Of a stretch of 64,000 nt of DNA, positions 1-64,000 are shown in pieces. A program made the position numbers and the translations under genes. Source of the stretch: Pandoraea iniqua (GTDB lineage: Bacteria; Pseudomonadota; Gammaproteobacteria; Burkholderiales; Burkholderiaceae). Location of the stretch: NCBI RefSeq assembly GCF_902459685.1, contig NZ_CABPSF010000004.1, positions 62,001-126,000 of the forward strand, read 5' to 3'. Position 1 is the first letter of the stretch. Each line of letters opens with the position of its first letter. The notes under the pieces were generated by a model. That model was given only the letters and a program-made list of their open reading frames with translations. It was not told the DNA's origin and ran no database searches.

Positions 1-158
1 TACGAGAACGGAATCGACGATTCGCGCACCCCGAGTGCGATCACGCCGGTGTCCTTGATCTTCTTGAGCGTTCCGGTCAGTTCCTGCGCGCTGGCAGTGT
101 GCGCGAACAGGCTGGCGGCAGCGCTGACGAGCAGCAGAGGGGCAAACAGCTTCTTCAT
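1..158 (-). CDS. Amino-acid ABC transporter periplasmic binding protein, N-terminal part
   Basis: Only the first 52 codons lie in the window and the gene runs off its left edge. The protein opens with a clear signal peptide (MKKLFAPLLLVSAAASLFA, then an Ala-rich stretch ending near TASAQ). It continues with LTGTLKKIKDTGVIALGVRE, which is the start of a type-3 periplasmic solute-binding protein of the glutamate/aspartate GltI kind. Such proteins capture polar amino acids in the periplasm for an ABC importer. An AGGA ribosome site lies about 8 bases before the ATG. It is downstream of and on the same strand as the D-amino-acid dehydrogenase gene, 169 bp away, so the two may serve related amino-acid use. 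The exact substrate cannot be judged from this fragment. Confidence 0.8.
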   Translation of the reverse strand, partial: MKKLFAPLLLVSAAASLFAHTASAQELTGTLKKIKDTGVIALGVRESSIPFS

Positions 159-327
159 GGTCTCAGTCCTATAGGAACAAATGGTGCGGTGGTCCGCACC
201 GTTGGAATATCAAACCAAAATTACTGATACAACCAGACACGCCTTCCCAACGGTCCCCGTGGGAGTGATCAAATTCTTGCCGGCCGACGATCGGCCCGGA
301 AGGCTCGTCATGTTCGGCCACCGCGCA

Positions 328-1584
328 TCACGCGGCCAGACGGGCAAACCCTGCCAGATCGACGGCCGGGCGCTCGCCATCGATCGCGTTGGCGATGACG
401 CGTGCCGCGCCCATCGACAACGTAAAACCCAAACCGCCGTGGCCCACGTTCAGCCACAGATTCCCCAGCCGTCCCGCACGGCCCAGAATCGGACGCCCAT
501 GCGGCGTGGCCGGACGCATGCCCGTCCACTCGAGCGGCGCATGCGCACCGCGCAGCGCCGGGAACAAGTCGCCCGACAGCGAACGTAAGGCGTCGATGCG
601 ATGTTCGGCAATCCGAAAGTCGTAGCCGACCAGATCGGCGATGCCCGCTACGCGCAGATGCTCGCCCAGACTTGCATACACGACTTTGTTGTCGGCATCC
701 GTCACCGACACCTGCGGGCGCGCATCGACCGGTGCGTCGCGATACGTCAGGCTGTAACCCTTGAGCGGATACAGCGAAACCGATTCGCCCACGGTGCGCA
801 ACAGCGGCATAGCGGCCAGACCGTTGGCGACCACCACGGCGTCGACGTCGATGTCGCCCGAGCGGGTGCGCACGGCGCGCACAGTGTCGCCACGCACGTC
901 AAAGCCGGTAACCTCATGCTCGAAGCGCAACGAGCCGCGTGCATGGGCGCCGACGAGCCGCGCCAGTTCCTTGCACAGCAACTGACAATCGCCGGTGCCT
1001 TCGCCGGGAGTGTGAATCCCGCCGGCCAGTTCGCCGGCAATCTTGCCCAAGGCGGGTTCCAGCGTGGCGCAGGTGGCGGCGTCGACGCGGCGTTGTGCGT
1101 AGCCGAGGCCGTTCGCCAGTTCGAGCGAACGCTCCGCGGCGGCGAGCTTGGCAGCGTCGCGATACACCACGAGTTTGCCGCTCAGCCGATAGTCGAACGA
1201 CACCGACTCCTGCGAGAGAAATTCCAGCATCACTTCGCGGCTATGCAGCCCGAGTGAGAGCAGACGCAATGTCGAGCTGGCATTGGCCTGCGTGTTGCAG
1301 TGCTTCACGAACTCGAGCGACCAGCGCCAGAAGTCCGGATCGAACGAAGGCTTGATTCGCAACGGGCCGGTGCGCGAGAACAGCAGCGACGGCAGTTGCG
1401 AGAGCACGCCCGGCGCCGCCAGCGGCGACACGTAGCCGTAGCTCAACTGGCCGCCGTTAGCGAAGCTCGTGCCCAGACCCGGTCCGCGCCCGCTGTCGAT
1501 GACCGTGACCTCGTGGCCGGCGCGCAGCAACTGATACGCGCTGGCGAGGCCGACGATGCCCGCCCCGATGACTCCAATATGCAT
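328..1584 (-). CDS. dadA: D-amino acid dehydrogenase (DadA-type FAD oxidoreductase)
   Basis: A 418-residue FAD-dependent oxidoreductase that would oxidatively deaminate D-amino acids to 2-oxo acids at the inner membrane, passing electrons to the respiratory chain. The N-terminus has the dinucleotide-binding fold (IGVIGAGIVGLASAYQLL, residues 3-20) followed by the DadA-like segment GTSFANGGQLSYGYVSPLA. The C-terminus has the family segment EWTGMRPATPHGRPILGR and a final NVGHGGLGFTLSMGAAR. The ATG at 1584 is chosen because the Rossmann strand starts immediately after it; a longer reading would add about 44 unconserved residues. The length is close to the usual ~430. A LysR gene diverges from it across 214 bp and is the likely regulator. 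A different DadA-family amine dehydrogenase specificity is possible. Confidence 0.88.
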   Translation of the reverse strand: MHIGVIGAGIVGLASAYQLLRAGHEVTVIDSGRGPGLGTSFANGGQLSYGYVSPLAAPGVLSQLPSLLFSRTGPLRIKPSFDPDFWRWSLEFVKHCNTQANASSTLRLLSLGLHSREVMLEFLSQESVSFDYRLSGKLVVYRDAAKLAAAERSLELANGLGYAQRRVDAATCATLEPALGKIAGELAGGIHTPGEGTGDCQLLCKELARLVGAHARGSLRFEHEVTGFDVRGDTVRAVRTRSGDIDVDAVVVANGLAAMPLLRTVGESVSLYPLKGYSLTYRDAPVDARPQVSVTDADNKVVYASLGEHLRVAGIADLVGYDFRIAEHRIDALRSLSGDLFPALRGAHAPLEWTGMRPATPHGRPILGRAGRLGNLWLNVGHGGLGFTLSMGAARVIANAIDGERPAVDLAGFARLAA

Positions 1585-1798
1585 GACGATCAATAACAAC
1601 CAAAAACACAGTGAATAGCAAGGCGGAAAATATTCGCGGCAGCAGGACGGGGACCCCGCCGCAGGCGCTTTCTCCACGGCCTTTGTTACGCAGTGTAGAT
1701 CGATAAAAATCGCCAACCTATGCGGTTTTGAGGCAGCATATGTCTTTTAGCTATAGGGTCGGCGCGACGCGCGGCTCACCACAGAGGCGGCAGCAGGC

Positions 1799-2758
1799 AT
1801 GAAATTGCGGCATATCGAGACGTTTCGCGCAGTGGTTCTGACAGGCTCGGCCAGCGGCGCGGCGCAACTGCTCAACGTCTCGCAACCGGTGGTCTCGCGC
1901 GTGCTGCAACACGCCGAACAACAACTCGGTTTCAAGCTGTTCGATCGCGTGAAGGGCCGCCTCGTGCCCACGGCGGAAGCGCGCAGGCTCTATCCCGACG
2001 TGGAGCGCATCTTCAGCGATCTGGAGCGCTTGCGCACCACCTCGCGCAACCTGCGCCAGCACGGCGTCGGCCATCTGCGCATCGCCGCCACCCCCAGCCT
2101 CGCGCAAAGCCTGCTGCCCGCAGCCATCGAGCGCATGCGGCGGGCGCATCCCGACGTTGCCTTCGAACTCATCACGCACCACACGACGGAGATGATCACG
2201 GCGATTCTGACGTCGTCGGTGGACGTGGGCATCGTCTCGGCGCCGCCGATGGCCGCCGGTATCGTGAGCCGTCCGATTGCGCAGGGGCACATCGTGCTGG
2301 CCGTGCCGGCCGCGTGGCCGAAGCTGGCCCGTCGCGGGCAAGCCAGTGCCGAAGCGCTGATCGGCCGCGATCTGATCAAGCTGCACGATGACACGCCGCT
2401 GGGCGCGCTGATCAACGAGCGGCTTGAGCAGACGGCGCTTTTGCAGGATGCCGAAGTGATGGTTCAGACGTACTCGCTCGCGGCGGCGCTGGTGGAGCAT
2501 GGGCTGGGCTACGCGTTGCTGGACCAGTTCACCGCTGCCAGCGCGCATGTGCAGACGCAATGCCTGTACCGCGTGGCACCGGCCATCGAATTTCCCGTGG
2601 AAATGCTGCGCCCGGCGCACGAGCCGGAATCGGTGCTCGCCGATACGTTACGCCGTCATCTGGCGGATGTTGCAGAGGAGCTCAGTGCCCGCGCCGAAGC
2701 GCTCTGCGAAGGGCGTGAAATCGTCCTCGCGCCCGGCGAGGAAGCGGACGAGGGCTGA
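1799..2758 (+). CDS. LysR-family transcriptional regulator
   Basis: A 319-residue LysR-type regulator. The N-terminal winged helix-turn-helix begins MKLRHIETFRAVVLTGSASG and contains QPVVSRVLQHAEQQLGFKLF (about residues 32-51). It is followed by the linker helix and a periplasmic-binding-protein-like effector domain from about residue 90. The gene is divergent from dadA, the typical LysR layout, so its effector may be a D-amino acid and its target the dadA promoter; that is inference. The first 60 residues are like the NocR/OccR group, which senses opine and amino-acid ligands, though this is memory-based. The acidic tail (EEADEG) is unremarkable. It converges on the lipoprotein gene 15 bp away. 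Confidence 0.9.
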   Translation: MKLRHIETFRAVVLTGSASGAAQLLNVSQPVVSRVLQHAEQQLGFKLFDRVKGRLVPTAEARRLYPDVERIFSDLERLRTTSRNLRQHGVGHLRIAATPSLAQSLLPAAIERMRRAHPDVAFELITHHTTEMITAILTSSVDVGIVSAPPMAAGIVSRPIAQGHIVLAVPAAWPKLARRGQASAEALIGRDLIKLHDDTPLGALINERLEQTALLQDAEVMVQTYSLAAALVEHGLGYALLDQFTAASAHVQTQCLYRVAPAIEFPVEMLRPAHEPESVLADTLRRHLADVAEELSARAEALCEGREIVLAPGEEADEG

Positions 2759-2773
2759 CGTGCCGCTAGCGCG

Positions 2774-3394
2774 TCACCGGCAACCCGGCTCGCTCCTCAC
2801 TTCGAAGTAAGTGAACGGCTGCCCTTGCAGCTTGCCCGCCAGCGACGGATAGTTCGCCGCGACAAAGCGGCGTGCACCGGCCATATCGAACTCGGTGCGT
2901 AACCATATCTGCCCGTCATGGCTGTCGAGCACGAGCGTGCCCGCGTATATGACGTCGCCCCGATGCACTTGTACCGTCGGCACCTTGCGGCCCTTGCAGT
3001 AGCGGAAGCGGTAGCTGTTGTCGGCGGGAACGAACTCCATCGGACCGAAGCGCTCGTTACGCATGAGCGGCGAGACCCGCATGGCGACAAACCCGCGCGT
3101 CGGCGGGTTGGTGTTGAGGGTGCGCGTGACCTTGCCGCCGACGATGCCGTTGATGGTCTGCGAGAAGTCCGAGTAGTTCCACGGCCCCCAAGTGCTTTGC
3201 AAAGGCGTGTCGAGGCCGACGATCACGATGGCGTATTCGTCGAGGGTGTCTTCGGTCAGCTGGGGATTGGGCGGGACGCCCTTGGAACTGCACGCGGCGA
3301 GGAGCGCCGCAGTGAGAAGTGCCGCAGTGGCAAGCGCCGCGCACTGCGCAGCAAAGGGGGACAACAGGGCGCGTAACGTTTGCGACGACCTCAT
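2774..3394 (-). CDS. Conserved lipoprotein of unknown function
   Basis: A 206-residue protein with a hydrophobic N-terminal segment and a lipobox (LLAAC, Cys at about residue 35), so it should be lipidated and held on the periplasmic side of the envelope. The first 20 residues may be over-called, because the signal core begins around residue 17. No catalytic motif is recognised. The mature part has two further cysteines (RYCKGRK and the C-terminal EPGCR) that could pair. It starts 39 bp after the dbpA stop on the same strand and so may be co-transcribed with the helicase. I do not recognise the family. Confidence 0.75.
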   Translation of the reverse strand: MRSSQTLRALLSPFAAQCAALATAALLTAALLAACSSKGVPPNPQLTEDTLDEYAIVIVGLDTPLQSTWGPWNYSDFSQTINGIVGGKVTRTLNTNPPTRGFVAMRVSPLMRNERFGPMEFVPADNSYRFRYCKGRKVPTVQVHRGDVIYAGTLVLDSHDGQIWLRTEFDMAGARRFVAANYPSLAGKLQGQPFTYFEVRSEPGCR

Positions 3395-3433
3395 TGCAGC
3401 CTCCTTGCCGCGCGCGGCGTGGGTAGGTAGCTC

Positions 3434-4849
3434 TTAGTCTTGCTGCATGTACCGCACTTTGACCTTACGGTTCTTGACGCGACCGTCGTTGAGCTTGCGC
3501 AGCGCCACGGGGGCGATATCGCGCTCCACAGCAATATACGTGAAGTTCTCGAGCACGTTGATCTTGCCGATCTGGCTGGCGGCAAAACCTGCCTCGCCGG
3601 TCAGCGCGCCGAGCACATCGCCCGGACGGATCTTGTCTTTCTTGCCGCCATACATCTGAAGGGTGACCATCGGCGGCAGCAAATGCCCGGCGCCCGACGG
3701 CGTCAGCTCGTCGAGCTTGTGCCACGGCACTTCGCGGCCTTGCGACGCTTCGATCGCACCCACCCGGCCCATCTCGTTCATGCTCACCAGACTGAACGCC
3801 CAGCCGTCTTCGTCCGCGCGGCCGGTACGGCCAACACGGTGCACATACACCTCGGGGTCGGGCGTCACGTCCACGTTGATCACGGCTTCGAGCTGGGTGA
3901 TGTCGAGCCCGCGCGCGGCCACGTCGGTCGCGACAAGCACGGAGCAGCTACGGTTCGCAAACTGAATCAGCACCTGATCGCGCTCGCGCTGTTCCAGATC
4001 GCCATGCAGCGTCAGGGCGTGGAAGCCTTCGGCAAGCAGCACGTCGGTCAGGTCGCGGCACTGGGCACGCGTGTTGCAGAACGCAATCGTGCTGACCGGA
4101 CGGAAGTGGTCGAGCAACAGCCCGACGGCGTGCAGACGCTCCTCTTCGCGCACTTCGTAAAAGCGCTGGCGAATCTTGCTGGCGTCGTGCTTTTCTTCAA
4201 GGCGAATCTCGCGCGGTGAGCGCAACAGGCGCTGGGCGAGCTTGCCGATGCCTTCCGGATAGGTCGCCGAGAAGAGCAGCGTCTGGCGCGAAGCCGGCGT
4301 CTGGCGGGCCACGGTGGCGATGTCGTCGAAGAACCCCATGTCGAGCATGCGATCGGCTTCGTCGAGCACCAGCGTCTTCACGTTGGCCAGCGAGAGCGTT
4401 TCGCGCTCGAGGTGATCCATGATGCGGCCCGGCGTGCCTACTACGATGTGGGCGCCGTGTGCGAGGCTTTCGGCCTGCGGGCGCAGCGGGGCGCCACCGC
4501 ACAGCGTGAGCACCTTGACGTTGTCTTCGGCGCGGGCGATGCGGCGCACTTCCTGCGCCACCTGCTCGGCGAGTTCGCGGGTCGGGCACAGCACGGCGGC
4601 CTGCACGTTGAAGTCGCGCACATCCACGCGCTGGAGCAGTCCGAGCGCGAAGGCGGCGGTCTTGCCGCTGCCGGTCTTGGCTTGTGCAATGAGATCGTGC
4701 CCGGCGAGCATGTCGGGCAGGGCGGCGCCCTGAATGGGCGTCATCGAGACGTAACCGAGCCGTGCGAGGTTCTCCTGCATGGCAGGCGAGAGCGGCAGGC
4801 TCGAGAAGGGGGCGCCGTCGGCGCGTGAATCGGGGGCTTTTGAAGTCAT
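3434..4849 (-). CDS. dbpA: ATP-dependent RNA helicase DbpA
   Basis: A 471-residue DEAD-box helicase. Motifs in order: AKTGSGKTAAF (I), PTRELAEQV (Ia), GTPGRI (Ib), DEADRMLDMGF (II), SATYP (III), ATDVAARGLD (V) and HRVGRTGR (VI). After residue about 380 comes the DbpA-type C-terminal RNA-binding domain (KIRPGDVLGALTGEAGF through the basic VKNRKVKVRYMQQD). In E. coli that domain binds hairpin 92 of 23S rRNA and brings the helicase to maturing 50S subunits. The ATG at 4849 is preferred to a TTG two codons upstream. The gene diverges from the glutamate dehydrogenase gene and lies just upstream of the lipoprotein gene. Confidence 0.95.
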   Translation of the reverse strand: MTSKAPDSRADGAPFSSLPLSPAMQENLARLGYVSMTPIQGAALPDMLAGHDLIAQAKTGSGKTAAFALGLLQRVDVRDFNVQAAVLCPTRELAEQVAQEVRRIARAEDNVKVLTLCGGAPLRPQAESLAHGAHIVVGTPGRIMDHLERETLSLANVKTLVLDEADRMLDMGFFDDIATVARQTPASRQTLLFSATYPEGIGKLAQRLLRSPREIRLEEKHDASKIRQRFYEVREEERLHAVGLLLDHFRPVSTIAFCNTRAQCRDLTDVLLAEGFHALTLHGDLEQRERDQVLIQFANRSCSVLVATDVAARGLDITQLEAVINVDVTPDPEVYVHRVGRTGRADEDGWAFSLVSMNEMGRVGAIEASQGREVPWHKLDELTPSGAGHLLPPMVTLQMYGGKKDKIRPGDVLGALTGEAGFAASQIGKINVLENFTYIAVERDIAPVALRKLNDGRVKNRKVKVRYMQQD

Positions 4850-5042
4850 GCGCAATTATACCGGCTTATCTCCGTCCAACCGGCGGGGTGCCGGTGCCGC
4901 CATACTGGGCGCCGTGCCGCCGCAGCGGGCTGCTGCCGCGGGCTGCAGCCGCTCTCCCCGATGCACCATTGCTGCCCGGGGCCACCCGGCGTAGCATGGC
5001 CTTGCCTGTCGATGACTCGTCCCATTCCTGCCGAGGTTTTTC

Positions 5043-8000
5043 ATGCCTGCGCATCCGGAAGAGAAGGTCCGCCAGCACATGGCGGAAGTCGTGACCATGG
5101 CGCGCGAGCGCGCGCCCGACGTCGCTGCCCAGTTCGAACCCTTCGTATTGCATTACTACGGTCTGGCCGATGCCGAGGAAGTCGTCTCGCGCAGTGTCGC
5201 CGATCTTTATGGCGCGGCGATGGCGCATTGGCAACTGGGGCAGAAATTCGTGTCCGGCCAGCCCCGCATCCGTATCTACAACCCCACTCTCGACCAGCAC
5301 GGCTGGCATTGCAGCCACACGGTGGTCGAGATCGTCAACGACGACATGCCGTTTCTCGTCGATTCGGTGACGATGGAAATCAACCGGCAGGGGCTGGCGC
5401 TCCATTCGGCGTTCCACCCGGTCTATCGCGTCACCCGTGACAGCACCGGCAAACGCGTTGCCGTCGCCCCCGGCGGCGGTATCCGGCGCAGCACCATGCC
5501 GGCCATCGGCGACGGGGCCAGCGCAGGCAGTGCGAGTGGCAAAGCGGGGCGGGGCGGCACGGGGAACGGCGGTGCTGCGGGCGCGGCGCAAGTCGGCGCG
5601 CTGCTTGGCGCCACCCCTGCGAACGGCGCGGCCGCGTCAGCGGGCGAGGGCGGTGGCGGTGGCGGTGGCGGCAGTCAGGATGGCGGTCGCTTCGAATCGT
5701 ATATCCACGTCGAAGTCGACCGTTTCTCTGAACCGGAGCGCATACAGGCGCTTGCCGACGGCCTGCAACGCGTGCTCGGCGACGTGCGCGCGGCCGTGGA
5801 GGACTGGCGGGCGATGCAGGCGGCCGCCCACGCCGCCATCGAGGCACTCACCCAGCGGGCGGCGCAGAAGGGCGTGAGCGAGCAGGAGCGGGCGGAGGTG
5901 GACGAGGCGCAGGCCTTCCTCGACTGGATGCTCGGGCGCCACTTCACCTTCCTTGGTTATCGCGATTACGAGCTCGTGGAGCGCGACGGCGCGCACTATC
6001 TGCAAGGTGTGGCAGGGACCGGGCTGGGCGTGTTGCGCGAATCGCGCCGCGACGCCGCCTCGCCCGACGTCACCCGTCTGTCGCCGGGCGCCATCGGCAT
6101 CGTGGAAGCCAGCACGCCGATATTCCTCACCAAGGCGAACTCGCGCGCCACCGTGCACCGGCCGGGCTATCTGGACTATGTGGGCGTGAAGCGCTTCGAC
6201 GCGCAGGGCCGCGTCTGCGGCGAGCGCCGCTTTCTGGGCTTGTACACGTCAACCGTCTATATGGTGCCGGTGGAAGATATCCCGCTGGTGCGCCGCAAAG
6301 TCGCCGAAGTGATCGGGCGCACGGGCTTCCTGCCCAACGGCCATCTGGCCAAGACGCTGGTCACCATTCTCGAACAGTACCCGCGCGACGAACTCTTTCA
6401 GATCGATGTCGACGCGCTGGCCGAAATTGCGCTCGGCATTCTGCGCTTGCAGGAGCGCCAGCGCACGCGGCTCTTTGTGCGGCGCGACCGGTTCGACCGC
6501 TTTGTGTCGTGCATGGTGTTCGTACCGCGCGAGAAATTTAATACCGACCTGCGCGTGCGCGTGCAGAACCTGTTGCTGGCGGCCTATCACGGCACCGGCG
6601 TGGAATTTACGCCGCAACTCTCCGAGTCGATGCTCGCGCGGATTCACATTACCGTGCGCACCGAGCCCGGCCATGTGCCCGACGTCGATGTGAACGAACT
6701 CGAAGCGCGCATCGTCGAGACGTCGCGCCGCTGGCAGGACGACCTGTCGGAAGCCCTGCGCGAGCAATTGGGCGAAGAGCGGGGCATGCGGGCACTGCGT
6801 CGCTACGCGCAGGCGTTCCCCGCCGGGTATCGCGAAGACTATGCCGCGCGTGTGGCAGTGCGTGACGTGGAGTTGATCGAGCCGCTGCTGGGCGCGCGCC
6901 AGTCGGCCACCGGTTGCTCGCAATTGTCGATGCAGCTTTATCGTCCACTCGAAGCCTCCCCCGGCGCTTTGCGTTTCAAGATTTATCAGGCGGGCGAACC
7001 GATCGCCCTCTCGCGCAGCCTGCCGATGCTGGAGCATCTGGGCGTGCGCGTGAACGACGAGCGGCCGTATCGTATCGAAACGGCCGACTCGGGCGCGATC
7101 TGGATGCATGACTTCGGCATGACGAGCCTCGATGGCGCCGACGTCGATCTCGAACAGGCGCGGGCGCGTTTCGAAGACGCCTTCGCGCGTATCTGGGCGG
7201 GCGACGTCGAGAACGACGATCTGAACCGGCTGGTCTTGCAGGCCGGGCTCACATGGCGCGAAGTGCGCATTCTGCGTGCGTACGCCAAGTACATCCGCCA
7301 AGTCGGCTCGACGTTCAGCAATGCCTATATAGAGAGCGCGCTGACGGGCAATCCGTCGATTGCAGGGCTGCTCGTGCGGCTGTTCCTTGCGCGCTTCGAC
7401 CCGGCACTCCCGGCCGAGACCCGTACTCACCAGTCGGAGCGGTTGCGCGCACAGATTCACGCGGCGCTCGAAGACGTACCCAATCTCGACGAAGACCGGA
7501 TCCTGCGCCAGTTCCTCGGGGTGCTGGAGGCGACGCTGCGCACCAACTACTTCCAGCGCGGGAAGGACGGCACCACGCAGAAGCCTTATCTGTCGTTCAA
7601 ATTCGATCCGTCGAAGGTGCCGGGCTTGCCCGAACCTAAGCCGATGTTCGAGATCTGGGTGTATTCGCCACGGGTCGAAGGCGTGCACCTGCGCGGCGGG
7701 CGAGTCGCGCGTGGTGGTCTGCGCTGGTCCGACCGCCGGGAAGACTTCCGCACCGAAGTGCTGGGCCTCGTTAAAGCTCAGATGGTGAAAAACACCGTGA
7801 TCGTGCCGGTGGGCTCGAAGGGTGGTTTCGTCGTCAAGCAGCCACCGGCACCGGGCGATCGCGACGCTTTTCTGGCCGAAGGTGTGGCCTGCTATCAGAC
7901 CTTCCTGCGCGGTTTGCTCGATCTGACCGACAACTACGTCGATGGCCAGCTCGTGGCACCGGCCGACACTGTGCGATACGACGCGGACGATCCGTATCTC

Positions 8001-10145
8001 GTGGTGGCGGCCGACAAGGGCACGGCCACCTTCTCCGACTATGCGAATGCCATTTCGGCGGAGTACGGCTTCTGGCTGGGCGACGCGTTTGCGTCGGGCG
8101 GTTCGGTCGGCTACGACCACAAGAAGATGGCAATCACCGCACGTGGCGCGTGGGAGTCGGTCAAGCGGCATTTCAGCGAGATGGGCATCGATACGCAGAC
8201 GCAGGACTTCAGCGTGGTGGGTATCGGCGATATGTCGGGCGACGTGTTCGGCAACGGCATGCTGCTCTCGAAGCACATCCGGCTGGTGGCGGCGTTCGAT
8301 CACCGGCATATCTTTCTCGATCCGTCGCCCGATGCGGCCGTCTCGTTCGCCGAGCGCGAACGGCTGTTCCAACTGCCGCGCTCCAGTTGGGGCGACTACG
8401 ACGTCAAACTGATTTCTGCCGGTGGCGGCATCTTTCCCCGCAGTGCCAAGACGATAGCGCTCTCACCCGAGGTGCGGGAACTGATCGAGACGGACGCCAC
8501 CGAAATGGCCCCGACCGACCTGTTGCGCGCCTTGCTGAAGGCGCCTGTCGACCTGCTCTACAACGGCGGCATCGGCACCTACGTGAAGGCGAGTACAGAA
8601 TCGCACGCGCAAGTCGGCGACCGCGCCAACGACGGCCTGCGCGTGAACGGGCTCGATCTGCGATGCAAGGTCGTGGCGGAAGGCGGCAATCTCGGACTGA
8701 CGCAGTTGGGCCGTATCGAATACGCGCAGCACGGCGGACGGATCAACACCGACGCGATCGACAACTCGGCGGGTGTCGATTGTTCCGATCACGAGGTGAA
8801 CATCAAGATTCTGCTGGGCATTGTGGTGGCCGATGGCGAGATGACGCTCAAGCAGCGCAACACGTTGCTCGCCGAGATGACCGAAGAAGTCGGCACGCTG
8901 GTGCTTCGCGACAACTATCTGCAAACGCAGGCGTTGTCGCTCGGGCGTTTGCGTGCGGCAGCGGCGCTCGATGGCGACGCCCGGTTCATGCGGTATCTCG
9001 AACGGGCCCAGCGGCTTGCCCGCGCCATTGAATTCCTGCCCGACGACGAGGCGCTCGACGCACGCCGCGCTGCGGGGACGGGGCTCACGTCGCCCGAACG
9101 TGCCGTGCTCATGGCTTACAGCAAGATGTGGCTGTACGACATGCTGCTCGCCAGCACGCTGCCCGATGCGGAATTTGTGGCGGAAGAGCTGCCGACGTAT
9201 TTCCCGACGCCCTTGGCGAGCCGATGCGGTGCGGCCATGACACGCCACCCGCTCAAGCGCGAAATTCTGGCGACGATGCACGCCAATGCGCTCGTCAACC
9301 GGGCGGGCGTGACGTTCGTGCACCATTTGAGCGAGGAGACGGGGGCCGACCCGGTCGATGTCGTGCGCGCGAGTCTTGCCGCGCGCGGTGTCTACGGGCT
9401 CGACGCCTTGTGGGAAGAGGTTGACGCGCTCGATGCCCGCGTGTCGCATGAAACGCAGGCGGCGCTGTTCACCGCGCTGGCGCAGTGGCACGAGCAGGCG
9501 ACGCTGTGGTTCCTGCGTCGTCGCCTGACGGACGTGCCGCAAACGGTGGAGCGCATGCGCGGCGTGCTCGATCCGTTGCTGCCGACGCTCGACTCGCTGG
9601 TGAGTGGCGAAGCGGCCGACGAAGCGCGGGCGAAGCGGCAGACCTTCGTCGATGCGGGGGTGCCACCGGCACTGGCGCAGACAGCGGCCGGCATCGGCGC
9701 ACGCGTGGCGTTACTCGATATTGCCGAAGTGGCGAGCACCAGCCGGTGTGAACCGGCGCTGGCGGCGCAGGTGTATTTCGCGCTCGATCAGCCGCTGGGC
9801 TATGGCTGGCTGCATGCGGGTGTGCTCGGACTGCCGGTGCAATCGCATTGGCAGCGTCTGGCGCGCGCCACGTTGTTGGAGGAACTGTCGATCCTGCGGC
9901 GGCGCTTGACGGCGAGCGTGCTCGACGGCGCACCGACCGAGACAACGGATGCGGCATCAGACAAGACCGCCACGGCGCCGTCCAGCAGCACTCAAGCCGA
10001 CACCCGGGTGGCCGACTGGCAGCAGGCCCATGCCGACTCGCTGGCGCGCTATCACCGTGTGCTGGCCGATCAGGTGGCGGCGGGCAATGCGGATCTGGCG
10101 ATGCTCTCGGTCAGTTTGAAATCGCTCGCGGAAGTGGGGCGGTGA
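5043..10145 (+). CDS. NAD-specific glutamate dehydrogenase, large (about 180 kDa) type
   Basis: A 1700-residue member of the large NAD-dependent glutamate dehydrogenase family, which converts glutamate to 2-oxoglutarate and ammonia in the cytoplasm and works mainly in the catabolic direction. The long N-terminal half carries the ACT-like regulatory region. The catalytic core includes VPVGSKGGFVVKQ (about residue 925), GYDHKKMAITARGAWES (about 1022), VVGIGDMSGDVFGNGML (about 1060) and AEGGNLGLTQLGRIEYA (about 1215). Family members are usually near 1600 residues. The excess comes from a Gly/Ala/Ser-rich insert at about residues 145-220 (including a run of nine glycines) and a Thr/Ser-rich patch near 1640-1660. 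It is transcribed alone, divergently from dbpA. Allosteric control, known for this family, is not visible here. Confidence 0.95.
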   Translation: MPAHPEEKVRQHMAEVVTMARERAPDVAAQFEPFVLHYYGLADAEEVVSRSVADLYGAAMAHWQLGQKFVSGQPRIRIYNPTLDQHGWHCSHTVVEIVNDDMPFLVDSVTMEINRQGLALHSAFHPVYRVTRDSTGKRVAVAPGGGIRRSTMPAIGDGASAGSASGKAGRGGTGNGGAAGAAQVGALLGATPANGAAASAGEGGGGGGGGSQDGGRFESYIHVEVDRFSEPERIQALADGLQRVLGDVRAAVEDWRAMQAAAHAAIEALTQRAAQKGVSEQERAEVDEAQAFLDWMLGRHFTFLGYRDYELVERDGAHYLQGVAGTGLGVLRESRRDAASPDVTRLSPGAIGIVEASTPIFLTKANSRATVHRPGYLDYVGVKRFDAQGRVCGERRFLGLYTSTVYMVPVEDIPLVRRKVAEVIGRTGFLPNGHLAKTLVTILEQYPRDELFQIDVDALAEIALGILRLQERQRTRLFVRRDRFDRFVSCMVFVPREKFNTDLRVRVQNLLLAAYHGTGVEFTPQLSESMLARIHITVRTEPGHVPDVDVNELEARIVETSRRWQDDLSEALREQLGEERGMRALRRYAQAFPAGYREDYAARVAVRDVELIEPLLGARQSATGCSQLSMQLYRPLEASPGALRFKIYQAGEPIALSRSLPMLEHLGVRVNDERPYRIETADSGAIWMHDFGMTSLDGADVDLEQARARFEDAFARIWAGDVENDDLNRLVLQAGLTWREVRILRAYAKYIRQVGSTFSNAYIESALTGNPSIAGLLVRLFLARFDPALPAETRTHQSERLRAQIHAALEDVPNLDEDRILRQFLGVLEATLRTNYFQRGKDGTTQKPYLSFKFDPSKVPGLPEPKPMFEIWVYSPRVEGVHLRGGRVARGGLRWSDRREDFRTEVLGLVKAQMVKNTVIVPVGSKGGFVVKQPPAPGDRDAFLAEGVACYQTFLRGLLDLTDNYVDGQLVAPADTVRYDADDPYLVVAADKGTATFSDYANAISAEYGFWLGDAFASGGSVGYDHKKMAITARGAWESVKRHFSEMGIDTQTQDFSVVGIGDMSGDVFGNGMLLSKHIRLVAAFDHRHIFLDPSPDAAVSFAERERLFQLPRSSWGDYDVKLISAGGGIFPRSAKTIALSPEVRELIETDATEMAPTDLLRALLKAPVDLLYNGGIGTYVKASTESHAQVGDRANDGLRVNGLDLRCKVVAEGGNLGLTQLGRIEYAQHGGRINTDAIDNSAGVDCSDHEVNIKILLGIVVADGEMTLKQRNTLLAEMTEEVGTLVLRDNYLQTQALSLGRLRAAAALDGDARFMRYLERAQRLARAIEFLPDDEALDARRAAGTGLTSPERAVLMAYSKMWLYDMLLASTLPDAEFVAEELPTYFPTPLASRCGAAMTRHPLKREILATMHANALVNRAGVTFVHHLSEETGADPVDVVRASLAARGVYGLDALWEEVDALDARVSHETQAALFTALAQWHEQATLWFLRRRLTDVPQTVERMRGVLDPLLPTLDSLVSGEAADEARAKRQTFVDAGVPPALAQTAAGIGARVALLDIAEVASTSRCEPALAAQVYFALDQPLGYGWLHAGVLGLPVQSHWQRLARATLLEELSILRRRLTASVLDGAPTETTDAASDKTATAPSSSTQADTRVADWQQAHADSLARYHRVLADQVAAGNADLAMLSVSLKSLAEVGR

Positions 10146-10162
10146 CGTTGTCGTACCACCTT

Positions 10163-10222
10163 GCCGCCTCCTTGGCGGCGTGTTGACGGGTTCCATAAGG
10201 GGCGGGGATTCTCCCCCGCCCC
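10163..10222 (+). terminator. Tandem hairpins after the glutamate dehydrogenase gene
   Basis: Two GC-rich hairpins follow the stop codon. GCCGCC (10163-10168) pairs with GGCGGC (10174-10179). GGGGCGGGG (10199-10207) pairs with CCCCGCCCC (10214-10222) around a six-base loop. There is no run of U after either, so intrinsic termination is uncertain; they may instead protect the 3' end. Confidence 0.4.
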
Positions 10223-10422
10223 GGCACATCTTCCATTCCAAAATGTGTGTGATTGAGTCATCGCACCTCATCATTTCCGTCAACTATTAAGCGTTTACAC
10301 AAAAGACGCAAAACGGCGTATCATTCGGGAAAACCCTAGGATTGAATTAGCCCGCGCGAATGCTTGCCCATTGCGCGGGTTGTTACGTCCTGGGGTTTCG
10401 TCGATTCTCTTTTCCCTTCGCA

Positions 10423-11685
10423 ATGTCAAACGACGCCCGCACCCCTACGCAGTTTGCGACGACGCTCCAAATCGTCTCGACCGTGTTCTTCACTTTCCTC
10501 TGCTATCTGACGATTGGCTTGCCGCTCGCGGTGCTGCCGTCGTTCGTGCATGTGGACTTGGCTTACAGCTCCGTCATTGCCGGTCTGGCGATCAGCGTGC
10601 AGTACTTGGCGACGTTGCTTTCGCGCCCGTACGCCGGTCGCACGGCGGATGCGTGGGGACCGAAACGAACGGTGTTGTGCGGTCTGGTCGCCTGCGGCGC
10701 ATCGGGCTTGCTCGTGGCGCTCGCTGGTGTGTTCTCCGGCCTGCCGTGGCTCTCGTTGGTGGCTCTGATCCTCGGTCGTCTGGTACTGGGCTTTGGTGAA
10801 AGCTGGGTCTCGACCGGCGCGATCATGTGGGGCATTGGGCAGGTGGGTCCGGCGAACACGGCGCGGGTGATTTCGTGGAACGGTGTGGCGACTTACGGCG
10901 CGCTGGCGCTGGGCGCTCCGCTCGGTGTGGCGCTCGATAACGCGTACGGTATCGAGGCATTGGGTGGCGCGATTGCGCTGTCGGGTGTCGTTGGTTTGCT
11001 GCTGGCCCGCATCAAGCGCGCGACGCCGGTGATTCATGGCGAGCGTCTCGCGTTTCGTGCCGTGCTGGGCCGCGTGATGCCGTTCGGCATGGGGCTGGCG
11101 TTGGGCTCGATCGGGTTCGGGGCGATCTCCACGTTCATTACGCTGTACTACGCCAGCCATCATTGGGACAACGCCGCGCTCGCACTGACCGCGTTCGGCG
11201 TGTGTTTCATGGGCGTGCGGCTGGCGCTGGGCAGCAGCATCGCGCGCTTCGGCGGTTATCGCGTGGCGATGGTGTCGTTCGCACTGGAAGCCTTCGGCTT
11301 GATCGTGCTCGGCGTGGCCCCGACCGGCTTTACGGCGTTGTTGGGCGCGGCGCTTGCGGGCGCGGGCTTCTCGCTGGTGTTCCCGTCGCTGGGAGTGGCT
11401 GCGGTGAACTTGGTGCCCGCACAGAATCGCGGCGCGGCGCTGGGTGCCTACTCGGTGTTTCTCGACGTTGCACTCGGCGTGACCGGGCCGGTCGCCGGCC
11501 TGATCGTGGGCGCCTATGGTTATGCCGAGGTGTACCTGTGTGCTGCCGTGGCCGCCATTGCTGCGGTGCTGCTCACGGTCTGGATGTCGCGTGCTGCCCG
11601 GGCGCGTGCGGCCAGTGAAGCGCAGGAAGCCGGCGAGGCAGGCAAGGCAGCCGGCAACGCCAAGAAAGCCCCCCAAGCCGCGTAA
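10423..11685 (+). CDS. MFS transporter, YhhS/YfcJ-like
   Basis: A 420-residue major facilitator with about 12 membrane segments. The N-terminal half has [20 protein letters not shown] and the loop [20 protein letters not shown] between helices 2 and 3, the signature region of the YhhS/YfcJ drug-or-sugar efflux group. The Ala/Lys-rich tail (about residues 395-420) is cytoplasmic and probably disordered. The ATG at 10423 is preferred; a longer frame from 10360 begins in unconserved sequence. The substrate is unknown. A second protein of the same family lies at 22777-23982 and shares the same opening topology and RTAD loop, so the window holds two paralogues. No regulator gene is adjacent. Confidence 0.88.
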
Positions 11686-12002
11686 TCTCCACGACTCCTG
11701 CACGGCGGCGAAAGGCCGCCGCTGCGGAGAGCATGCGCCGCTGACGCATCGATGGGTATCTACCCATAACGCGTGCACTCCAGCGATCTCTCGAAAGAAT
11801 CCCCGTACATTGCGAACACGCCCTCGGATGTCCCGAGGTCTGATGAAAATATTTCGGTATCCGAAGTGATATATGGTCAGAGAGCGATTGGAAGAAGTGC
11901 TGGTTTACCGGCGCTTCGGTGACCAAGTGACGTAAGCCGACATCTTCCGGGTTGCCGGCATGTTCATTGCGTCAGGGCTCCGGATCTTTTTGCGAGGCAG
12001 TG
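11686..12002. other. Intergenic region with short inverted repeats
   Basis: No gene is evident. A small hairpin CGGCGGC-GAAAG-GCCGCCG (11703-11721) follows the MFS stop. A near-perfect operator-like palindrome, ATGGGTA-TC-TACCCAT, lies at 11752-11767. The rest is AT-richer than its surroundings and presumably carries the promoter of the small secreted protein gene that follows. Confidence 0.4.
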
Positions 12003-12446
12003 ATGGCAAGCGGACGGGCAATAGCAGCAGTATTGGTGACATTGGCGCTTGTGATGGCCGCGCGCTCAATGCGCCCATCGGCATCACAATCCGAGTCTGT
12101 CCCTCAGCGATGTCATGTTTCTCAGGAGGTTGTTCGACTGATGGGGGCGAGGGAATATGCGATGCTCAGTCATCAGGGTGACGACTGGTTGCCCCTGATG
12201 GCGACCCCCGGTGGCGGGCGTGACGATGCGCCGCCCATGCTCGTCAACTGCACCTATGCGCTGGCTTCTGATGCGGGCGTAGACGCGTTCTATTGGCCGG
12301 CAGGGACCAAGGCGGATACCTCGTTGCCCTTGGATGCGAGGCGTTTAAGTGTTCCGAAGGGACCTTTCGGCACGCTGATGTCGCTCTGCAATACGGGGGC
12401 GGGCTCCGGACAGGGATGGTGCAAGGGCGGACCGGGCGGCGCGTGA
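12003..12446 (+). CDS. Small secreted protein of unknown function
   Basis: A 147-residue protein opening MASGRAIAAVLVTLALVMAA, a plausible signal peptide or membrane anchor, followed by a mainly hydrophilic domain with four cysteines (in QRCHV, VNCTY, SLCNT and GWCKG) that could form two disulfides in the periplasm. The ATG at 12003 follows a GAGG-like ribosome site; a start at 11952 would put extra polar residues before the hydrophobic core. The Gly-rich C-terminus (GQGWCKGGPGGA) ends one base before the stop of the convergent MocR gene. I do not recognise the family. Codon positions look coding, but similarity support is needed. Confidence 0.6.
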   Translation: MASGRAIAAVLVTLALVMAARSMRPSASQSESVPQRCHVSQEVVRLMGAREYAMLSHQGDDWLPLMATPGGGRDDAPPMLVNCTYALASDAGVDAFYWPAGTKADTSLPLDARRLSVPKGPFGTLMSLCNTGAGSGQGWCKGGPGGA

Positions 12447-12447
12447 A

Positions 12448-14106
12448 TCACCGGCCCACTTTCCCTTGAGCGGCCACGATCGCAGCCAGCCGTTTGATGA
12501 GCGACGGAATGCGCGCCGCGTCCGTATCGCCGTAGCCGATGACGAGCCCGTTATCGGCCGGTTGCGGATCGAGCGCGAAGCTGGAGAGCGCTCGTGGTCC
12601 CATGCCTTCGCGCAAGGCGGACGCCACAATCGTTTTGTCGTGGAATGTGGGATCGAGGCGTACCGTCAGGTGCAGGCCGCAACGCTCGCCGATGACCGCG
12701 TATGCCGGGTCGAAGTGTTCCGCAAGCGCTTCACGCAGGGCCGTCTGGCGCTCGCGATACAGGCGTCGCATGCGCCCCAGATGTCGCGCGAATTGTCCGC
12801 TGCGGATGAAGTCTGCCAATGCCAGTTGTTCGAAACGATGCCCGCCGCGAAGCAGTTCGTCGAGGGCGTCTCGCGTTTGCGCGGCCAGTTGCGTCGGCAA
12901 GATCAGAAAACCGAGCCGCAGCGCCGGAAACATCGTCTTGCTGAACGTGCCGACGTAGACCACCGGCGCGTCGGGCACCATGCCCTGCATAGCAGCGATC
13001 GGTTCCCCTTGATGGCGAAACTCGCTGTCGTAATCGTCTTCCAGAATCCACGTGCCGTAGTGGCGTGCCTGCGCGATGAGATCGAGCCGGCGCGACGCCG
13101 ACAGCACGCTGCCCAGTGGGTATTGGTGCGAGGGCGTGACGTACACCAGACGCGGCGTCGACGCGGCCCACGCGCCCGGCGGAATCACGATGCCTTCATC
13201 GTCCACGCGCATGGCTTGCACACGCACATCGCTCGCGTGAAAGGCGGCTTTGGCACCGCGATAGCCCGGGTCTTCCATCCACACCGTGTCGCCGGGGTCG
13301 GTGAGCAGACGCACGCAGAGAATTAGCGCTTCGTGGGCACCTTCCGTGATGACGACTTGTGAGGCGTCGCAACGCACGCCGCGAGAGATGCGCAGGTGTT
13401 CGGCGATGGCTTCGCGCAGCGCCGGTTCGCCCAGCGGATCGCCGTAGTGATAGTGGCGCGGTTGCGCTTCGCGCATCACACGCTCAAGGGTGCGGCGCCA
13501 TGTGCTGGCCGGAAAGCGTGTAAGGGAGGGCACGCCGGGCACGAAAGGCAGGGGCGATTCGTTCGCCCGCGCTGCGTGACTTGTGGCGGGCAAGCGCTGC
13601 ACCCGGCGTGACGCGCTGGGCGCGGCGGCAGGTGAGTCGCTGGCGTTGGCCTCGGGGGCCGGGCGCGCGACGTCGGTGTTCGTGGTTTTGGTGAGGGCCG
13701 AGTCCGCAGCCGAGTCCGCAGCCGATCTAAGGCGGGCCGACTGTCTGGCGGCTTCTTCGGCGACACGCGGGTCGAGCGAGAGCTGGGCGACACGGGTGCC
13801 GAGCCGGTGCGGCACGATGAAGCCTTCGGCGGCCAGTTGGTCGTAGACGATCGACACCGTATTGCGCGAGACGGCCAGATCTTCAGCGAGCGTACGCGAG
13901 GCGGGCAGACGCGCCCCGGCGGGCAGCCGCCCTTCGAGAATGGCGTGCTTGAGCCGGGCGAGCAGTTGTTTCTGGAGCGAGAGGCCACGCCCCGTGCCGG
14001 TGTTCAGCGGGCTGTCGAACAGCGCGGCGACGTTCTCGGGCCCGGGATCGGTGTGAGTCTCACTGGCGTGCTTGGCGGATACGGATTCGGATACGGATAC
14101 GGACAT
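12448..14106 (-). CDS. MocR/PdxR-type regulator (GntR winged helix fused to aminotransferase-like domain)
   Basis: A 552-residue MocR-family protein. The GntR-type winged helix is at about residues 40-110 (LKHAILEGRLPAGARLPASR, then AEDLAVSRNTVSIVYDQL). A class-I aminotransferase-like domain follows from about residue 190, with PLGEPALREAIAEHL, the PLP region (VYVGTFSKTMFPALRLGF, where the Schiff-base Lys is the K of FSKTMF) and a C-terminal SSFALDP segment. Family members such as PdxR and GabR sense PLP or PLP adducts. The linker between domains is long (about 80 residues, Ala/Ser/Pro/Thr-rich), making the protein longer than the usual ~480. It is divergent from the acetyltransferase gene, which is a possible target. 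Confidence 0.9.
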   Translation of the reverse strand: MSVSVSESVSAKHASETHTDPGPENVAALFDSPLNTGTGRGLSLQKQLLARLKHAILEGRLPAGARLPASRTLAEDLAVSRNTVSIVYDQLAAEGFIVPHRLGTRVAQLSLDPRVAEEAARQSARLRSAADSAADSALTKTTNTDVARPAPEANASDSPAAAPSASRRVQRLPATSHAARANESPLPFVPGVPSLTRFPASTWRRTLERVMREAQPRHYHYGDPLGEPALREAIAEHLRISRGVRCDASQVVITEGAHEALILCVRLLTDPGDTVWMEDPGYRGAKAAFHASDVRVQAMRVDDEGIVIPPGAWAASTPRLVYVTPSHQYPLGSVLSASRRLDLIAQARHYGTWILEDDYDSEFRHQGEPIAAMQGMVPDAPVVYVGTFSKTMFPALRLGFLILPTQLAAQTRDALDELLRGGHRFEQLALADFIRSGQFARHLGRMRRLYRERQTALREALAEHFDPAYAVIGERCGLHLTVRLDPTFHDKTIVASALREGMGPRALSSFALDPQPADNGLVIGYGDTDAARIPSLIKRLAAIVAAQGKVGR

Positions 14107-14214
14107 GGCGTGGCACCATTAGATTGCTTCGTTATGGTGCTTTTTATCGTACCATCAATGCGTTACTTTGGTGTCGTGACACTTGCGTCCATCACGTTCC
14201 TGGAGAGGACATTC

Positions 14215-14940
14215 ATGACCGAAGCAACGCTGTTCAACGAATACGATCAACCTATCGGGCCGCCCGTGCCGGATTGGACGCCGCGCGCACAGCCGCCCCG
14301 CACCGCCATCACCGGCCGTTACTGCCGCGTCGAACCGCTCGATGTGGAGCGTCACGCGAAGGATTTGTTCGACGCCTACGCGAGCGCCCCCGACGGGCGT
14401 GACTGGACTTATCTGGGCGTCGGTCCGTTCGCCGATTTCGATAACTATTACACGCATGCCACCAAGCAGGCCGCGTCCACCGACCCGATGCACCATGCGG
14501 TGATCGATCTGGAGACGGGCAAGGCCGTGGGCACGCTCGCGCTCATGCGCATCGACACGGCGAATGGCGTGATCGAAGTGGGCCACGTCGCGTACTCGCC
14601 GCTGCTCAAGCGTACCCGCGCGGGCACGGAAGCGCAGTATCTGCTGCTCAAGCGCGCCTTCGACGAGTTGGGATATCGCCGCTACGAATGGAAGTGCGAC
14701 GCGTTGAATGCGCCGTCGCGCCGGGCAGCTACGCGTTACGGCTTCACGTTCGAGGGTGTTTTCCGTCAGGCGATCATCTACCGTGGCCGCAGCCGCGACA
14801 CGGCGTGGTTCTCGATCACGGACGGCGAGTGGCCCGCCATCAGCCGTGGTTTTTCGCAGTGGTTGTCGCCGGAGAACTTCGATGCCGAGGGTGAGCATCG
14901 GGCGAGTCTGGCCGAACTGATTTCGGTCGCGAAGGGATAA
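14215..14940 (+). CDS. GNAT-family N-acetyltransferase
   Basis: A 241-residue acetyltransferase of the RimJ/RimL type (Acetyltransf_3). The core runs from the substrate-side GRYCRVEPLDVERHAKDLF (about residue 36) through HHAVIDLETGKAVGTLALM to EVGHVAYSPLLKRTRAGTEA, which holds the acetyl-CoA pyrophosphate loop, and then [20 protein letters not shown], typical of the family. The ATG at 14215 has an excellent ribosome site (GGAGAGGA, 14202-14209). The gene is divergent from the MocR regulator; a regulator-enzyme pairing is plausible but unproven. The acceptor (a small amine, an antibiotic or a protein N-terminus) cannot be read from the sequence. A strong bidirectional terminator follows. Confidence 0.9.
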   Translation: MTEATLFNEYDQPIGPPVPDWTPRAQPPRTAITGRYCRVEPLDVERHAKDLFDAYASAPDGRDWTYLGVGPFADFDNYYTHATKQAASTDPMHHAVIDLETGKAVGTLALMRIDTANGVIEVGHVAYSPLLKRTRAGTEAQYLLLKRAFDELGYRRYEWKCDALNAPSRRAATRYGFTFEGVFRQAIIYRGRSRDTAWFSITDGEWPAISRGFSQWLSPENFDAEGEHRASLAELISVAKG

Positions 14941-14951
14941 CCTTCCAATAA

Positions 14952-14989
14952 AAAACGCCCCGCTGGAACCGATTCCAGCGGGGCGTTTT
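14952..14989. terminator. Strong bidirectional intrinsic terminator
   Basis: A perfect 17-bp stem (14952-14968 with 14973-14989) around the four-base loop CCGA, with an A-tract on the left and a T-tract on the right. It lies between the acetyltransferase gene (+) and the purine permease gene (-), so it can end transcription from both sides. Confidence 0.95.
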
Positions 14990-15054
14990 GTCGTTTAGAG
15001 ACTGGCGTTGCGTGTTGCGGTACTGCTTGCCAGTCTCGCCGGGTTCGCGGCGTA

Positions 15055-16347
15055 TTACCCCGGGAAGAACGCGTACTTCAACACGAACAGCACGGCGATG
15101 ACCCATGCGGCCGGGTGCACGTCCTTCGCACGGCCCGTGAACAGCTTGAGCACGGCGTACGAAATGAAGCCGAAGGCCAGACCCGTCGCGATCGAGTACG
15201 TGAACGGCATGGCCAGCGCGGTCAGGGCCGCCGGGGTGGCTTCCGTGATGTCGTCCCATTCCACGTCGAGCAGTTCGCGCAGCATCAGGCCAGCCACGTA
15301 GAGCAGGGCCGGGGCCGCGGCGTAGGCCGGGACCGAACCGGCGAGCGGTGCGACGAACAGCGCCAGAATGAACAACCCGGCGATGGTCAGAGCGGTGAGG
15401 CCCGTACGGCCACCCGCTTGCACGCCCGAGGCGCTTTCCACGTAGGCGGTGGTGCTGCTCGTACCCAACAGCGAGCCGAAGAAGATGGCGATCGAGTCGG
15501 CGAACAGTGCGCGTCCCAGCCCCTTGTATTGCGTGCCTTCGAGGAGACCGGCGCGCTTGGCCACACCCATCAGCGTGCCGGTCGCGTCGAACACTTCAAC
15601 CAGCACGAAGGCCAGAATCACGTGAACGAAGCCAGCGTGCAGTGCACCGGGAATATCGAGCTGGAGGAACGTCGGCGCGAGGCTCGGCGGCATGGCGAAC
15701 ACGCCTTGAAACTGGTTCAGGCCGAACACCATCGAGAGCACCGTCACGGCGAGAATGCCGATCAGGATGGCACCCCGAATGCGCAGGGCATCGAGCACGG
15801 CGATCAGGAAGAAACCGAAGATCGCGAGCAGCGCTTGCGGCGAGTGCAGATCGCCGAGGCCGATCTTGGTGGCCGGGTTGGCCACGACGATGCCGGCGTT
15901 ACCCAGTGCGATGATCGCGAGGAACAGACCGATACCGGCCGCGATGGCGCAGCGTAGCGATTTGGGTACCCCGGCAATGAGCCACGATCGCACCCCAGTC
16001 ACGGTCAGGATGATGAAAATACACCCTGAGATGAAGACTGCGCCCAGCGCCTGCTGCCAGGTGTAGCCCATGGCCCCCACCACGGTGAACGCGAAGAAGG
16101 CGTTCAGGCCCATACCGGGCGCCATGCCGATCGGGTAGTTGGCCACGAAGGCCATGATCACCGAGCCAATCGCCGCCGCCAGACATGTCGCCACGAACAC
16201 GGCACTCTTGTCCATGCCGGTGGTGCCGAGAATGTTGGGGTTGACGAAGATGATGTAAGACATCGTCAGGAAGGTGGTGAGACCTGCCACCATTTCTGTC
16301 CTGACATTGGAGCCATGCTCCTCGAGTTTGAAGAATTTGGTCAGCAA
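15055..16347 (-). CDS. Purine (adenine/guanine/hypoxanthine) permease, NCS2 AzgA-like family
   Basis: A 430-residue inner-membrane permease of the AzgA/GhxP/PbuG branch of the nucleobase transporters, which import purine bases with protons. Recognisable segments are FKLEEHGSNVRTEMVAGLTT at the N-terminus, TMSYIIFVNPNILGTTGMD, MAPGMGLNAFFAFTVVGAMG (substrate-site region) and LLGTSSTTAYVESASGVQAG, followed by further helices. The start is a TTG at 16347: an in-frame stop lies just upstream and an AGGAG site sits six bases before it, which decides the start. The length is normal. It is transcribed on the same strand as, and downstream of, the porin gene (90-bp gap). Confidence 0.93.
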   Translation of the reverse strand: MLTKFFKLEEHGSNVRTEMVAGLTTFLTMSYIIFVNPNILGTTGMDKSAVFVATCLAAAIGSVIMAFVANYPIGMAPGMGLNAFFAFTVVGAMGYTWQQALGAVFISGCIFIILTVTGVRSWLIAGVPKSLRCAIAAGIGLFLAIIALGNAGIVVANPATKIGLGDLHSPQALLAIFGFFLIAVLDALRIRGAILIGILAVTVLSMVFGLNQFQGVFAMPPSLAPTFLQLDIPGALHAGFVHVILAFVLVEVFDATGTLMGVAKRAGLLEGTQYKGLGRALFADSIAIFFGSLLGTSSTTAYVESASGVQAGGRTGLTALTIAGLFILALFVAPLAGSVPAYAAAPALLYVAGLMLRELLDVEWDDITEATPAALTALAMPFTYSIATGLAFGFISYAVLKLFTGRAKDVHPAAWVIAVLFVLKYAFFPG

Positions 16348-16437
16348 CGTGCGCTCCTATTCACTTTGTTATGCCGTCGTCCGTGTGCAGCGGGGGCGCG
16401 CGCATTGTACTGCGCGCGCGCCGTGCTGCCGAGTTTG

Positions 16438-17481
16438 TCAGAACTTGGTGCGCATGCCCACCCCGAAAGTATTGCCGGCTTCCAGCCCCGACACCTTGTC
16501 GTTGAGGTAGGCGGCATACAGATCGGTGCGCTTGGAGAGGTTGTAGTCGTAACCGACGGCCCACGTGTTGCGGCTCACGTTATTGGCGCCGGTGTTCTTG
16601 GTATAAGCGTAGGACGCCATGACACTGCCGCCGCCGAGCGGCACCGACACGCCGAACTGACCGCCGTTGGACGTGAGGTTGCCGCCGGTGATGTTGTTCT
16701 TGATGTACTGATACTGACCGTAGAGTTTGACGATCTGGAAGTCGTACGTGAGACCGGCCTGCAAGGCTTGTTGATTGCGGAAGCCGGTAATGCCGGCCTG
16801 ATCGTCGGGCGTCGAGTCGAATTTCACTTGCTGGAACGCGACGGTGGCAGCGAGCGGGCCATGGAAGTACATGGCGGCGGCGCTCCACTTGTTCTGGCCA
16901 GCCTCACCGGCCTTGTTGCCGAACGCGTACGAGAAGCTGGCGCCCAGCCCCTTGTAGTCGGGCGTGGCGTACATCACGCCGTTGCTCCAGCCGGAGTCAC
17001 CCACGATGCCTTGCCCCGACTGGCCAAGGAACGTGTGATAGACCATCGGGCTGAAGGTATAGGAGTCGACAAACGGGTTGAACAGAATCGTCGACACGAA
17101 GTACGACGTGGTCAACCGGCCCATCGTGACGGTGCCGAGCGTGTTCGACTGGAGACCGACGTAGGCGTTGCGCGAGAAGAAGCTGTCGCCCGTGTAGCGG
17201 CCGTAGTTACCGTTTTGCGGCAGGAAGAAGTCTTCCAATACGAAGATGGCCTTCAGACCGTCGCCCAGATCTTCGCTACCTTTCATGCCCCAGTACGACG
17301 TGGACATGCCGCCGCCGCCCTGCGTCCATGCCCGCTCACCGCCGGGTGTTTTAGCCGCGCCGACCCAAGCGTCGACCTGCCCGTAAAGCGATACGTTGGA
17401 TTGTGCTTGTGCCGCCCCTGCCGCCGCACCACAAACCGCGAGGGCGAACGCGCCCCGCAGCCATCCCGCTGCCTTGCTCAT
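16438..17481 (-). CDS. Outer-membrane porin (Gram-negative porin family, Burkholderia-like)
   Basis: A 347-residue beta-barrel porin. It has a signal peptide (MSKAAGWLRGAFALAVCGAA, cleaved near AQAQ), then the typical first strand SNVSLYGQVDAWVGAAKTPG, the constriction region SYWGMKGSEDLGDGLKAIFV and the family segment GDSFFSRNAYVGLQSNTLGT. The last residue is Phe (VGMRTKF), the signal for insertion by the BAM machinery. Such trimeric porins of betaproteobacteria let small hydrophilic solutes across the outer membrane. It has its own long AT-rich upstream region. The purine permease follows on the same strand, but I cannot tell whether the two are linked in function. Confidence 0.93.
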   Translation of the reverse strand: MSKAAGWLRGAFALAVCGAAAGAAQAQSNVSLYGQVDAWVGAAKTPGGERAWTQGGGGMSTSYWGMKGSEDLGDGLKAIFVLEDFFLPQNGNYGRYTGDSFFSRNAYVGLQSNTLGTVTMGRLTTSYFVSTILFNPFVDSYTFSPMVYHTFLGQSGQGIVGDSGWSNGVMYATPDYKGLGASFSYAFGNKAGEAGQNKWSAAAMYFHGPLAATVAFQQVKFDSTPDDQAGITGFRNQQALQAGLTYDFQIVKLYGQYQYIKNNITGGNLTSNGGQFGVSVPLGGGSVMASYAYTKNTGANNVSRNTWAVGYDYNLSKRTDLYAAYLNDKVSGLEAGNTFGVGMRTKF

Positions 17482-17726
17482 GAATGTGTCTCCGTCTCGT
17501 TTTGATTTATGCGTGCGCCTTGTACAGTTGTTTCACCGATGGATTTCAGGGGCACGCCCGAGTCATTGACACTGACTTCACGTTGCGCGGTATCGGTGCT
17601 GCTTTAAGGCGTGATCATTATTATCAAGACGGTAATGTCGAAATATCATCGGGGTTTGATACTCGGTATTACGTTGTGAACGGCATACGGCGCGGGTTAA
17701 CACCGAAGTTTTCTTAAAAAACTTTC
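17482..17726. other. AT-rich region upstream of the porin gene
   Basis: No coding sequence is convincing here. The stretch is AT-richer than the window average and presumably holds the porin promoter and regulatory sites, but I could not place a promoter with confidence. Together with the terminator and repeat pair that follow, it makes up the 1.1 kb between the porin and hydrolase genes. Confidence 0.4.
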
Positions 17727-17754
17727 AAAAAAATGGCCGTCGCGATGGACGGCC
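17727..17754 (-). terminator. Intrinsic terminator reading leftward
   Basis: GGCCGTC (17735-17741) pairs with GACGGCC (17748-17754) around a six-base loop. Read on the minus strand it is followed by a run of seven U (17727-17733). It would stop transcription coming from the hydrolase gene or the repeat region before it reaches the porin promoter. Confidence 0.65.
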
Positions 17755-17900
17755 TTAAGTCTTTTGAATCGTGGTTTCGATTCGAAAGACGAGCAGGAAA
17801 TCTTGGGTTTGCTTTTGCTGCTAGCTATTTTGTGAAAGTTGTAATTCTTTGGTTGGCTTGGGCCTCACCTACGCATAACGTTTGCGGTCTGCCGCCGGTA

Positions 17901-18122
17901 CGGTCCCCGTTTTCGTCGCTCCCCGTTACTCGCTTTGGAAAACGGGGACCGCACCGACGGCCATCTCCCTACCTTCGCATCGTCGCAACCGATCGCGCTA
18001 CCCACTTCGCCGCGCTTCTCCCACTCTCCCATCCCGATAAAACCGCCTTCTCCAACGCAAAGGGTCTCGCCAGTCGTCCCCACGTGCTTCGCATCTGCTG
18101 GTGACGACCGTCGAGACCCTCG
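17901..18122 (+). repeat. 222-bp intergenic repeat, copy 1 (direct orientation)
   Basis: This stretch recurs in inverted orientation at 18257-18477 with only scattered differences. It starts with its own inverted repeat, CGGTCCCCGTTTTC (17901-17914) against GAAAACGGGGACCG (17938-17951), a perfect 14-bp stem with a 23-base loop. It continues through a segment matching the other copy (ACGGCCATCTCCCTACCTTC onward) up to GAGACCCTCG. Short frames read through both copies give similar peptides, but that follows from the DNA repeat and is not evidence for a gene. Confidence 0.85.
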
Positions 18123-18256
18123 TTCCTCCCGATGTCGTTCTCCATGCCCGGTCCACCAAGGTCTCCGTAGTGAACACCCGTGGGACTCAACGCGAAGCGG
18201 GTTTCCCGAAGCGATCACCTGACCCGACCGGGAGTCGGGAAGTACCGCGGGGATGT

Positions 18257-18477
18257 CGAGGGTCTCGGCGACCATCCCCAGCAGATGCAAAGCACGTGGG
18301 GATGGGCGACGAGGCCCTCTGCGTTGGAAGCGGCGGTGTTATCGGGATGGGGGAGCAGGGGAGCATAGAGACGCGGGTAGGGCGATCGGGTGCGACGATG
18401 CGAAGGTAGGGAGATGGCCGTCGGTGCGGTCCCCGTTTTCCAAAGCGAGTAACGGGGAGCGACGAAAACGGGGACCG
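18257..18477 (-). repeat. 222-bp intergenic repeat, copy 2 (inverted)
   Basis: Reverse-complement copy of 17901-18122, separated by a 134-bp unique spacer (18123-18256). The internal hairpin is preserved exactly (18427-18440 with 18464-18477). Most differences between copies are in the middle part. Preservation of the terminal palindrome while the middle drifts points to a structured or mobile intergenic element rather than a protein gene. Nothing else is seen up to the hydrolase stop at 18580. Confidence 0.85.
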
Positions 18478-18579
18478 GGCCGGCGGCCGACCACGGGCGT
18501 GAGAGCCGCCGGGCCTCGGTGCAACGTAAAGATCGTCGTCAGCCACGAACGCCGTAAGCCGCAAGCCAAACGCCCTCGC

Positions 18580-19419
18580 TCAACGCACCGCCCGCCAATC
18601 CGCGTTATGCGCTGCCAGCCAGTTCTCGGCCAATTGCGGATCGCCGTGATTGTTCGGATGAAAGCCCGTCGACATGTACTTCAACATCGGCCCCGTGCAA
18701 CGCCACACTACACCATCGCGGCCGAAGAACATCGTCGTGAAACCCCACCACGTACTCGGTTTGAATAACGTACCGTCACGCCACAAATTGCTGATCGTCT
18801 GCGCATGGCTTTCCAGCGCGAACATGATCAACACGTACACGTACGTGAGAACGCGCATGCGCTCGCTGCCACCCAAGGCGCGATACAGATCGAACGCGAC
18901 CGCCTTGTGCTCGGTCTCTTCCGCCGCATGCCAGCGCCACATCAGTCGCATCTTCGGCTCGGCCTTCGCCAGCCAGCGGTCGTAACGCAATGCGCCATCG
19001 CCGAACACCGCCGTGCAATGCTCATACGCCGCCGTCACCGCGAGCATGTACATCGGCGAAAGCTTGCGGCGACGTGCAAATTGAATCCGCCGCGTCGCCC
19101 AGTTTTCCCAGTGATTCACCAATCCCTGCTTGGTCAACTGTGCGTTGTACTGCCCGTGGATGTGACGGTGCGTCGCTTCCTGTCCGATGAACTGCGCAAT
19201 GTCGGCGCGCAGCTTGTCATAGCGCGCATCCTCGGGCAGTCGATCCATCGTGTCGCGAACGGAATCGATGAACGACTGCTCCCCAACCGGGAAACTCATC
19301 GACAACGCGTTGTAATACATCGTGCGGTAGGCGTCCCCACTGTGCCAGTGGCGCTCGAATCCACTCGCCAGATCGACCGTAAGCTTGCGAACGGTAAGGG
19401 CTGAAGTGTCTGTGGTCAT
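18580..19419 (-). CDS. Metal-dependent hydrolase (COG3687 / PF10118 family)
   Basis: A 279-residue protein of the predicted metal-dependent hydrolase family found widely in proteobacteria. Visible family features are the mid-protein FIGQEATHRHIHGQYN (about residues 88-103), the repeated AAYEHCTAVFGDG, and RWHAAEETEHKAVAFDLYRA (about 165-184). The E-x-x-H pairs in these helices resemble a carboxylate/histidine metal site such as in ferritin-like di-iron proteins. One hydrophobic stretch (VLTYVYVLIMFAL, about residue 195) may sit on the membrane. The true substrate is unknown. A TetR gene diverges from it across 159 bp and probably controls it. Confidence 0.85.
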   Translation of the reverse strand: MTTDTSALTVRKLTVDLASGFERHWHSGDAYRTMYYNALSMSFPVGEQSFIDSVRDTMDRLPEDARYDKLRADIAQFIGQEATHRHIHGQYNAQLTKQGLVNHWENWATRRIQFARRRKLSPMYMLAVTAAYEHCTAVFGDGALRYDRWLAKAEPKMRLMWRWHAAEETEHKAVAFDLYRALGGSERMRVLTYVYVLIMFALESHAQTISNLWRDGTLFKPSTWWGFTTMFFGRDGVVWRCTGPMLKYMSTGFHPNNHGDPQLAENWLAAHNADWRAVR

Positions 19420-19578
19420 GGCGCTTGCCTCTCAAATATCTCAATGGGTCGGGCGGACTCGCAGTGACCGGCGCTTTGTGACACCTGCGTGCCGTCACTT
19501 GAATTCCTCAACGAATGTGAGCATTATTCATTTCTTGCGCACTTTGCCGCAACTCGCTTCCCGCTCAGGTTTTTCGAC

Positions 19579-20229
19579 ATGTCCACACCCAAATCGCCCG
19601 CCCCGCTCAATGCCCCGTCCACCATGCGAAAGCGGCCGATGCAGGCGCGCGCGCAACACACGGTGGAGACCATTTTCGAGGCCACTGCTCAGGTTCTTGA
19701 TGAAGAAGGCGAGGGGGCGCTGACGACCAATCGCATTGCTAAGAAGGCCGGTTTTTCGATCGGCACGCTGTATCAGTACTTCCCGACCAAGGAGGCGATC
19801 CTGCTCGCGATGATTGCCCGCGAACGCCGTCGGGTGATGGATGAACTCAACGAGCGGCTCGCGCGTGCAGCAGAAGAGGGCGCCGACCCGGAGCGTGTGA
19901 TTCGTGAGCGGCTGCGCGTGCTGATCGAAGCGTTCGGCTCGGGCGGCCGCGTGAAACGCTCACTCATCAAGATGGCGTGGCAACTCGATCATCACGAAAA
20001 CATCATGCAGGCCCTGCGCGAAGCCTCGGAACACATCGCCATCGCGATGGCCCGCCGCGATGCCCCGGGTATGCGCCCGCCTACCGCCGCGACGGTGTTC
20101 GTGCTCACCCGCGCCGTCATGGGCACGCTGCGCTCGGCAGCGCTCGAAGACTCGCCATTGCTTGGCACTCCGGAATTCGAGGACGAGCTTTACCGGTTAT
20201 GCTGGGGCGTGTTGCGCGCAGACGTTTGA
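19579..20229 (+). CDS. TetR-family transcriptional regulator
   Basis: A 216-residue repressor with a classical N-terminal helix-turn-helix, ALTTNRIAKKAGFSIGTLYQ followed by YFPTKEAILLAMIARERRRV (about residues 50-85). The C-terminal ligand domain is all-helical and ends in a region like the TetR_C families. The ATG at 19579 is chosen because upstream in-frame codons (from 19489) give unconserved sequence; the ATG at 19624 is an alternative. It is divergent from the metal-dependent hydrolase gene, the most likely target. The ligand is not predictable; regulators of this layout often respond to lipophilic compounds. Confidence 0.92.
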   Translation: MSTPKSPAPLNAPSTMRKRPMQARAQHTVETIFEATAQVLDEEGEGALTTNRIAKKAGFSIGTLYQYFPTKEAILLAMIARERRRVMDELNERLARAAEEGADPERVIRERLRVLIEAFGSGGRVKRSLIKMAWQLDHHENIMQALREASEHIAIAMARRDAPGMRPPTAATVFVLTRAVMGTLRSAALEDSPLLGTPEFEDELYRLCWGVLRADV

Positions 20230-20321
20230 TTGTCGGTTTAGTGTCGTTTGAAAGTATTCTGACGGTCGTTTAGGTATGGCTTGAGTGGCTTCTCTCCCGT
20301 CGCACTGAGGAAACGCGTTCC

Positions 20322-21929
20322 ATGGGCGAAATCGTCAAGGCGGTAAGCATTCTGGCCGGCGGCGTCGGCATCTTTCTTATCGGCATGTCGATGATGTCCG
20401 ACGGCCTAAAACTCGCCGCCGGGCCCGCCCTCGAACGCATCCTCGCCGGGGCCACACGCACGCGCTGGCAAGCCTTCGCCTCCGGTGTGCTGGTCACCGC
20501 CATCACGCAGTCGTCGTCGGTCGTGACGATTGCCACCATCGGCTTCGTCAACGCCGGCCTGCTCAAACTCGGCGGCGCACTCTGGCTGATGTTCGGCTCG
20601 AACCTCGGCTCGACGATGATGGGCTGGATCGTCGCCGTCATCGGCCTGAAATTCAATATCGATGCGTTCGCCCTGCCGATGATCGCAGTAGGCGTTGCTT
20701 TGCGTCTCACCGGCTCGGGCTCGCGACGCGGGGCCATCGGTAATGCGCTCGCCGGCTTCGGTCTGCTCTTCTTCGGTATCTCCCTGCTGCAATCGGCCTT
20801 TATCGATATGGCCGGCGCGATTCGCATGCCCGACGGCAACGGGCCGCTCGACGTCCTGCTACAAGTGGTCGTGGGCTTCGTGCTGACCTGCATCGTGCAG
20901 TCGTCGGCCGCCGCCATGGCCATTACGCTGACCGCCGCGCAAAACGGCATGCTCGGTGCGCAAGGCGCTGCCGCCGTGGTGATCGGCGCGAATGTCGGCA
21001 CGACGCTGACGGCCGTCATCGCGGGCATCGGGGCCACCCCCAACGCGCGCCGGGCTGCCATGGCGCACGTGGCGTTCAACGTGGTGGCTGCGGTTGTGGC
21101 TTTGCTCCTTCTGCCGTGGATGATCGGCGCGATCACAGCCGCCATGAAATGGCTGGGCTACGCGGACGACCCCGCCATCAAACTCGCCATCTTCCACACG
21201 ACATTCAATGTGCTCGGCGTGCTGCTGATGATTCCGCTGGCCACGCCGCTGTTGCATTGGCTCCAGCGACGTTTTCGGACACGGGAAGAAGACGAGGGCG
21301 CGCCGCAGTTTCTCGACGACAACGTGCTTCAAGTGCCGCAACTGGCCGTGGAAGCGCTCAAGCACGAAGTGGATCGACTCGGCGACATGTGCCGCCATAT
21401 GGTGCGCGGTGCCCTCCTCGGGACCAGCGCCGGCGCACTCGCGCAAGAGCACGCTTCGGTCACGCGGCTGGGCGGCGCATGCCAGACGTTTGCGGAACGC
21501 ATGAGTCGCGTAGCAATGGGGGCCGCCGCCGCGCAGGCACTGGCCGACACGCTGCGCACACTGCGCTACTACGAGAGCGCGGCGGAGCAGGCCGTCGCCG
21601 CAGCTGCACTGCGTGATCAGACGACCACGGCGACGGGACTCTCCGATGTGTTCAACGCCTTTCAGCGTGAAGCGACGGCGCTGCTCGATCACGTGGAAGG
21701 CGATGCCATGCCCGCCGATGGCGGCCAGTCGCTGACGACGCACGCCGCGGCGATGGAAGCCTCCTATGGTGGACTCAAGGCGAAATTGCTCGCCGACGGC
21801 GCAGCGGGCACCGTGCGTATCGCCGTCATGGAAGAAGCGCTGCGCCGGTACAGCGCCCTGCGGCGCGCGCTGCAACAAACGGTCAAGGCGAGCACGCGTC
21901 TCGCGAGAGGCACGGACCCGATCGACTGA
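20322..21929 (+). CDS. Na/Pi cotransporter family protein with PhoU-like domain
   Basis: A 535-residue inner-membrane protein. It has two copies of the Na/Pi-cotransporter repeat, each with the characteristic QSS motif: AITQSSSVVTIATIGFVNAG (about residue 65) and CIVQSSAAAMAITLTAAQNG (about residue 190). After the last helix (about residue 325) comes a cytoplasmic helical domain of about 200 residues resembling PhoU. Members such as E. coli YjbB export or exchange phosphate, driven by sodium. It stands alone after the TetR gene, with a 92-bp gap, and has its own ribosome site. The direction of transport cannot be read from the sequence. Confidence 0.92.
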   Translation: MGEIVKAVSILAGGVGIFLIGMSMMSDGLKLAAGPALERILAGATRTRWQAFASGVLVTAITQSSSVVTIATIGFVNAGLLKLGGALWLMFGSNLGSTMMGWIVAVIGLKFNIDAFALPMIAVGVALRLTGSGSRRGAIGNALAGFGLLFFGISLLQSAFIDMAGAIRMPDGNGPLDVLLQVVVGFVLTCIVQSSAAAMAITLTAAQNGMLGAQGAAAVVIGANVGTTLTAVIAGIGATPNARRAAMAHVAFNVVAAVVALLLLPWMIGAITAAMKWLGYADDPAIKLAIFHTTFNVLGVLLMIPLATPLLHWLQRRFRTREEDEGAPQFLDDNVLQVPQLAVEALKHEVDRLGDMCRHMVRGALLGTSAGALAQEHASVTRLGGACQTFAERMSRVAMGAAAAQALADTLRTLRYYESAAEQAVAAAALRDQTTTATGLSDVFNAFQREATALLDHVEGDAMPADGGQSLTTHAAAMEASYGGLKAKLLADGAAGTVRIAVMEEALRRYSALRRALQQTVKASTRLARGTDPID

Positions 21930-22122
21930 CCGTCGGGGCGAGTGCGCGCGAGGGGGGCGGGCCGCCAGCACATCGCACCGAAAACGATATCTACCAATAT
22001 GGTAGAAAAAATACCAAATTGGTTTGTTGATGATTTATAGTTAACGCGCGCTGCGTTAGCGGAATCGCTCGTCGAATCCTTTGCGTCGTGGCAACTCCCC
22101 CCATCCACCACCAAGGACTGTT

Positions 22123-22365
22123 GTGCTGAATTTCCTCCGGGACGCGATCGCGCTCATCAAGCGGCACAAGGGCGCGTTCGTCGTGCTCAACGTGACGTTC
22201 TTCGGCCTTGTCGGCCTGAGTTTTTTCACCGCATCCGACAAGCCGGAATCGCCGCCTGAACGCGAGCCGCGCGTGCCGGTCCGGGGGTTGGTGCATCGGC
22301 CACTCGTCAAAGCCGGACGGTTTATTTTCTGTCTGCCGCCATCCGTGCACTGCGGCCGCCGCTGA
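22123..22365 (+). pseudogene. Possible truncated membrane-protein gene
   Basis: An 80-codon frame from a GTG at 22123 with an AAGGA site just before it. The first 40 residues look like real membrane-protein sequence: FLRDAIALIKRHKGAFVVLN, then VTFFGLVGLSFFT, one membrane helix after a basic amphipathic start. This layout recalls the N-terminus of SpoIIM-like (stage II sporulation M) membrane proteins, which are around 200 residues long. After residue 40 the sequence becomes Pro/Arg-rich and unconvincing and soon stops. It could be the left-over 5' end of a longer gene, or a short single-span protein. Weak call. Confidence 0.3.
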
Positions 22366-22776
22366 CGATGTCACGTGCCGGGGCGTGCGAGTGCCGTGTT
22401 GTTGCGCTGCGTCACCCCATCTTGCGTTACACGAAACGCCCCGCTAGAATTTGCGAATGATTGATGGCAGACGGTGACGATTCATGTGACTCACATGATG
22501 ATGTGCCGGTGCCACGTAAGCGTTCACGTCAACCAACGCATTCTCCGCGACAGCGGTCGGTCAGTCCGGCTTATCGGTCGAGGGGTGTGCGTTCGTATGT
22601 CGACCGCCGGACAATGCTATCCATTGCGCCGGTCCTCTTCCGCGCTGCGCGTCTCCCTTCCCCTGATTTTCCCGATTCGATTTTCCTGACGACCTCCCGC
22701 GTCGCGGTCATTCGACCGCCGGCCTGCATCGCCATTGCTTTGTCGTGTGCACCGGTCTTACGTGGAGTCTTCTCGC
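22366..22776 (+). promoter_or_regulatory. Intergenic region with candidate sigma-70 promoter
   Basis: No gene is convincing in these 411 bp. A good sigma-70-like promoter is visible: TTGCGT (22422-22427), a 17-base spacer, then TAGAAT (22445-22450), pointing rightward. It would give the following MFS gene a leader of roughly 320 bases. A leader this long could hold post-transcriptional control, but I recognise no riboswitch in it. Confidence 0.4.
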
Positions 22777-23982
22777 ATGTCGTCTTCCGCTGCATCGCCC
22801 GCTCAAGCGGCTGCCGCAGCACCCGCCAACGCCACCGCGTTGCTGGTGCGCTTTTCTCTCAACGTGTTTCTCGCCTGCCTGACCATCGGCATGTCGCTCT
22901 CGGTCGTGCCGCTGTTCGTGCACGACACGCTCGGGTATCAAAACATCGTCGTCGGCTTTGCCGTCGGCATTCAGTCGCTAGCCACGGTGCTCACGCGTAA
23001 ATTCGCCGGGCGCACCGCCGATCAGCGCGGCGCACGTGTCGCGCTCAAGCGCGGCCTGCTGTTCGTCGCGCTGTCGGGCATCGCATTGCTCGCAACCAGC
23101 CAGCTCGTACTGCCCGCCGGGCCGCGTCTCGGTGTGCTCACCGTCGCGCGTCTGCTGCTGGGGGTCGGTGAAAGCCTCGTCATTACGGGCACGCTCACCT
23201 ATGCCATCGGCAGTCTCGGTGCCCCGCAATCGGGCCGCGTGATGTCGTGGACGGGGGCCGCCATCTTCGGGGCGCTCGCCGTCGGTGCGCCGGTCGGGCT
23301 CACGCTCTACGGCAGCACATCGCTGGTCGGCGTGGCCGTCGCCACCTGCTTGCTGCCGTTCATCGGATGGTGTGTGATCGCCCGCATTCCCGCCGTCGCG
23401 CCCGCTCATCACGCGGGCGGTGCGCTGCCGTATTCGCAGGTGCTGCGTATCGTCTTTCTGCCGGGGCTCGCCCTCGCCTTGCAAGGGGTCGGCTTCGCCG
23501 TGGTCGGCGCGTTCGTAGTGTTGTTCTTCGACTCGGCGCGCTGGTCCGGCGCCGCGCTGGCGCTGTCGGCATTTGGACTGGCCTTCGTGTTGATGCGCCT
23601 GATCGGTGGGCGCTGGCCCGAGCGATTCGGCAATCTGCGCGTTGCGCAGATGTCGATGATCGTGGAAGCGCTGGGCCTGTTGCTCGTGTGGCAAGCGCCG
23701 GGCGCCGGCGTAGCCCTCGTGGGTACGGCACTCGCTGGCGCCGGTGCGTCGCTGATCTTTCCGTCGCTCGGTATCGAAGTCGTCAAGCGTGCACCGGCGG
23801 CCAGCCGTGGCACCAGTCTGGGAACGTATGCCGCGTTTCAGGACATCGCCATTCTGCTGACTGGGCCGCTGGCCGGTGCCGTCGCCAACCCGTTCGGCTA
23901 TCGCGCGGTCTTTCTTTGCGGTGCTGTCGCGGCCGTGTTCGGTGCGGTCGTGGTCGTCACATTGCGTGCACGTCGCCGCTGA
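22777..23982 (+). CDS. MFS transporter, YhhS/YfcJ-like (second paralogue)
   Basis: A 401-residue major facilitator with about 12 helices, of the same YhhS/YfcJ-like group as the protein at 10423-11685. Shared marks are the first helix ending in IGMSLSVVPLFVHDTLGYQN, the loop TRKFAGRTADQRGARVALKR, and GVGESLVITGTLTYAIGSLG in the fourth and fifth helices. The ATG at 22777 has a GGAG site about 11 bases upstream; a longer TTG start is not supported. The final 26 bases overlap the end of the convergent phzF-like gene on the other strand. The function is presumably efflux of a small metabolite; the substrate is unknown. Confidence 0.88.
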   Translation: MSSSAASPAQAAAAAPANATALLVRFSLNVFLACLTIGMSLSVVPLFVHDTLGYQNIVVGFAVGIQSLATVLTRKFAGRTADQRGARVALKRGLLFVALSGIALLATSQLVLPAGPRLGVLTVARLLLGVGESLVITGTLTYAIGSLGAPQSGRVMSWTGAAIFGALAVGAPVGLTLYGSTSLVGVAVATCLLPFIGWCVIARIPAVAPAHHAGGALPYSQVLRIVFLPGLALALQGVGFAVVGAFVVLFFDSARWSGAALALSAFGLAFVLMRLIGGRWPERFGNLRVAQMSMIVEALGLLLVWQAPGAGVALVGTALAGAGASLIFPSLGIEVVKRAPAASRGTSLGTYAAFQDIAILLTGPLAGAVANPFGYRAVFLCGAVAAVFGAVVVVTLRARRR

Positions 23983-24862
23983 TCCAGCACCCGGCGGCGG
24001 CTTCGAGCGTGTCGCGTAGCGTCACGGTGATAGCTGACGGATGCCCCATCGCCACGCCCTGACGCACCACGACGCCGCGCTCGCCCGGCCGCAGCCAACC
24101 GAAGCGCCGTGCGCCGTAGAGCAGGGCGGCGGCCGCAATGCCGGTCGCCGCATCTTCCGGATATCCCGACGAACGCGGAAACTGCCGGGCCTGCAAGACC
24201 GGCAGCGATTTGCCGTCGCCGACATCCTCGCGCGCGCACGGATATAACCCGGTAGAGCCGATGGCGTCGCAGGTCGCGAGCATCGTGGCGAAGTCGGGTT
24301 GGAGCGCTTGCAGTTGTGCCACGCTGCGCAGCGGTACGAGGGTCTTCACGCGGCTGGTAGCGGCATTGCAGATGCCTTCGAGCGCGATGTCGTCGGGCGA
24401 GATGCGCAGCGCTGCACAAATGGCGGCGATGGCACTCGCGTCGATGATCGGTTCTGTGCGGCCTGCCGGTTGGCTGACTTCGATATGTTCGCCGTCTGCT
24501 GCCAAGCGGCCTTCGACGATGCCGCTCAGCGTTTCGATCCGCACCGGCTTGCCGTCCCAGCGCCCCTCGCGTCGCAAAACCCATAACGACCCCAGCGTCG
24601 CGTGCCCGCACATTTCCATCTCGTGATTCGGCACGAAGAACCGGAAACGCCAGTCGTTGCCGCTGTTTTCAGGGGCCATGACAAACGCGCTTTCGTGGCC
24701 GTAATGGGCCGCGACACGACGCATGTCGTCGGCGCTCATCGCATCGGCATCGAGCACGATGGGGGCCGGGTTGCCGCCGTTTTCGGCGGCCGGAAAGACA
24801 CTGACCAGTGAGACAGCGGCCGGTGCGGGAAGTGAAAACGGAAGTGGGGTGTGCAACGTCAT
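23957..24862 (-). CDS. PhzF-family isomerase
   Basis: A 301-residue protein of the PhzF/diaminopimelate-epimerase fold. The first half has GGNPAPIVLDADAMS and then AAHYGHESAFVMAPENSGND, where the Glu of HES matches the catalytic Glu of PhzF. GHATLGSLWVL follows. The second half repeats the fold with the cysteine-free signature GYPEDAATGIAAAALLYGAR and ends with a barrel strand. In phenazine producers PhzF isomerises trans-2,3-dihydro-3-hydroxyanthranilate, but most relatives, including ones like this with no phenazine genes nearby, have unknown substrates. The gene is convergent with and overlaps the MFS gene by 26 bp. Confidence 0.9.
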   Translation of the reverse strand: MTLHTPLPFSLPAPAAVSLVSVFPAAENGGNPAPIVLDADAMSADDMRRVAAHYGHESAFVMAPENSGNDWRFRFFVPNHEMEMCGHATLGSLWVLRREGRWDGKPVRIETLSGIVEGRLAADGEHIEVSQPAGRTEPIIDASAIAAICAALRISPDDIALEGICNAATSRVKTLVPLRSVAQLQALQPDFATMLATCDAIGSTGLYPCAREDVGDGKSLPVLQARQFPRSSGYPEDAATGIAAAALLYGARRFGWLRPGERGVVVRQGVAMGHPSAITVTLRDTLEAAAGCWISGDVHAM

Positions 24863-25405
24863 GGGCGTAGGGAATTCGAAGCCATCAGTCTTGAAAGATT
24901 ACGCTTTGCGCGGGGTGTCCGTCAGCCTCTTCGAAAAGGTATTTCCGGACGCGCACGATTCGTCGCGTGGGTGTCAATGCTCGCGTGCCCCGTGTGGCAT
25001 GGCGATGCGCGGCTGACATGATGAATAGCGGCATGTCGTGTCAATTCGCGTGGCACGTCACATTGTTACGGCAAGCGAAACCCAATGCACTTTCAGAAAA
25101 TAACCATTGACTGAATCAATGCTCGAAGTCGGGCGGCGTTTGTTGGTTTACAATCGCGCCGGCCTCCCGAAAACGAAAGGGGATGGCAGGGTGAGAACCG
25201 TGGCGCGCCGGCCTATCCGGCTGGGGCGCAACGTCCGGAGACAAGGCTTCGGACCCCGTGTGGCGTATTCCCGTCACGCGAGAATCGTGCGGTCTGTGAG
25301 AGCAGTCGAGTGGGTAAGGCAGCGTGATCGGTGCGAGTGGTCCGTAGGCAGTGTTGCAGTGGCAGTTCTGGCTGCGAGGGCAGCCAAAAGATCGAAGTGG
25401 AGACC
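24863..25405. other. Intergenic region before the ACS-type MFS gene
   Basis: No gene is convincing in these 543 bp. An inverted repeat, CATTGA-CTGAA-TCAATG (25105-25121), could be an operator. The stretch 25150-25260 is GC-rich, with GCGCCGGCC recurring on both sides of a short segment, so the leader RNA may be folded. I could not match it to a known riboswitch or structured RNA. An AT-rich patch near 25020-25110 is the likely promoter area. Confidence 0.35.
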
Positions 25406-26716
25406 ATGAGTACTATCGCTAGCGGTACCAATACCGGCGCACGCACGCGCGAAATCGAGGCGCAAGCCTACGCGAAAGCCACCTGGCGTTTGTTGCCGTT
25501 CCTGTTCCTGTGTTACGTCGCGGCCTACCTTGACCGCGTGAACGTCGGCTTCGCCAAGCTGCAAATGCTGAACGATCTTCAGTTCAGCGAGACGGTGTAC
25601 GGTCTTGGGGCCGGCATCTTCTTCATCGGCTACTTCTTCTTTGAAGTGCCGAGCAACATCATCATGCACAAGGTCGGCGCGCGTCGCTGGATTGCCCGCA
25701 TCATGATCACGTGGGCCGTGCTCTCAGCCGCCACGCTGCTCGTCAAGACGCCGACGCAGTTCTATCTGGTGCGCTTCTTCCTCGGTGTGGCAGAAGCCGG
25801 GTTCTTCCCGGGCATCGTGCTGTACCTCACGTACTGGTTCCCGGCACAACGCCGCGGCCGCATGAACGCGCTGTTCATGATCGGGATTCCTATCGCCGGC
25901 GTGTTCGGCGGCCCGCTGTCGGGCTGGATTCTCTCCGCGTTCAACGGCGTGGGCGGCTGGGCCGCATGGCAATGGCTGTTCTTTATCGAAGCCATTCCGT
26001 CGGTGATCCTCGGCGTGGTCACGCTGATGTATCTCCCGAACGGCATTCGCTCGGCCTCGTGGCTGTCGGATGAAGAGAAGACGATTCTCGAGAACAACAT
26101 CGCGCAAGACGGTGCCGGCAAGGCGCAGCATTCGATCGCGTCGGTGTTCACCAACGGCCGCGTGTGGCTGATGGCGTTGATCTACTTCTGCTGCATGATG
26201 GGCCTCTACGGCATCGGCTTCTATCTGCCGACGCTGATCAAGGCCAGCGGTGTGAAGAGCGCGCTCGACGTCGGTCTGCTGACCGCGATTCCCTACGCTT
26301 GCGCTGTCGTGAGCATGATCACCGTGGCCCGCAGCTCGGACCGTACGGGCGAGCGCCGCTGGCACTTCGCGGTGGTCTCGTTCGCCGGTGCCATCGGCTT
26401 GTATCTGAGCACGGTGTGGGGCAATAACGTGCCGCTGGCCATGGTCGCGTTGTCGATCGGCACGGCAGGCATGCTGGCCACGATGCCGGTGTTCTGGACG
26501 TACCCGAGCGCACTGCTCGTGGGCGGCTCGGCGGCGGCGGCCATCGGCATGATCAACTCGATCGGCAATCTGGCCGGCTTCGTGAGCCCGTTCATCATCG
26601 GCTGGCTCAAGGACGCGACGCAAAGCACCAACGCGGGCATGTACTGCGTGTCGGCCGCGCTCGCGCTCGGTGCCGTGCTGGCACTCACGCAGTCGAAGGC
26701 ACAGGTCAATCGCTGA
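25406..26716 (+). CDS. MFS transporter, anion:cation symporter (ACS) family
   Basis: A 436-residue major facilitator of the ACS family, whose members import organic anions such as tartrate, phthalate, hexuronates or 4-hydroxyphenylacetate. The N-terminal helix carries LLPFLFLCYVAAYLDRVNVG, with the family-defining D-R-x-N. The loop before helix 4 has GYFFFEVPSNIIMHKVGARR and the next segment RFFLGVAEAGFFPGIVLYLT is typical. Twelve helices are visible and the length is normal. The ATG at 25406 follows a GTGGAG site. A strong terminator closes the transcript. No catabolic enzyme gene is next to it, so the substrate is open. Confidence 0.93.
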   Translation: MSTIASGTNTGARTREIEAQAYAKATWRLLPFLFLCYVAAYLDRVNVGFAKLQMLNDLQFSETVYGLGAGIFFIGYFFFEVPSNIIMHKVGARRWIARIMITWAVLSAATLLVKTPTQFYLVRFFLGVAEAGFFPGIVLYLTYWFPAQRRGRMNALFMIGIPIAGVFGGPLSGWILSAFNGVGGWAAWQWLFFIEAIPSVILGVVTLMYLPNGIRSASWLSDEEKTILENNIAQDGAGKAQHSIASVFTNGRVWLMALIYFCCMMGLYGIGFYLPTLIKASGVKSALDVGLLTAIPYACAVVSMITVARSSDRTGERRWHFAVVSFAGAIGLYLSTVWGNNVPLAMVALSIGTAGMLATMPVFWTYPSALLVGGSAAAAIGMINSIGNLAGFVSPFIIGWLKDATQSTNAGMYCVSAALALGAVLALTQSKAQVNR

Positions 26717-26774
26717 TGCGATTGATGTAAGCGCTCATGTCATCAGTCACCCGGTTTGCGCCGGGTGGCGAGAC

Positions 26775-26815
26775 AAATAAAAAAGCCGGTAATTGGATTG
26801 CCGGCTTTTTTATTT
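26775..26815. terminator. Bidirectional intrinsic terminator
   Basis: AAATAAAAAAGCCGG (26775-26789) pairs with CCGGCTTTTTTATTT (26801-26815) around an eleven-base loop. It lies between the MFS gene (+) and icd (-), with A and T tracts built into the stem so that it can work in both directions. Confidence 0.93.
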
Positions 26816-26908
26816 GCTGCGTGCGATGCGTTGAAGATCGGTGGCAGCAGAGCGGCCCAGAAGGGCCACCCGTGCTGCAACGTCACGCAAGCATCGCTGC
26901 GGTACGAC

Positions 26909-29149
<2,241 letters not shown>

Positions 29150-29293
29150 CGCGAAGTCTCGAATCCAAGAATCAGGAAAAGGTGGGGGAACGCCGCCGAC
29201 TGGAAACAGCCCGGTAGCCATGTGCGAATTTCCCTGATTGTGACACGGGTCGGGGGCAAAACTGAAATGCCTTTTCGTAATGTGAAGGCTTAG

Positions 29294-29307
29294 GTCTTAT
29301 ATAAGAC
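29294..29307. promoter_or_regulatory. Perfect palindrome upstream of icd, candidate operator
   Basis: GTCTTATATAAGAC is a perfect 14-bp palindrome, 145 bp before the icd start codon. Its size and symmetry suit a dimeric regulator of the GntR or FadR kind, and the place suits control of a TCA-cycle gene. The regulator is not identified here. Confidence 0.45.
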
Positions 29308-29573
29308 TTGCCCTATAGGCCCCGTCGGACGGTTCAAACGCCCGCAGCATGCGGCACTCGGCCCTTGCGGTAGCGACGAAGCGGGGGTGTCAAGGCGCAA
29401 GCTGTCGTTCGCTGGCGCATAAGCGGCGAAAAATGCGAACGGATCATCGCGAAAAAGCAATGAAAAACGACGCCGCTGCGGATGAGGCGATTAACTTCGG
29501 TGCTGCTGGGAATGAAATTGCGCGGGGAGGGAGTTGCGCAAGAATTAGTGCAAGAATCAGTATTTCGGAGGTG
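29308..29573. other. Intergenic region between icd and tRNA-Val
   Basis: No convincing gene. The sequence is of mixed composition and, with the palindrome at 29294-29307 and the hairpin at 29574-29619, fills the gap from the icd start to the tRNA. It may contain the icd promoter. Confidence 0.3.
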
Positions 29574-29619
29574 GGCTTTTCCGTCTCGGGGACTGACTCA
29601 CCGCTGAGTCGGAAAAGCC
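29574..29619 (-). terminator. Hairpin downstream of tRNA-Val
   Basis: GGCTTTTCCG (29574-29583) pairs with CGGAAAAGCC (29610-29619), and an inner GACTC/GAGTC pair extends the structure. It sits eight bases beyond the tRNA 3' end on the minus strand, the right place for a terminator or processing signal. There is no long U-tract. Confidence 0.5.
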
Positions 29620-29627
29620 TGAAATAC

Positions 29628-29702
29628 TGGTGGGTGGTACAGGGATTGAACCTGTGACCCCTGCCGTGTGAAGGCAGTGCTCTACCGCTGAGCTAACCAC
29701 CC
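29628..29702 (-). tRNA. tRNA-Val (anticodon CAC)
   Basis: The minus strand reads GGGTGGTTAGCTCAGCGGTA for the acceptor and D arm. The anticodon arm is CTGCC-TTCACAC-GGCAG, so loop positions 34-36 are CAC, reading GUG (Val). Then follow a T arm with GGTTCAATCC and the closing acceptor CCACCCA with encoded CCA (29628-29630). All four stems pair. The body without CCA is 72 bases. It lies beyond dnaQ, where E. coli has tRNA-Asp (aspV). Confidence 0.97.
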
Positions 29703-29957
29703 AAATCATTAACTAAATCAATGACTTAGTGTTGATTGCTGAAGCTTTCGTTTCGCAATCAGGAGCAGAACTTTAACTGTTTTCGTAGAAGTCTGCAACC
29801 TTTCTTTTAATCTTATTTTGCTGCCGTCGTGATGATATCTCTCGATCACTTCACGTCGTTTCTTGCGATGACTCGCAAGCAGCAAAGAAAGCGATTATAG
29901 GGACGTTTTCTGCGCTTGTGAAGGGGTTGCTGCGAAAATTTCGCAGAAATTGCCAAC

Positions 29958-30695
29958 TCACGCTGCGGGTGCCGCTTCGCCTTCGGGCGGTGCCGGTTCC
30001 GTGCGCCACACGCAGGTGCCCTTGATGCCCTTGTCGATCTCGCTCAGCACGCCGTCGTGCATCGTCACTTCTTCCACAGCGGCGAGAATGACCGGCAAGT
30101 CGAACTGGCTCAGCGAGATCTTCTCGCGCTGAGTGCCGTCCTCGTTGTCGCCATCGCCCGCATCGATCACGAGACTCTTCTGGCCGCGGGTCATCGCCAG
30201 ATAGACGTCAGCCAGCAATTCCGCATCGAGCAATGCGCCGTGCAACGTGCGGTGCGCGTTGTTCACACCCAGCCGTTCGCAAAGCGCATCGAGCGAGTTG
30301 CGCTTGCCCGGGAACATCTCGCGCGCGCGCAGCAACGTGTCGATCAGGCCCGCGCAGTTCTCCATGAACGGCGGCCAGCCCATGCGGCCGAACTCCATGT
30401 CGAGGAAGCCCAAATCGAAGGCCGCGTTGTGGATGATGATCTCGGCGCCACGGCAATACTCACGCAGCTCTTCGGCTACGTCGGCGAACTTCGGTTTGTC
30501 GGAGAGAAACTCGGTGGTCAGGCCGTGCACCGCCAGTGCGCCCGGATCGCTGTCGCGCTCGGGGTTGATATAGAAGTGCAGGTTGTTGCCGGTCAGGCGG
30601 CGATTGACCAGTTCCACACAACCGATTTCCAGCAGGCGGTCACCTGTTCTAGGGTTCAGGCCGGTGGTTTCGGTGTCGAGAATCAGTTGTCGCAT
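29958..30695 (-). CDS. dnaQ: DNA polymerase III epsilon subunit (proofreading exonuclease)
   Basis: A 245-residue 3'-5' exonuclease of the DEDDh family, the proofreading subunit of the replicase. Motif Exo I is LILDTETTGLNP (Asp and Glu, about residues 6-8), Exo II is IIHNAAFDLGFLDMEF (about 92-107) and Exo III is THRTLHGALLDAELLADVYL (about 147-167, His and Asp). The C-terminal region past residue 190, ending Pro/Ala-rich, should carry the part that binds the alpha subunit. It is downstream of rnhA (66-bp gap) on the same strand, a neighbourhood conserved in proteobacteria. Confidence 0.96.
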   Translation of the reverse strand: MRQLILDTETTGLNPRTGDRLLEIGCVELVNRRLTGNNLHFYINPERDSDPGALAVHGLTTEFLSDKPKFADVAEELREYCRGAEIIIHNAAFDLGFLDMEFGRMGWPPFMENCAGLIDTLLRAREMFPGKRNSLDALCERLGVNNAHRTLHGALLDAELLADVYLAMTRGQKSLVIDAGDGDNEDGTQREKISLSQFDLPVILAAVEEVTMHDGVLSEIDKGIKGTCVWRTEPAPPEGEAAPAA

Positions 30696-30761
30696 GGTGT
30701 TCGGTGTCTTTCAGAATTGGCTTGCAGGCATCGGGCTAGGCGCAGGTGCGGGGGGCGGTGG

Positions 30762-31202
30762 CTACGCCCGGCGCAGACTCTCGACGCCGCGATTGGCCAG
30801 TTGGTCGGCGGCTTCGTTGCCTTCATGCCCGGCGTGGCCCTTCACCCAGCGCCATTCGATGTCGTGCTTTTGCGAGACGGCATCGAGTTCTTGCCAGAGG
30901 TCGGCATTCTTCACGGGTTCCTTGGCGGCCGTTTTCCAACCGCGCGCCTTCCAGCCATGAATCCACTCGCTGATGCCTTTCTGCACGTATTGCGAGTCGG
31001 TGTGAAGCACCACCTGACAGGGTTTGTTCAGCGCCTCGAGCGCGCGGATCACCGCGAGCAGCTCCATGCGGTTATTGGTCGTGTTGGCTTCGCCGCCGAA
31101 CAGTTCCTTGCGGTGCTTGCCTGCGACGAGCAGGGCGCCCCAGCCGCCGGGGCCGGGATTGCCTTTGCAGGCACCGTCGGTATAGATATCAACTTGCGGC
31201 AA
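30762..31202 (-). CDS. rnhA: Ribonuclease HI
   Basis: A 146-residue RNase HI, which cuts the RNA strand of RNA-DNA hybrids during replication and R-loop removal. All four catalytic carboxylates are visible: Asp in [17 protein letters not shown] (residue 8), Glu in [12 protein letters not shown] (about 48), Asp in LHTDSQYV (about 70) and Asp in [16 protein letters not shown] (about 134). The basic handle region ([19 protein letters not shown]) is present. It lies between the methyltransferase gene (17 bp upstream) and dnaQ, most likely in one operon. Confidence 0.97.
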
Positions 31203-31219
31203 GGTTATCTCTCAAACAA

Positions 31220-32077
31220 TCAATCGGGCAGGTCGGCCATTTCCGCGATCTTGCGATGCGTCGTGTTGGGCGTGGCCACCGGCGCCGCAGCCGGCTGGAG
31301 GCCGAGTATACGCTTGCGCACTTTGCCGACCAAGCGCATGCCGCGCACACGCTTGACCGCACGCACCGCGTAAAGCGCGCCGAAAATCGGCCACCACCGG
31401 TCGCCGGCCGGTTCCATGAAGTCGAACCGTTGCAGCCAGTGTTCGCCTCGCAGCGGCGGGCGATAGCAGCCGAACCGGCCACGGTCGATATCGAACGAGA
31501 GCAGCTTGAGCCAGTCCTTGAGCCGCGTGAACGCGATCAAGTCGGCCCCCGGCGGCAGGAACGGCGCGCCGGCCAGTTTGCCGAGTTCTTCGCGGGCACC
31601 CCACAGACTCAGATTGTTGAAGCCGGTGATGATCACCTGCCCCTCGGGGACCAGAATGCGTTCGACTTCGCGCAGGATGTCGTGCGGGTTCTCGGCGAAT
31701 TCGAGCACGTGTGGCAGCACGACGAGGTCGGTGCTGGCCGTGGCGATCGGCAGTTCGTCGAAGCGGCTGACGAGGATGTCGCGCGGGACCATCTCGGGCG
31801 ACGCCGTGTCGCATGACAGGTTGCCGGTGGTATCACTGGCGGCCTTGGTCATCAGGGGAGGGGCTTCCGCGCCGCGCGGCGCGGTGAGGACGAGGCCCCG
31901 GTAAGGCATGCGGTTTTCGCGCAGCGTATCGAGCTCGGGGCGGCCAAGTTGCAGCGCATGATAGCCGAACAGATCCCCGACCCATTGGTCGAAGAGGGCC
32001 TGTTCCCATGCAAGCGCGTAGCGGCCTGGCGGTGAGACGAGCCAAACGGGCCAGTCTATAATCGGACGTTCTGACAT
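31220..32077 (-). CDS. Class I SAM-dependent methyltransferase (YafS-like)
   Basis: A 285-residue methyltransferase of the Methyltransf_11 type. The conserved core is FDELPIATASTDLVVLPHVL, then EFAENPHDILREVERILVPE, then GQVIITGFNNLSLWGAREEL (about residues 107-165). The usual N-terminal GxGxG is weak. The C-terminal third is basic (KRVRGMRLVGKVRKRILGL). The substrate is unknown. E. coli has the homologous yafS at the same place between gloB and rnhA, so its role may be tied to this neighbourhood. The ATG at 32077 is preferred to longer starts. It is divergent from gloB, whose ATG is only 14 bp away, so the two promoters must overlap the genes. Confidence 0.88.
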   Translation of the reverse strand: MSERPIIDWPVWLVSPPGRYALAWEQALFDQWVGDLFGYHALQLGRPELDTLRENRMPYRGLVLTAPRGAEAPPLMTKAASDTTGNLSCDTASPEMVPRDILVSRFDELPIATASTDLVVLPHVLEFAENPHDILREVERILVPEGQVIITGFNNLSLWGAREELGKLAGAPFLPPGADLIAFTRLKDWLKLLSFDIDRGRFGCYRPPLRGEHWLQRFDFMEPAGDRWWPIFGALYAVRAVKRVRGMRLVGKVRKRILGLQPAAAPVATPNTTHRKIAEMADLPD

Positions 32078-32091
32078 GGTGGCGAGTATAT

Positions 32092-32919
32092 ATGGATGCG
32101 CACGCAGATGCGGTGACCGGGCAGTCGACCGGTACACTGACCGTCTTTCCCGTCCCTGCGTTCCAGGACAATTATCTATGGGTCATCGATAACGGCAAAG
32201 ATGCCGTGGCCGTCGACCCGGGCGACGCCGCGCCGGTGCTCGCCTATCTCGATGCGCGCCAATTGACGCTGCGCGCCATTCTCATCACGCACAAACATGC
32301 CGACCACATCGGTGGCGTCGACGCGTTGCTTGCACGCTTCGATGTGCCGGTGCACGGCCCCGCGCACGAGCCGATCGCCTGTGTGGATCATCCGCATGAA
32401 GGCGGTGAGACGTTCACGATCGACGCCCCGGCCATGACGCTGAACGTCATCGATGTCCCCGGTCATACGTTGGGACACATCGCTTACTTCCTCGGCGAAG
32501 GGGCGGCAGGCGCCCCCCGGTTGTTCTGTGGCGATACGCTGTTCTCGTGCGGTTGCGGCCGACTCTTCGAAGGCACACCAGCCCAGATGCTGGCGTCGCT
32601 CGACAAGCTCTCGGCGTTGCCGCCGACGTCGCTCGTGCATTGCGCGCACGAATATACGCTATCGAATATTCGCTTCGCGCTGGCGGTCGATCCCGACAAT
32701 CAGGCACTGGTGAACTGGCACGACAAAGCGACAGCGCTGCGTGCTGCCGGTCAGCCCACGCTGCCGACGACGCTCGCTCAGGAGCTTGCCACCAACCCGT
32801 TCCTGCGCAGCGACGCCCCCGCAGTGGTGGCGTCTGCCGAAGATCATGCCGGGCGCACATCGCTCTCGCGTGAAGCGGTCTTCGCGACCGTGCGCGGTTG
32901 GAAAGACACGTTCCGCTAA
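32092..32919 (+). CDS. gloB: Hydroxyacylglutathione hydrolase (glyoxalase II)
   Basis: A 275-residue metallo-beta-lactamase-fold enzyme, the second step of methylglyoxal detoxification (S-lactoylglutathione to lactate and glutathione). Metal ligands are in THKHADHIGG (the H-x-H-x-D-H motif, about residues 66-73), PGHTLGHIAYF (about 123), CGDTLFSCGCGRLFEG (the bridging Asp, about 148) and HCAHEYTLSNIRFA (about 183-196). The C-terminal glutathione-binding helices are present (NPFLRSDAP). The family more often has THHHxDH; here the second position is Lys, which is not a ligand. It is divergent from the methyltransferase gene and followed by mltD, as in E. coli. Confidence 0.95.
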   Translation: MDAHADAVTGQSTGTLTVFPVPAFQDNYLWVIDNGKDAVAVDPGDAAPVLAYLDARQLTLRAILITHKHADHIGGVDALLARFDVPVHGPAHEPIACVDHPHEGGETFTIDAPAMTLNVIDVPGHTLGHIAYFLGEGAAGAPRLFCGDTLFSCGCGRLFEGTPAQMLASLDKLSALPPTSLVHCAHEYTLSNIRFALAVDPDNQALVNWHDKATALRAAGQPTLPTTLAQELATNPFLRSDAPAVVASAEDHAGRTSLSREAVFATVRGWKDTFR

Positions 32920-32940
32920 GCGTGAGCGCTAGTCGCGAGA

Positions 32941-32966
32941 ACGTCAGGCTGTCAACAGCCTGACGT
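32941..32966. terminator. Near-perfect hairpin after gloB
   Basis: ACGTCAGGCTGT (32941-32952) and ACAGCCTGACGT (32955-32966) form a perfect 12-bp inverted repeat with only two bases between. It sits 22 bp after the gloB stop. There is no U-tract, so it might act as a binding site instead of a terminator. Confidence 0.5.
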
Positions 32967-33270
32967 GCCATAACCTCTGTCCCAATCCGAGCGTTGACAC
33001 CTGCACAGGTGCCTGCTCCGCCTTGCCGCATCGCCCCAGATGTGATGTTTCGGTGTCATATCGATGGCATCGTATATGGGCAAAATGCGTGAAGTGCGTG
33101 TGGCGAAGCGTTGACAATTCAGGTCTTCGATCTAAGGAATAACCCTGATTTTTCGGGCGTTTTGGGCGAATTTTTGCAAAAAATTTAGGCATAAAGGTTG
33201 ACGCATCCGAAGGGTTTCCTTAACATCCTTGCCAATTTCATGAAGATGTCACCCTATTCGAGCCCGATCA
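32967..33270. other. Intergenic region upstream of mltD
   Basis: No gene is convincing. The right half is AT-rich (runs of A and T around 33140-33200) and should contain the mltD promoter. I see no other structure with confidence. Confidence 0.3.
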
Positions 33271-34974
33271 ATGCGACTTATCGTTAGCTTGCTTCTGACG
33301 CTGCTTCTGGCGGCTTGTGCCAGTACAGCGCCACCTACAGGTGCATCGAATTCCACGCCCGAAGCGCAGAGCAAGTCGCCGCTCGCATCGAATGCCAAGG
33401 GAAAGCAACGCGTGTCGAGCGATCAGACGATCGACCTTGATACCGACTCGATCAACGATCTGGCCTACGGCAGCGACGATGCCGATCTGTGGGCCCGCAT
33501 CCGTCACGGCTTCTCCATCCCCGATCTCGACACCGACCTCGCGCAGGACCGCACGCAGTGGTACGCGCAGCGCCCCGAGTACGTGGAGCGCATGATCGAG
33601 CGTTCGAACAAGTATCTGTTCCATATCGTTGAAGAACTCGAGCGCCGTCATATGCCGACGGAACTCGCGCTGCTGCCGTTCGTGGAAAGCGCTTACAACC
33701 CGCAAGCGCTGTCGACGGCCAAGGCCGCCGGCATGTGGCAGTTCATCCCGAGCACCGGCAAGACGTACAACCTGAAGCAGAACATGTTCCAGGACGAGCG
33801 CCGCGACGTGCTCGCCTCGACCACCGCCGCGCTGGACTACCTGTCGAAGCTGTATGCGATGTTCGGCGACTGGCATCTGGCACTGGCCGCCTACAACTGG
33901 GGCGAAGGCAATGTGCAGCGCGCCATCGACCGCAATCAGGCGCAAGGGCTGCCGACCGATTACCTGAGCCTGCGCATGCCGACCGAGACGCGTTACTACG
34001 TGCCGAAGTTGCAGGCGATCAAGAACATCATTGCGCACCCGGAGCTCTACAGCGTGAAGCTGCCGGAGATTCCGAATCACCCGTATTTCGTGAGCGTCAC
34101 CACCAAGCGTGACATCGACGTGGCGCTGGCTGCCAAGCTGGCCGATCTGCCGCTCGATGAATTCCGCGCGCTCAACCCGTCGTTCCGCAAGCCGGTGATT
34201 CTTGGTGCTGCCCAGCCGCAGATTCTGCTGCCGTTCGATAGCGCCGAAGTTTTCCAGAAGCGCCTGAAGGGTTACGACAAGCCGCTGTCGAGCTGGACGA
34301 CGTACACGTCGGCATCGCGCGAGCGCCCGGAAGACGTGGCTCGCAAGCTCGGCGTCGACGCGGCCGTGATTCGCTCGGTGAATAACATTGCGCCGCGCAT
34401 GCGTCTGAAGGCGGGTTCCACGTTGCTGGTGCCGCGCTCGGATGACATCGACGAAGACATCAGCGCATCGGTGGCCACCAACGCCGTGCTGGCGCTGGAG
34501 CCGGATCTGCCCGACACCCGCAAGGTGATGGTGCGCGCCCGCAAGCACGACACGCTCGCCGCCGTGGCATCGCGCAGCGGTGTGTCCGTGGCCCAGATCA
34601 AGGGCTGGAACCATCTGCGCCGCGACGCGCTGACCAGCGGGCAACTGCTGGTGCTGCACGTGCCGGTGAAGGACGCGTCCCGTGTGTTGGCGGCTTCGGC
34701 AGCGCCTGCCGCTGCTGTCGCCTCGGCCAGCAAGGATGACGACGACGCACCGCGTACGCGCCTGGTCAAGGGCAAGAACGGCAAGATGATTCGCGTGGTC
34801 GACCACCGTCCGGCCACCAAGCCGGCCAAGGCTGTGGCATCGAACACCAAGGCTGCGCCAGCCAAGTCGGTGAGCAAAGCACCGGTGAAAGCCGCTGCCA
34901 AGACGGTCGCTAAAACGGCGGCAAAGCCGGCCGCCAAGGCCCCGGCCAAGGTCACGAAGACCGCACAGCGCTAA
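33271..34974 (+). CDS. mltD: Membrane-bound lytic murein transglycosylase D
   Basis: A 567-residue lipoprotein that cleaves peptidoglycan glycan strands to 1,6-anhydro ends. The signal ends in a lipobox (LLAACAS, Cys at about residue 15). The lytic transglycosylase domain includes ELALLPFVESAYNPQALSTA, with the catalytic Glu in FVES (about residue 139), then KAAGMWQFIPSTGKTYNLKQ and ALAAYNWGEGNVQRAI. Two LysM-like segments follow, at about residues 345-390 (PEDVARKLGVDAAVIRSVNN) and 425-470 (DTLAAVASRSGVSVAQIKGW). The last 80 residues are Lys/Ala/Pro repeats (VKAAAKTVAKTAAKPAAKAP), a positively charged tail that is unusual in length. A strong terminator follows. Confidence 0.95.
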   Translation: MRLIVSLLLTLLLAACASTAPPTGASNSTPEAQSKSPLASNAKGKQRVSSDQTIDLDTDSINDLAYGSDDADLWARIRHGFSIPDLDTDLAQDRTQWYAQRPEYVERMIERSNKYLFHIVEELERRHMPTELALLPFVESAYNPQALSTAKAAGMWQFIPSTGKTYNLKQNMFQDERRDVLASTTAALDYLSKLYAMFGDWHLALAAYNWGEGNVQRAIDRNQAQGLPTDYLSLRMPTETRYYVPKLQAIKNIIAHPELYSVKLPEIPNHPYFVSVTTKRDIDVALAAKLADLPLDEFRALNPSFRKPVILGAAQPQILLPFDSAEVFQKRLKGYDKPLSSWTTYTSASRERPEDVARKLGVDAAVIRSVNNIAPRMRLKAGSTLLVPRSDDIDEDISASVATNAVLALEPDLPDTRKVMVRARKHDTLAAVASRSGVSVAQIKGWNHLRRDALTSGQLLVLHVPVKDASRVLAASAAPAAAVASASKDDDDAPRTRLVKGKNGKMIRVVDHRPATKPAKAVASNTKAAPAKSVSKAPVKAAAKTVAKTAAKPAAKAPAKVTKTAQR

Positions 34975-35004
34975 GCCGACAGACGCCGCACAACGTTGTA
35001 CCCG

Positions 35005-35041
35005 ACGCCCGTGAGATCACTCTCACGGGCGTTTTGTTTTT
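35005..35041 (+). terminator. Intrinsic terminator after mltD
   Basis: ACGCCCGTGAGA (35005-35016) pairs with TCTCACGGGCGT (35021-35032) around TCAC, followed by TTTGTTTTT. It insulates the lasso-peptide cluster from mltD. Confidence 0.95.
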
Positions 35042-35157
35042 CCCCTCGGTAATCCGCTGCCGCTTCCGGGCACATCCCTTCGGAAAATTCCCATAAATGC
35101 ATTGGCTCTCGTTTCCTATGATGGAGACGCGGACGATTCCGTTCGTACTCACGAGAT

Positions 35158-35163
35158 AAGGAG
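35158..35163 (+). promoter_or_regulatory. Strong ribosome-binding site of the lasso precursor gene
   Basis: AAGGAG, six bases before the ATG at 35170. It is the best ribosome site in the cluster, fitting a precursor peptide that must be made in excess over its enzymes. I could not place a convincing promoter in the 128 bases between the mltD terminator and this site. Confidence 0.8.
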
Positions 35164-35169
35164 TGCTAA

Positions 35170-35352
35170 ATGAATAAGGCAATGGCAACTGCGCAAGAAG
35201 TGACCGAACTCGAAGTGCTGGCCTCTGTGGATGCCACGCATGCCACGCGGGGCGTGCTTGGCAACGACGCGGAAGGCATCACGCTCCTGCCGCTGTGCTT
35301 CAAGCCGATCTGCATTCCCACGCTGCCGCCGCTGACCGGGGGCCATGCCTGA
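35170..35352 (+). CDS. Lasso peptide precursor (A), pandonodin-like
   Basis: A 60-residue precursor. The leader is about 27 residues and ends HATR; the Thr is at the -2 position, the hallmark of lasso leaders. The predicted core of 33 residues begins GVLGNDAEG: Gly1 would be joined by an amide bond to Glu8, giving an 8-residue ring. (Asp6 is too near for a normal ring.) The tail is exceptionally long, about 25 residues, Pro/Leu-rich, with two cysteines (core positions 16 and 20, in LCFKPICIP) that could form a tail disulfide, and it ends PLTGGHA. This matches my memory of pandonodin from Pandoraea norimbergensis, which has these traits; identity should be checked. The stop overlaps the start of the next gene by 8 bp. 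Confidence 0.92.
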
Positions 35353-36106
35353 AGTGTCCGACCCGACACACATCGAAACCGGCGCGTGTGCGGACGCGCC
35401 GGTTTTCCGTCATCTGGCACCCGATGTTCACATCGCGGGTATCGACGGCCATGTCGTGGTGCTCAAGCTCTCGCACGACCGCTACTTCAATCTTTCCCAC
35501 AAGCACTCGCAGGGGTTGCGCCGCTTGATCGGCTGGCGCAACGACGGGGACATCTCCGCTGACATGCTGCTCGTCATGCAAGCGATGTTCGACGCGCAAG
35601 GCATTCTGGCACCCGGCGCTCACACCGCGCCAGATCCCCGTATTGCGAAACGCGATATGCCGCCGCGCCTCGGCTTCGACGCGTGGCTGGCGATGCCGGC
35701 CGACGTGACTCGCGAGTCGCGGGTGCGCGATGTAATGCGCGCGGGTTACTGGCTCTGGCAGGCCCAGCGCGTGACGCGGCGCGCGCGCATGCGCGGGGTG
35801 GTCGACATGGTGGCGCGCTCGCAATCGGGCGTTCGCACACAGTACGGCGCGCCGCAGGACTACCTGCCCTACGTGGCCGCCATGCACAGCGCTGCGCTCG
35901 TGTATCCGCAATGTTCCCCGTGCCTGCCTTGGTATGCCGCCCTTACCGCTTGGTGCGCACGTGACAGCCTGCGACTGCGTCTGGTGATCGGTGTACAGCG
36001 GCAGCCCTTCTATGCGCACGCGTGGACGGAGACCGACGCACGGGTGATCGGTGACGACCTGCGCCGGCGCGAGCAACTCGCCGTGATCTACGAGACACCG
36101 GTCTGA
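35345..36106 (+). CDS. Lasso peptide maturation protein B (leader-binding domain fused to leader protease)
   Basis: A 253-residue protein. The N-terminal part (about residues 20-90, from [20 protein letters not shown] and [19 protein letters not shown]) resembles the PqqD-like recognition element (B1) that binds precursor leaders. The C-terminal part is the transglutaminase-like cysteine protease (B2), with candidate catalytic residues Cys193 in [11 protein letters not shown], His225 in PFYAHAW and Asp237 or Asp238 in RVIGDD. It would remove the leader just before Gly1 of the core. In many actinobacterial clusters B1 and B2 are separate genes; the fused form is normal in proteobacteria (McjB, CapB). 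Its start lies inside the precursor gene's 3' end, so translation is coupled. Confidence 0.92.
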
Positions 36107-36186
36107 CGCGCGTGCGAATCGAGAATCGATGTCGCGCCGATTATCGGATCCCTGAAGCCTTCCCGCATTCACGCACGGAGCCACTG

Positions 36187-37944
36187 ATGAAACTTGCCCG
36201 CCTGAGACCGGGACCTGCCGAGCGACACGAGCCCATTCCCGACGCCGTGGTGATGCGCGGTCTGGATGGCGTGCCGGTGGCGCGCATTCGTCCCGATGCC
36301 GACAGCACGCGGCTGCATTCGAGCGGGCAGAGCGAACTGCTGGCCTGGTACATCAGCGGCACGTTGTTTCTCAAGGAAGATGGCCGTGAGGTCGCCCCCG
36401 GCATGGATGTGGCGCGGCTGGCGCTGGAATCGCCCGAGCGCTTTGTCGAGCGCTACTGGGGACACTACCGTGTGATCGTGCATGACCGATGGCGCGGCAC
36501 GACGCTTGTGCTGTGCGACCCGTGCGGCCATTGCCCGACGTACTACCGCTTTTGTCACGATGGCGCCGTGCATGTGGCGGCCGACCCGGCGGCACTGGTC
36601 GACGATCATCCCAGCTTCGATAGCCTCGCGCTGAAGTCGTTTCTCGTGCATGGCGATCTGGGCGGCGTGCAGTGTGCGCTTTACGACGTGGAGCGGCTGC
36701 CGCTGGGCCATGCGTTATGGATTCCCGAGCGAGGGGCGCCGCAGACGCGGGTGGTGTGGTGGCCGGACTGGCGCATGACCGATCAGGATGCGCAGACCGC
36801 GGCCTCGGGCGAGGGGTTGCTCCGGCTACTGCGACGTTCGGTGGAGCGTAGTGTCGGCGACCGGCCCGCGGTGCTCGAACTCTCGGGCGGTGTGGAATCG
36901 ACGTCGCTCGCGCTGGCGCTGGCCGAGTCGGGGCGGGCGGATACCTGCACGGCAATCAATCATCGCGATCCGTCGTCGCCGTCGAGCGACGAGTCGCATC
37001 ATGCCGGCAGCGTCGCGCGTCATGTGCGCATGGCCTTCGAGCGGCTGGATATCGATTACGCAGCGTTCTCGCCATCGCCGTCGTCGGCAATTCCGCGTCT
37101 CGCCCGCCCGGCGCTGCATCTGTGCATGCTGGCGCAGCTCGACGCCGTGCGTGAGCGGCTGAGTGCCTACAGCGGCCATCGGCTGGTGAACGGGCACGGT
37201 GGCGATGCCATCTTTCTTGCGCCGCCGCCCAATGGGGCGTTTCTCGATGCTGTTGCCGACGGTCAATGGCGCCGGGCGTTCAGCGCGTGGCGCGATCTGG
37301 CCGTGATGCAGCGCTTGCCGCTGTGGTGGGTCGCGCAGGGCGCGTTCGCGCAGCTCGGGCAGCGTCACGCGAACCCGGATGCCGCGCTCTCGACGGGGCT
37401 GCTCACGCCGGCGGCCCGCATTGCCGATACGCCGCGCACGGAACCGCTGGCCTCGGCGTGGCTGTCGCGCTGGACGTTGCGCGTGCGTCCGGGCAAGCGG
37501 GCGCAGATCCTCGGCATTCTCGGCAATCTGCGCGACGTGGAGGTGCAGCCCTCGCTCGCCGCGGCCGGCACGGCGTTCCCGTTCCTCACGCAGCCGGTGG
37601 TCGAGGCGGGGCTGAAGATGCCGACCTACCGTCTGTTCAATGCGATGCATAACCGCTTGCCGTTGCGCCGGGCAGCGTATCTGGCGAGTGGTTTGCCGAA
37701 TCTGTGGCGACGCGACAAGGGCGTGTTGACGGGCATGGTGGGGGCGGGCGCGGCGGCGAATCTGGCCCACATCGAGGAGGTCTGTCTCGATGGCTATTGC
37801 GCGGCGTCGGGCTGGATCGATCGCGATGCCTGCCGCCGGGCGATTGGCCGCATGGCGCACCATCATCTCGAATCGATGACGACGATCCGCCGGCTCTATG
37901 CCATCGAAATGTTTGTACGCGGCTGGCGCGCGGGCGCGGTATGA
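36187..37944 (+). CDS. Lasso cyclase C (asparagine-synthetase-like)
   Basis: A 585-residue homologue of class-B asparagine synthetase that activates the side-chain carboxylate of the ring residue (predicted Glu8) with ATP and joins it to the freed Gly1 amine. The ATP-pyrophosphatase motif is LELSGGVESTSLALAL (about residue 232, SGGxxS). The N-terminal quarter is a degenerate glutaminase-like domain without the catalytic N-terminal Cys, as is normal in lasso cyclases. The ATG at 36187 is chosen for its GGAG site six bases upstream; a GTG at 36112 would close the gap to the B gene and cannot be excluded. The stop overlaps the ATG of the exporter gene (ATGA). Confidence 0.92.
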   Translation: MKLARLRPGPAERHEPIPDAVVMRGLDGVPVARIRPDADSTRLHSSGQSELLAWYISGTLFLKEDGREVAPGMDVARLALESPERFVERYWGHYRVIVHDRWRGTTLVLCDPCGHCPTYYRFCHDGAVHVAADPAALVDDHPSFDSLALKSFLVHGDLGGVQCALYDVERLPLGHALWIPERGAPQTRVVWWPDWRMTDQDAQTAASGEGLLRLLRRSVERSVGDRPAVLELSGGVESTSLALALAESGRADTCTAINHRDPSSPSSDESHHAGSVARHVRMAFERLDIDYAAFSPSPSSAIPRLARPALHLCMLAQLDAVRERLSAYSGHRLVNGHGGDAIFLAPPPNGAFLDAVADGQWRRAFSAWRDLAVMQRLPLWWVAQGAFAQLGQRHANPDAALSTGLLTPAARIADTPRTEPLASAWLSRWTLRVRPGKRAQILGILGNLRDVEVQPSLAAAGTAFPFLTQPVVEAGLKMPTYRLFNAMHNRLPLRRAAYLASGLPNLWRRDKGVLTGMVGAGAAANLAHIEEVCLDGYCAASGWIDRDACRRAIGRMAHHHLESMTTIRRLYAIEMFVRGWRAGAV

Positions 37945-39764
37945 CGCGGCAGGGCGGCTGGCGGGCGTTATGTTTTGTGCTGCGAAAGCTCTGGGAGCGC
38001 GAGACGCAGACATCGCAACATCGTGTCTGGGTGGCGCTGGCGGCGCTGGCGGCTGCATTCATGCTTGCGCTGCGGCTTGTGGCGCCGTGGGTACTCGGGC
38101 TTGCCGTCGATGCGCTGACGGGCGAACGGGCAGTGGGTTTCGCGATGCCATTGGCGACGGCTTATGTGGTGCTGTGGTCGGCGGCGGCCATTGGCGAGCG
38201 TGGCAAAGACCTGTTAATTCAGCGCGCGATGGAAGATCTGCGGCGCCGCACGGCCCTCGGTTATCTTTCGCGGCTTGTCGGTCTGCCGGCCCATCGCGCA
38301 CGCGAGGTGAACGCGGGGCAGACGCTGGATTGCCTGTTTCGCGTCGAGGTGGCATTGCCCGTCATCGTGACCGGTCTGGTGTTCGGTTTGCTGCCGCTGG
38401 CCATGCAGGTGATGGCGACAGGCATCATTCTGATGGTCAACTTCGGTGTGATTTACGGGGTGTTGCTGGGCGCCACGGTGGTGGCCTATGGACTGACGTT
38501 GCGCCCATCACTCGCCCGCGTAACGCGCCGCGAAGCGCAGGCGAACGATATTTCTCGCGCGACGACAGGGGCGCTCGCCGACACGCTGACGCAACTCGAA
38601 TGCGTGAAGACGTTTGCGCAGGAGCCTGCGGAGATCGGACGGCTGTCGCAGCGTCTGCGCACGCGCTATGTAGCGGCGCTGGCGACGGCGAAGACGGCAC
38701 AGGTCACCAGCGCGTGTCAGATGGCGATCATGGCGCTCGGGGTGTCGGCTATGACGTTGCTCGCTGTGCGCGACGTCATGCGCGGGGCGGAACCGGTCGG
38801 CACGCTGGTGCAGATCAACGCCTATCTGCTGCAATTCGCCTTACCTGCGGCGATGTTAGGCGCACTGGTGTCGCAAGTGGCACGCGCGCTGGTGAGTGTC
38901 GATGAGCATCTGCATGATGCGACGAACGTGACGAGTGGGATGGGGATGATGGCGATGGCGGAATCCGGCGGCGAGGCGCGTGCAAGCGAGCCGGTGGCCA
39001 CGGCGGCGATTTCACCGTCTCGTGCCCCGTGCATCGATCTCGATCAGGCCAGTGTGACGTTGCATGACGGCACGCCCATCGTGGCGCGCGTCAGCCTGAG
39101 GGTTCGTGCCGGAGAATATGTGGCGATCGTCGGGCCGTCAGGGGCTGGCAAATCCACGTTGTTACGCCTGATGGCAGGGCTTACGTTGCCGGCGCAGGGG
39201 CAGGTACGCATCGATGGCCGTGCGCTGAACGGCGCCGCTGCGACGGCACTGCGTCGCGTGACCGGATTCGTCACGCAAGACTGCCGGCTGTTCGACCGCA
39301 CTGTGTTCGAGAATGTCGCCTATCGGGCTGGCTGGTACGGTGAGTCGCTGCCTGACGATGACGTGATTCGCGACGAATTCATGCGTGTGACGGCCCTTGC
39401 CGAAGTGCCGGACGCGATCTCGGTCATGGGGCTGTCCGGCGGGGAGCGTCAACGAGTGAACATCGCTCGCGCCTTGTGGGGACGCCCCCGATTGTTGCTG
39501 TTCGACGAACCCACCGCCGCGCTCGACGCCCTCACCGAAGCCCGCATCCTCAACCGTCTGGCGCACGAACGTGCAGGCGCGACATGCGTGGTCGTGGCCC
39601 ATCGGCTCGCCGCCATTTGTCGCGCCGACCGGATCGTCGTGATGGATCAGGGGCATATCGTCGACGTCGGCGCGCACGCGGCACTGCTCGCGCGCGGCGG
39701 CCTGTACGCGCGCATGTGGCAGGCGCAGCAGGCGGATCTTGAGACGGAAGCCGCACTGGACTGA
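37941..39764 (+). CDS. Lasso peptide ABC exporter D
   Basis: A 607-residue half-transporter with an N-terminal six-helix membrane domain (about residues 25-320) fused to an ATPase. ATPase motifs are Walker A GPSGAGKSTLL (about residue 397), signature LSGGERQRVNIARALW (about 497) and Walker B LLLFDEPTAALDA (about 517), followed by the switch His in VVAHRLAAI. It presumably exports the mature lasso peptide across the inner membrane and gives the producer self-protection, like McjD and CapD. The gene is last in the cluster and overlaps the cyclase gene by 4 bp. Between the two domains is a Gly/Ala/Met-rich linker (about residues 325-355). Confidence 0.93.
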   Translation: MTRQGGWRALCFVLRKLWERETQTSQHRVWVALAALAAAFMLALRLVAPWVLGLAVDALTGERAVGFAMPLATAYVVLWSAAAIGERGKDLLIQRAMEDLRRRTALGYLSRLVGLPAHRAREVNAGQTLDCLFRVEVALPVIVTGLVFGLLPLAMQVMATGIILMVNFGVIYGVLLGATVVAYGLTLRPSLARVTRREAQANDISRATTGALADTLTQLECVKTFAQEPAEIGRLSQRLRTRYVAALATAKTAQVTSACQMAIMALGVSAMTLLAVRDVMRGAEPVGTLVQINAYLLQFALPAAMLGALVSQVARALVSVDEHLHDATNVTSGMGMMAMAESGGEARASEPVATAAISPSRAPCIDLDQASVTLHDGTPIVARVSLRVRAGEYVAIVGPSGAGKSTLLRLMAGLTLPAQGQVRIDGRALNGAAATALRRVTGFVTQDCRLFDRTVFENVAYRAGWYGESLPDDDVIRDEFMRVTALAEVPDAISVMGLSGGERQRVNIARALWGRPRLLLFDEPTAALDALTEARILNRLAHERAGATCVVVAHRLAAICRADRIVVMDQGHIVDVGAHAALLARGGLYARMWQAQQADLETEAALD

Positions 39765-40107
39765 CGCACTCGGCTCGGTTCACTGGCTTGTCCGCACCCC
39801 GGAACGGGCGCCCCATTCCCCCGCATTCTCCTCATCTGATTTGGCAATATTCTCCGCGTAATCCCTAGGTCCGACGGGGCGGTTAGCCGCCCCCGGGGTA
39901 AGCCTTCCGTAAGCGTCAACGCGCACACTGAACGTGAGGCATCCTAGGGTGTCCGACGAATTCCATGCCATACCCGCTTTGCCGTCGATACCCGCTTGGT
40001 GTACCGACATTGCCGGCTCGATCCGGCGCCGCGCGGCGTCCAGTCCTGTGCCGTATTCAGCTAGGTTGCGACGCGCGCGAGCCCACCAAAACATGCAAGG
40101 AGACAAC
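39765..40107. other. Intergenic region after the lasso cluster
   Basis: No convincing gene in these 343 bp. A hairpin GGGGCGG-TTAG-CCGCCCC (39876-39893) may end the lasso transcript but lacks a U-tract. The right end contains an AAGGAGA site just before the prpE ATG at 40108. Confidence 0.4.
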
Positions 40108-42009
40108 ATGACTTCGTATGCGTCGTTTCACGCCCGCTCGGTGACGCCCGAATCGCGCGAGGCGTTCTGGGAGGAACAAGCGCGTCTGATCGACTGGGAG
40201 ACGCCTTTCACCAAGGTGCTCGATTACGACAAGCCCCCGTTTGCCCGCTGGTTTGTCGGTGGCCGGACGAATCTTTGTCACAACGCGGTCGATCGTCATC
40301 TGCCGTCGCGCGGCTCGCAAAACGCGCTGATCTGGGTATCGACGGAAACCGAACAGGAGCGTGTCTACACCTACGATGCGCTGGCCGCTGAGGTCAATCG
40401 CATGGCGGCGTCGCTGCAATCGCTGGGCGTGACGCGCGGGGAGCGCGTGCTGATCTACATGCCGATGGTGCCCGAGGCGCTGTTCGCGATGCTGGCCTGC
40501 ACCCGCCTTGGCGCGATTCACTCGGTGGTGTTCGGTGGCTTTGCGTCGGTGAATCTTGCTGCGCGTATCGACGATGCGCGTCCGAAAGTCATCGTGTCTG
40601 CGGATGCGGGCTCGCGTAACGGCAAGGTCGTGCCCTATAAGCCGCTGCTCGACGAAGGGATCGCGCTGGCACAAAGCAAGCCGGACAGCGTGCTGCTCAT
40701 CGACCGTGGTCTCGCACCGATGGACCGCGTGGAAGGGCGTGACGTCGACTATGCGGCCCTGCGCGAGCAACACCTCGATGCGTTGGTGCCGTGCGAGTGG
40801 CTCGAATCGAGCGAGCCGTCGTACGTGCTCTACACGTCGGGGACGACGGGCAAGCCGAAGGGCGTGCAGCGCGACACCGGGGGCTACGCGGTGGCATTGG
40901 CGTCGTCGATGCAGCACATCTTCTGCGCGAAGCCGGGCGACACGATGTTCTGCGCTTCCGACATCGGATGGGTGGTCGGACACAGCTACATCGTGTATGC
41001 GCCGCTGCTCGCGGGTATTGCCACGGTGATGTACGAGGGCACGCCGATTCGTCCGGACGGTGGCATCTGGTGGCGCATCATCGAGAAATATCGGGTGACG
41101 CAGCTGTTCACGGCGCCCACGGCAATTCGCGTGCTCAAGAAGCAGGACCCTGCGTATCTCACGCAATACGACTTGTCTTCGCTGCGGCTGATCTTCCTCG
41201 CGGGCGAGCCGCTGGACGAGCCGACGGCGCGATGGTTGACGGACGGTGTTGGCAAACCCGTGGTCGACAACTATTGGCAGACGGAGACGGGCTGGCCGAT
41301 TCTTGGGATGGCACGAGGAATTGAGGAACTGCCGAGCAAGCTGGGCTCGCCGGGCAAGGCGGTGTATGGCTACGACGTGAAGCTGGTCGACGAGGTGACC
41401 GGCGAAGATTGCGGACCGAACCAGAAGGGCGTGCTGGCCATCGAGGGGCCGCTGCCGCCGGGGTGCATGAGCACGCTGTGGGGCGACGACGCTCGCTTCG
41501 TCAAGACTTACTGGCAGACGGTGCCCGGACGCCAGTTGTATTCGAGCTTCGACTGGGGCGTGCGCGACGACGATGGCTATTACTTCATCTTGGGGCGCAC
41601 GGACGATGTGATCAACGTGGCGGGGCACCGGCTGGGGTCGCGCGAGATCGAGGAGAGTATTGCGAGCCATCCGGCGGTGGCAGAAGTGGCCGTGATCGGC
41701 GCGCAGGATGCCCTCAAGGGGCAGGTAGCCATCGCGTTCGCCGTGCTGCGGCAGCCGGAGTTGGTCGAGACGGTCGAGCAGCGGATGGCGCTGGAGGGCG
41801 ATGTGATGAAGACGGTGGACAAGCAACTGGGTGCGGTAGCGCGTCCGGCCCGCGTGTTCTTCGTGTCGATGCTGCCCAAGACACGTTCGGGCAAGCTGCT
41901 GCGCCGCGCGATTCAAGCGATCTGCGAGGGCCGCGAGACCGGCGATCTCATCACGTTGGAAGACCCGGCGGCGCTGGAACAGGTGCGCGAGGCCGTGCGC
42001 GGGAAGTGA
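40108..42009 (+). CDS. prpE: Propionyl-CoA synthetase (acyl-CoA synthetase, PrpE-like)
   Basis: A 633-residue AMP-forming acyl-CoA synthetase that activates propionate (or acetate) to its CoA ester. It starts SYASFHARSVTPESREAFWE, and the core has the P-loop motif VLYTSGTTGKPKGVQRDTGG (about residue 240), GWVVGHSYIVYAPLLAG, and the adenylate-binding VDNYWQTETGWPI (about 385). The C-terminus carries the flipping domain and the acetylatable Lys in PKTRSGKLLRRAI (about residue 590). The N-terminal region and the length fit PrpE better than Acs (about 650). No prpBC genes are next to it in the window. The ATG at 40108 has an AAGGAGA site; longer starts are unlikely. Confidence 0.92.
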   Translation: MTSYASFHARSVTPESREAFWEEQARLIDWETPFTKVLDYDKPPFARWFVGGRTNLCHNAVDRHLPSRGSQNALIWVSTETEQERVYTYDALAAEVNRMAASLQSLGVTRGERVLIYMPMVPEALFAMLACTRLGAIHSVVFGGFASVNLAARIDDARPKVIVSADAGSRNGKVVPYKPLLDEGIALAQSKPDSVLLIDRGLAPMDRVEGRDVDYAALREQHLDALVPCEWLESSEPSYVLYTSGTTGKPKGVQRDTGGYAVALASSMQHIFCAKPGDTMFCASDIGWVVGHSYIVYAPLLAGIATVMYEGTPIRPDGGIWWRIIEKYRVTQLFTAPTAIRVLKKQDPAYLTQYDLSSLRLIFLAGEPLDEPTARWLTDGVGKPVVDNYWQTETGWPILGMARGIEELPSKLGSPGKAVYGYDVKLVDEVTGEDCGPNQKGVLAIEGPLPPGCMSTLWGDDARFVKTYWQTVPGRQLYSSFDWGVRDDDGYYFILGRTDDVINVAGHRLGSREIEESIASHPAVAEVAVIGAQDALKGQVAIAFAVLRQPELVETVEQRMALEGDVMKTVDKQLGAVARPARVFFVSMLPKTRSGKLLRRAIQAICEGRETGDLITLEDPAALEQVREAVRGK

Positions 42010-42126
42010 CAGACGGGTGGTTGTAGCGCGCTGCGGCACAGTCGATTTTTCGGACTGTGCCGCAGTGCTTTGGAAAAGCGATGGTGGGATGATGGCTGCT
42101 GGCCCCTCGCACACCGGAAGTTCTCC

Positions 42127-42699
42127 ATGCAGCTCACGTCGTCTGAACGATTTGACCAGTTCATCGGTACCCAACTGGCTGAGGCAGTCCTGCCTCGCAC
42201 AACGCTCGACTTTGATGCCGAACTGGCGTTGTGGCATCGCAATCTCGATATTTTCTATAAGTTCGTCGAGTCGAGCCTTTCACCTTATGTGGAGGATGGA
42301 CGCGTTCTCGTGCGTTACGGCGAGGTGCAGATCAGGGAGGCGTTGATCGGCGTCTATCGGGCGCGTTGCGCGCAGCTCCACATCGGCAGGGACGAGGTGA
42401 CACTGACCCCAGTCGGGACCCTCCTGCGAAGCTCGCGCGGGCAAATCAACATGAAAGGCCCGCACGGCAGCGCTCGCTTTGTCGTGGTTCCCCCGGAAGT
42501 CTCGCGTCGGTGGACCCGTGCGGACAATCCCCTTTGGTATGGCGAGCCCGGTGACGAGAATTCGGCACCCGAAACTTGGATCTGGAAGCTTGCCATGCCA
42601 CAGCGGGATACCACTTTCATCCACGTTGATGCGGAATTTTTCCAAGAGGCCCTGATGGGCGTCACCGCGGGGATACGCCTTGACGATGATGATCGTTGA
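42127..42699 (+). CDS. Hypothetical protein, family not recognised
   Basis: A 190-residue soluble protein with no signal peptide or membrane helix. It starts QLTSSERFDQFIGTQLAEAV and is acidic at the C-terminus (RLDDDDR). Visible stretches are FDAELALWHRNLDIFYKFVE, PVGTLLRSSRGQINMKGPHG and ETWIWKLAMPQRDTTFIHVD, which look like a compact alpha/beta fold. I do not recognise the family. It sits between prpE and an MFS exporter, followed by a tiny frame on the same strand, and looks like an accessory insertion. An immunity-type or orphan cargo protein is possible, but that is a guess. The ATG at 42127 is chosen as the first credible one; its ribosome site is weak. Confidence 0.6.
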   Translation: MQLTSSERFDQFIGTQLAEAVLPRTTLDFDAELALWHRNLDIFYKFVESSLSPYVEDGRVLVRYGEVQIREALIGVYRARCAQLHIGRDEVTLTPVGTLLRSSRGQINMKGPHGSARFVVVPPEVSRRWTRADNPLWYGEPGDENSAPETWIWKLAMPQRDTTFIHVDAEFFQEALMGVTAGIRLDDDDR

Positions 42700-42725
42700 G
42701 GGCAAGGCAGCACTTGATTTATGCC

Positions 42726-42857
42726 ATGCGCTATCGACATTGGCTGGCTCACGGTCGATGTTGGTCTGAGGAACTGCATAGGGACTACGCATTCGATGAT
42801 ATCGACGAGATTGCGGTTGCATTCATGGAGGGTATGCGAACATACGCGGATCCGTGA
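42726..42857 (+). CDS. Very small hypothetical protein or gene fragment
   Basis: A 43-codon frame starting at the ATG at 42726 (MRYRHWLAHGRCWSEELHRD, then an acidic stretch IDEIAVAFMEGMRTYADP). The open frame extends upstream to 42696, touching the stop of the 190-residue protein, so it may begin at a TTG there and be translationally coupled. The composition looks like real protein. It could be the surviving end of a larger gene. No family is recognised. Confidence 0.35.
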   Translation: MRYRHWLAHGRCWSEELHRDYAFDDIDEIAVAFMEGMRTYADP

Positions 42858-42879
42858 TTTCCGTCGATGACGTAGCGCT

Positions 42880-44340
42880 ATGACCGAACCCACCCTCACT
42901 GTCTGGCGACAAAAGGCGACGCTGCTTGTCGTGTCTGTCGGCTTCTTCATGCAGACGCTGGACTCGACGATCGTCAACACGGCCTTGCCTGCCATGGCGC
43001 GCGATCTTGGTCAGTCGCCGCTGCACATGCAGGCAGTCGTCATTGCTTACGCGTTGACGATGGCCGTGACGATTCCGCTCTCGGGGTGGTTGGCCGATCG
43101 GCTCGGCACACGCATCGTCTTCACGAGCGCACTGACGATCTTTTCCATCGGCTCGGCGATGTGCGCCTATTCGACTACGCTCGATGCGCTCGTCCTCTGG
43201 CGCGTGGTGCAGGGGTTTGGCGGCGCGATGTTATTGCCCGTGGGGCGATTGGCGGTGCTTCGCGCATTTCCGCGCGAACAGTACCTGCAAGCGCTCGCCT
43301 TCGTTGCCGTGCCGGGCATGATCGGGCCGTTGATCGGCCCGACCCTTGGCGGCTGGCTGGTCAAGGTCGCCTCGTGGCATTGGGTCTTTCTCATCAATGT
43401 CCCGGTGGGTGTGCTCGGCTGTGTGGCCGCGCACTTCTTTCTGGTCAATGCACGAGCGCCACATCAAACCCGGTTCGACATCAAAGGCTATCTGCTGCTT
43501 TCCGTTGGGATGATTGCCACGTCGCTGGCGCTCGATCGCCACGCGGACATGGCCGGGGCGCATGCGCTCATGCTCGTGTTGCTGGTCGTCGGGTTTGCTG
43601 GTTTCGTTGCCTACGGGCTGTACGCCAATCGCACGCCGCAGCCGCTGTTCTCGCTGGCAATGTTCCGCGTGCACACGTTCAGCGTTGGCTTGCTGGGCAA
43701 CTTGTTCGCGCGGATCGGCATTGCGGCGGTGCCTTATCTCGTTCCGCTGCTGCTTCAGGTCAGTCTTGGTTATTCCGCATTCGAGGCGGGGTTGCTGATG
43801 TTGCCGATCACGATCACCGGCATCTTTGCCAAGAGTCTCGCGACGCATCTGGTGACGCGTTACGGCTATCGCTCGGTGTTGGTCTGGAACACGATCCTTG
43901 CGGGCGTGGTGATGGCGAGTTTCGCGCTGGTGACGCCCCATTACCCGGTGCCATTGCTCATCGTGCAGTTGGGCATTCTCGGCGGTGTGAATTCGATCCA
44001 GTTCACTGCGATGAATACGCTGACGCTCAAGGACTTGAATCCGGACGATGCCAGTGGCGGCAATAGTCTGTTCTCGCTGGTGCAGATGCTGGCGATGAGC
44101 TTCGGCCTGACGGTCGGCGGGGCGTTGCTCGTGACGTTCACCGGGGCGTTTGGCGAGAGCGCGGGTGTCGGTGCGTTACCGGCGTTCCGCGCGACGTTTG
44201 CTTGCGTCGGGTTCATCACCTGTTGCTCGGCGTGGATCTTCGCGCAATTGACCGATCGGGAACAACTCGCAAACGACGAACACATAACGCCCGCGCAGGC
44301 GGCCGCTGCTGCGACCACGCCGCCACCGCCCGCCAACTAG
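42880..44340 (+). CDS. MFS exporter, DHA2 family (MdtD-like)
   Basis: A 486-residue major facilitator with about 14 membrane segments. The N-terminus has LVVSVGFFMQTLDSTIVNTA, where LDSTIVN is the helix-1 signature of DHA2 drug exporters, followed by the loop SGWLADRLGTRIVFTSAL and the helix-5 motif AVPGMIGPLIGPTLGGWLVK (motif C of proton-driven antiporters). This combination matches E. coli MdtD. It would export drugs or metabolites in exchange for protons. The ATG at 42880 is the start. It converges with a LysR gene across 61 bp. No membrane-fusion partner gene is adjacent, so it likely acts alone in the inner membrane. Confidence 0.9.
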   Translation: MTEPTLTVWRQKATLLVVSVGFFMQTLDSTIVNTALPAMARDLGQSPLHMQAVVIAYALTMAVTIPLSGWLADRLGTRIVFTSALTIFSIGSAMCAYSTTLDALVLWRVVQGFGGAMLLPVGRLAVLRAFPREQYLQALAFVAVPGMIGPLIGPTLGGWLVKVASWHWVFLINVPVGVLGCVAAHFFLVNARAPHQTRFDIKGYLLLSVGMIATSLALDRHADMAGAHALMLVLLVVGFAGFVAYGLYANRTPQPLFSLAMFRVHTFSVGLLGNLFARIGIAAVPYLVPLLLQVSLGYSAFEAGLLMLPITITGIFAKSLATHLVTRYGYRSVLVWNTILAGVVMASFALVTPHYPVPLLIVQLGILGGVNSIQFTAMNTLTLKDLNPDDASGGNSLFSLVQMLAMSFGLTVGGALLVTFTGAFGESAGVGALPAFRATFACVGFITCCSAWIFAQLTDREQLANDEHITPAQAAAAATTPPPPAN

Positions 44341-44401
44341 GCGACGTTCACCGTCACCAAGCGGTACGACGGCGCTGGCGACATCCGCCGCCGCAAACGC
44401 G

Positions 44402-45328
44402 TCAGTCGCGTGCGGCGAGTGGCCGGTCAAGAATCTCGGGCGCACGGATGGCATCGATCAACAACCCGAGAAATGCCTCAACGGGCGCGGGAAGTGTGCG
44501 CCCGGCCATCGTCTGCACTTGAAGCGAACGTTGATGCAATGCCGGGTTGCGGATCGGAATAGCGACCAGACCTTCCGGCGCGAGGCGACTGCGTACGGTC
44601 AGCAAGCCGGTGAGGGTGACGGCGTTGCCTGAGCGCACAAAGCTGTGCAGCGCCGCGTGGTAGTTGCTGACAAACACGGGTTCGAACAACAGCCCTTCGA
44701 GCGTGCAACACAGATCGAACATCTGCCGGATGGTCACGCCGGCATTCGACAACGCGAGCGGGTAGGGCAGCAGGTCAGCCAGCGCCACGTCGCGACGCTT
44801 CGCCAGCGGATGCGCGCGCGCCATCAACGCGTAGATCGGCGCAGGCTGCGTGTGAACGACCTGCACACCTTTTTCCGGCGCCACGCTGAAACAAACCGCA
44901 ATGTCTGCCTCACCATCGCGCACCCGCTCAGTCGCCACAAATGGCGAGACGACATCGAGCAGGAAATGCGCGCCGGGGTAAGCCTCTCGAAAGCGCGCGA
45001 AAACCTGCGGCAGGAAATCTCGCGCAACGCCTTCGGCGCTTGCTACGCGAATCGTCGCGCGCCCGACTTCCGTCAACCCGCGAATTTCCGACGTCACCCG
45101 CTCCGCATCGAGCAAAACGCGCCGGGCATGATCGGCCAGCATTTCTCCCGCTTCGCTAAGCACCATGCCCCGCGGGCGTCGCTCGAACAGCGGCGTACCC
45201 AGATCCTCTTCCAGCTTGGCAATCTGCCGGCTTAGGGCCGATACCGCGACGTGCAGACGCTCCGACGCGCGGCTGAGCGACCCGGTCCGGGCCACTTCGA
45301 GAAAGTAACGCAGGGCATGAGTTTGCAT
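44402..45328 (-). CDS. LysR-family transcriptional regulator
   Basis: A 308-residue LysR regulator with an N-terminal helix-turn-helix (MQTHALRYFLEVARTGSLSR, then RLHVAVSALSRQIAKLEEDL) and a C-terminal co-inducer domain from about residue 90. The ATG at 45328 begins the conserved domain; a start 15 codons earlier is possible but unconserved. It is divergent from the M20 peptidase-MFS operon (242 bp between), so it very likely controls that operon, probably in response to the compound the operon imports and hydrolyses. Its other neighbour, the MFS exporter gene, converges on it. Confidence 0.92.
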   Translation of the reverse strand: MQTHALRYFLEVARTGSLSRASERLHVAVSALSRQIAKLEEDLGTPLFERRPRGMVLSEAGEMLADHARRVLLDAERVTSEIRGLTEVGRATIRVASAEGVARDFLPQVFARFREAYPGAHFLLDVVSPFVATERVRDGEADIAVCFSVAPEKGVQVVHTQPAPIYALMARAHPLAKRRDVALADLLPYPLALSNAGVTIRQMFDLCCTLEGLLFEPVFVSNYHAALHSFVRSGNAVTLTGLLTVRSRLAPEGLVAIPIRNPALHQRSLQVQTMAGRTLPAPVEAFLGLLIDAIRAPEILDRPLAARD

Positions 45329-45570
45329 GGGCGAGACGAGGCCATGATCAAGGGCGGAAACGACGATGGGCAAAGGCGCCGACGCGCGCGGAATGCCGAC
45401 TTTCTGCTTTGCCGAAACGGCAAAGAAACGTTCGAAATATTATCATTGTTGTCAAAAAAACCGACTTCTAGAATGGCCTGAACGGTTGTGCCAGAGCGTG
45501 CTACCGACACGCGTCGCAGCGCTTGTGCGAGCCCCGGCCGCCGTCCCCATAAGCCATCTGGAGACATGCA

Positions 45571-46968
45571 GTGACCCGTAATGCCGCAATTGCTCAAGCC
45601 ACCGCCCAATACGATTCGGGCGCATTTCTCGATACCCTCAACCGCCGTGTGGCGTTCAAGACGGAGAGTCAGGAAGCCGATAGCGGCGACATCCTCCACG
45701 CGTATCTTTCAGACGAAATGACCCCCGCGCTCGCCGCGCTGGGCTTCACCTCGCGTATCGTGCCGAACCCTGCGCCGGGCGGCGGTCCGTTCCTGATTGC
45801 CGAGCGCCGCGAAGGTGACGACCTGCCTACGGTACTCACTTACGGGCACGGCGACGTGGTACGTGGCTACGACGCGCAATGGCGCAGCGGTCTGAAGCCG
45901 TGGGAGATCGTCGTCGAGGGTGACCGTTGGTACGGACGCGGCACCGCAGACAACAAGGGGCAGCACACGATCAACCTCGCGGCGCTCGCCGAAGTGCTCG
46001 CCGCACGCGGCGGCAAGCTTGGCTACAACGTGAAGATGATCGTGGAGATGGGCGAGGAAATGGGTTCGCCCGGCCTGCACGCCGTCTGCGAACAACTCCG
46101 CGAGGAGTTGCGTGCGGATGTCCTGATTGCTTCCGACGGCCCGCGCTTGGCCGCCACGCACCCCACGGTCTTTCTGGGCTCGCGCGGTCTCGTCAATTTC
46201 AAGCTGAGTCTGAATCTGCGCGAAGGCGGGCACCACTCGGGCAACTGGGGCGGCCTGTTGCGTAACCCGGGTGTGGTGCTGGCCAACGCGATTGCGTCGA
46301 TGGTCGATGGCAACGGCAAGATTTTGGTCGAAGGGCTCCGTCCGCCGGAACTGCCTGCGTCGGTACGCCGCGCGCTTGCCGGTCTCGAAGTCGGCGGCGG
46401 TCCGAACGATCCTGAAGTCGATGCCGACTACGGCGAGCCGGGCCTGACGCCGACCGAACGCGTGATCGGCTGGAACAACATCGAAGTGCTGGCGTTCAAG
46501 ACGGGCAACCCCGAAAAGCCGGTCAACGCGATTCCCCCGTACGCCTATGCCCACATGCAGATCCGCTTCGTGGTCGGCACCGACTGGGAGCGGTTGGGCG
46601 AGATCGTGCGCCAGCATCTCGACGCGCATGGCTTCACGATGGTCGATGTGGAAGTCGAGCGTGGCGTGATGGCTACGCGTCTCGATCCGGAGGACCCGTG
46701 GGTGTTGTGGGCGCTGGCGTCGATGCGTGAGACCACCGGCAAGCCGCCGGTGCTGCTGCCCAACCTCGGCGGCACGCTGCCGAACGACGTTTTTGCCGAC
46801 GTGTTGGGTCTGCCAACGCTGTGGGTGCCGCACTCGTACCCGGCCTGCTCGCAGCATGCACCCGACGAGCACTTGCTCGGCTCGGTGGCGCGTGAAGCAC
46901 TGCAAATCATGGCGGGATTGTTCTGGGATCTGGGCGACGTCGACCTGAAAGAGGGAAAACCGCGATGA
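45571..46968 (+). CDS. M20-family metallopeptidase/amidohydrolase
   Basis: A 465-residue M20 peptidase-like enzyme. Metal and catalytic residues are visible: His and Asp in LTYGHGDVV (about residues 91-97, H-x-D), Asp in RGTADNKGQHTIN (about 127), Glu-Glu in VEMGEEMGSPG (about 160), and the C-terminal His in VPHSYPACSQHAPDEHLL. The dimerisation domain is inserted at about 200-340. Such enzymes hydrolyse small peptides or N-acyl and N-carbamoyl amino acids. The start is the GTG at 45571, preceded by GGAG. Its stop overlaps the ATG of the MFS gene (ATGA), so enzyme and transporter are translationally coupled: uptake and hydrolysis of the same substrate is likely. Confidence 0.9.
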   Translation: MTRNAAIAQATAQYDSGAFLDTLNRRVAFKTESQEADSGDILHAYLSDEMTPALAALGFTSRIVPNPAPGGGPFLIAERREGDDLPTVLTYGHGDVVRGYDAQWRSGLKPWEIVVEGDRWYGRGTADNKGQHTINLAALAEVLAARGGKLGYNVKMIVEMGEEMGSPGLHAVCEQLREELRADVLIASDGPRLAATHPTVFLGSRGLVNFKLSLNLREGGHHSGNWGGLLRNPGVVLANAIASMVDGNGKILVEGLRPPELPASVRRALAGLEVGGGPNDPEVDADYGEPGLTPTERVIGWNNIEVLAFKTGNPEKPVNAIPPYAYAHMQIRFVVGTDWERLGEIVRQHLDAHGFTMVDVEVERGVMATRLDPEDPWVLWALASMRETTGKPPVLLPNLGGTLPNDVFADVLGLPTLWVPHSYPACSQHAPDEHLLGSVAREALQIMAGLFWDLGDVDLKEGKPR

Positions 46969-48344
46969 ACACATCTGCAACCGCCTCCGGGGCGGGGCAC
47001 ACGGGGAGTCTTCCGGATGTCGGCGCGGAAGCTTCTGCCGACGCGCGGACGACCGCCCACGTGCCCGTCTACAAGTTGATCGTTGCGACGTCGATCGGCA
47101 ATGCGCTCGAATGGTATGACCTGATCGTCTATGGCTACTTCGCCGTGACGATTTCGAAGTTGTTCTTCCCGGCGCACGACGAGACCGTGTCGTTGCTGAT
47201 GGCGTTGGGCACGTTTGCGCTGTCGTATCTGGCGCGGCCGTTGGGCGCGTTTGTGTTGGGCGCGTATGCCGATCGTCACGGCCGAAGGGCGTCGCTGATG
47301 CTGTCGATCGCAATGATGACCGTCGGCACGGGGATCATTGCGTTCATGCCGACGTATGCCGTGATTGGCGTGTGGGCGCCCATCGGCATTTTCCTGTCGC
47401 GCTTGATGCAGGGCTTCTCGGCGGGCGGCGAGTTTGGCAGTTCGACGGCGTTTCTCGTCGAGCACGTGCCGAACCGTCCGGGCTTTATGTCGAGCTGGCA
47501 GTTTGCGAGTCAGGGCGCGAGCACGTTGTTGGCGTCGGCCTTCGGCGCGGTGCTGACGGGGGCACTCACGCAGCCACAACTCGAGTCGTGGGGATGGCGT
47601 ATTCCGTTCATCTTCGGGATGCTTGTCGGGCCGATCGGCTTGTATATCCGCAAGTATGTGGACGAGACACCGGCGTTTCAGAAGGAAGCGTTGGCCGCGC
47701 GCGAAGCGAGCCGGAAGGCGGCTGACGACAAGGACGCAGGACCGTCACCGATTCGGGAAGTGCTGGCGACGCAAAAGGCGCGGTTGTTGGTGTGCATTGG
47801 CGCGTTGATTCTGACGACGACGGCGAACTACATGATCTTGTACATGCCGACGTATGCGACCAAGCAGTTGGGGCTACCGCCGCAGCAGGGCTTTATCGCG
47901 ACGCTGGTGACGGGTTTCGTGATCATGACGTTGACGCCATTCGTCGGACATTGGTCGGATCGTGTCGGGCGTATTCGCATCATGGCGGTGGCCGGGGTGT
48001 TGTTCTTGTGCACGGTGTATCCGGCGTTTGCGTTTATGAATGCACACGCGTCACTGGCGACGATGATGTTGGTGATGTTGTGGGTGGGTACGTTGAAGGC
48101 GGTGTACTTCGCCCCGATTCCGGCGTTGATGTCGTCGTTGTTTCCGACGCGGACGCGGGCGACTGGGATGGCGGTGGGTTACAACCTCGGTACGACGATC
48201 TTCGGCGGTTTTACACCGCTTGCCGTCGCGTGGCTGATTGCCTCAACGGGCAACAAGCTTGCACCGGGGCTGTATCTGATGGTCGGCGCCGTCATCAGTC
48301 TGACGACGTTGCTGATTGCGCGAGTGAAGATGGGCGCGCGGTAG
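46965..48344 (+). CDS. MFS transporter, metabolite:H+ symporter (MHS) family
   Basis: A 459-residue major facilitator of the MHS group (citrate, 2-oxoglutarate, proline/betaine and shikimate carriers). The family signature is the start of helix 1, IVATSIGNALEWYDLIVYGY, followed by ALSYLARPLGAFVLGAYADR and the repeat-containing RLMQGFSAGGEFGSSTAFLV. The N-terminal 35 residues are polar and cytoplasmic. Twelve helices are visible. The gene overlaps the M20 peptidase gene by 4 bp, so it probably imports that enzyme's substrate or exports its product. The LysR gene 1.6 kb upstream is the likely regulator. Confidence 0.93.
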   Translation: MNTSATASGAGHTGSLPDVGAEASADARTTAHVPVYKLIVATSIGNALEWYDLIVYGYFAVTISKLFFPAHDETVSLLMALGTFALSYLARPLGAFVLGAYADRHGRRASLMLSIAMMTVGTGIIAFMPTYAVIGVWAPIGIFLSRLMQGFSAGGEFGSSTAFLVEHVPNRPGFMSSWQFASQGASTLLASAFGAVLTGALTQPQLESWGWRIPFIFGMLVGPIGLYIRKYVDETPAFQKEALAAREASRKAADDKDAGPSPIREVLATQKARLLVCIGALILTTTANYMILYMPTYATKQLGLPPQQGFIATLVTGFVIMTLTPFVGHWSDRVGRIRIMAVAGVLFLCTVYPAFAFMNAHASLATMMLVMLWVGTLKAVYFAPIPALMSSLFPTRTRATGMAVGYNLGTTIFGGFTPLAVAWLIASTGNKLAPGLYLMVGAVISLTTLLIARVKMGAR

Positions 48345-48436
48345 GGTAGTGCGGGTGCAGTGGAAATTTGCGCCCTTGCTACAGGGTTGGGGCTGACTGG
48401 CGGGCGGTTGAGGTTCAATCGCCTGCCGGGCCTCGG

Positions 48437-48748
48437 TCAGTGATGTTGGACAAAGCCGCCGCTGCCCTCGGTGAGTGGCGCGAACAATCCCTCAAAGAAG
48501 GCGTCGCCGATTTTCGCGAGCGTGTCGGCCGGATCGCAGGCGTATCCGACTTGCAGGGCTTTCGACAGCGTGCGGGCGACGTCGGCGAGAATCGTTCCCC
48601 AGACGGACTCTTCCGTGATGTCCATGACCTCGGCGTATCGCCCGACTTTCATGGAGCAGTGCAAATCCCCCTCGGTGATCCATACGCGAAGCATTTCGAC
48701 GGCGCTGTCGTCCAGCAGTGCGGCTTCCGGTATCGGGCATTCATTCAT
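48437..48748 (-). CDS. DUF5076-like small protein
   Basis: A 103-residue acidic soluble protein (NECPIPEAALLDDSAVEMLR, then VWITEGDLHCSMKVGRYAEV) with no signal or membrane segment. The family of unknown function DUF5076 has this size and opening pattern, which I recall from memory. The second half (ESVWGTILADVARTLSKALQ) is helical. It is monocistronic. The stop lies near the convergent MFS gene. No function is known and nothing in the neighbourhood suggests one. It marks the edge between chromosomal backbone and the CDI region. Confidence 0.7.
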   Translation of the reverse strand: MNECPIPEAALLDDSAVEMLRVWITEGDLHCSMKVGRYAEVMDITEESVWGTILADVARTLSKALQVGYACDPADTLAKIGDAFFEGLFAPLTEGSGGFVQHH

Positions 48749-49455
48749 GATTCACCTCGCTTCTCGATGTAGGTACGGAGTGGAGGAGTCGTAAGTGCCG
48801 CGGGAACGCGGTCGTTTGCGATTCCTCCGTCTGTCGCCGTTGATCGGCTGGGGCAACCGTACCGCGCCGATTTGCGAAATGTCGTGGTACGCCAGATACG
48901 GTTTGGATGAATACGAAGCTTCGAAAAGAACCTCAAGCGCCCGTATCGCGAGGGCTGCGGGGGGGGGTGTTGACAACAGTTGACTGCAATTTGGATCACT
49001 CTTGGCGAGATTTTTTGCAGACTATTCACAGGGTGTGGCGGTGGGGGGGACGGAAGTTGCGGAGGGGAGTTGGTGTGAAGACGATTTTGGTTGCGGCCTG
49101 AGTGGTTAAGGATGTCCTCGTCAGTGAGGCTGCTGGTAGCGGGGCAACGCATAACTAGGGCGTCGCGGTGTACCTAGGCGGGAGTTGGACTGATACGTGA
49201 CCACGGGAAGTGGTAAGGGTTTTATGTCCAAGTATTTGAATAGATGTGAACGTGTTCCTCATCCGCATCTGTTTGTGAAAGCCTAACGTTGGCAATGGCC
49301 ATTGGTACTTGGATATGTGGGAAATTTTCTCGAGCGGTGGGAGGGGGTTTTGTTGGTGAGCCATTCAACGAGAGATCTATTTTCAGATGTCTCCGCCAAT
49401 GGCGCACCTTTTGTTATCGATATTTTTCCTCGGCACCTTGTTCGATGTATTGCTC
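48749..49455. other. Gene-free, AT-rich border between DUF5076 gene and cdiI
   Basis: No convincing gene in 707 bp. The left half carries a run of nine G (48959-48967), and the right half (from about 49200) becomes AT-rich like cdiI. Short frames on both strands give implausible peptides. It may hold the decayed remains of an earlier toxin/immunity cassette, but I can show no specific match. Confidence 0.4.
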
Positions 49456-49923
49456 TCAGTCGGTCGTATGAACTAGTGAAATGATGTCTTCGTTCGAATT
49501 GATTGATAGGACAGCGTCTTCATATCCATTTATGTTGTCGCTTAGCCATTGCTCTCCTAGTCGATTTGTATGAAATTTAACAACCACGCTAAAATCATCG
49601 GCGCTTAATATTGCGGTAATAATAATGGTTTGTTTTGCGGAATTCCAGATTTCGAAGACACGCTCTATGAAAAGGATGGCCTGTAAAATTGGTTGTTTTT
49701 CATCATAATCTTCAATGTGCAATGAGTTGACGAAGCATTCGTAATCCGTACAGTCTCCGAACGTCGATGTTGACGTGTTAGTGCTAACCATCAAGCCTCG
49801 AAGTATGTTGCATCCATCATGCTGAAGAAATCCACTGTCTGCGATCGACTTTAGAGAGGGAGTAAGCGTGCGACTAATTTGAAGTCCATCCAAAATAGTC
49901 CTCATGGTCAAATTAAATTTCAT
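49456..49923 (-). CDS. cdiI: CDI immunity protein (CdiI)
   Basis: A 155-residue cytoplasmic protein with no signal peptide or membrane span, acidic and Ile/Ser/Thr-rich (for example EDYDEKQPILQAILFIERVF and SADDFSVVVKFHTNR). Its ATG lies inside the cdiA stop (ATGA overlap, 49920-49923), so it is translated with the toxin; this is how CDI immunity genes are arranged. It should bind and neutralise the C-terminal toxin domain of CdiA from sister cells. Its base composition is visibly AT-richer than that of cdiA, a common sign of an exchangeable toxin/immunity pair. The fold is not recognised. The assignment rests on position, size and composition. Confidence 0.8.
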   Translation of the reverse strand: MKFNLTMRTILDGLQISRTLTPSLKSIADSGFLQHDGCNILRGLMVSTNTSTSTFGDCTDYECFVNSLHIEDYDEKQPILQAILFIERVFEIWNSAKQTIIITAILSADDFSVVVKFHTNRLGEQWLSDNINGYEDAVLSINSNEDIISLVHTTD

Positions 49924-52900
49924 GGTGTTACTCCCAAGTATTTGCTGAGTCCCTTTTGAATCGCCGAGTTGAAACCGGGATCGTTCAAGAGTCTGTTGAC
50001 AGAGTTCGGCGCATCCGGGAACGTACCTGTACGTGGATCGTACAGGTATTTGTTTCCTTGATTGTCCTGATAGTGGATCTGTCCGGGGCGTTTTCCCGGA
50101 TTCGGATTTTCCACATCGATGCGCTCTTTACCGTCACCCTTCCAAATAGTTTTGCTGGCGAACTGTGCTCCGTCCGCGCCAAGCATTGAATAGTTATCAC
50201 CGTTGGCATTGAGTGATTGTCCGTTTTTTGCCAACGTTGCCGTATCGGGGGCGTGCTTTGGCGCTTTCCCCGACTCGGAAGACGCCTCATCTCGTCTCGA
50301 AATCAACATCGGATCAAACACCACCGGCCCGTCATTGGGTGTGGCGGTAATGGTCGGGCCTTTCGGGCCTTGATCCGGGGTTGTGGTGATTGTAGCGCCG
50401 CGCTCGCCTTGGTCTGGGGTGCCGGTCAGCGTCGGGCCTTTCTCTCCCGAGTCTGGTGTGGAGGTGATCGTCGCGCCCGATGGGCCGTTGTTTGGCGTGG
50501 ACGTGATAGTCGGGTTATCGGATACGTCTGAGCCCACCCGCCCGATAGCCTGTTCTACGGAGTGATGACTTGCACAAGCCAAGGCTGAAACCTTGCACGC
50601 GGCATCCATCAAGGCTTCGCGTAAAGTTTCGGCGAGTTTTCCGACGGCGGATTCCGTTTCGTTGCGGCCTTTGCCGTTCGGATCCAATGCGTCTACGGCG
50701 TTCGCACCTCGATTGCCGCTTGTCGGCACCGACCGTCCGGTTGGATGAATTGGAGGAGGCATCGGTATGGCGATGCCAAGCGTGTTGTTCTCAGCCTCGG
50801 TCTTTGCACCCGTCGATGCCGTAACTACATCCCCACCAGTACCGGCTGTTACACCCGCCACAATCGAGGTGATCAGGTTGACGCGCGCCTCCCGCTCTGA
50901 CTGTGTGAGTGACTGCCCCGGTTTGTCTGTGGATGCCAGTAGGCTGCCAAGCAGTGAACCTGCCGCTGAGCCCATCGCCCCAGCATCGCAACCTCCACCC
51001 GAAGCTGCGCCGCCAGCACAGCCTGCGATGGCGTGTAGTGCGGCCTTCGATGCCGGGTCAAGGTTTTCGCCAAGCGTCTTGATCTCTTTCGCCGCAAGTC
51101 CTTGCAGGTAGGTGACCGTCACACGAGTTGCCATCTCGCCAGCGGCGCCGGCGATATTGCCGCCAATGCCTGCGGTGACAGCGCTTACGATCAATCGGTA
51201 ATCGCCTCCCGGCCCCCATTTCTTCGCCTCGGCAAGTTGCTCGCCGAGTGCCGCGCGCTGCTCGGGGTCGCTGGTGTTCTTGAGTTGCGCTTCAATCTCG
51301 TCAGCTTTCTTGGCGCGATTGTTGACAAACGTCCCCAACTCCCGCTGCACTGCGTGCATGATCTCGAAGCCGGTCTCGATCTGTTCCTTGTCGAATTTGT
51401 TGGTGAGGGCGTTGGCGCCGTCCTTGTCGGAGGACACATCCCGGTTCACGGAGGCGATGGTTTCTTCCGCTGTCTTACCCGTTTTTTCGCGCTGCGCCGC
51501 GTCATCGGTAATCTCGATCACGCCCGCACTGATCCCGCTGCGCGTGACGCTCGTCTCGCTACCGCTGGCCCCGACGACAACCGGTGGCGCCACGCTGATC
51601 GACCCGGTCTTCGGTAACTCGCTGCCCGGGGTAGCGTTGGCGCCTGTCTCGGCTTTGCCTTTCTGATCGGTGCCGACTTTCGCGCTGTCGCCGCCGCCCG
51701 TGGCGAAGCCACCCCCCAGACTGACGCCGAACGCATCGAACTCGGCGTGGTTCTCGATGTCCCGCTCGGTCAAAGACCCGGTTTTCAGACGATTCCTACC
51801 CGCTTCGGCAGCCTTGTCGGTCGACGCAATGACGGCGCCCACGAGATCGGTGTTCCCGCCAACCGTTACGTCAAAGCCCTTGTCACCGGCTTTGATTCCG
51901 GTCTGTTCAACCACGCTCGCGAAATCGCTGTTGATCTGCTGATGGCTGACGTTCAGGCTGCCGGACGCGCCGCCCATACCCACGGTGCCGCTGGCACTGA
52001 TGGACTGGTCTTTCGACTTGTAGACGCTCGTGTCTTGCAGGCTTTCGATGTTCAGGTCGCCGCCGACGTCCGCCACGACACGCTCGCCAACAATCACTCC
52101 GCCTTTCACGTTCGTATCGCCGCCCGAGGCAACTTTCGCCTCACCACCGGCCGTGACGTGGCTGTTCTTGTGCGTCACATCACGACCGTCAGCTTTGCCG
52201 CGTGACGCGCTGGCGTTTGCCGTCACCCCCATCGAAGCGCCCTTGGGGCTTAACGAAATTCCGACGCCAACACCGCCCGACACGCCGCTGCTCTTGCTGT
52301 GCTGCTCTGCGGTATGGGTGGCAGCAAGAATGTCGAGATCGCCATCTGACTTAAGCGTCACGTCCTGCTTGGCGTTGATCTCACTGCCACGGACGAGCAG
52401 GGACGAGTCCCTACCATCGCCCTCGGCCCGCACCGACACGCTTCCGCCGGCGCTTACCGTCGAGCCGATCGACGTGGTGCTTTCCTGCGTTTGCCGGCTT
52501 TCCTGTTTCGAGCCGCCGGCAGTGACCGAGATGTTGACGCTGGCGACATCGCTCAGACTCTTGATGTTGTCGAGGGCGTTCTTGACGGCCAGTGCACCGG
52601 CAGCAGCGCCCAGCGCTTTCATGCGGACATCGTCGACATTGCTCACAGCGTTGCCCATCTGTCCGACGGTCTCGGCCGCAGCCATCACCGGGTTGGATAT
52701 CGCAACGGTGATGCCGGATTGACGCACTTCCGTCTCGCGCACACTGGCATCCGTCTCGACGCTCTCGACAATGGCCACGCGCTTGGCAGAGATATCGATG
52801 TCGCCTTCCCTCGCCATCACCGTGCTGCCTTCCTGCCGGTAATCGTTGCCCGCCCGCACGGAGATATCGCCGTTGACGGCGCCAATGACGCTCCCCGTTT

Positions 52901-55900
52901 GCGACGTGCTCTCTCGCCGCTGCTTATCCTTCTCGCTGCGTTGGCCGATAGTGATGCTCGTGCCGCTGCCGAATATGCCGCTCGTTGTGGTCTCGGAGGT
53001 GTTCAGCGATCGCTGACGGTCTTCGGCGGACGTGATCGTGACGTCGTGCTTCGCTGAGATGTTCACGTCGCCATCGGCGACAACGTTTGAGCCGATGATC
53101 GCAACGTCCTGTCCCGAGGCAATCGTGACCGTGTCCCCCGACACGGTGCTGCCGATGGTTTGCGTGCCGTGTAACTCCCGCAGGCGTTCTTCCGTCGTAG
53201 TAGAGAGCAGGCCGCGTTTGGTGTCACGTGACCACCGCACGTCGTCCTGCTCCGTGGTGACGCCGCCGATGGTCACGTCGCCCGTGGCGACGATTTGGAC
53301 CGCTCCCTTCTGTGCCGCGCTGGTCTTGTCTTCAGTGGCTCCTACAACGCCAACGTCAGTTCCAGTGCCGGTTCGGTTGCCACGCCCGGCGCTGACGTCG
53401 CGATCCCCCGCGCTGACGTACGAGCCAAGGATCGTTGCGTTGCCCTTACGCGATTCATCGTCGGTGACGTAAGCCCGTACGCCGCGCTCGTCGAGCACGC
53501 GTTGGATGGCTTCAACTTGCCCCGCACCTATCCCGATGTCGCCGCCCGCACGAATCTCGCTGCCCCGAACGGTTTCCACATGAGTGTCGGCGCTCGCGGC
53601 GTAGTCGTCATTGCGCACCCGGCCCGTGAAGTCGAGCTTGTCGGTGACGGCGGTGATTTCAACGTCGCGCCCCGCAGCGATGATGAGATTTCCGGCCGTG
53701 GTTACCTTCGCGCCTTCGGCCACCGCATCGCGGCCAGCGGCGACTGCGGTGTTGCCCCCTGCATCGATGACCGATACAGCATGCTCGGTGATTTTCGTAA
53801 GGCTACGGTTGTCGCCGCTAATGCTGCCGTCACCAAAGCGCCGCTCCAGTTCGATGGCATTGATCGAGATGTCACGGCCGGCGACCAAACCGGCATCACC
53901 GCCCGCCTGAATCTGCGCACCGGTAACGCTCAGGTCGCGTCCGGCGGTGACGTTGACCGAGTCTTGCGCGCTGATGCGTCCCCCCGATTCGAGAGTGGTA
54001 CTCCGTCCGCTGCCGCCGCGATTTTCCCAATCGATGCTGCGGGTCCGGCTCGTCACGACAACGTCTCGGCCAGCCTCCACTTGCACCTGCTTACCGGCGA
54101 TATCGCCGCCGATGTTCAGGATGTCGCGCGAGGCGACGACTTCGACCTTGCCGCGCGTCGCGCCATCGACTTCGGCAGTGCTGCCATCGCCTTGCGTGTC
54201 ACGACGCCCGATGACGCCGTAATTCTCGATATCGACGGCGCGAATCTGTGTATTCGAATCGCCCACGATCCGCCCGCGGTTGCTTACCTGCTGGCTGGCT
54301 TGCACGAGCACATCGCGACCGGTCACCAGTGCGCCGCCGGGTTGCAGGCTCACACGCTTGCCGTGGGCGAGATACAACGTCGGGACCAGTACCGTTTGCG
54401 TCGTCCCGTCGGGCAGCTTTACGTCTTGCCGCACCAGCCACACGATGTCGTCGGTCAATGCCTGCATCTGATCTTCAGTGAGGCGAATGCCCACCCGTAA
54501 CGTCAGGTCGCGACCCGCGCGTGCACCTTGCGTCAGTAATGCCCGGTACTCGGCATCCGCATCTGTTGCACTCGCGGCGTCGTTGCTGTCGTAACCCCGC
54601 AGGCGGGCGCGTCCGGTGAGACGAAGAATCTGCTCGCGTACCAGCTTCGCCTCATAGAACCCGTCGCCAATGCGTCGTTCGATACCCGCCGGGTCGATGT
54701 TCAGCAGGGCCAGCATGTAGTTGCTGGAGACAAACGTGCCGTAGTCGGTAAAGCGCGCGTCGGTGACCACGAGATAGGGCTGCGACGGCGACGTGACAAT
54801 GCTGAACAGGCCGCTGCGCGGCAACGTCAGATCGGGAATGCCGCCTGAGACAGCGTCGAGCGTCTGAATTGCGCCCGAAACTCCGGTTGACGTGCGCTCA
54901 TGTTGCGGTGCGTCGATGGCGGATTGTGCGGTGGTGGAAACCGTGGCGTGATGCGAATCGTTGCCATCGATTGCAATGCGGGGCTGCCCGACATCGGGGA
55001 CCTCCGGTGCGATTTGGCTGTCGACCCACCTCGCGTCAATGAGACGACCATCGGTCGATGCCGTGTCGATCACGATGTCTCGCGCGTTGATACGCGTCGA
55101 TTGGTTCGACGAAATCAAGGCGTCAAGCCCGCCGACGATGGACCGGTGCTCTGTCGCTCCCAGTTCGACTTGAGGGAACCAGAAATCGCTGTTGCCGCTC
55201 TTTTCGTGCCAGTAGAGATACGACGTCTGGCGGGTCCGATCGATTCGCTCCAGCCCGAGGCTGCGATTCGTGATCTGGCCGCCATTGCCGCGAATGCCGA
55301 TATTTCCGCCTGCGCTGATCGACGACGCGTTATTGATCGCGCTGCCACCGTCAACGTTGAGCCGGAACGACCCTTGCGAAGTCAATGTGCCCGGCGCAGA
55401 CGCATGGATGATTCGGTCGACGGTACTGCGGGTGGTGATGTCCCGTCGGTACTCGTTCGTGTCGCGGCCATCCTCAATTCCGTGGCCGTAACGGAATATC
55501 CGTACGCCCTCGTCCGGTGCGCCGGTGATGACGCTATTTCGCCCCTCGTCGACATACGTCGGACGGAGGTGCTCGGCTGGGTCGTAATCCGGCCAGAAGC
55601 CGATGATCCAGTTGCCTTTTCCGTCGTCCTGAATGGATTCGAAGTGCTGAGTCGAACGCTTGGTGATATTGCGCGAGCTATAGTTGACGTCGAACCCCGA
55701 CCCCTTGTAGACCTCAATGATCGGATTCACTAACGAGAAGGTCTTCTTCTCGGTATCGAGTGTCGTGAGATGCCCTTTGGGCAGCGTGACGGTAATCGGC
55801 GTGCCGGCCACGTATAACTTTTCGGCCGAAAGCTCGGCTCTGGCCTCTCGTCCCCACTGCCATTGCGTGAACGGAATGTTGGCCGGGTTCGGGACTTTAT

Positions 55901-58900
55901 TGACTTCCTTGATGTCGTAGCTCGGTTGCCCGTGGTCATTCAATTCATAGATGACCTCATTGACCATGGCGGGCCCACCGTCGATCTGGAGACTATGGCT
56001 CCAATGCGTTGTGGGCAATCTCTCACACGGGGCACCGCTCACCGCTTGGCATCGTTCGAAGTCTGATGGACCGGGAAACGTGAGGTAACCCGCAATCCAA
56101 ATGTGTCGAACCGCCGTGGTCGTACCCGCGTCGACGCCGCGCTCGATCGTGACCTGTCCGCGCTCGTTCACGAACGTCTTGACCGCGACATCGATGTCGC
56201 CACCGGCTTCGATCGTGGCCGACCGATTGGTCAGTCCTTCCGACTGCCGGGCAAGAAATCCGTCAGCGTCGCGCGTTTCCGCCGCGCCGATGCGTAAGCC
56301 GTTCAGGCTGTACAACGTCGCACCGCTTTCGTTCAACACCTGACCTTGCGCGAAGACATCGAGTTGCTGCGTCGCCGCCATGACGGCTTGCGCCCCGGCG
56401 TTCGTCAGGTGCGTGCCCTCGAATCTCACGCGCCCACCGATGACGGCACCTGTGTTGACGAAGGTCGGCGTGCGCAGCCAGACCTCGTCGCCGTCGATTC
56501 GCGTTTCGTTGTCGATCCGGTCGGTGGCGTTGGCGTAGACGGCCTTCCCCCTGATGAGTCCGCCGCCATGGTTGCGTACCTGCGCCGCATGGATTGTCAG
56601 TCGTTGCACCGCTTCCAGTTCGCCGGTGATCGTCAGCAGGCCGCCAATCGTCAGGTTGAGATCGCTGTTGGCGCGCCAGAGATGCGCGGGGCTGTAAGTG
56701 AAATCGCCCGGCAGGGTGACGTGCAGGTTGTTGCCCGCGCGAAGCTGTCCGGTGCCGATGAGGTGCGTTGCGGTCAGTGTCAGGTCACGGTTGACGGCGA
56801 TTTCGCCGCCACTGTGATTGACCTCGGCTGCGAGAAGCGTCGCGTCACGGCGGGCCTGAAGCTGGCCGAGATTGTCGAGCGTGGCCGTGCTGATGCCGTT
56901 CTGCCCGGCGAGGTGCAGGTCCTGACCGGCGAACAGCGTGCCTGCATTTTCTGCGCGATCGCGGATGCCGAGCCGAAGGTCGTTGCCAGCGCTGATGTTG
57001 GCGCCCGGACCGTTGGCCAAGGTCAGCGCCAGCAGTGAGACGTCACCGTTTCCGGCGATGAACCCTGTCGGCCGGAACGTCGACGCGGGGAGCGTGGTGT
57101 GGTTGCGGACGGCGTCGGCGGTGAGCGTCAGTTCACCTCGCGTGGCGTTGACGATGCGTCCGTCGGTGTTGTCCAGCGTGGCGGCTGCCACGGTGATGGT
57201 TTCGTCAGACGTGGCGAGTGCGCCTTCGCTAGCAGTATCGGAGGTGTCATTGCGTTCATGACGAGGCGCGTCATCGTTGGCCACTTCGGAGGAGCGCTTG
57301 CCCGTAACTTCGATACTCCCGCGAACGTTTTGAATGTCGCCACCGGCGCGCACCCCCATTGCGCCAGTCGAAAAAATCTCGCCGTCAGCGTTATCGAGAT
57401 TGCCGTGCGCCGCGAGCGACAACGTGTCGTTCGTCTGGATGCGACCTTGCCGGTTGATGAAGTGCTCACCACTCATCTGCATGGCCCCGCGCGAGTGGAT
57501 CTCGCCGCTCGTGTTGTCGAGATTGCCGCGCGTCGTGAGCGACAGCGTGTCGTTTGTCCGGATACTGCCGTGCCGGTTGACGGCGTTGCGGCTATTCACC
57601 TGCATGGCACCGCCGGCGTGGATCTCGCCATCCGTGTTGTCGAGATCGTCATTGGTCGTCAACGACAACCGTCCGTTCGTGCGCACATGGCCCTGCCGAT
57701 TGACGAAGTCAGTGCCGCTCGTGACGGCGAGCGATTGGCCGGCTTCGAGACGGGCGCCGTCGAGGTTCTCGATGCGGTTCGCCGACACGTTGACGGCGCC
57801 ATTGCCCGCGATGAAGCCGCCCACGTCGGTGCCTTCAATACGGGGAGACGCACGGTTCAGGAGGTGTCCGGATACGACAACGTCGAGCGCCTGATTTCCT
57901 GCGTTGACGACGGTGCCGTTGTCGTTGGTAAGGGCGCGTGCCGAAAGCGACAGCTGTGCTGTGGTCCCGCCGGTTTCGATGCGGCCGTCGGTGTTATCGA
58001 CCGATTCCGTCACCGCGAGACGCATGCTGTCTTGCGCTGCTGTGCGGCCCGACCGATTGACGAATGCGCCGCCAATCGTGGCATCGAGCGCTTCGGCCGC
58101 GCGGAGCTCGCCATCCTCGTTGATCAGATCCGTGGCGGTTTCCAGCGCGAGCGACTTGCCTGTCCGAATCGCGCCGCCGGTGTTGTCCAGCGTGCCGGTG
58201 GTCAGAGAAACGTCAGCGTTTGCCTCGATCTGTGCGCCGTTTCGGTTGCGGATGGCGTCCGTCGCGACGATCCGTGTCTGACCGTGGCCGCTGTTGCGCA
58301 GTGCGCCGCCGTCGTTGTCGAGTTCCCGGGCGAAGACTTTCAGGTTGTCTGCCGACTCGATCGCGCCTTGTGTGTTGCCCAGCATCGTCTTCGCAGTCAG
58401 CGAGACGGACTCACCGGCGATGACCCCGGATGCGTTCTCGATGAACGTCTCGGCATCTGCTGACAACGTCCGCAATGCCGTTATGCGGCCGTGATTGTTG
58501 GAAAGCGATTCGGCCGTGAGTTGCAGGTCGCCGTTCGTGCCGATCTGGCCGCTGGTGCTCTCGATGGCCGTGGCAAGAATCGACAACGTGCCGTCACCCG
58601 CATGCGCCAGCGTGCCGCCGGTATTGTCGAGCGCCAGCGTGTCGATCCGTGCATCGTGCGCGGCAAGCTTGATGGCACCCTCGCGATTGCTCAGGGCTGC
58701 CGTGATAATCAGGCGTGCGGGGGCATCGCCCTGCGGGGCGGATTGCACAATCTCGCCCGTGTCGTTGTCGAGCCGCACCGCGTTCATCGTCAACCGGGCC
58801 GAGGACATCTGCCCGCGAACGTTGCGGATGGTGTTGGCCAACGTATCCAGATGGCCCGCCGTATCCAACTTGCCGCCGGAATTGTCCAGAATATCGCCTA

Positions 58901-61124
58901 CGGCAAGCACGACGTGTTGCCGGGCGAGAATCTGACCGCCGGTGTTCAGAAGGCTGCCCACCGTCTCGAACCGGAACGCACCGTCGGACGCCCATCTCCC
59001 GCTATTGACGGCATTACCGGCCGTCATGGCCACATCGCCCTTACCGGCGATCTCGCCTTGGGTGTCGTTTTGCGACGTGTTGAACAATTCGCGGGACACG
59101 TTGATTCGCATCGCCGCATCGCTCAACGCCAGTAAGCGTCCGCCGTCGTTGTGCAGCGCCCCAGCGTCGAGCGAGAAGAGGCCGCCCGATTGGATCAGAC
59201 CGACTTGATTGCTCAACAACCCCTGCGTCAGCAAGTACAGCGCTTGCTTCGCGGAGACGGCGCCCCGGTCGTTGCGCCCGCTATCTGCGCTCACGTGCAT
59301 CGTGCCGTTGGTGACGAGTGTGCCGTCGGCGTTATCGAATCGCCCCGTCGTCAGACGCAATGCGCCCGCGCCCGCGTGCTCGATCTTGCCTGATGAGTTG
59401 TCCAGCGCCGTCGACGTGACGGACAGGCCCTCGCCGTTCGTGGTGATTTGGCCGTTGCGGTTATCCAGCGCGCCATGAAGGGCGAGTTCCGTGGGGGATG
59501 TTCCCCACTGTGAGATGCTGCCGCGATGGTTGCTTAAACCGGCAGCGGCAACCGACAGGTGTTGCGTTGTCAGCGAGGCACCGTCGTGATTCATGGCGCC
59601 GAAACTGCTTAAATCCGATGTGCCACCGACGCGGGTCGTGGCGCCGGCCAAGGTGAGGGGGCCGCCGAGTGCGTGAAGTAACAGATTCTGCGGCGTCGTC
59701 GTCGACGCACCGGTCAGGTCGATAGCGTTCGCCGTGAAGCGAATGTTCCCCGTCGTCACGTGCGTACCGGTGGCGCGCAATGAGCGAGCGACGATGAGCG
59801 TGATGTCCGACGTTGGGCCGGGCGTCCCGTCCGGGCTGGCACCGGCGGCAATCGTGCCCCTCGACACTACGTTGCCTGCGTCGACTTGCCAGTGGCGTGC
59901 GGCAGACGCGATGCCGTCGTGCTGCCACGTTCCGCCAACAAGGAGCTTCCCATCCTGCCCGCCGCGAAGTTGTCCTGTGCTGATCAGGTCGCGCGTCGTG
60001 CGTACATTCAGCGCACCCTTCGCGAGAACGCCGCCACCAATACGGATGGTGTCGGCGGCAGTAGCATCGAGCACCTCGCCCGCATGGACTTTGCCGTCGA
60101 TGCGTAGCTCGCCAGCGCTGGTCAGCGTCAGCGTGCTGCCGTTTGCCGAGATGTCGCCATCGATGTTCACGCCGACACCCGCTTCGGTGCCGATGAGCCG
60201 GATCTTGCCGGCGTACATGCCGCCCAGACGGGAGACGTCTAGTGCAAAGGCGGGCGCGCCGCTGGCAGCGCCTTCGGTCGAGCGCACGTCAAACGTCGTC
60301 GCGTCGATCTCGTTGCGACCGGTCACGACGTCCAACGTCGGTGCGTGAATCGCCGCGTTAACTTCGATGGCCCGTGCAAGCAACGCAGCATGCGTGAGGT
60401 TGCCCGCATTCAGACCGTTGCCGGTCACACGAATTGCACCCTCGGTGACACGAAACGCTTCCAACGACCCGCTGCCACCAAACACGGGGAAGCCGGTCGT
60501 CAATACCCCGCGCGACGTGTTGATGAAGCCGCACCCGTTACAGGTGATGCCATTCGGGTTACTGACGATGACTTCGGCGCGGCTGCCGGCGACCTCGAGA
60601 TACCCCGCCAGATTCGACGGCAGTGCGTTCGTCACCTGATTCAGGATGATTCGCGCCGGATCGCCGGTCAGATTGGGGTTGCCCGGCACCCATCCGCCTG
60701 TTTGCGTCTGCACGATCGTGCGGGCGTTGTTGAGAATGGCCCCCTGCGTCGGCACGTCGAACTGCTGGTACTGGTTATGCGAGACACCACCCGCCGTCGG
60801 CGCGGTGATGTTCACCAGCGGCAAGCCGTTGGGCGTGACGCTGACGCCGGGCGCGTGGGGTCCCGGGGCGGCAACGATTTGTGCGTGGGCTTGCGCGCTG
60901 AATCCCAGAACAGTGAACGCAAGTAGCGTCGCAACGGTGCGTTGGCGATACCCGGCAGTGACGGTGGTGGCGACGATGGCGGAGGCACCCTCTCGACCAC
61001 AAGCGGCCCGGCGACGCAAGCTGCGGGACGCCCCGGGCGTGCGGCCACGGCGGACATGTTCACCGACGGCAATCCATTGGCGCCGGACGTGACTGAAGAC
61101 AAGACGGAAGCAGCGTTGATTCAT
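49920..61124 (-). CDS. cdiA: Contact-dependent inhibition toxin CdiA (two-partner-secretion exoprotein)
   Basis: A giant 3734-residue exoprotein. It opens with an extended signal peptide: MNQRCFRLVFSHVRRQWIAV, then a hydrophobic core ending AHAQ near residue 81. The TPS secretion domain follows, with motifs NPNL (149-152) and NPNGI (189-193) and the CNGCGF cysteines (195, 198). Then come thousands of residues of filamentous-haemagglutinin beta-helix repeats, including three tandem ~41-residue repeats near residues 1147-1269. Past residue 2000 are further haemagglutinin repeats, then a pre-toxin region with a degenerate VENN motif (EAENN, near 3444), a 13-residue tandem-repeat linker (about 3539-3600), and a small toxin domain (from about 3658: TIWKGDGKERIDVENPNPGK, then HYQDNQGNKYLYDPRTG). 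The toxin activity is not identified. The ATG at 61124 is 9 bp after cdiB and replaces a longer frame that would overlap it. Confidence 0.93.
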   Translation of the reverse strand: MNQRCFRLVFSHVRRQWIAVGEHVRRGRTPGASRSLRRRAACGREGASAIVATTVTAGYRQRTVATLLAFTVLGFSAQAHAQIVAAPGPHAPGVSVTPNGLPLVNITAPTAGGVSHNQYQQFDVPTQGAILNNARTIVQTQTGGWVPGNPNLTGDPARIILNQVTNALPSNLAGYLEVAGSRAEVIVSNPNGITCNGCGFINTSRGVLTTGFPVFGGSGSLEAFRVTEGAIRVTGNGLNAGNLTHAALLARAIEVNAAIHAPTLDVVTGRNEIDATTFDVRSTEGAASGAPAFALDVSRLGGMYAGKIRLIGTEAGVGVNIDGDISANGSTLTLTSAGELRIDGKVHAGEVLDATAADTIRIGGGVLAKGALNVRTTRDLISTGQLRGGQDGKLLVGGTWQHDGIASAARHWQVDAGNVVSRGTIAAGASPDGTPGPTSDITLIVARSLRATGTHVTTGNIRFTANAIDLTGASTTTPQNLLLHALGGPLTLAGATTRVGGTSDLSSFGAMNHDGASLTTQHLSVAAAGLSNHRGSISQWGTSPTELALHGALDNRNGQITTNGEGLSVTSTALDNSSGKIEHAGAGALRLTTGRFDNADGTLVTNGTMHVSADSGRNDRGAVSAKQALYLLTQGLLSNQVGLIQSGGLFSLDAGALHNDGGRLLALSDAAMRINVSRELFNTSQNDTQGEIAGKGDVAMTAGNAVNSGRWASDGAFRFETVGSLLNTGGQILARQHVVLAVGDILDNSGGKLDTAGHLDTLANTIRNVRGQMSSARLTMNAVRLDNDTGEIVQSAPQGDAPARLIITAALSNREGAIKLAAHDARIDTLALDNTGGTLAHAGDGTLSILATAIESTSGQIGTNGDLQLTAESLSNNHGRITALRTLSADAETFIENASGVIAGESVSLTAKTMLGNTQGAIESADNLKVFARELDNDGGALRNSGHGQTRIVATDAIRNRNGAQIEANADVSLTTGTLDNTGGAIRTGKSLALETATDLINEDGELRAAEALDATIGGAFVNRSGRTAAQDSMRLAVTESVDNTDGRIETGGTTAQLSLSARALTNDNGTVVNAGNQALDVVVSGHLLNRASPRIEGTDVGGFIAGNGAVNVSANRIENLDGARLEAGQSLAVTSGTDFVNRQGHVRTNGRLSLTTNDDLDNTDGEIHAGGAMQVNSRNAVNRHGSIRTNDTLSLTTRGNLDNTSGEIHSRGAMQMSGEHFINRQGRIQTNDTLSLAAHGNLDNADGEIFSTGAMGVRAGGDIQNVRGSIEVTGKRSSEVANDDAPRHERNDTSDTASEGALATSDETITVAAATLDNTDGRIVNATRGELTLTADAVRNHTTLPASTFRPTGFIAGNGDVSLLALTLANGPGANISAGNDLRLGIRDRAENAGTLFAGQDLHLAGQNGISTATLDNLGQLQARRDATLLAAEVNHSGGEIAVNRDLTLTATHLIGTGQLRAGNNLHVTLPGDFTYSPAHLWRANSDLNLTIGGLLTITGELEAVQRLTIHAAQVRNHGGGLIRGKAVYANATDRIDNETRIDGDEVWLRTPTFVNTGAVIGGRVRFEGTHLTNAGAQAVMAATQQLDVFAQGQVLNESGATLYSLNGLRIGAAETRDADGFLARQSEGLTNRSATIEAGGDIDVAVKTFVNERGQVTIERGVDAGTTTAVRHIWIAGYLTFPGPSDFERCQAVSGAPCERLPTTHWSHSLQIDGGPAMVNEVIYELNDHGQPSYDIKEVNKVPNPANIPFTQWQWGREARAELSAEKLYVAGTPITVTLPKGHLTTLDTEKKTFSLVNPIIEVYKGSGFDVNYSSRNITKRSTQHFESIQDDGKGNWIIGFWPDYDPAEHLRPTYVDEGRNSVITGAPDEGVRIFRYGHGIEDGRDTNEYRRDITTRSTVDRIIHASAPGTLTSQGSFRLNVDGGSAINNASSISAGGNIGIRGNGGQITNRSLGLERIDRTRQTSYLYWHEKSGNSDFWFPQVELGATEHRSIVGGLDALISSNQSTRINARDIVIDTASTDGRLIDARWVDSQIAPEVPDVGQPRIAIDGNDSHHATVSTTAQSAIDAPQHERTSTGVSGAIQTLDAVSGGIPDLTLPRSGLFSIVTSPSQPYLVVTDARFTDYGTFVSSNYMLALLNIDPAGIERRIGDGFYEAKLVREQILRLTGRARLRGYDSNDAASATDADAEYRALLTQGARAGRDLTLRVGIRLTEDQMQALTDDIVWLVRQDVKLPDGTTQTVLVPTLYLAHGKRVSLQPGGALVTGRDVLVQASQQVSNRGRIVGDSNTQIRAVDIENYGVIGRRDTQGDGSTAEVDGATRGKVEVVASRDILNIGGDIAGKQVQVEAGRDVVVTSRTRSIDWENRGGSGRSTTLESGGRISAQDSVNVTAGRDLSVTGAQIQAGGDAGLVAGRDISINAIELERRFGDGSISGDNRSLTKITEHAVSVIDAGGNTAVAAGRDAVAEGAKVTTAGNLIIAAGRDVEITAVTDKLDFTGRVRNDDYAASADTHVETVRGSEIRAGGDIGIGAGQVEAIQRVLDERGVRAYVTDDESRKGNATILGSYVSAGDRDVSAGRGNRTGTGTDVGVVGATEDKTSAAQKGAVQIVATGDVTIGGVTTEQDDVRWSRDTKRGLLSTTTEERLRELHGTQTIGSTVSGDTVTIASGQDVAIIGSNVVADGDVNISAKHDVTITSAEDRQRSLNTSETTTSGIFGSGTSITIGQRSEKDKQRRESTSQTGSVIGAVNGDISVRAGNDYRQEGSTVMAREGDIDISAKRVAIVESVETDASVRETEVRQSGITVAISNPVMAAAETVGQMGNAVSNVDDVRMKALGAAAGALAVKNALDNIKSLSDVASVNISVTAGGSKQESRQTQESTTSIGSTVSAGGSVSVRAEGDGRDSSLLVRGSEINAKQDVTLKSDGDLDILAATHTAEQHSKSSGVSGGVGVGISLSPKGASMGVTANASASRGKADGRDVTHKNSHVTAGGEAKVASGGDTNVKGGVIVGERVVADVGGDLNIESLQDTSVYKSKDQSISASGTVGMGGASGSLNVSHQQINSDFASVVEQTGIKAGDKGFDVTVGGNTDLVGAVIASTDKAAEAGRNRLKTGSLTERDIENHAEFDAFGVSLGGGFATGGGDSAKVGTDQKGKAETGANATPGSELPKTGSISVAPPVVVGASGSETSVTRSGISAGVIEITDDAAQREKTGKTAEETIASVNRDVSSDKDGANALTNKFDKEQIETGFEIMHAVQRELGTFVNNRAKKADEIEAQLKNTSDPEQRAALGEQLAEAKKWGPGGDYRLIVSAVTAGIGGNIAGAAGEMATRVTVTYLQGLAAKEIKTLGENLDPASKAALHAIAGCAGGAASGGGCDAGAMGSAAGSLLGSLLASTDKPGQSLTQSEREARVNLITSIVAGVTAGTGGDVVTASTGAKTEAENNTLGIAIPMPPPIHPTGRSVPTSGNRGANAVDALDPNGKGRNETESAVGKLAETLREALMDAACKVSALACASHHSVEQAIGRVGSDVSDNPTITSTPNNGPSGATITSTPDSGEKGPTLTGTPDQGERGATITTTPDQGPKGPTITATPNDGPVVFDPMLISRRDEASSESGKAPKHAPDTATLAKNGQSLNANGDNYSMLGADGAQFASKTIWKGDGKERIDVENPNPGKRPGQIHYQDNQGNKYLYDPRTGTFPDAPNSVNRLLNDPGFNSAIQKGLSKYLGVTP
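50325..50510 (-). repeat. 13-residue tandem repeats in the CdiA pre-toxin linker
   Basis: About 4.8 copies of a 39-bp unit encoding units such as TITSTPNNGPSGA, TITSTPDSGEKGP, TLTGTPDQGERGA and TITTTPDQGPKGP. Units alternate endings in GA and GP. The Thr/Pro/Gly-rich, charged pattern predicts an extended flexible tether between the pre-toxin region and the toxin domain. The in-frame 39-bp period allows copy number to change by slippage without breaking the gene. Confidence 0.9.
57319..57687 (-). repeat. Three tandem 41-residue repeats in the CdiA stalk
   Basis: Three consecutive ~123-bp units encode closely similar 41-residue segments with the shared pattern (R/Q)TN-x-x-LSL-x-x-x-x-x-LDN-x-x-GEI, then GAM and NR-x-G-x-I. 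They are the most alike neighbours in the haemagglutinin stalk and point to recent duplication within the gene. Each is a turn or two of the predicted beta-helix. Confidence 0.75.
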
Positions 61125-61132
61125 GAGAAGTC

Positions 61133-63094
61133 TCAGTAGCGCAGGGCGAGGGAGAAGCCGGCGACGACGGAACTGACCGGGAAACCGGCCGGGCGATAGA
61201 GCGGCTTGGCGAGAAAGACGTCGTAACTGGCATTGACGAACGCGCCGGCGTTGGCGCCGAACTGACCGCGTGCGCCGATGACGGCTCCCGCGAGCTGCGT
61301 GCCGGGCAGGTCGCGCGTGCCCGGGCCGAAGACCTGCCCGTAGTCGATGCCGACGTAGAGCGCGTGTGCGCTTGTGCCTATCGGCAGATGGATTTCGTTG
61401 CGAAGAAAGAAGCCGCGCGACGCACTCAACGTGTAGTCGCCCGTGAAGCCGCGCAAGCTGTATCGACCACCGATGGCGATCTGGTCGACGGCCCATAGGG
61501 CGTTGGCGGTGGTCTGCGCGTGGAATACGCCGACGTAGCGCAACGGTGTCGGGCCGAGGGATAGCGCAGGAAATGCCGGTAATGCCGGTAATGCGGGCAG
61601 CGGAACCGACCACTGTGCGTCCAGCAAGACGACGTGGTAGCGGTAGGTTTGCGGCGTAGGGCGTTGGGTGACGGGGTCACGCAAATCGTCTTGCGCGCCG
61701 AACCATGGCATGCCTTGCCGGTAGCCCAGCATGATGTCGGCCTGTGCCGCGCCAAGGTACTGACGGCGCGCGACGCCGATCTGCAAATAGGTGTTGTTCC
61801 GGTACTGCTGCGAGATTTCGAAGTCTTCGATGAAGCTCTTGCCGAACCGGCGGCCCAACCGTACGTCGAGTGCGGTCTTGCCGTTTCGGTCGCGTTGCAC
61901 CACGCGTTCGATCTTCAACTCGGCGATCTGATTGCGCCCGCTCGACACAAACGTTTGATTTGCCCCGGCAATGCGTTGGAAGTACGCACGCGTACTGCCG
62001 AAGAGGGAAACCGTGTTGTAGCCCCACGGGAACGAGTAGCTCAGACTCCCGCCTTTCGCGCCGAAACGATCGTCGCCGGTGGAAAGGTCGTGCTGTACCG
62101 CGACGTCGAGCAGATCGTTCAGCCCCAACACGTTGTCGATGCCCAGCGCGAGTTGCCCTTGCAGTCGCCCCGTGTCCCGGGTACCGCTGTTGTCGACGGA
62201 GGCGAGCAGACGCCACGCACGACGGCGCTGGGTATCGATGACCAGCACGCTGGTGCCCGGCAGTTCACCCGGCTCGATGCGAATGTCGGCGTCCTGACTC
62301 GGCATGCGCTTGAGCTGTTCGAGGCCCTGCTCGAGCGCGGCGAGCGACAGGACGTCGCCCTCGCTCACGGGCAGCGCGGCACGCCATAAGGTGCGGGTAT
62401 CCGGGTCGCTGAACCTGACGGCCGAGATCACTCCCGGGATTAGCCGCAGCGTCAGGCGACCACCCGTCAGATCTTGTTCGGGCACCACCACGCGTGTCGT
62501 CAGCCAGCCGCGGGACAGCACGGCATCCGTGGCGAAGGTTGCGATCTGGGCGACCCCGGCAGCCCCTGCACACTGCGAGATGAACGGCGTCAGGGCGCTT
62601 CGTAAGAAAGTGAATGACGCCGGGACGGGCGTGCCGTCTACGCTGGTGACGTCGATGTCGCGCAGCACCACACAGGGCGCTTCCGCCGGCAGCGTGGTCA
62701 GTTGCGCGGCGTCAGGCGCTGGGGGTGTGTCGGGGGTGACAGGTGCGTCGGGCGACAGGCGGACATCGGGGGCGTCGCTACGTCGCTCGCGTTCTTCGGT
62801 CTCACGCCGTTGCTGTTCGAGCCGCTGGTCTTGCACACCTTGTCGAGTCGCGTCGCGAAGGCCTCGAAGCTCGGGGAGGGCAACCGGTTGCATGGGTTGC
62901 GCCACGACCGCTGCGCCCGCCGAGGCGGCAGCGTTCGCCGCAAGCGGGAGGGCGAGGACAAACGCTGCGGCAACGCGGGACAGGAAAGAATCAGGACGGT
63001 CAGGGAGTTTCACGAATGCATTGCCCGATGATGAGTTCGAAAAACGCAGCGCGCGACAAGACACCCGTCGGCCGGAGTCGTCGGTACGTGTCAT
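61133..63094 (-). CDS. cdiB: CdiB-type TPS outer-membrane transporter (POTRA/ShlB family)
   Basis: A two-partner-secretion transporter of about 650 residues that exports CdiA through the outer membrane. After a signal (LPDRPDSFLSRVAAAFVLAL, ending near ANA) come a coiled, Arg/Glu-rich stretch (RQGVQDQRLEQQRRETEERE) and a Pro/Asp-rich linker, then the POTRA region (APCVVLRDIDVTSVDGTPVP through GVISAVRFSDPDTRTLW). The 16-strand barrel follows, with GDDRFGAKGGSLSYSFPWGY, the conserved IGGRYSLRGFTGDYTLSASR (the VRGF/Y-like motif) and the final strand ending in the aromatic residue Tyr (FSLALRY). The start is unsure: ATG 63094 is given, but GTG 63013 would place the signal peptide at the N-terminus. 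cdiA begins 8 bp after its stop. Confidence 0.9.
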   Translation of the reverse strand: MTRTDDSGRRVSCRALRFSNSSSGNAFVKLPDRPDSFLSRVAAAFVLALPLAANAAASAGAAVVAQPMQPVALPELRGLRDATRQGVQDQRLEQQRRETEERERRSDAPDVRLSPDAPVTPDTPPAPDAAQLTTLPAEAPCVVLRDIDVTSVDGTPVPASFTFLRSALTPFISQCAGAAGVAQIATFATDAVLSRGWLTTRVVVPEQDLTGGRLTLRLIPGVISAVRFSDPDTRTLWRAALPVSEGDVLSLAALEQGLEQLKRMPSQDADIRIEPGELPGTSVLVIDTQRRRAWRLLASVDNSGTRDTGRLQGQLALGIDNVLGLNDLLDVAVQHDLSTGDDRFGAKGGSLSYSFPWGYNTVSLFGSTRAYFQRIAGANQTFVSSGRNQIAELKIERVVQRDRNGKTALDVRLGRRFGKSFIEDFEISQQYRNNTYLQIGVARRQYLGAAQADIMLGYRQGMPWFGAQDDLRDPVTQRPTPQTYRYHVVLLDAQWSVPLPALPALPAFPALSLGPTPLRYVGVFHAQTTANALWAVDQIAIGGRYSLRGFTGDYTLSASRGFFLRNEIHLPIGTSAHALYVGIDYGQVFGPGTRDLPGTQLAGAVIGARGQFGANAGAFVNASYDVFLAKPLYRPAGFPVSSVVAGFSLALRY

Positions 63095-63550
63095 TTCGTG
63101 TGCGCACGCAGGTGCGGGAGGAGGGCGCAACAGTGAGCACGCCGGGCGTGCTACAGCCGGGGGGGCTTACACCTACGCGTTAGGCCGGGGTTTGCAGTGA
63201 GAACCACAGATGGCGAAACAGACATCGATTCTGTCAGTCTGGCGGTGACTTGTAATTGTAAAAATCGCTCAAATGACGAGAATCGGAATCGTCCGATACG
63301 GTGTTACGTGATATCCCAAGCCATTTTTGGCATTCATGCGCATGATTTCAGCATTCGGACATCGCTGATCAATCACCCGCCAATGCCTCATCAATCGCAC
63401 ATCGATACTTCGCGTTTTCCCCACCCCCGGCCTTGAAATCCGAGCTTGTAGCAGGGAATATTTTTCGCTAGTATTTTAGGCATAAACTATTTACGATTTA
63501 ACAAAGATCGACGTGAACGGTGCGTGGTCTGTGTTTTCCGGAGGGTGGAG
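63095..63550. other. Divergent intergenic region, cdiB / monooxygenase
   Basis: A 456-bp stretch between two divergent genes, with no convincing gene of its own. It is AT-richer than its flanks from about 63230 and should hold the promoter of the cdiBAI transcript and that of the aromatic-CoA monooxygenase gene. I could not place either promoter firmly. If the CdiB start is the GTG at 63013, the region extends further left. Confidence 0.35.
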
Positions 63551-64000
63551 ATGAATATCGTCTGTATCGGTGGCGGTCCTGCCGGCCTGTATTTCGGGTT
63601 GTTGATGAAGCTGCGCCAGCCGTCGCACCGTGTGGTGGTGGTCGAGCGCAATCGCCCGTACGACACCTTCGGCTGGGGCGTGGTGTTCTCTGATGCCACC
63701 ATGGATAACCTTCAGGTTGCCGATCCGGTGAGCGCCGCACAGATCAACGAGGCCTTCAATCACTGGGACGACATCGATATCCACTTCGAAGGCCGCACCA
63801 TCACGTCGGGCGGCCACGGCTTCATCGGCATCGGCCGCAAGAAGCTGCTCAATATCCTTCAGGCACGTTGCGAAGCGCTCGGCGTGGAACTCGTCTTCGA
63901 GACGGATGTTGCCGACGATCAGGAGATCGCCCGCCGTTATCAGGCCGATCTGGTGATCGCGTCCGACGGCCTGAACAGCCGCATTCGCACCCGTTACGCC
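63551..64000 (+). CDS. FAD-dependent aromatic-acyl-CoA monooxygenase, N-terminal part (2-aminobenzoyl-CoA/salicylyl-CoA type)
   Basis: The first 150 codons of a flavoprotein monooxygenase; the rest lies beyond the window. It opens with the FAD fold ([20 protein letters not shown]), followed by [20 protein letters not shown], a motif I associate with 2-aminobenzoyl-CoA monooxygenase/reductase and salicylyl-CoA 5-hydroxylase. Then come [20 protein letters not shown] and [18 protein letters not shown], which contains the second FAD motif (DGxxSxxR). Full-length relatives are about 760 residues with an Old Yellow Enzyme-like second domain. The ATG at 63551 has a purine-rich GGAGGGTGGAG run before it. 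It diverges from the CDI locus, so it probably starts a catabolic operon to the right. Confidence 0.82.

Follow-up and report, generated by a model that had tools for sequence, protein, structure and literature searches.

Does the four-gene locus at positions 35170-39764 of the window, the 64,000-nucleotide stretch of Pandoraea iniqua DNA analysed here, encode a lasso-peptide pathway, and is its product a new compound? The genes panA, panB, panC and panD follow each other in this sequence, all on the forward strand (Table 1). panA and panB overlap by 8 bp and panC and panD by 4 bp, and an 80-bp gap separates panB from panC, for which an alternative GTG start at 36112 would give a protein of 610 aa. 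The initial annotation had described four same-strand genes in the order precursor, fused B protein, cyclase and exporter, and our coordinates and both overlaps agree with it; the gap between panB and panC did not figure there.

Table 1. Coordinates of the features discussed in the text (window positions, except for the last line)
Feature	Position	Strand	Remarks
Terminator-like hairpin past the upstream lytic transglycosylase gene, cluster border	35004..35033	+	13 pairs, loop 4, T-rich tail
Conserved upstream block TTCGGAAAATTCC ... TTCCTATGATG	35079..35123	+	ahead of panA
panA, precursor gene, whole	35170-35352	+	60 aa
panA leader	35170..35250	+	27 residues, Thr at -2
panA core, pandonodin by its sequence	35251..35349; stop codon 35350-35352	+	33 residues
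panB, putative N-terminal RRE-type leader-binding domain fused to a transglutaminase-like cysteine protease	35345..36106	+	253 aa; PF13471, NF033537, invariant residues, low-confidence model
panC, asparagine-synthase-like macrolactam cyclase	36187..37944	+	585 aa from ATG; PF00733, SGGVES
panD, ABC exporter, membrane domain and ATPase	37941..39764	+	607 aa; PF00664, PF00005
L029 precursor gene, two leader-core units in tandem	10975-11346 (G022:C37)	-	single gene

The precursor and its product

Searched against PDB sequences, the precursor gave a single match up to an E-value of 10, namely 6q1x chain A, Pandonodin. Precursor residues 28-60 are identical to residues 1-33 of this chain (33/33, E = 2.3e-18). 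The same 33 core letters stand in the table of a 2025 review, where a bond is marked between both cysteines and the peptide is listed as class IV (PMC12427821). The match to pandonodin is taken from the PDB sequence and later papers.

Leader residues 1-27 end in A-T-R, which places Thr at -2, and the core carries Gly at position 1 and Glu at position 8, with Cys16 and Cys21 in the tail. Lasso precursors generally have Thr at -2, a Gly-type residue at position 1 and Asp or Glu at 7-9, a rule that the ATR before Gly1 and the Glu8 of this core obey. The initial annotation had already pointed out the Thr and had suspected that the peptide may be pandonodin itself and not new. The comparison with published pandonodin that it had proposed bore this out, with all core residues 28-60 identical. 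Judged by core sequence, the predicted product of the window is pandonodin, for which we computed a monoisotopic mass of 3306.75 (core minus H2O minus 2 H). Compound and cluster are already known, and the window adds a further genome from this genus; the reading of the raw sequence holds to the level of the individual compound.

That the product might be a new lasso peptide, similar to pandonodin but distinct from it, could be suspected from the comparison with G015, which we take to be Pandoraea norimbergensis, as the precursors differ at 4/60 residues and the DNA of the region is about 93% identical. However, all four differences lie in the leader, while the core alone makes the product, matches pandonodin at every residue, and is shared by the window, G015 and G022. 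The core identity with 6q1x_A rules this explanation out and leaves it practically no chance of being correct.

Enzymes, exporter and borders of the locus

Profile searches placed PanB above the cut-offs of NF033537 (lasso B2; 57.5 bits, cut-off 33) and PF13471 (58.5 bits, cut-off 26). Cys190, Cys193, His225 and Asp237 are invariant in 13/13 aligned B proteins, among them that of a second lasso locus, L029 (see below). A literature search for residue numbers of the lasso protease triad found none; the putative triad, with Cys190 or Cys193 as candidate catalytic cysteine, is assigned from conservation. No PqqD-like domain appeared among the Pfam matches of PanB at E 0.1, and searches of PDB sequences with PanB, singly or as a profile, found no lasso protein and nothing relevant. 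The AlphaFold model of the whole protein had a mean pLDDT of 48.7. The model of the N-terminal part showed three strands followed by helices, with pLDDT values of 57-87 in blocks of residues 21-90. Its first three fold matches were lasso B1 structures that carry leader peptide (5v1u_A, 5v1u_B and 6jx3_B; E 0.036-0.045, probability 1.00), and no match was as good as E 0.001. By fold, in a low-confidence model, this part of PanB is thus a predicted leader-binding RRE domain. Elsewhere in the window genome we observed a second transglutaminase-like match (L002, G000:C5:256970-257128), which scored 21.4 bits against PF13471, below the cut-off.

PanC matched the asparagine synthase family PF00733 (46.3 bits, cut-off 21), which occurs once in the window genome, inside the pan cluster. 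The NCBI lasso-cyclase model NF033535 gave 24 bits, far below its cut-off of 525, and was outscored by other amidotransferase/asparagine synthase models, themselves below their cut-offs. The SGGVES motif of PanC starts at residue 233. A search of PDB sequences with PanC found nothing relevant, and its AlphaFold model had a mean pLDDT of 40.0. For PanD, both PF00664 and PF00005 were above cut-off, Walker A lies at residue 398 and LSGGE at 498, and many ABC exporters were matched among PDB sequences.

The initial annotation had called the locus a lasso-peptide cluster, had noted an SGGxxS cyclase motif and Cys/His/Asp protease residues, and had proposed a profile search of the B and C proteins for lasso homology. 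With NF033537, PF13471 and PF00733 above cut-off and NF033535 far below, SGGVES in PanC, invariant Cys193, His225 and Asp237 in PanB, an ABC exporter as PanD and the core of pandonodin, the call stands.

We propose that PanA is translated and that the N-terminal domain of PanB binds its leader; the cysteine protease of PanB would cut after Arg27, with Thr at -2. PanC would then use ATP to activate the Glu8 side chain and couple it to the amino group that cleavage frees on Gly1, so that a ring of 8 residues encloses the threaded chain; the Gly1-Glu8 link in the window core is our assumption, read from the sequence. In the tail, a disulfide would link Cys16 to Cys21, probably with no enzyme devoted to this step, and PanD would export the mature peptide. 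Gene content, gene order, enzyme family membership and core identity were observed directly; published passages supply the class of the mature peptide, its disulfide and the functions of PanB, PanC and PanD. In these, PanB cuts, PanC closes the ring and PanD is an ABC transporter (PMC13003496), and pandonodin has an 18-residue tail with a tail-tail disulfide (PMC13352647). We put the probability that 35170-39764 is the pandonodin cluster, with the product made by the proposed PanA-PanB-PanC-PanD route, at roughly 97%.

The cluster is preceded by the gene of an SLT/LysM lytic transglycosylase (33271-34974, called mltD) and followed, from 40108, by that of an acetyl-CoA-synthetase-type AMP-binding enzyme. 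We refer to the latter as prpE, a label adopted from the initial annotation; the family seen is acetyl-CoA-synthetase-type. A terminator scan found 4 sites versus a mean of 3.2 in shuffled sequences, a count not above chance; the hairpin past mltD has 13 pairs, as against 5 or 6 in each of the other three terminator-like stems.

Between this hairpin and panA lies a conserved block in which TTCCTATGATG stands 15-25 bases past TTCGGAAAATTCC; TTCGGAAAATTCC and TTTCCTATGATG have one occurrence each in the window genome. The block was found in 16/16 cluster-bearing loci, broken ones included, and as a whole in 0/15 cluster-less sites, one of which (G003, L075) carries the second half alone. A consensus promoter scan at the cluster found none. 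The block is probably the promoter/operator of panA.

Distribution and decay in Pandoraea

Cyclase C was found in 16/32 Pandoraea genomes searched. All 16 have the pan locus flanked by mltD and prpE; the G026 contig stops within prpE. Ten of these genomes (G000, which is the window genome, G015, G022, G019, G026, G024, G009, G004, G006 and G002) have one match apiece to A, B, C and D. That gene order and site recur in 10/16 cyclase-bearing genomes shows that the genes did not come together by chance. It had first been described as a self-contained cassette, for which the borders are fair evidence. We saw no sign of a mobile cassette and rejected that reading, as all Pandoraea genomes found with the cluster carry it at the same site.

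The pandonodin core is found unchanged in G000, G015 and G022, and the other seven intact loci have 2 to 5 core changes. Both cysteines and Glu8 are kept in 10/10 intact loci; Glu8 is missing from the broken L040. Codon differences summed over pairs of the 10 intact loci amount to 140 nonsynonymous and 361 synonymous in the core and to 242 nonsynonymous and 199 synonymous in the leader. Across these loci, constraint is stronger on the core than on the leader.

The cluster is broken in the remaining 6/16 cyclase-bearing genomes. G001 has an internal panA deletion and a fragmented D, G005 keeps only A and C, and G018 only C. In G014 and G010, B is broken and D absent, and in G027 C is split into two pieces in different frames. 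Branch dN/dS values of panC, obtained by counting, are 0.10-0.23 for broken loci and 0.03-0.07 for most intact ones, with L032 (0.16-0.18) and L037 (0.12) as intact exceptions; the window panC has 0.073.

These broken relatives raise the alternative that the window cluster, though its sequence is intact, is silent or has no function in its strain, and the consensus scan, which offered no promoter, points the same way. On the other hand, all four frames are open, the motifs are intact, the conserved upstream block is present, and the dN/dS of the window panC is close to that of most intact loci and lower than in the broken loci. We consider a silent cluster unlikely. The window cluster should be functional, as initially annotated, and its strain presumably produces pandonodin.

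In five loci that have lost other pan genes or carry them in broken form (L036, L038, L039, L040 and L041), panC is still open at 586-611 aa. A cyclase kept where panB and/or panD is lost could have taken on a new job, in line with the open frames and with branch dN/dS values that, although raised, are still well below 1. However, in an alignment of 15 C sequences (L042 and L029 left out) the motif SGGVES has become SGDVAS in L036 and SGDVES in L041, and GHGGD has become GHGGN in L039 and L040. L038 keeps both motifs, but RRDKG is changed to RLDKG and SSDESHHA to SSDASHHA. The dN/dS values are also higher than at most intact loci, and values like these would equally be expected after a recent loss. 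We set a new job aside as very improbable on the motif decay and the raised dN/dS, a contrast that L038, L032 and L037 keep from being clean. As no panC branch comes near 1, all being well below it, the values point to either recent losses or residual constraint.

Among the 16 genomes without C, 15 carry both flank genes; G017 is without a prpE match. The matched stretches of the flank genes are 206-623 bp apart in 14 genomes and 13.6 kb apart in G029. At the cluster-less sites, protein searches for A-D matched nothing at E <= 0.001 except an ABC ATPase in G029. In G003 (L075 1705-2327) the first 323 bp of the gap align with the intact region (76% identity) as far as about 80 bp inside panA, and the match restarts at the panD stop codon. 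This alignment marks the G003 gap as a pan-cluster deletion scar, which retains a panA leader remnant. The stretch in G011, where the match to the intact locus L031 starts about 55 bp before the panD end, is probably a cluster remnant too. In G029 (L085, about 2612-16296), 13.6 kb of other DNA, the ABC ATPase included, lies between prpE and mltD; the site may be open to other inserts.

In a tree of mltD and prpE from 30 genomes, in which several deep nodes have support below 60, one group with support 100 mixes intact (G009, G004) and broken (G001, G018, G027) clusters, and the scarred G003 is sister of the broken G005 (support 85). We read the history of the cluster as one old gain followed by repeated loss; exchange between Pandoraea species is a possible alternative. 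The deepest genomes (G028, G023, G025 and G030) may never have had the cluster. The picture across the genus is one of a fixed site, a conserved core and a drifting leader, with the cluster broken or gone in some lineages, a pattern suggestive of a role that has become dispensable to some Pandoraea species.

A second lasso locus and known systems

G022, which we take to be Pandoraea sp. PE-S2T-3, carries a second lasso locus, L029, outside the window. Its B and C proteins are 54% and 58% identical to those of the pan cluster and its first leader is alike, but it occupies another genomic site and has a two-unit precursor. In unit 1 a leader ending in DATHATQ precedes a core beginning with GGGGQENE, and in unit 2 a leader ending in DATQATK precedes a core beginning with GYDGNWFE. 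The 18.5 kb examined held no panD-like exporter; ABC ATPases were matched there twice, both times weakly (E 9e-5 and 4e-6). A search for the two-core precursor in 299 genomes drawn from the family matched 10, with a whole-length match only in G022; the other nine, all Pandoraea and the window among them, matched over a leader-length stretch (E 0.002-0.008). Among the literature matches listed, titles and abstract openings reported no lasso precursors with several cores. It is conceivable, though somewhat doubtful, that both cores are cut and cyclised into two lasso peptides, the first with the second leader as its tail. If true, L029 exploits the long-tail tolerance known for pandonodin. This two-core precursor is the sole lead that may be new.

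Pandonodin was reportedly described, with panABCD of Pandoraea norimbergensis, by Cheung-Lee, Cao and Link in 2019 (PDB 6Q1X). Published passages name the same source and expression of panABCD in E. coli (PMC7549694). A further passage describes the pandonodin cluster as being without extra genes for the disulfide, and class IV clusters likewise, save for one gene of unproven role in the felipeptin cluster (PMC9266682). The window locus shares with the P. norimbergensis system an identical core, the ABCD gene set, an ABC exporter and the lack of an added tailoring gene. Measured against G015, presumably this species, identities are 93% for the precursor, 95% for B, 97% for C and 87% for D. The predicted N-terminal domain of PanB resembles TbiB1 (5v1u) and the B1 protein of 6jx3 in the fold of its low-confidence model; whereas these are separate proteins, in PanB of the window the putative leader-binding domain is fused to the protease.
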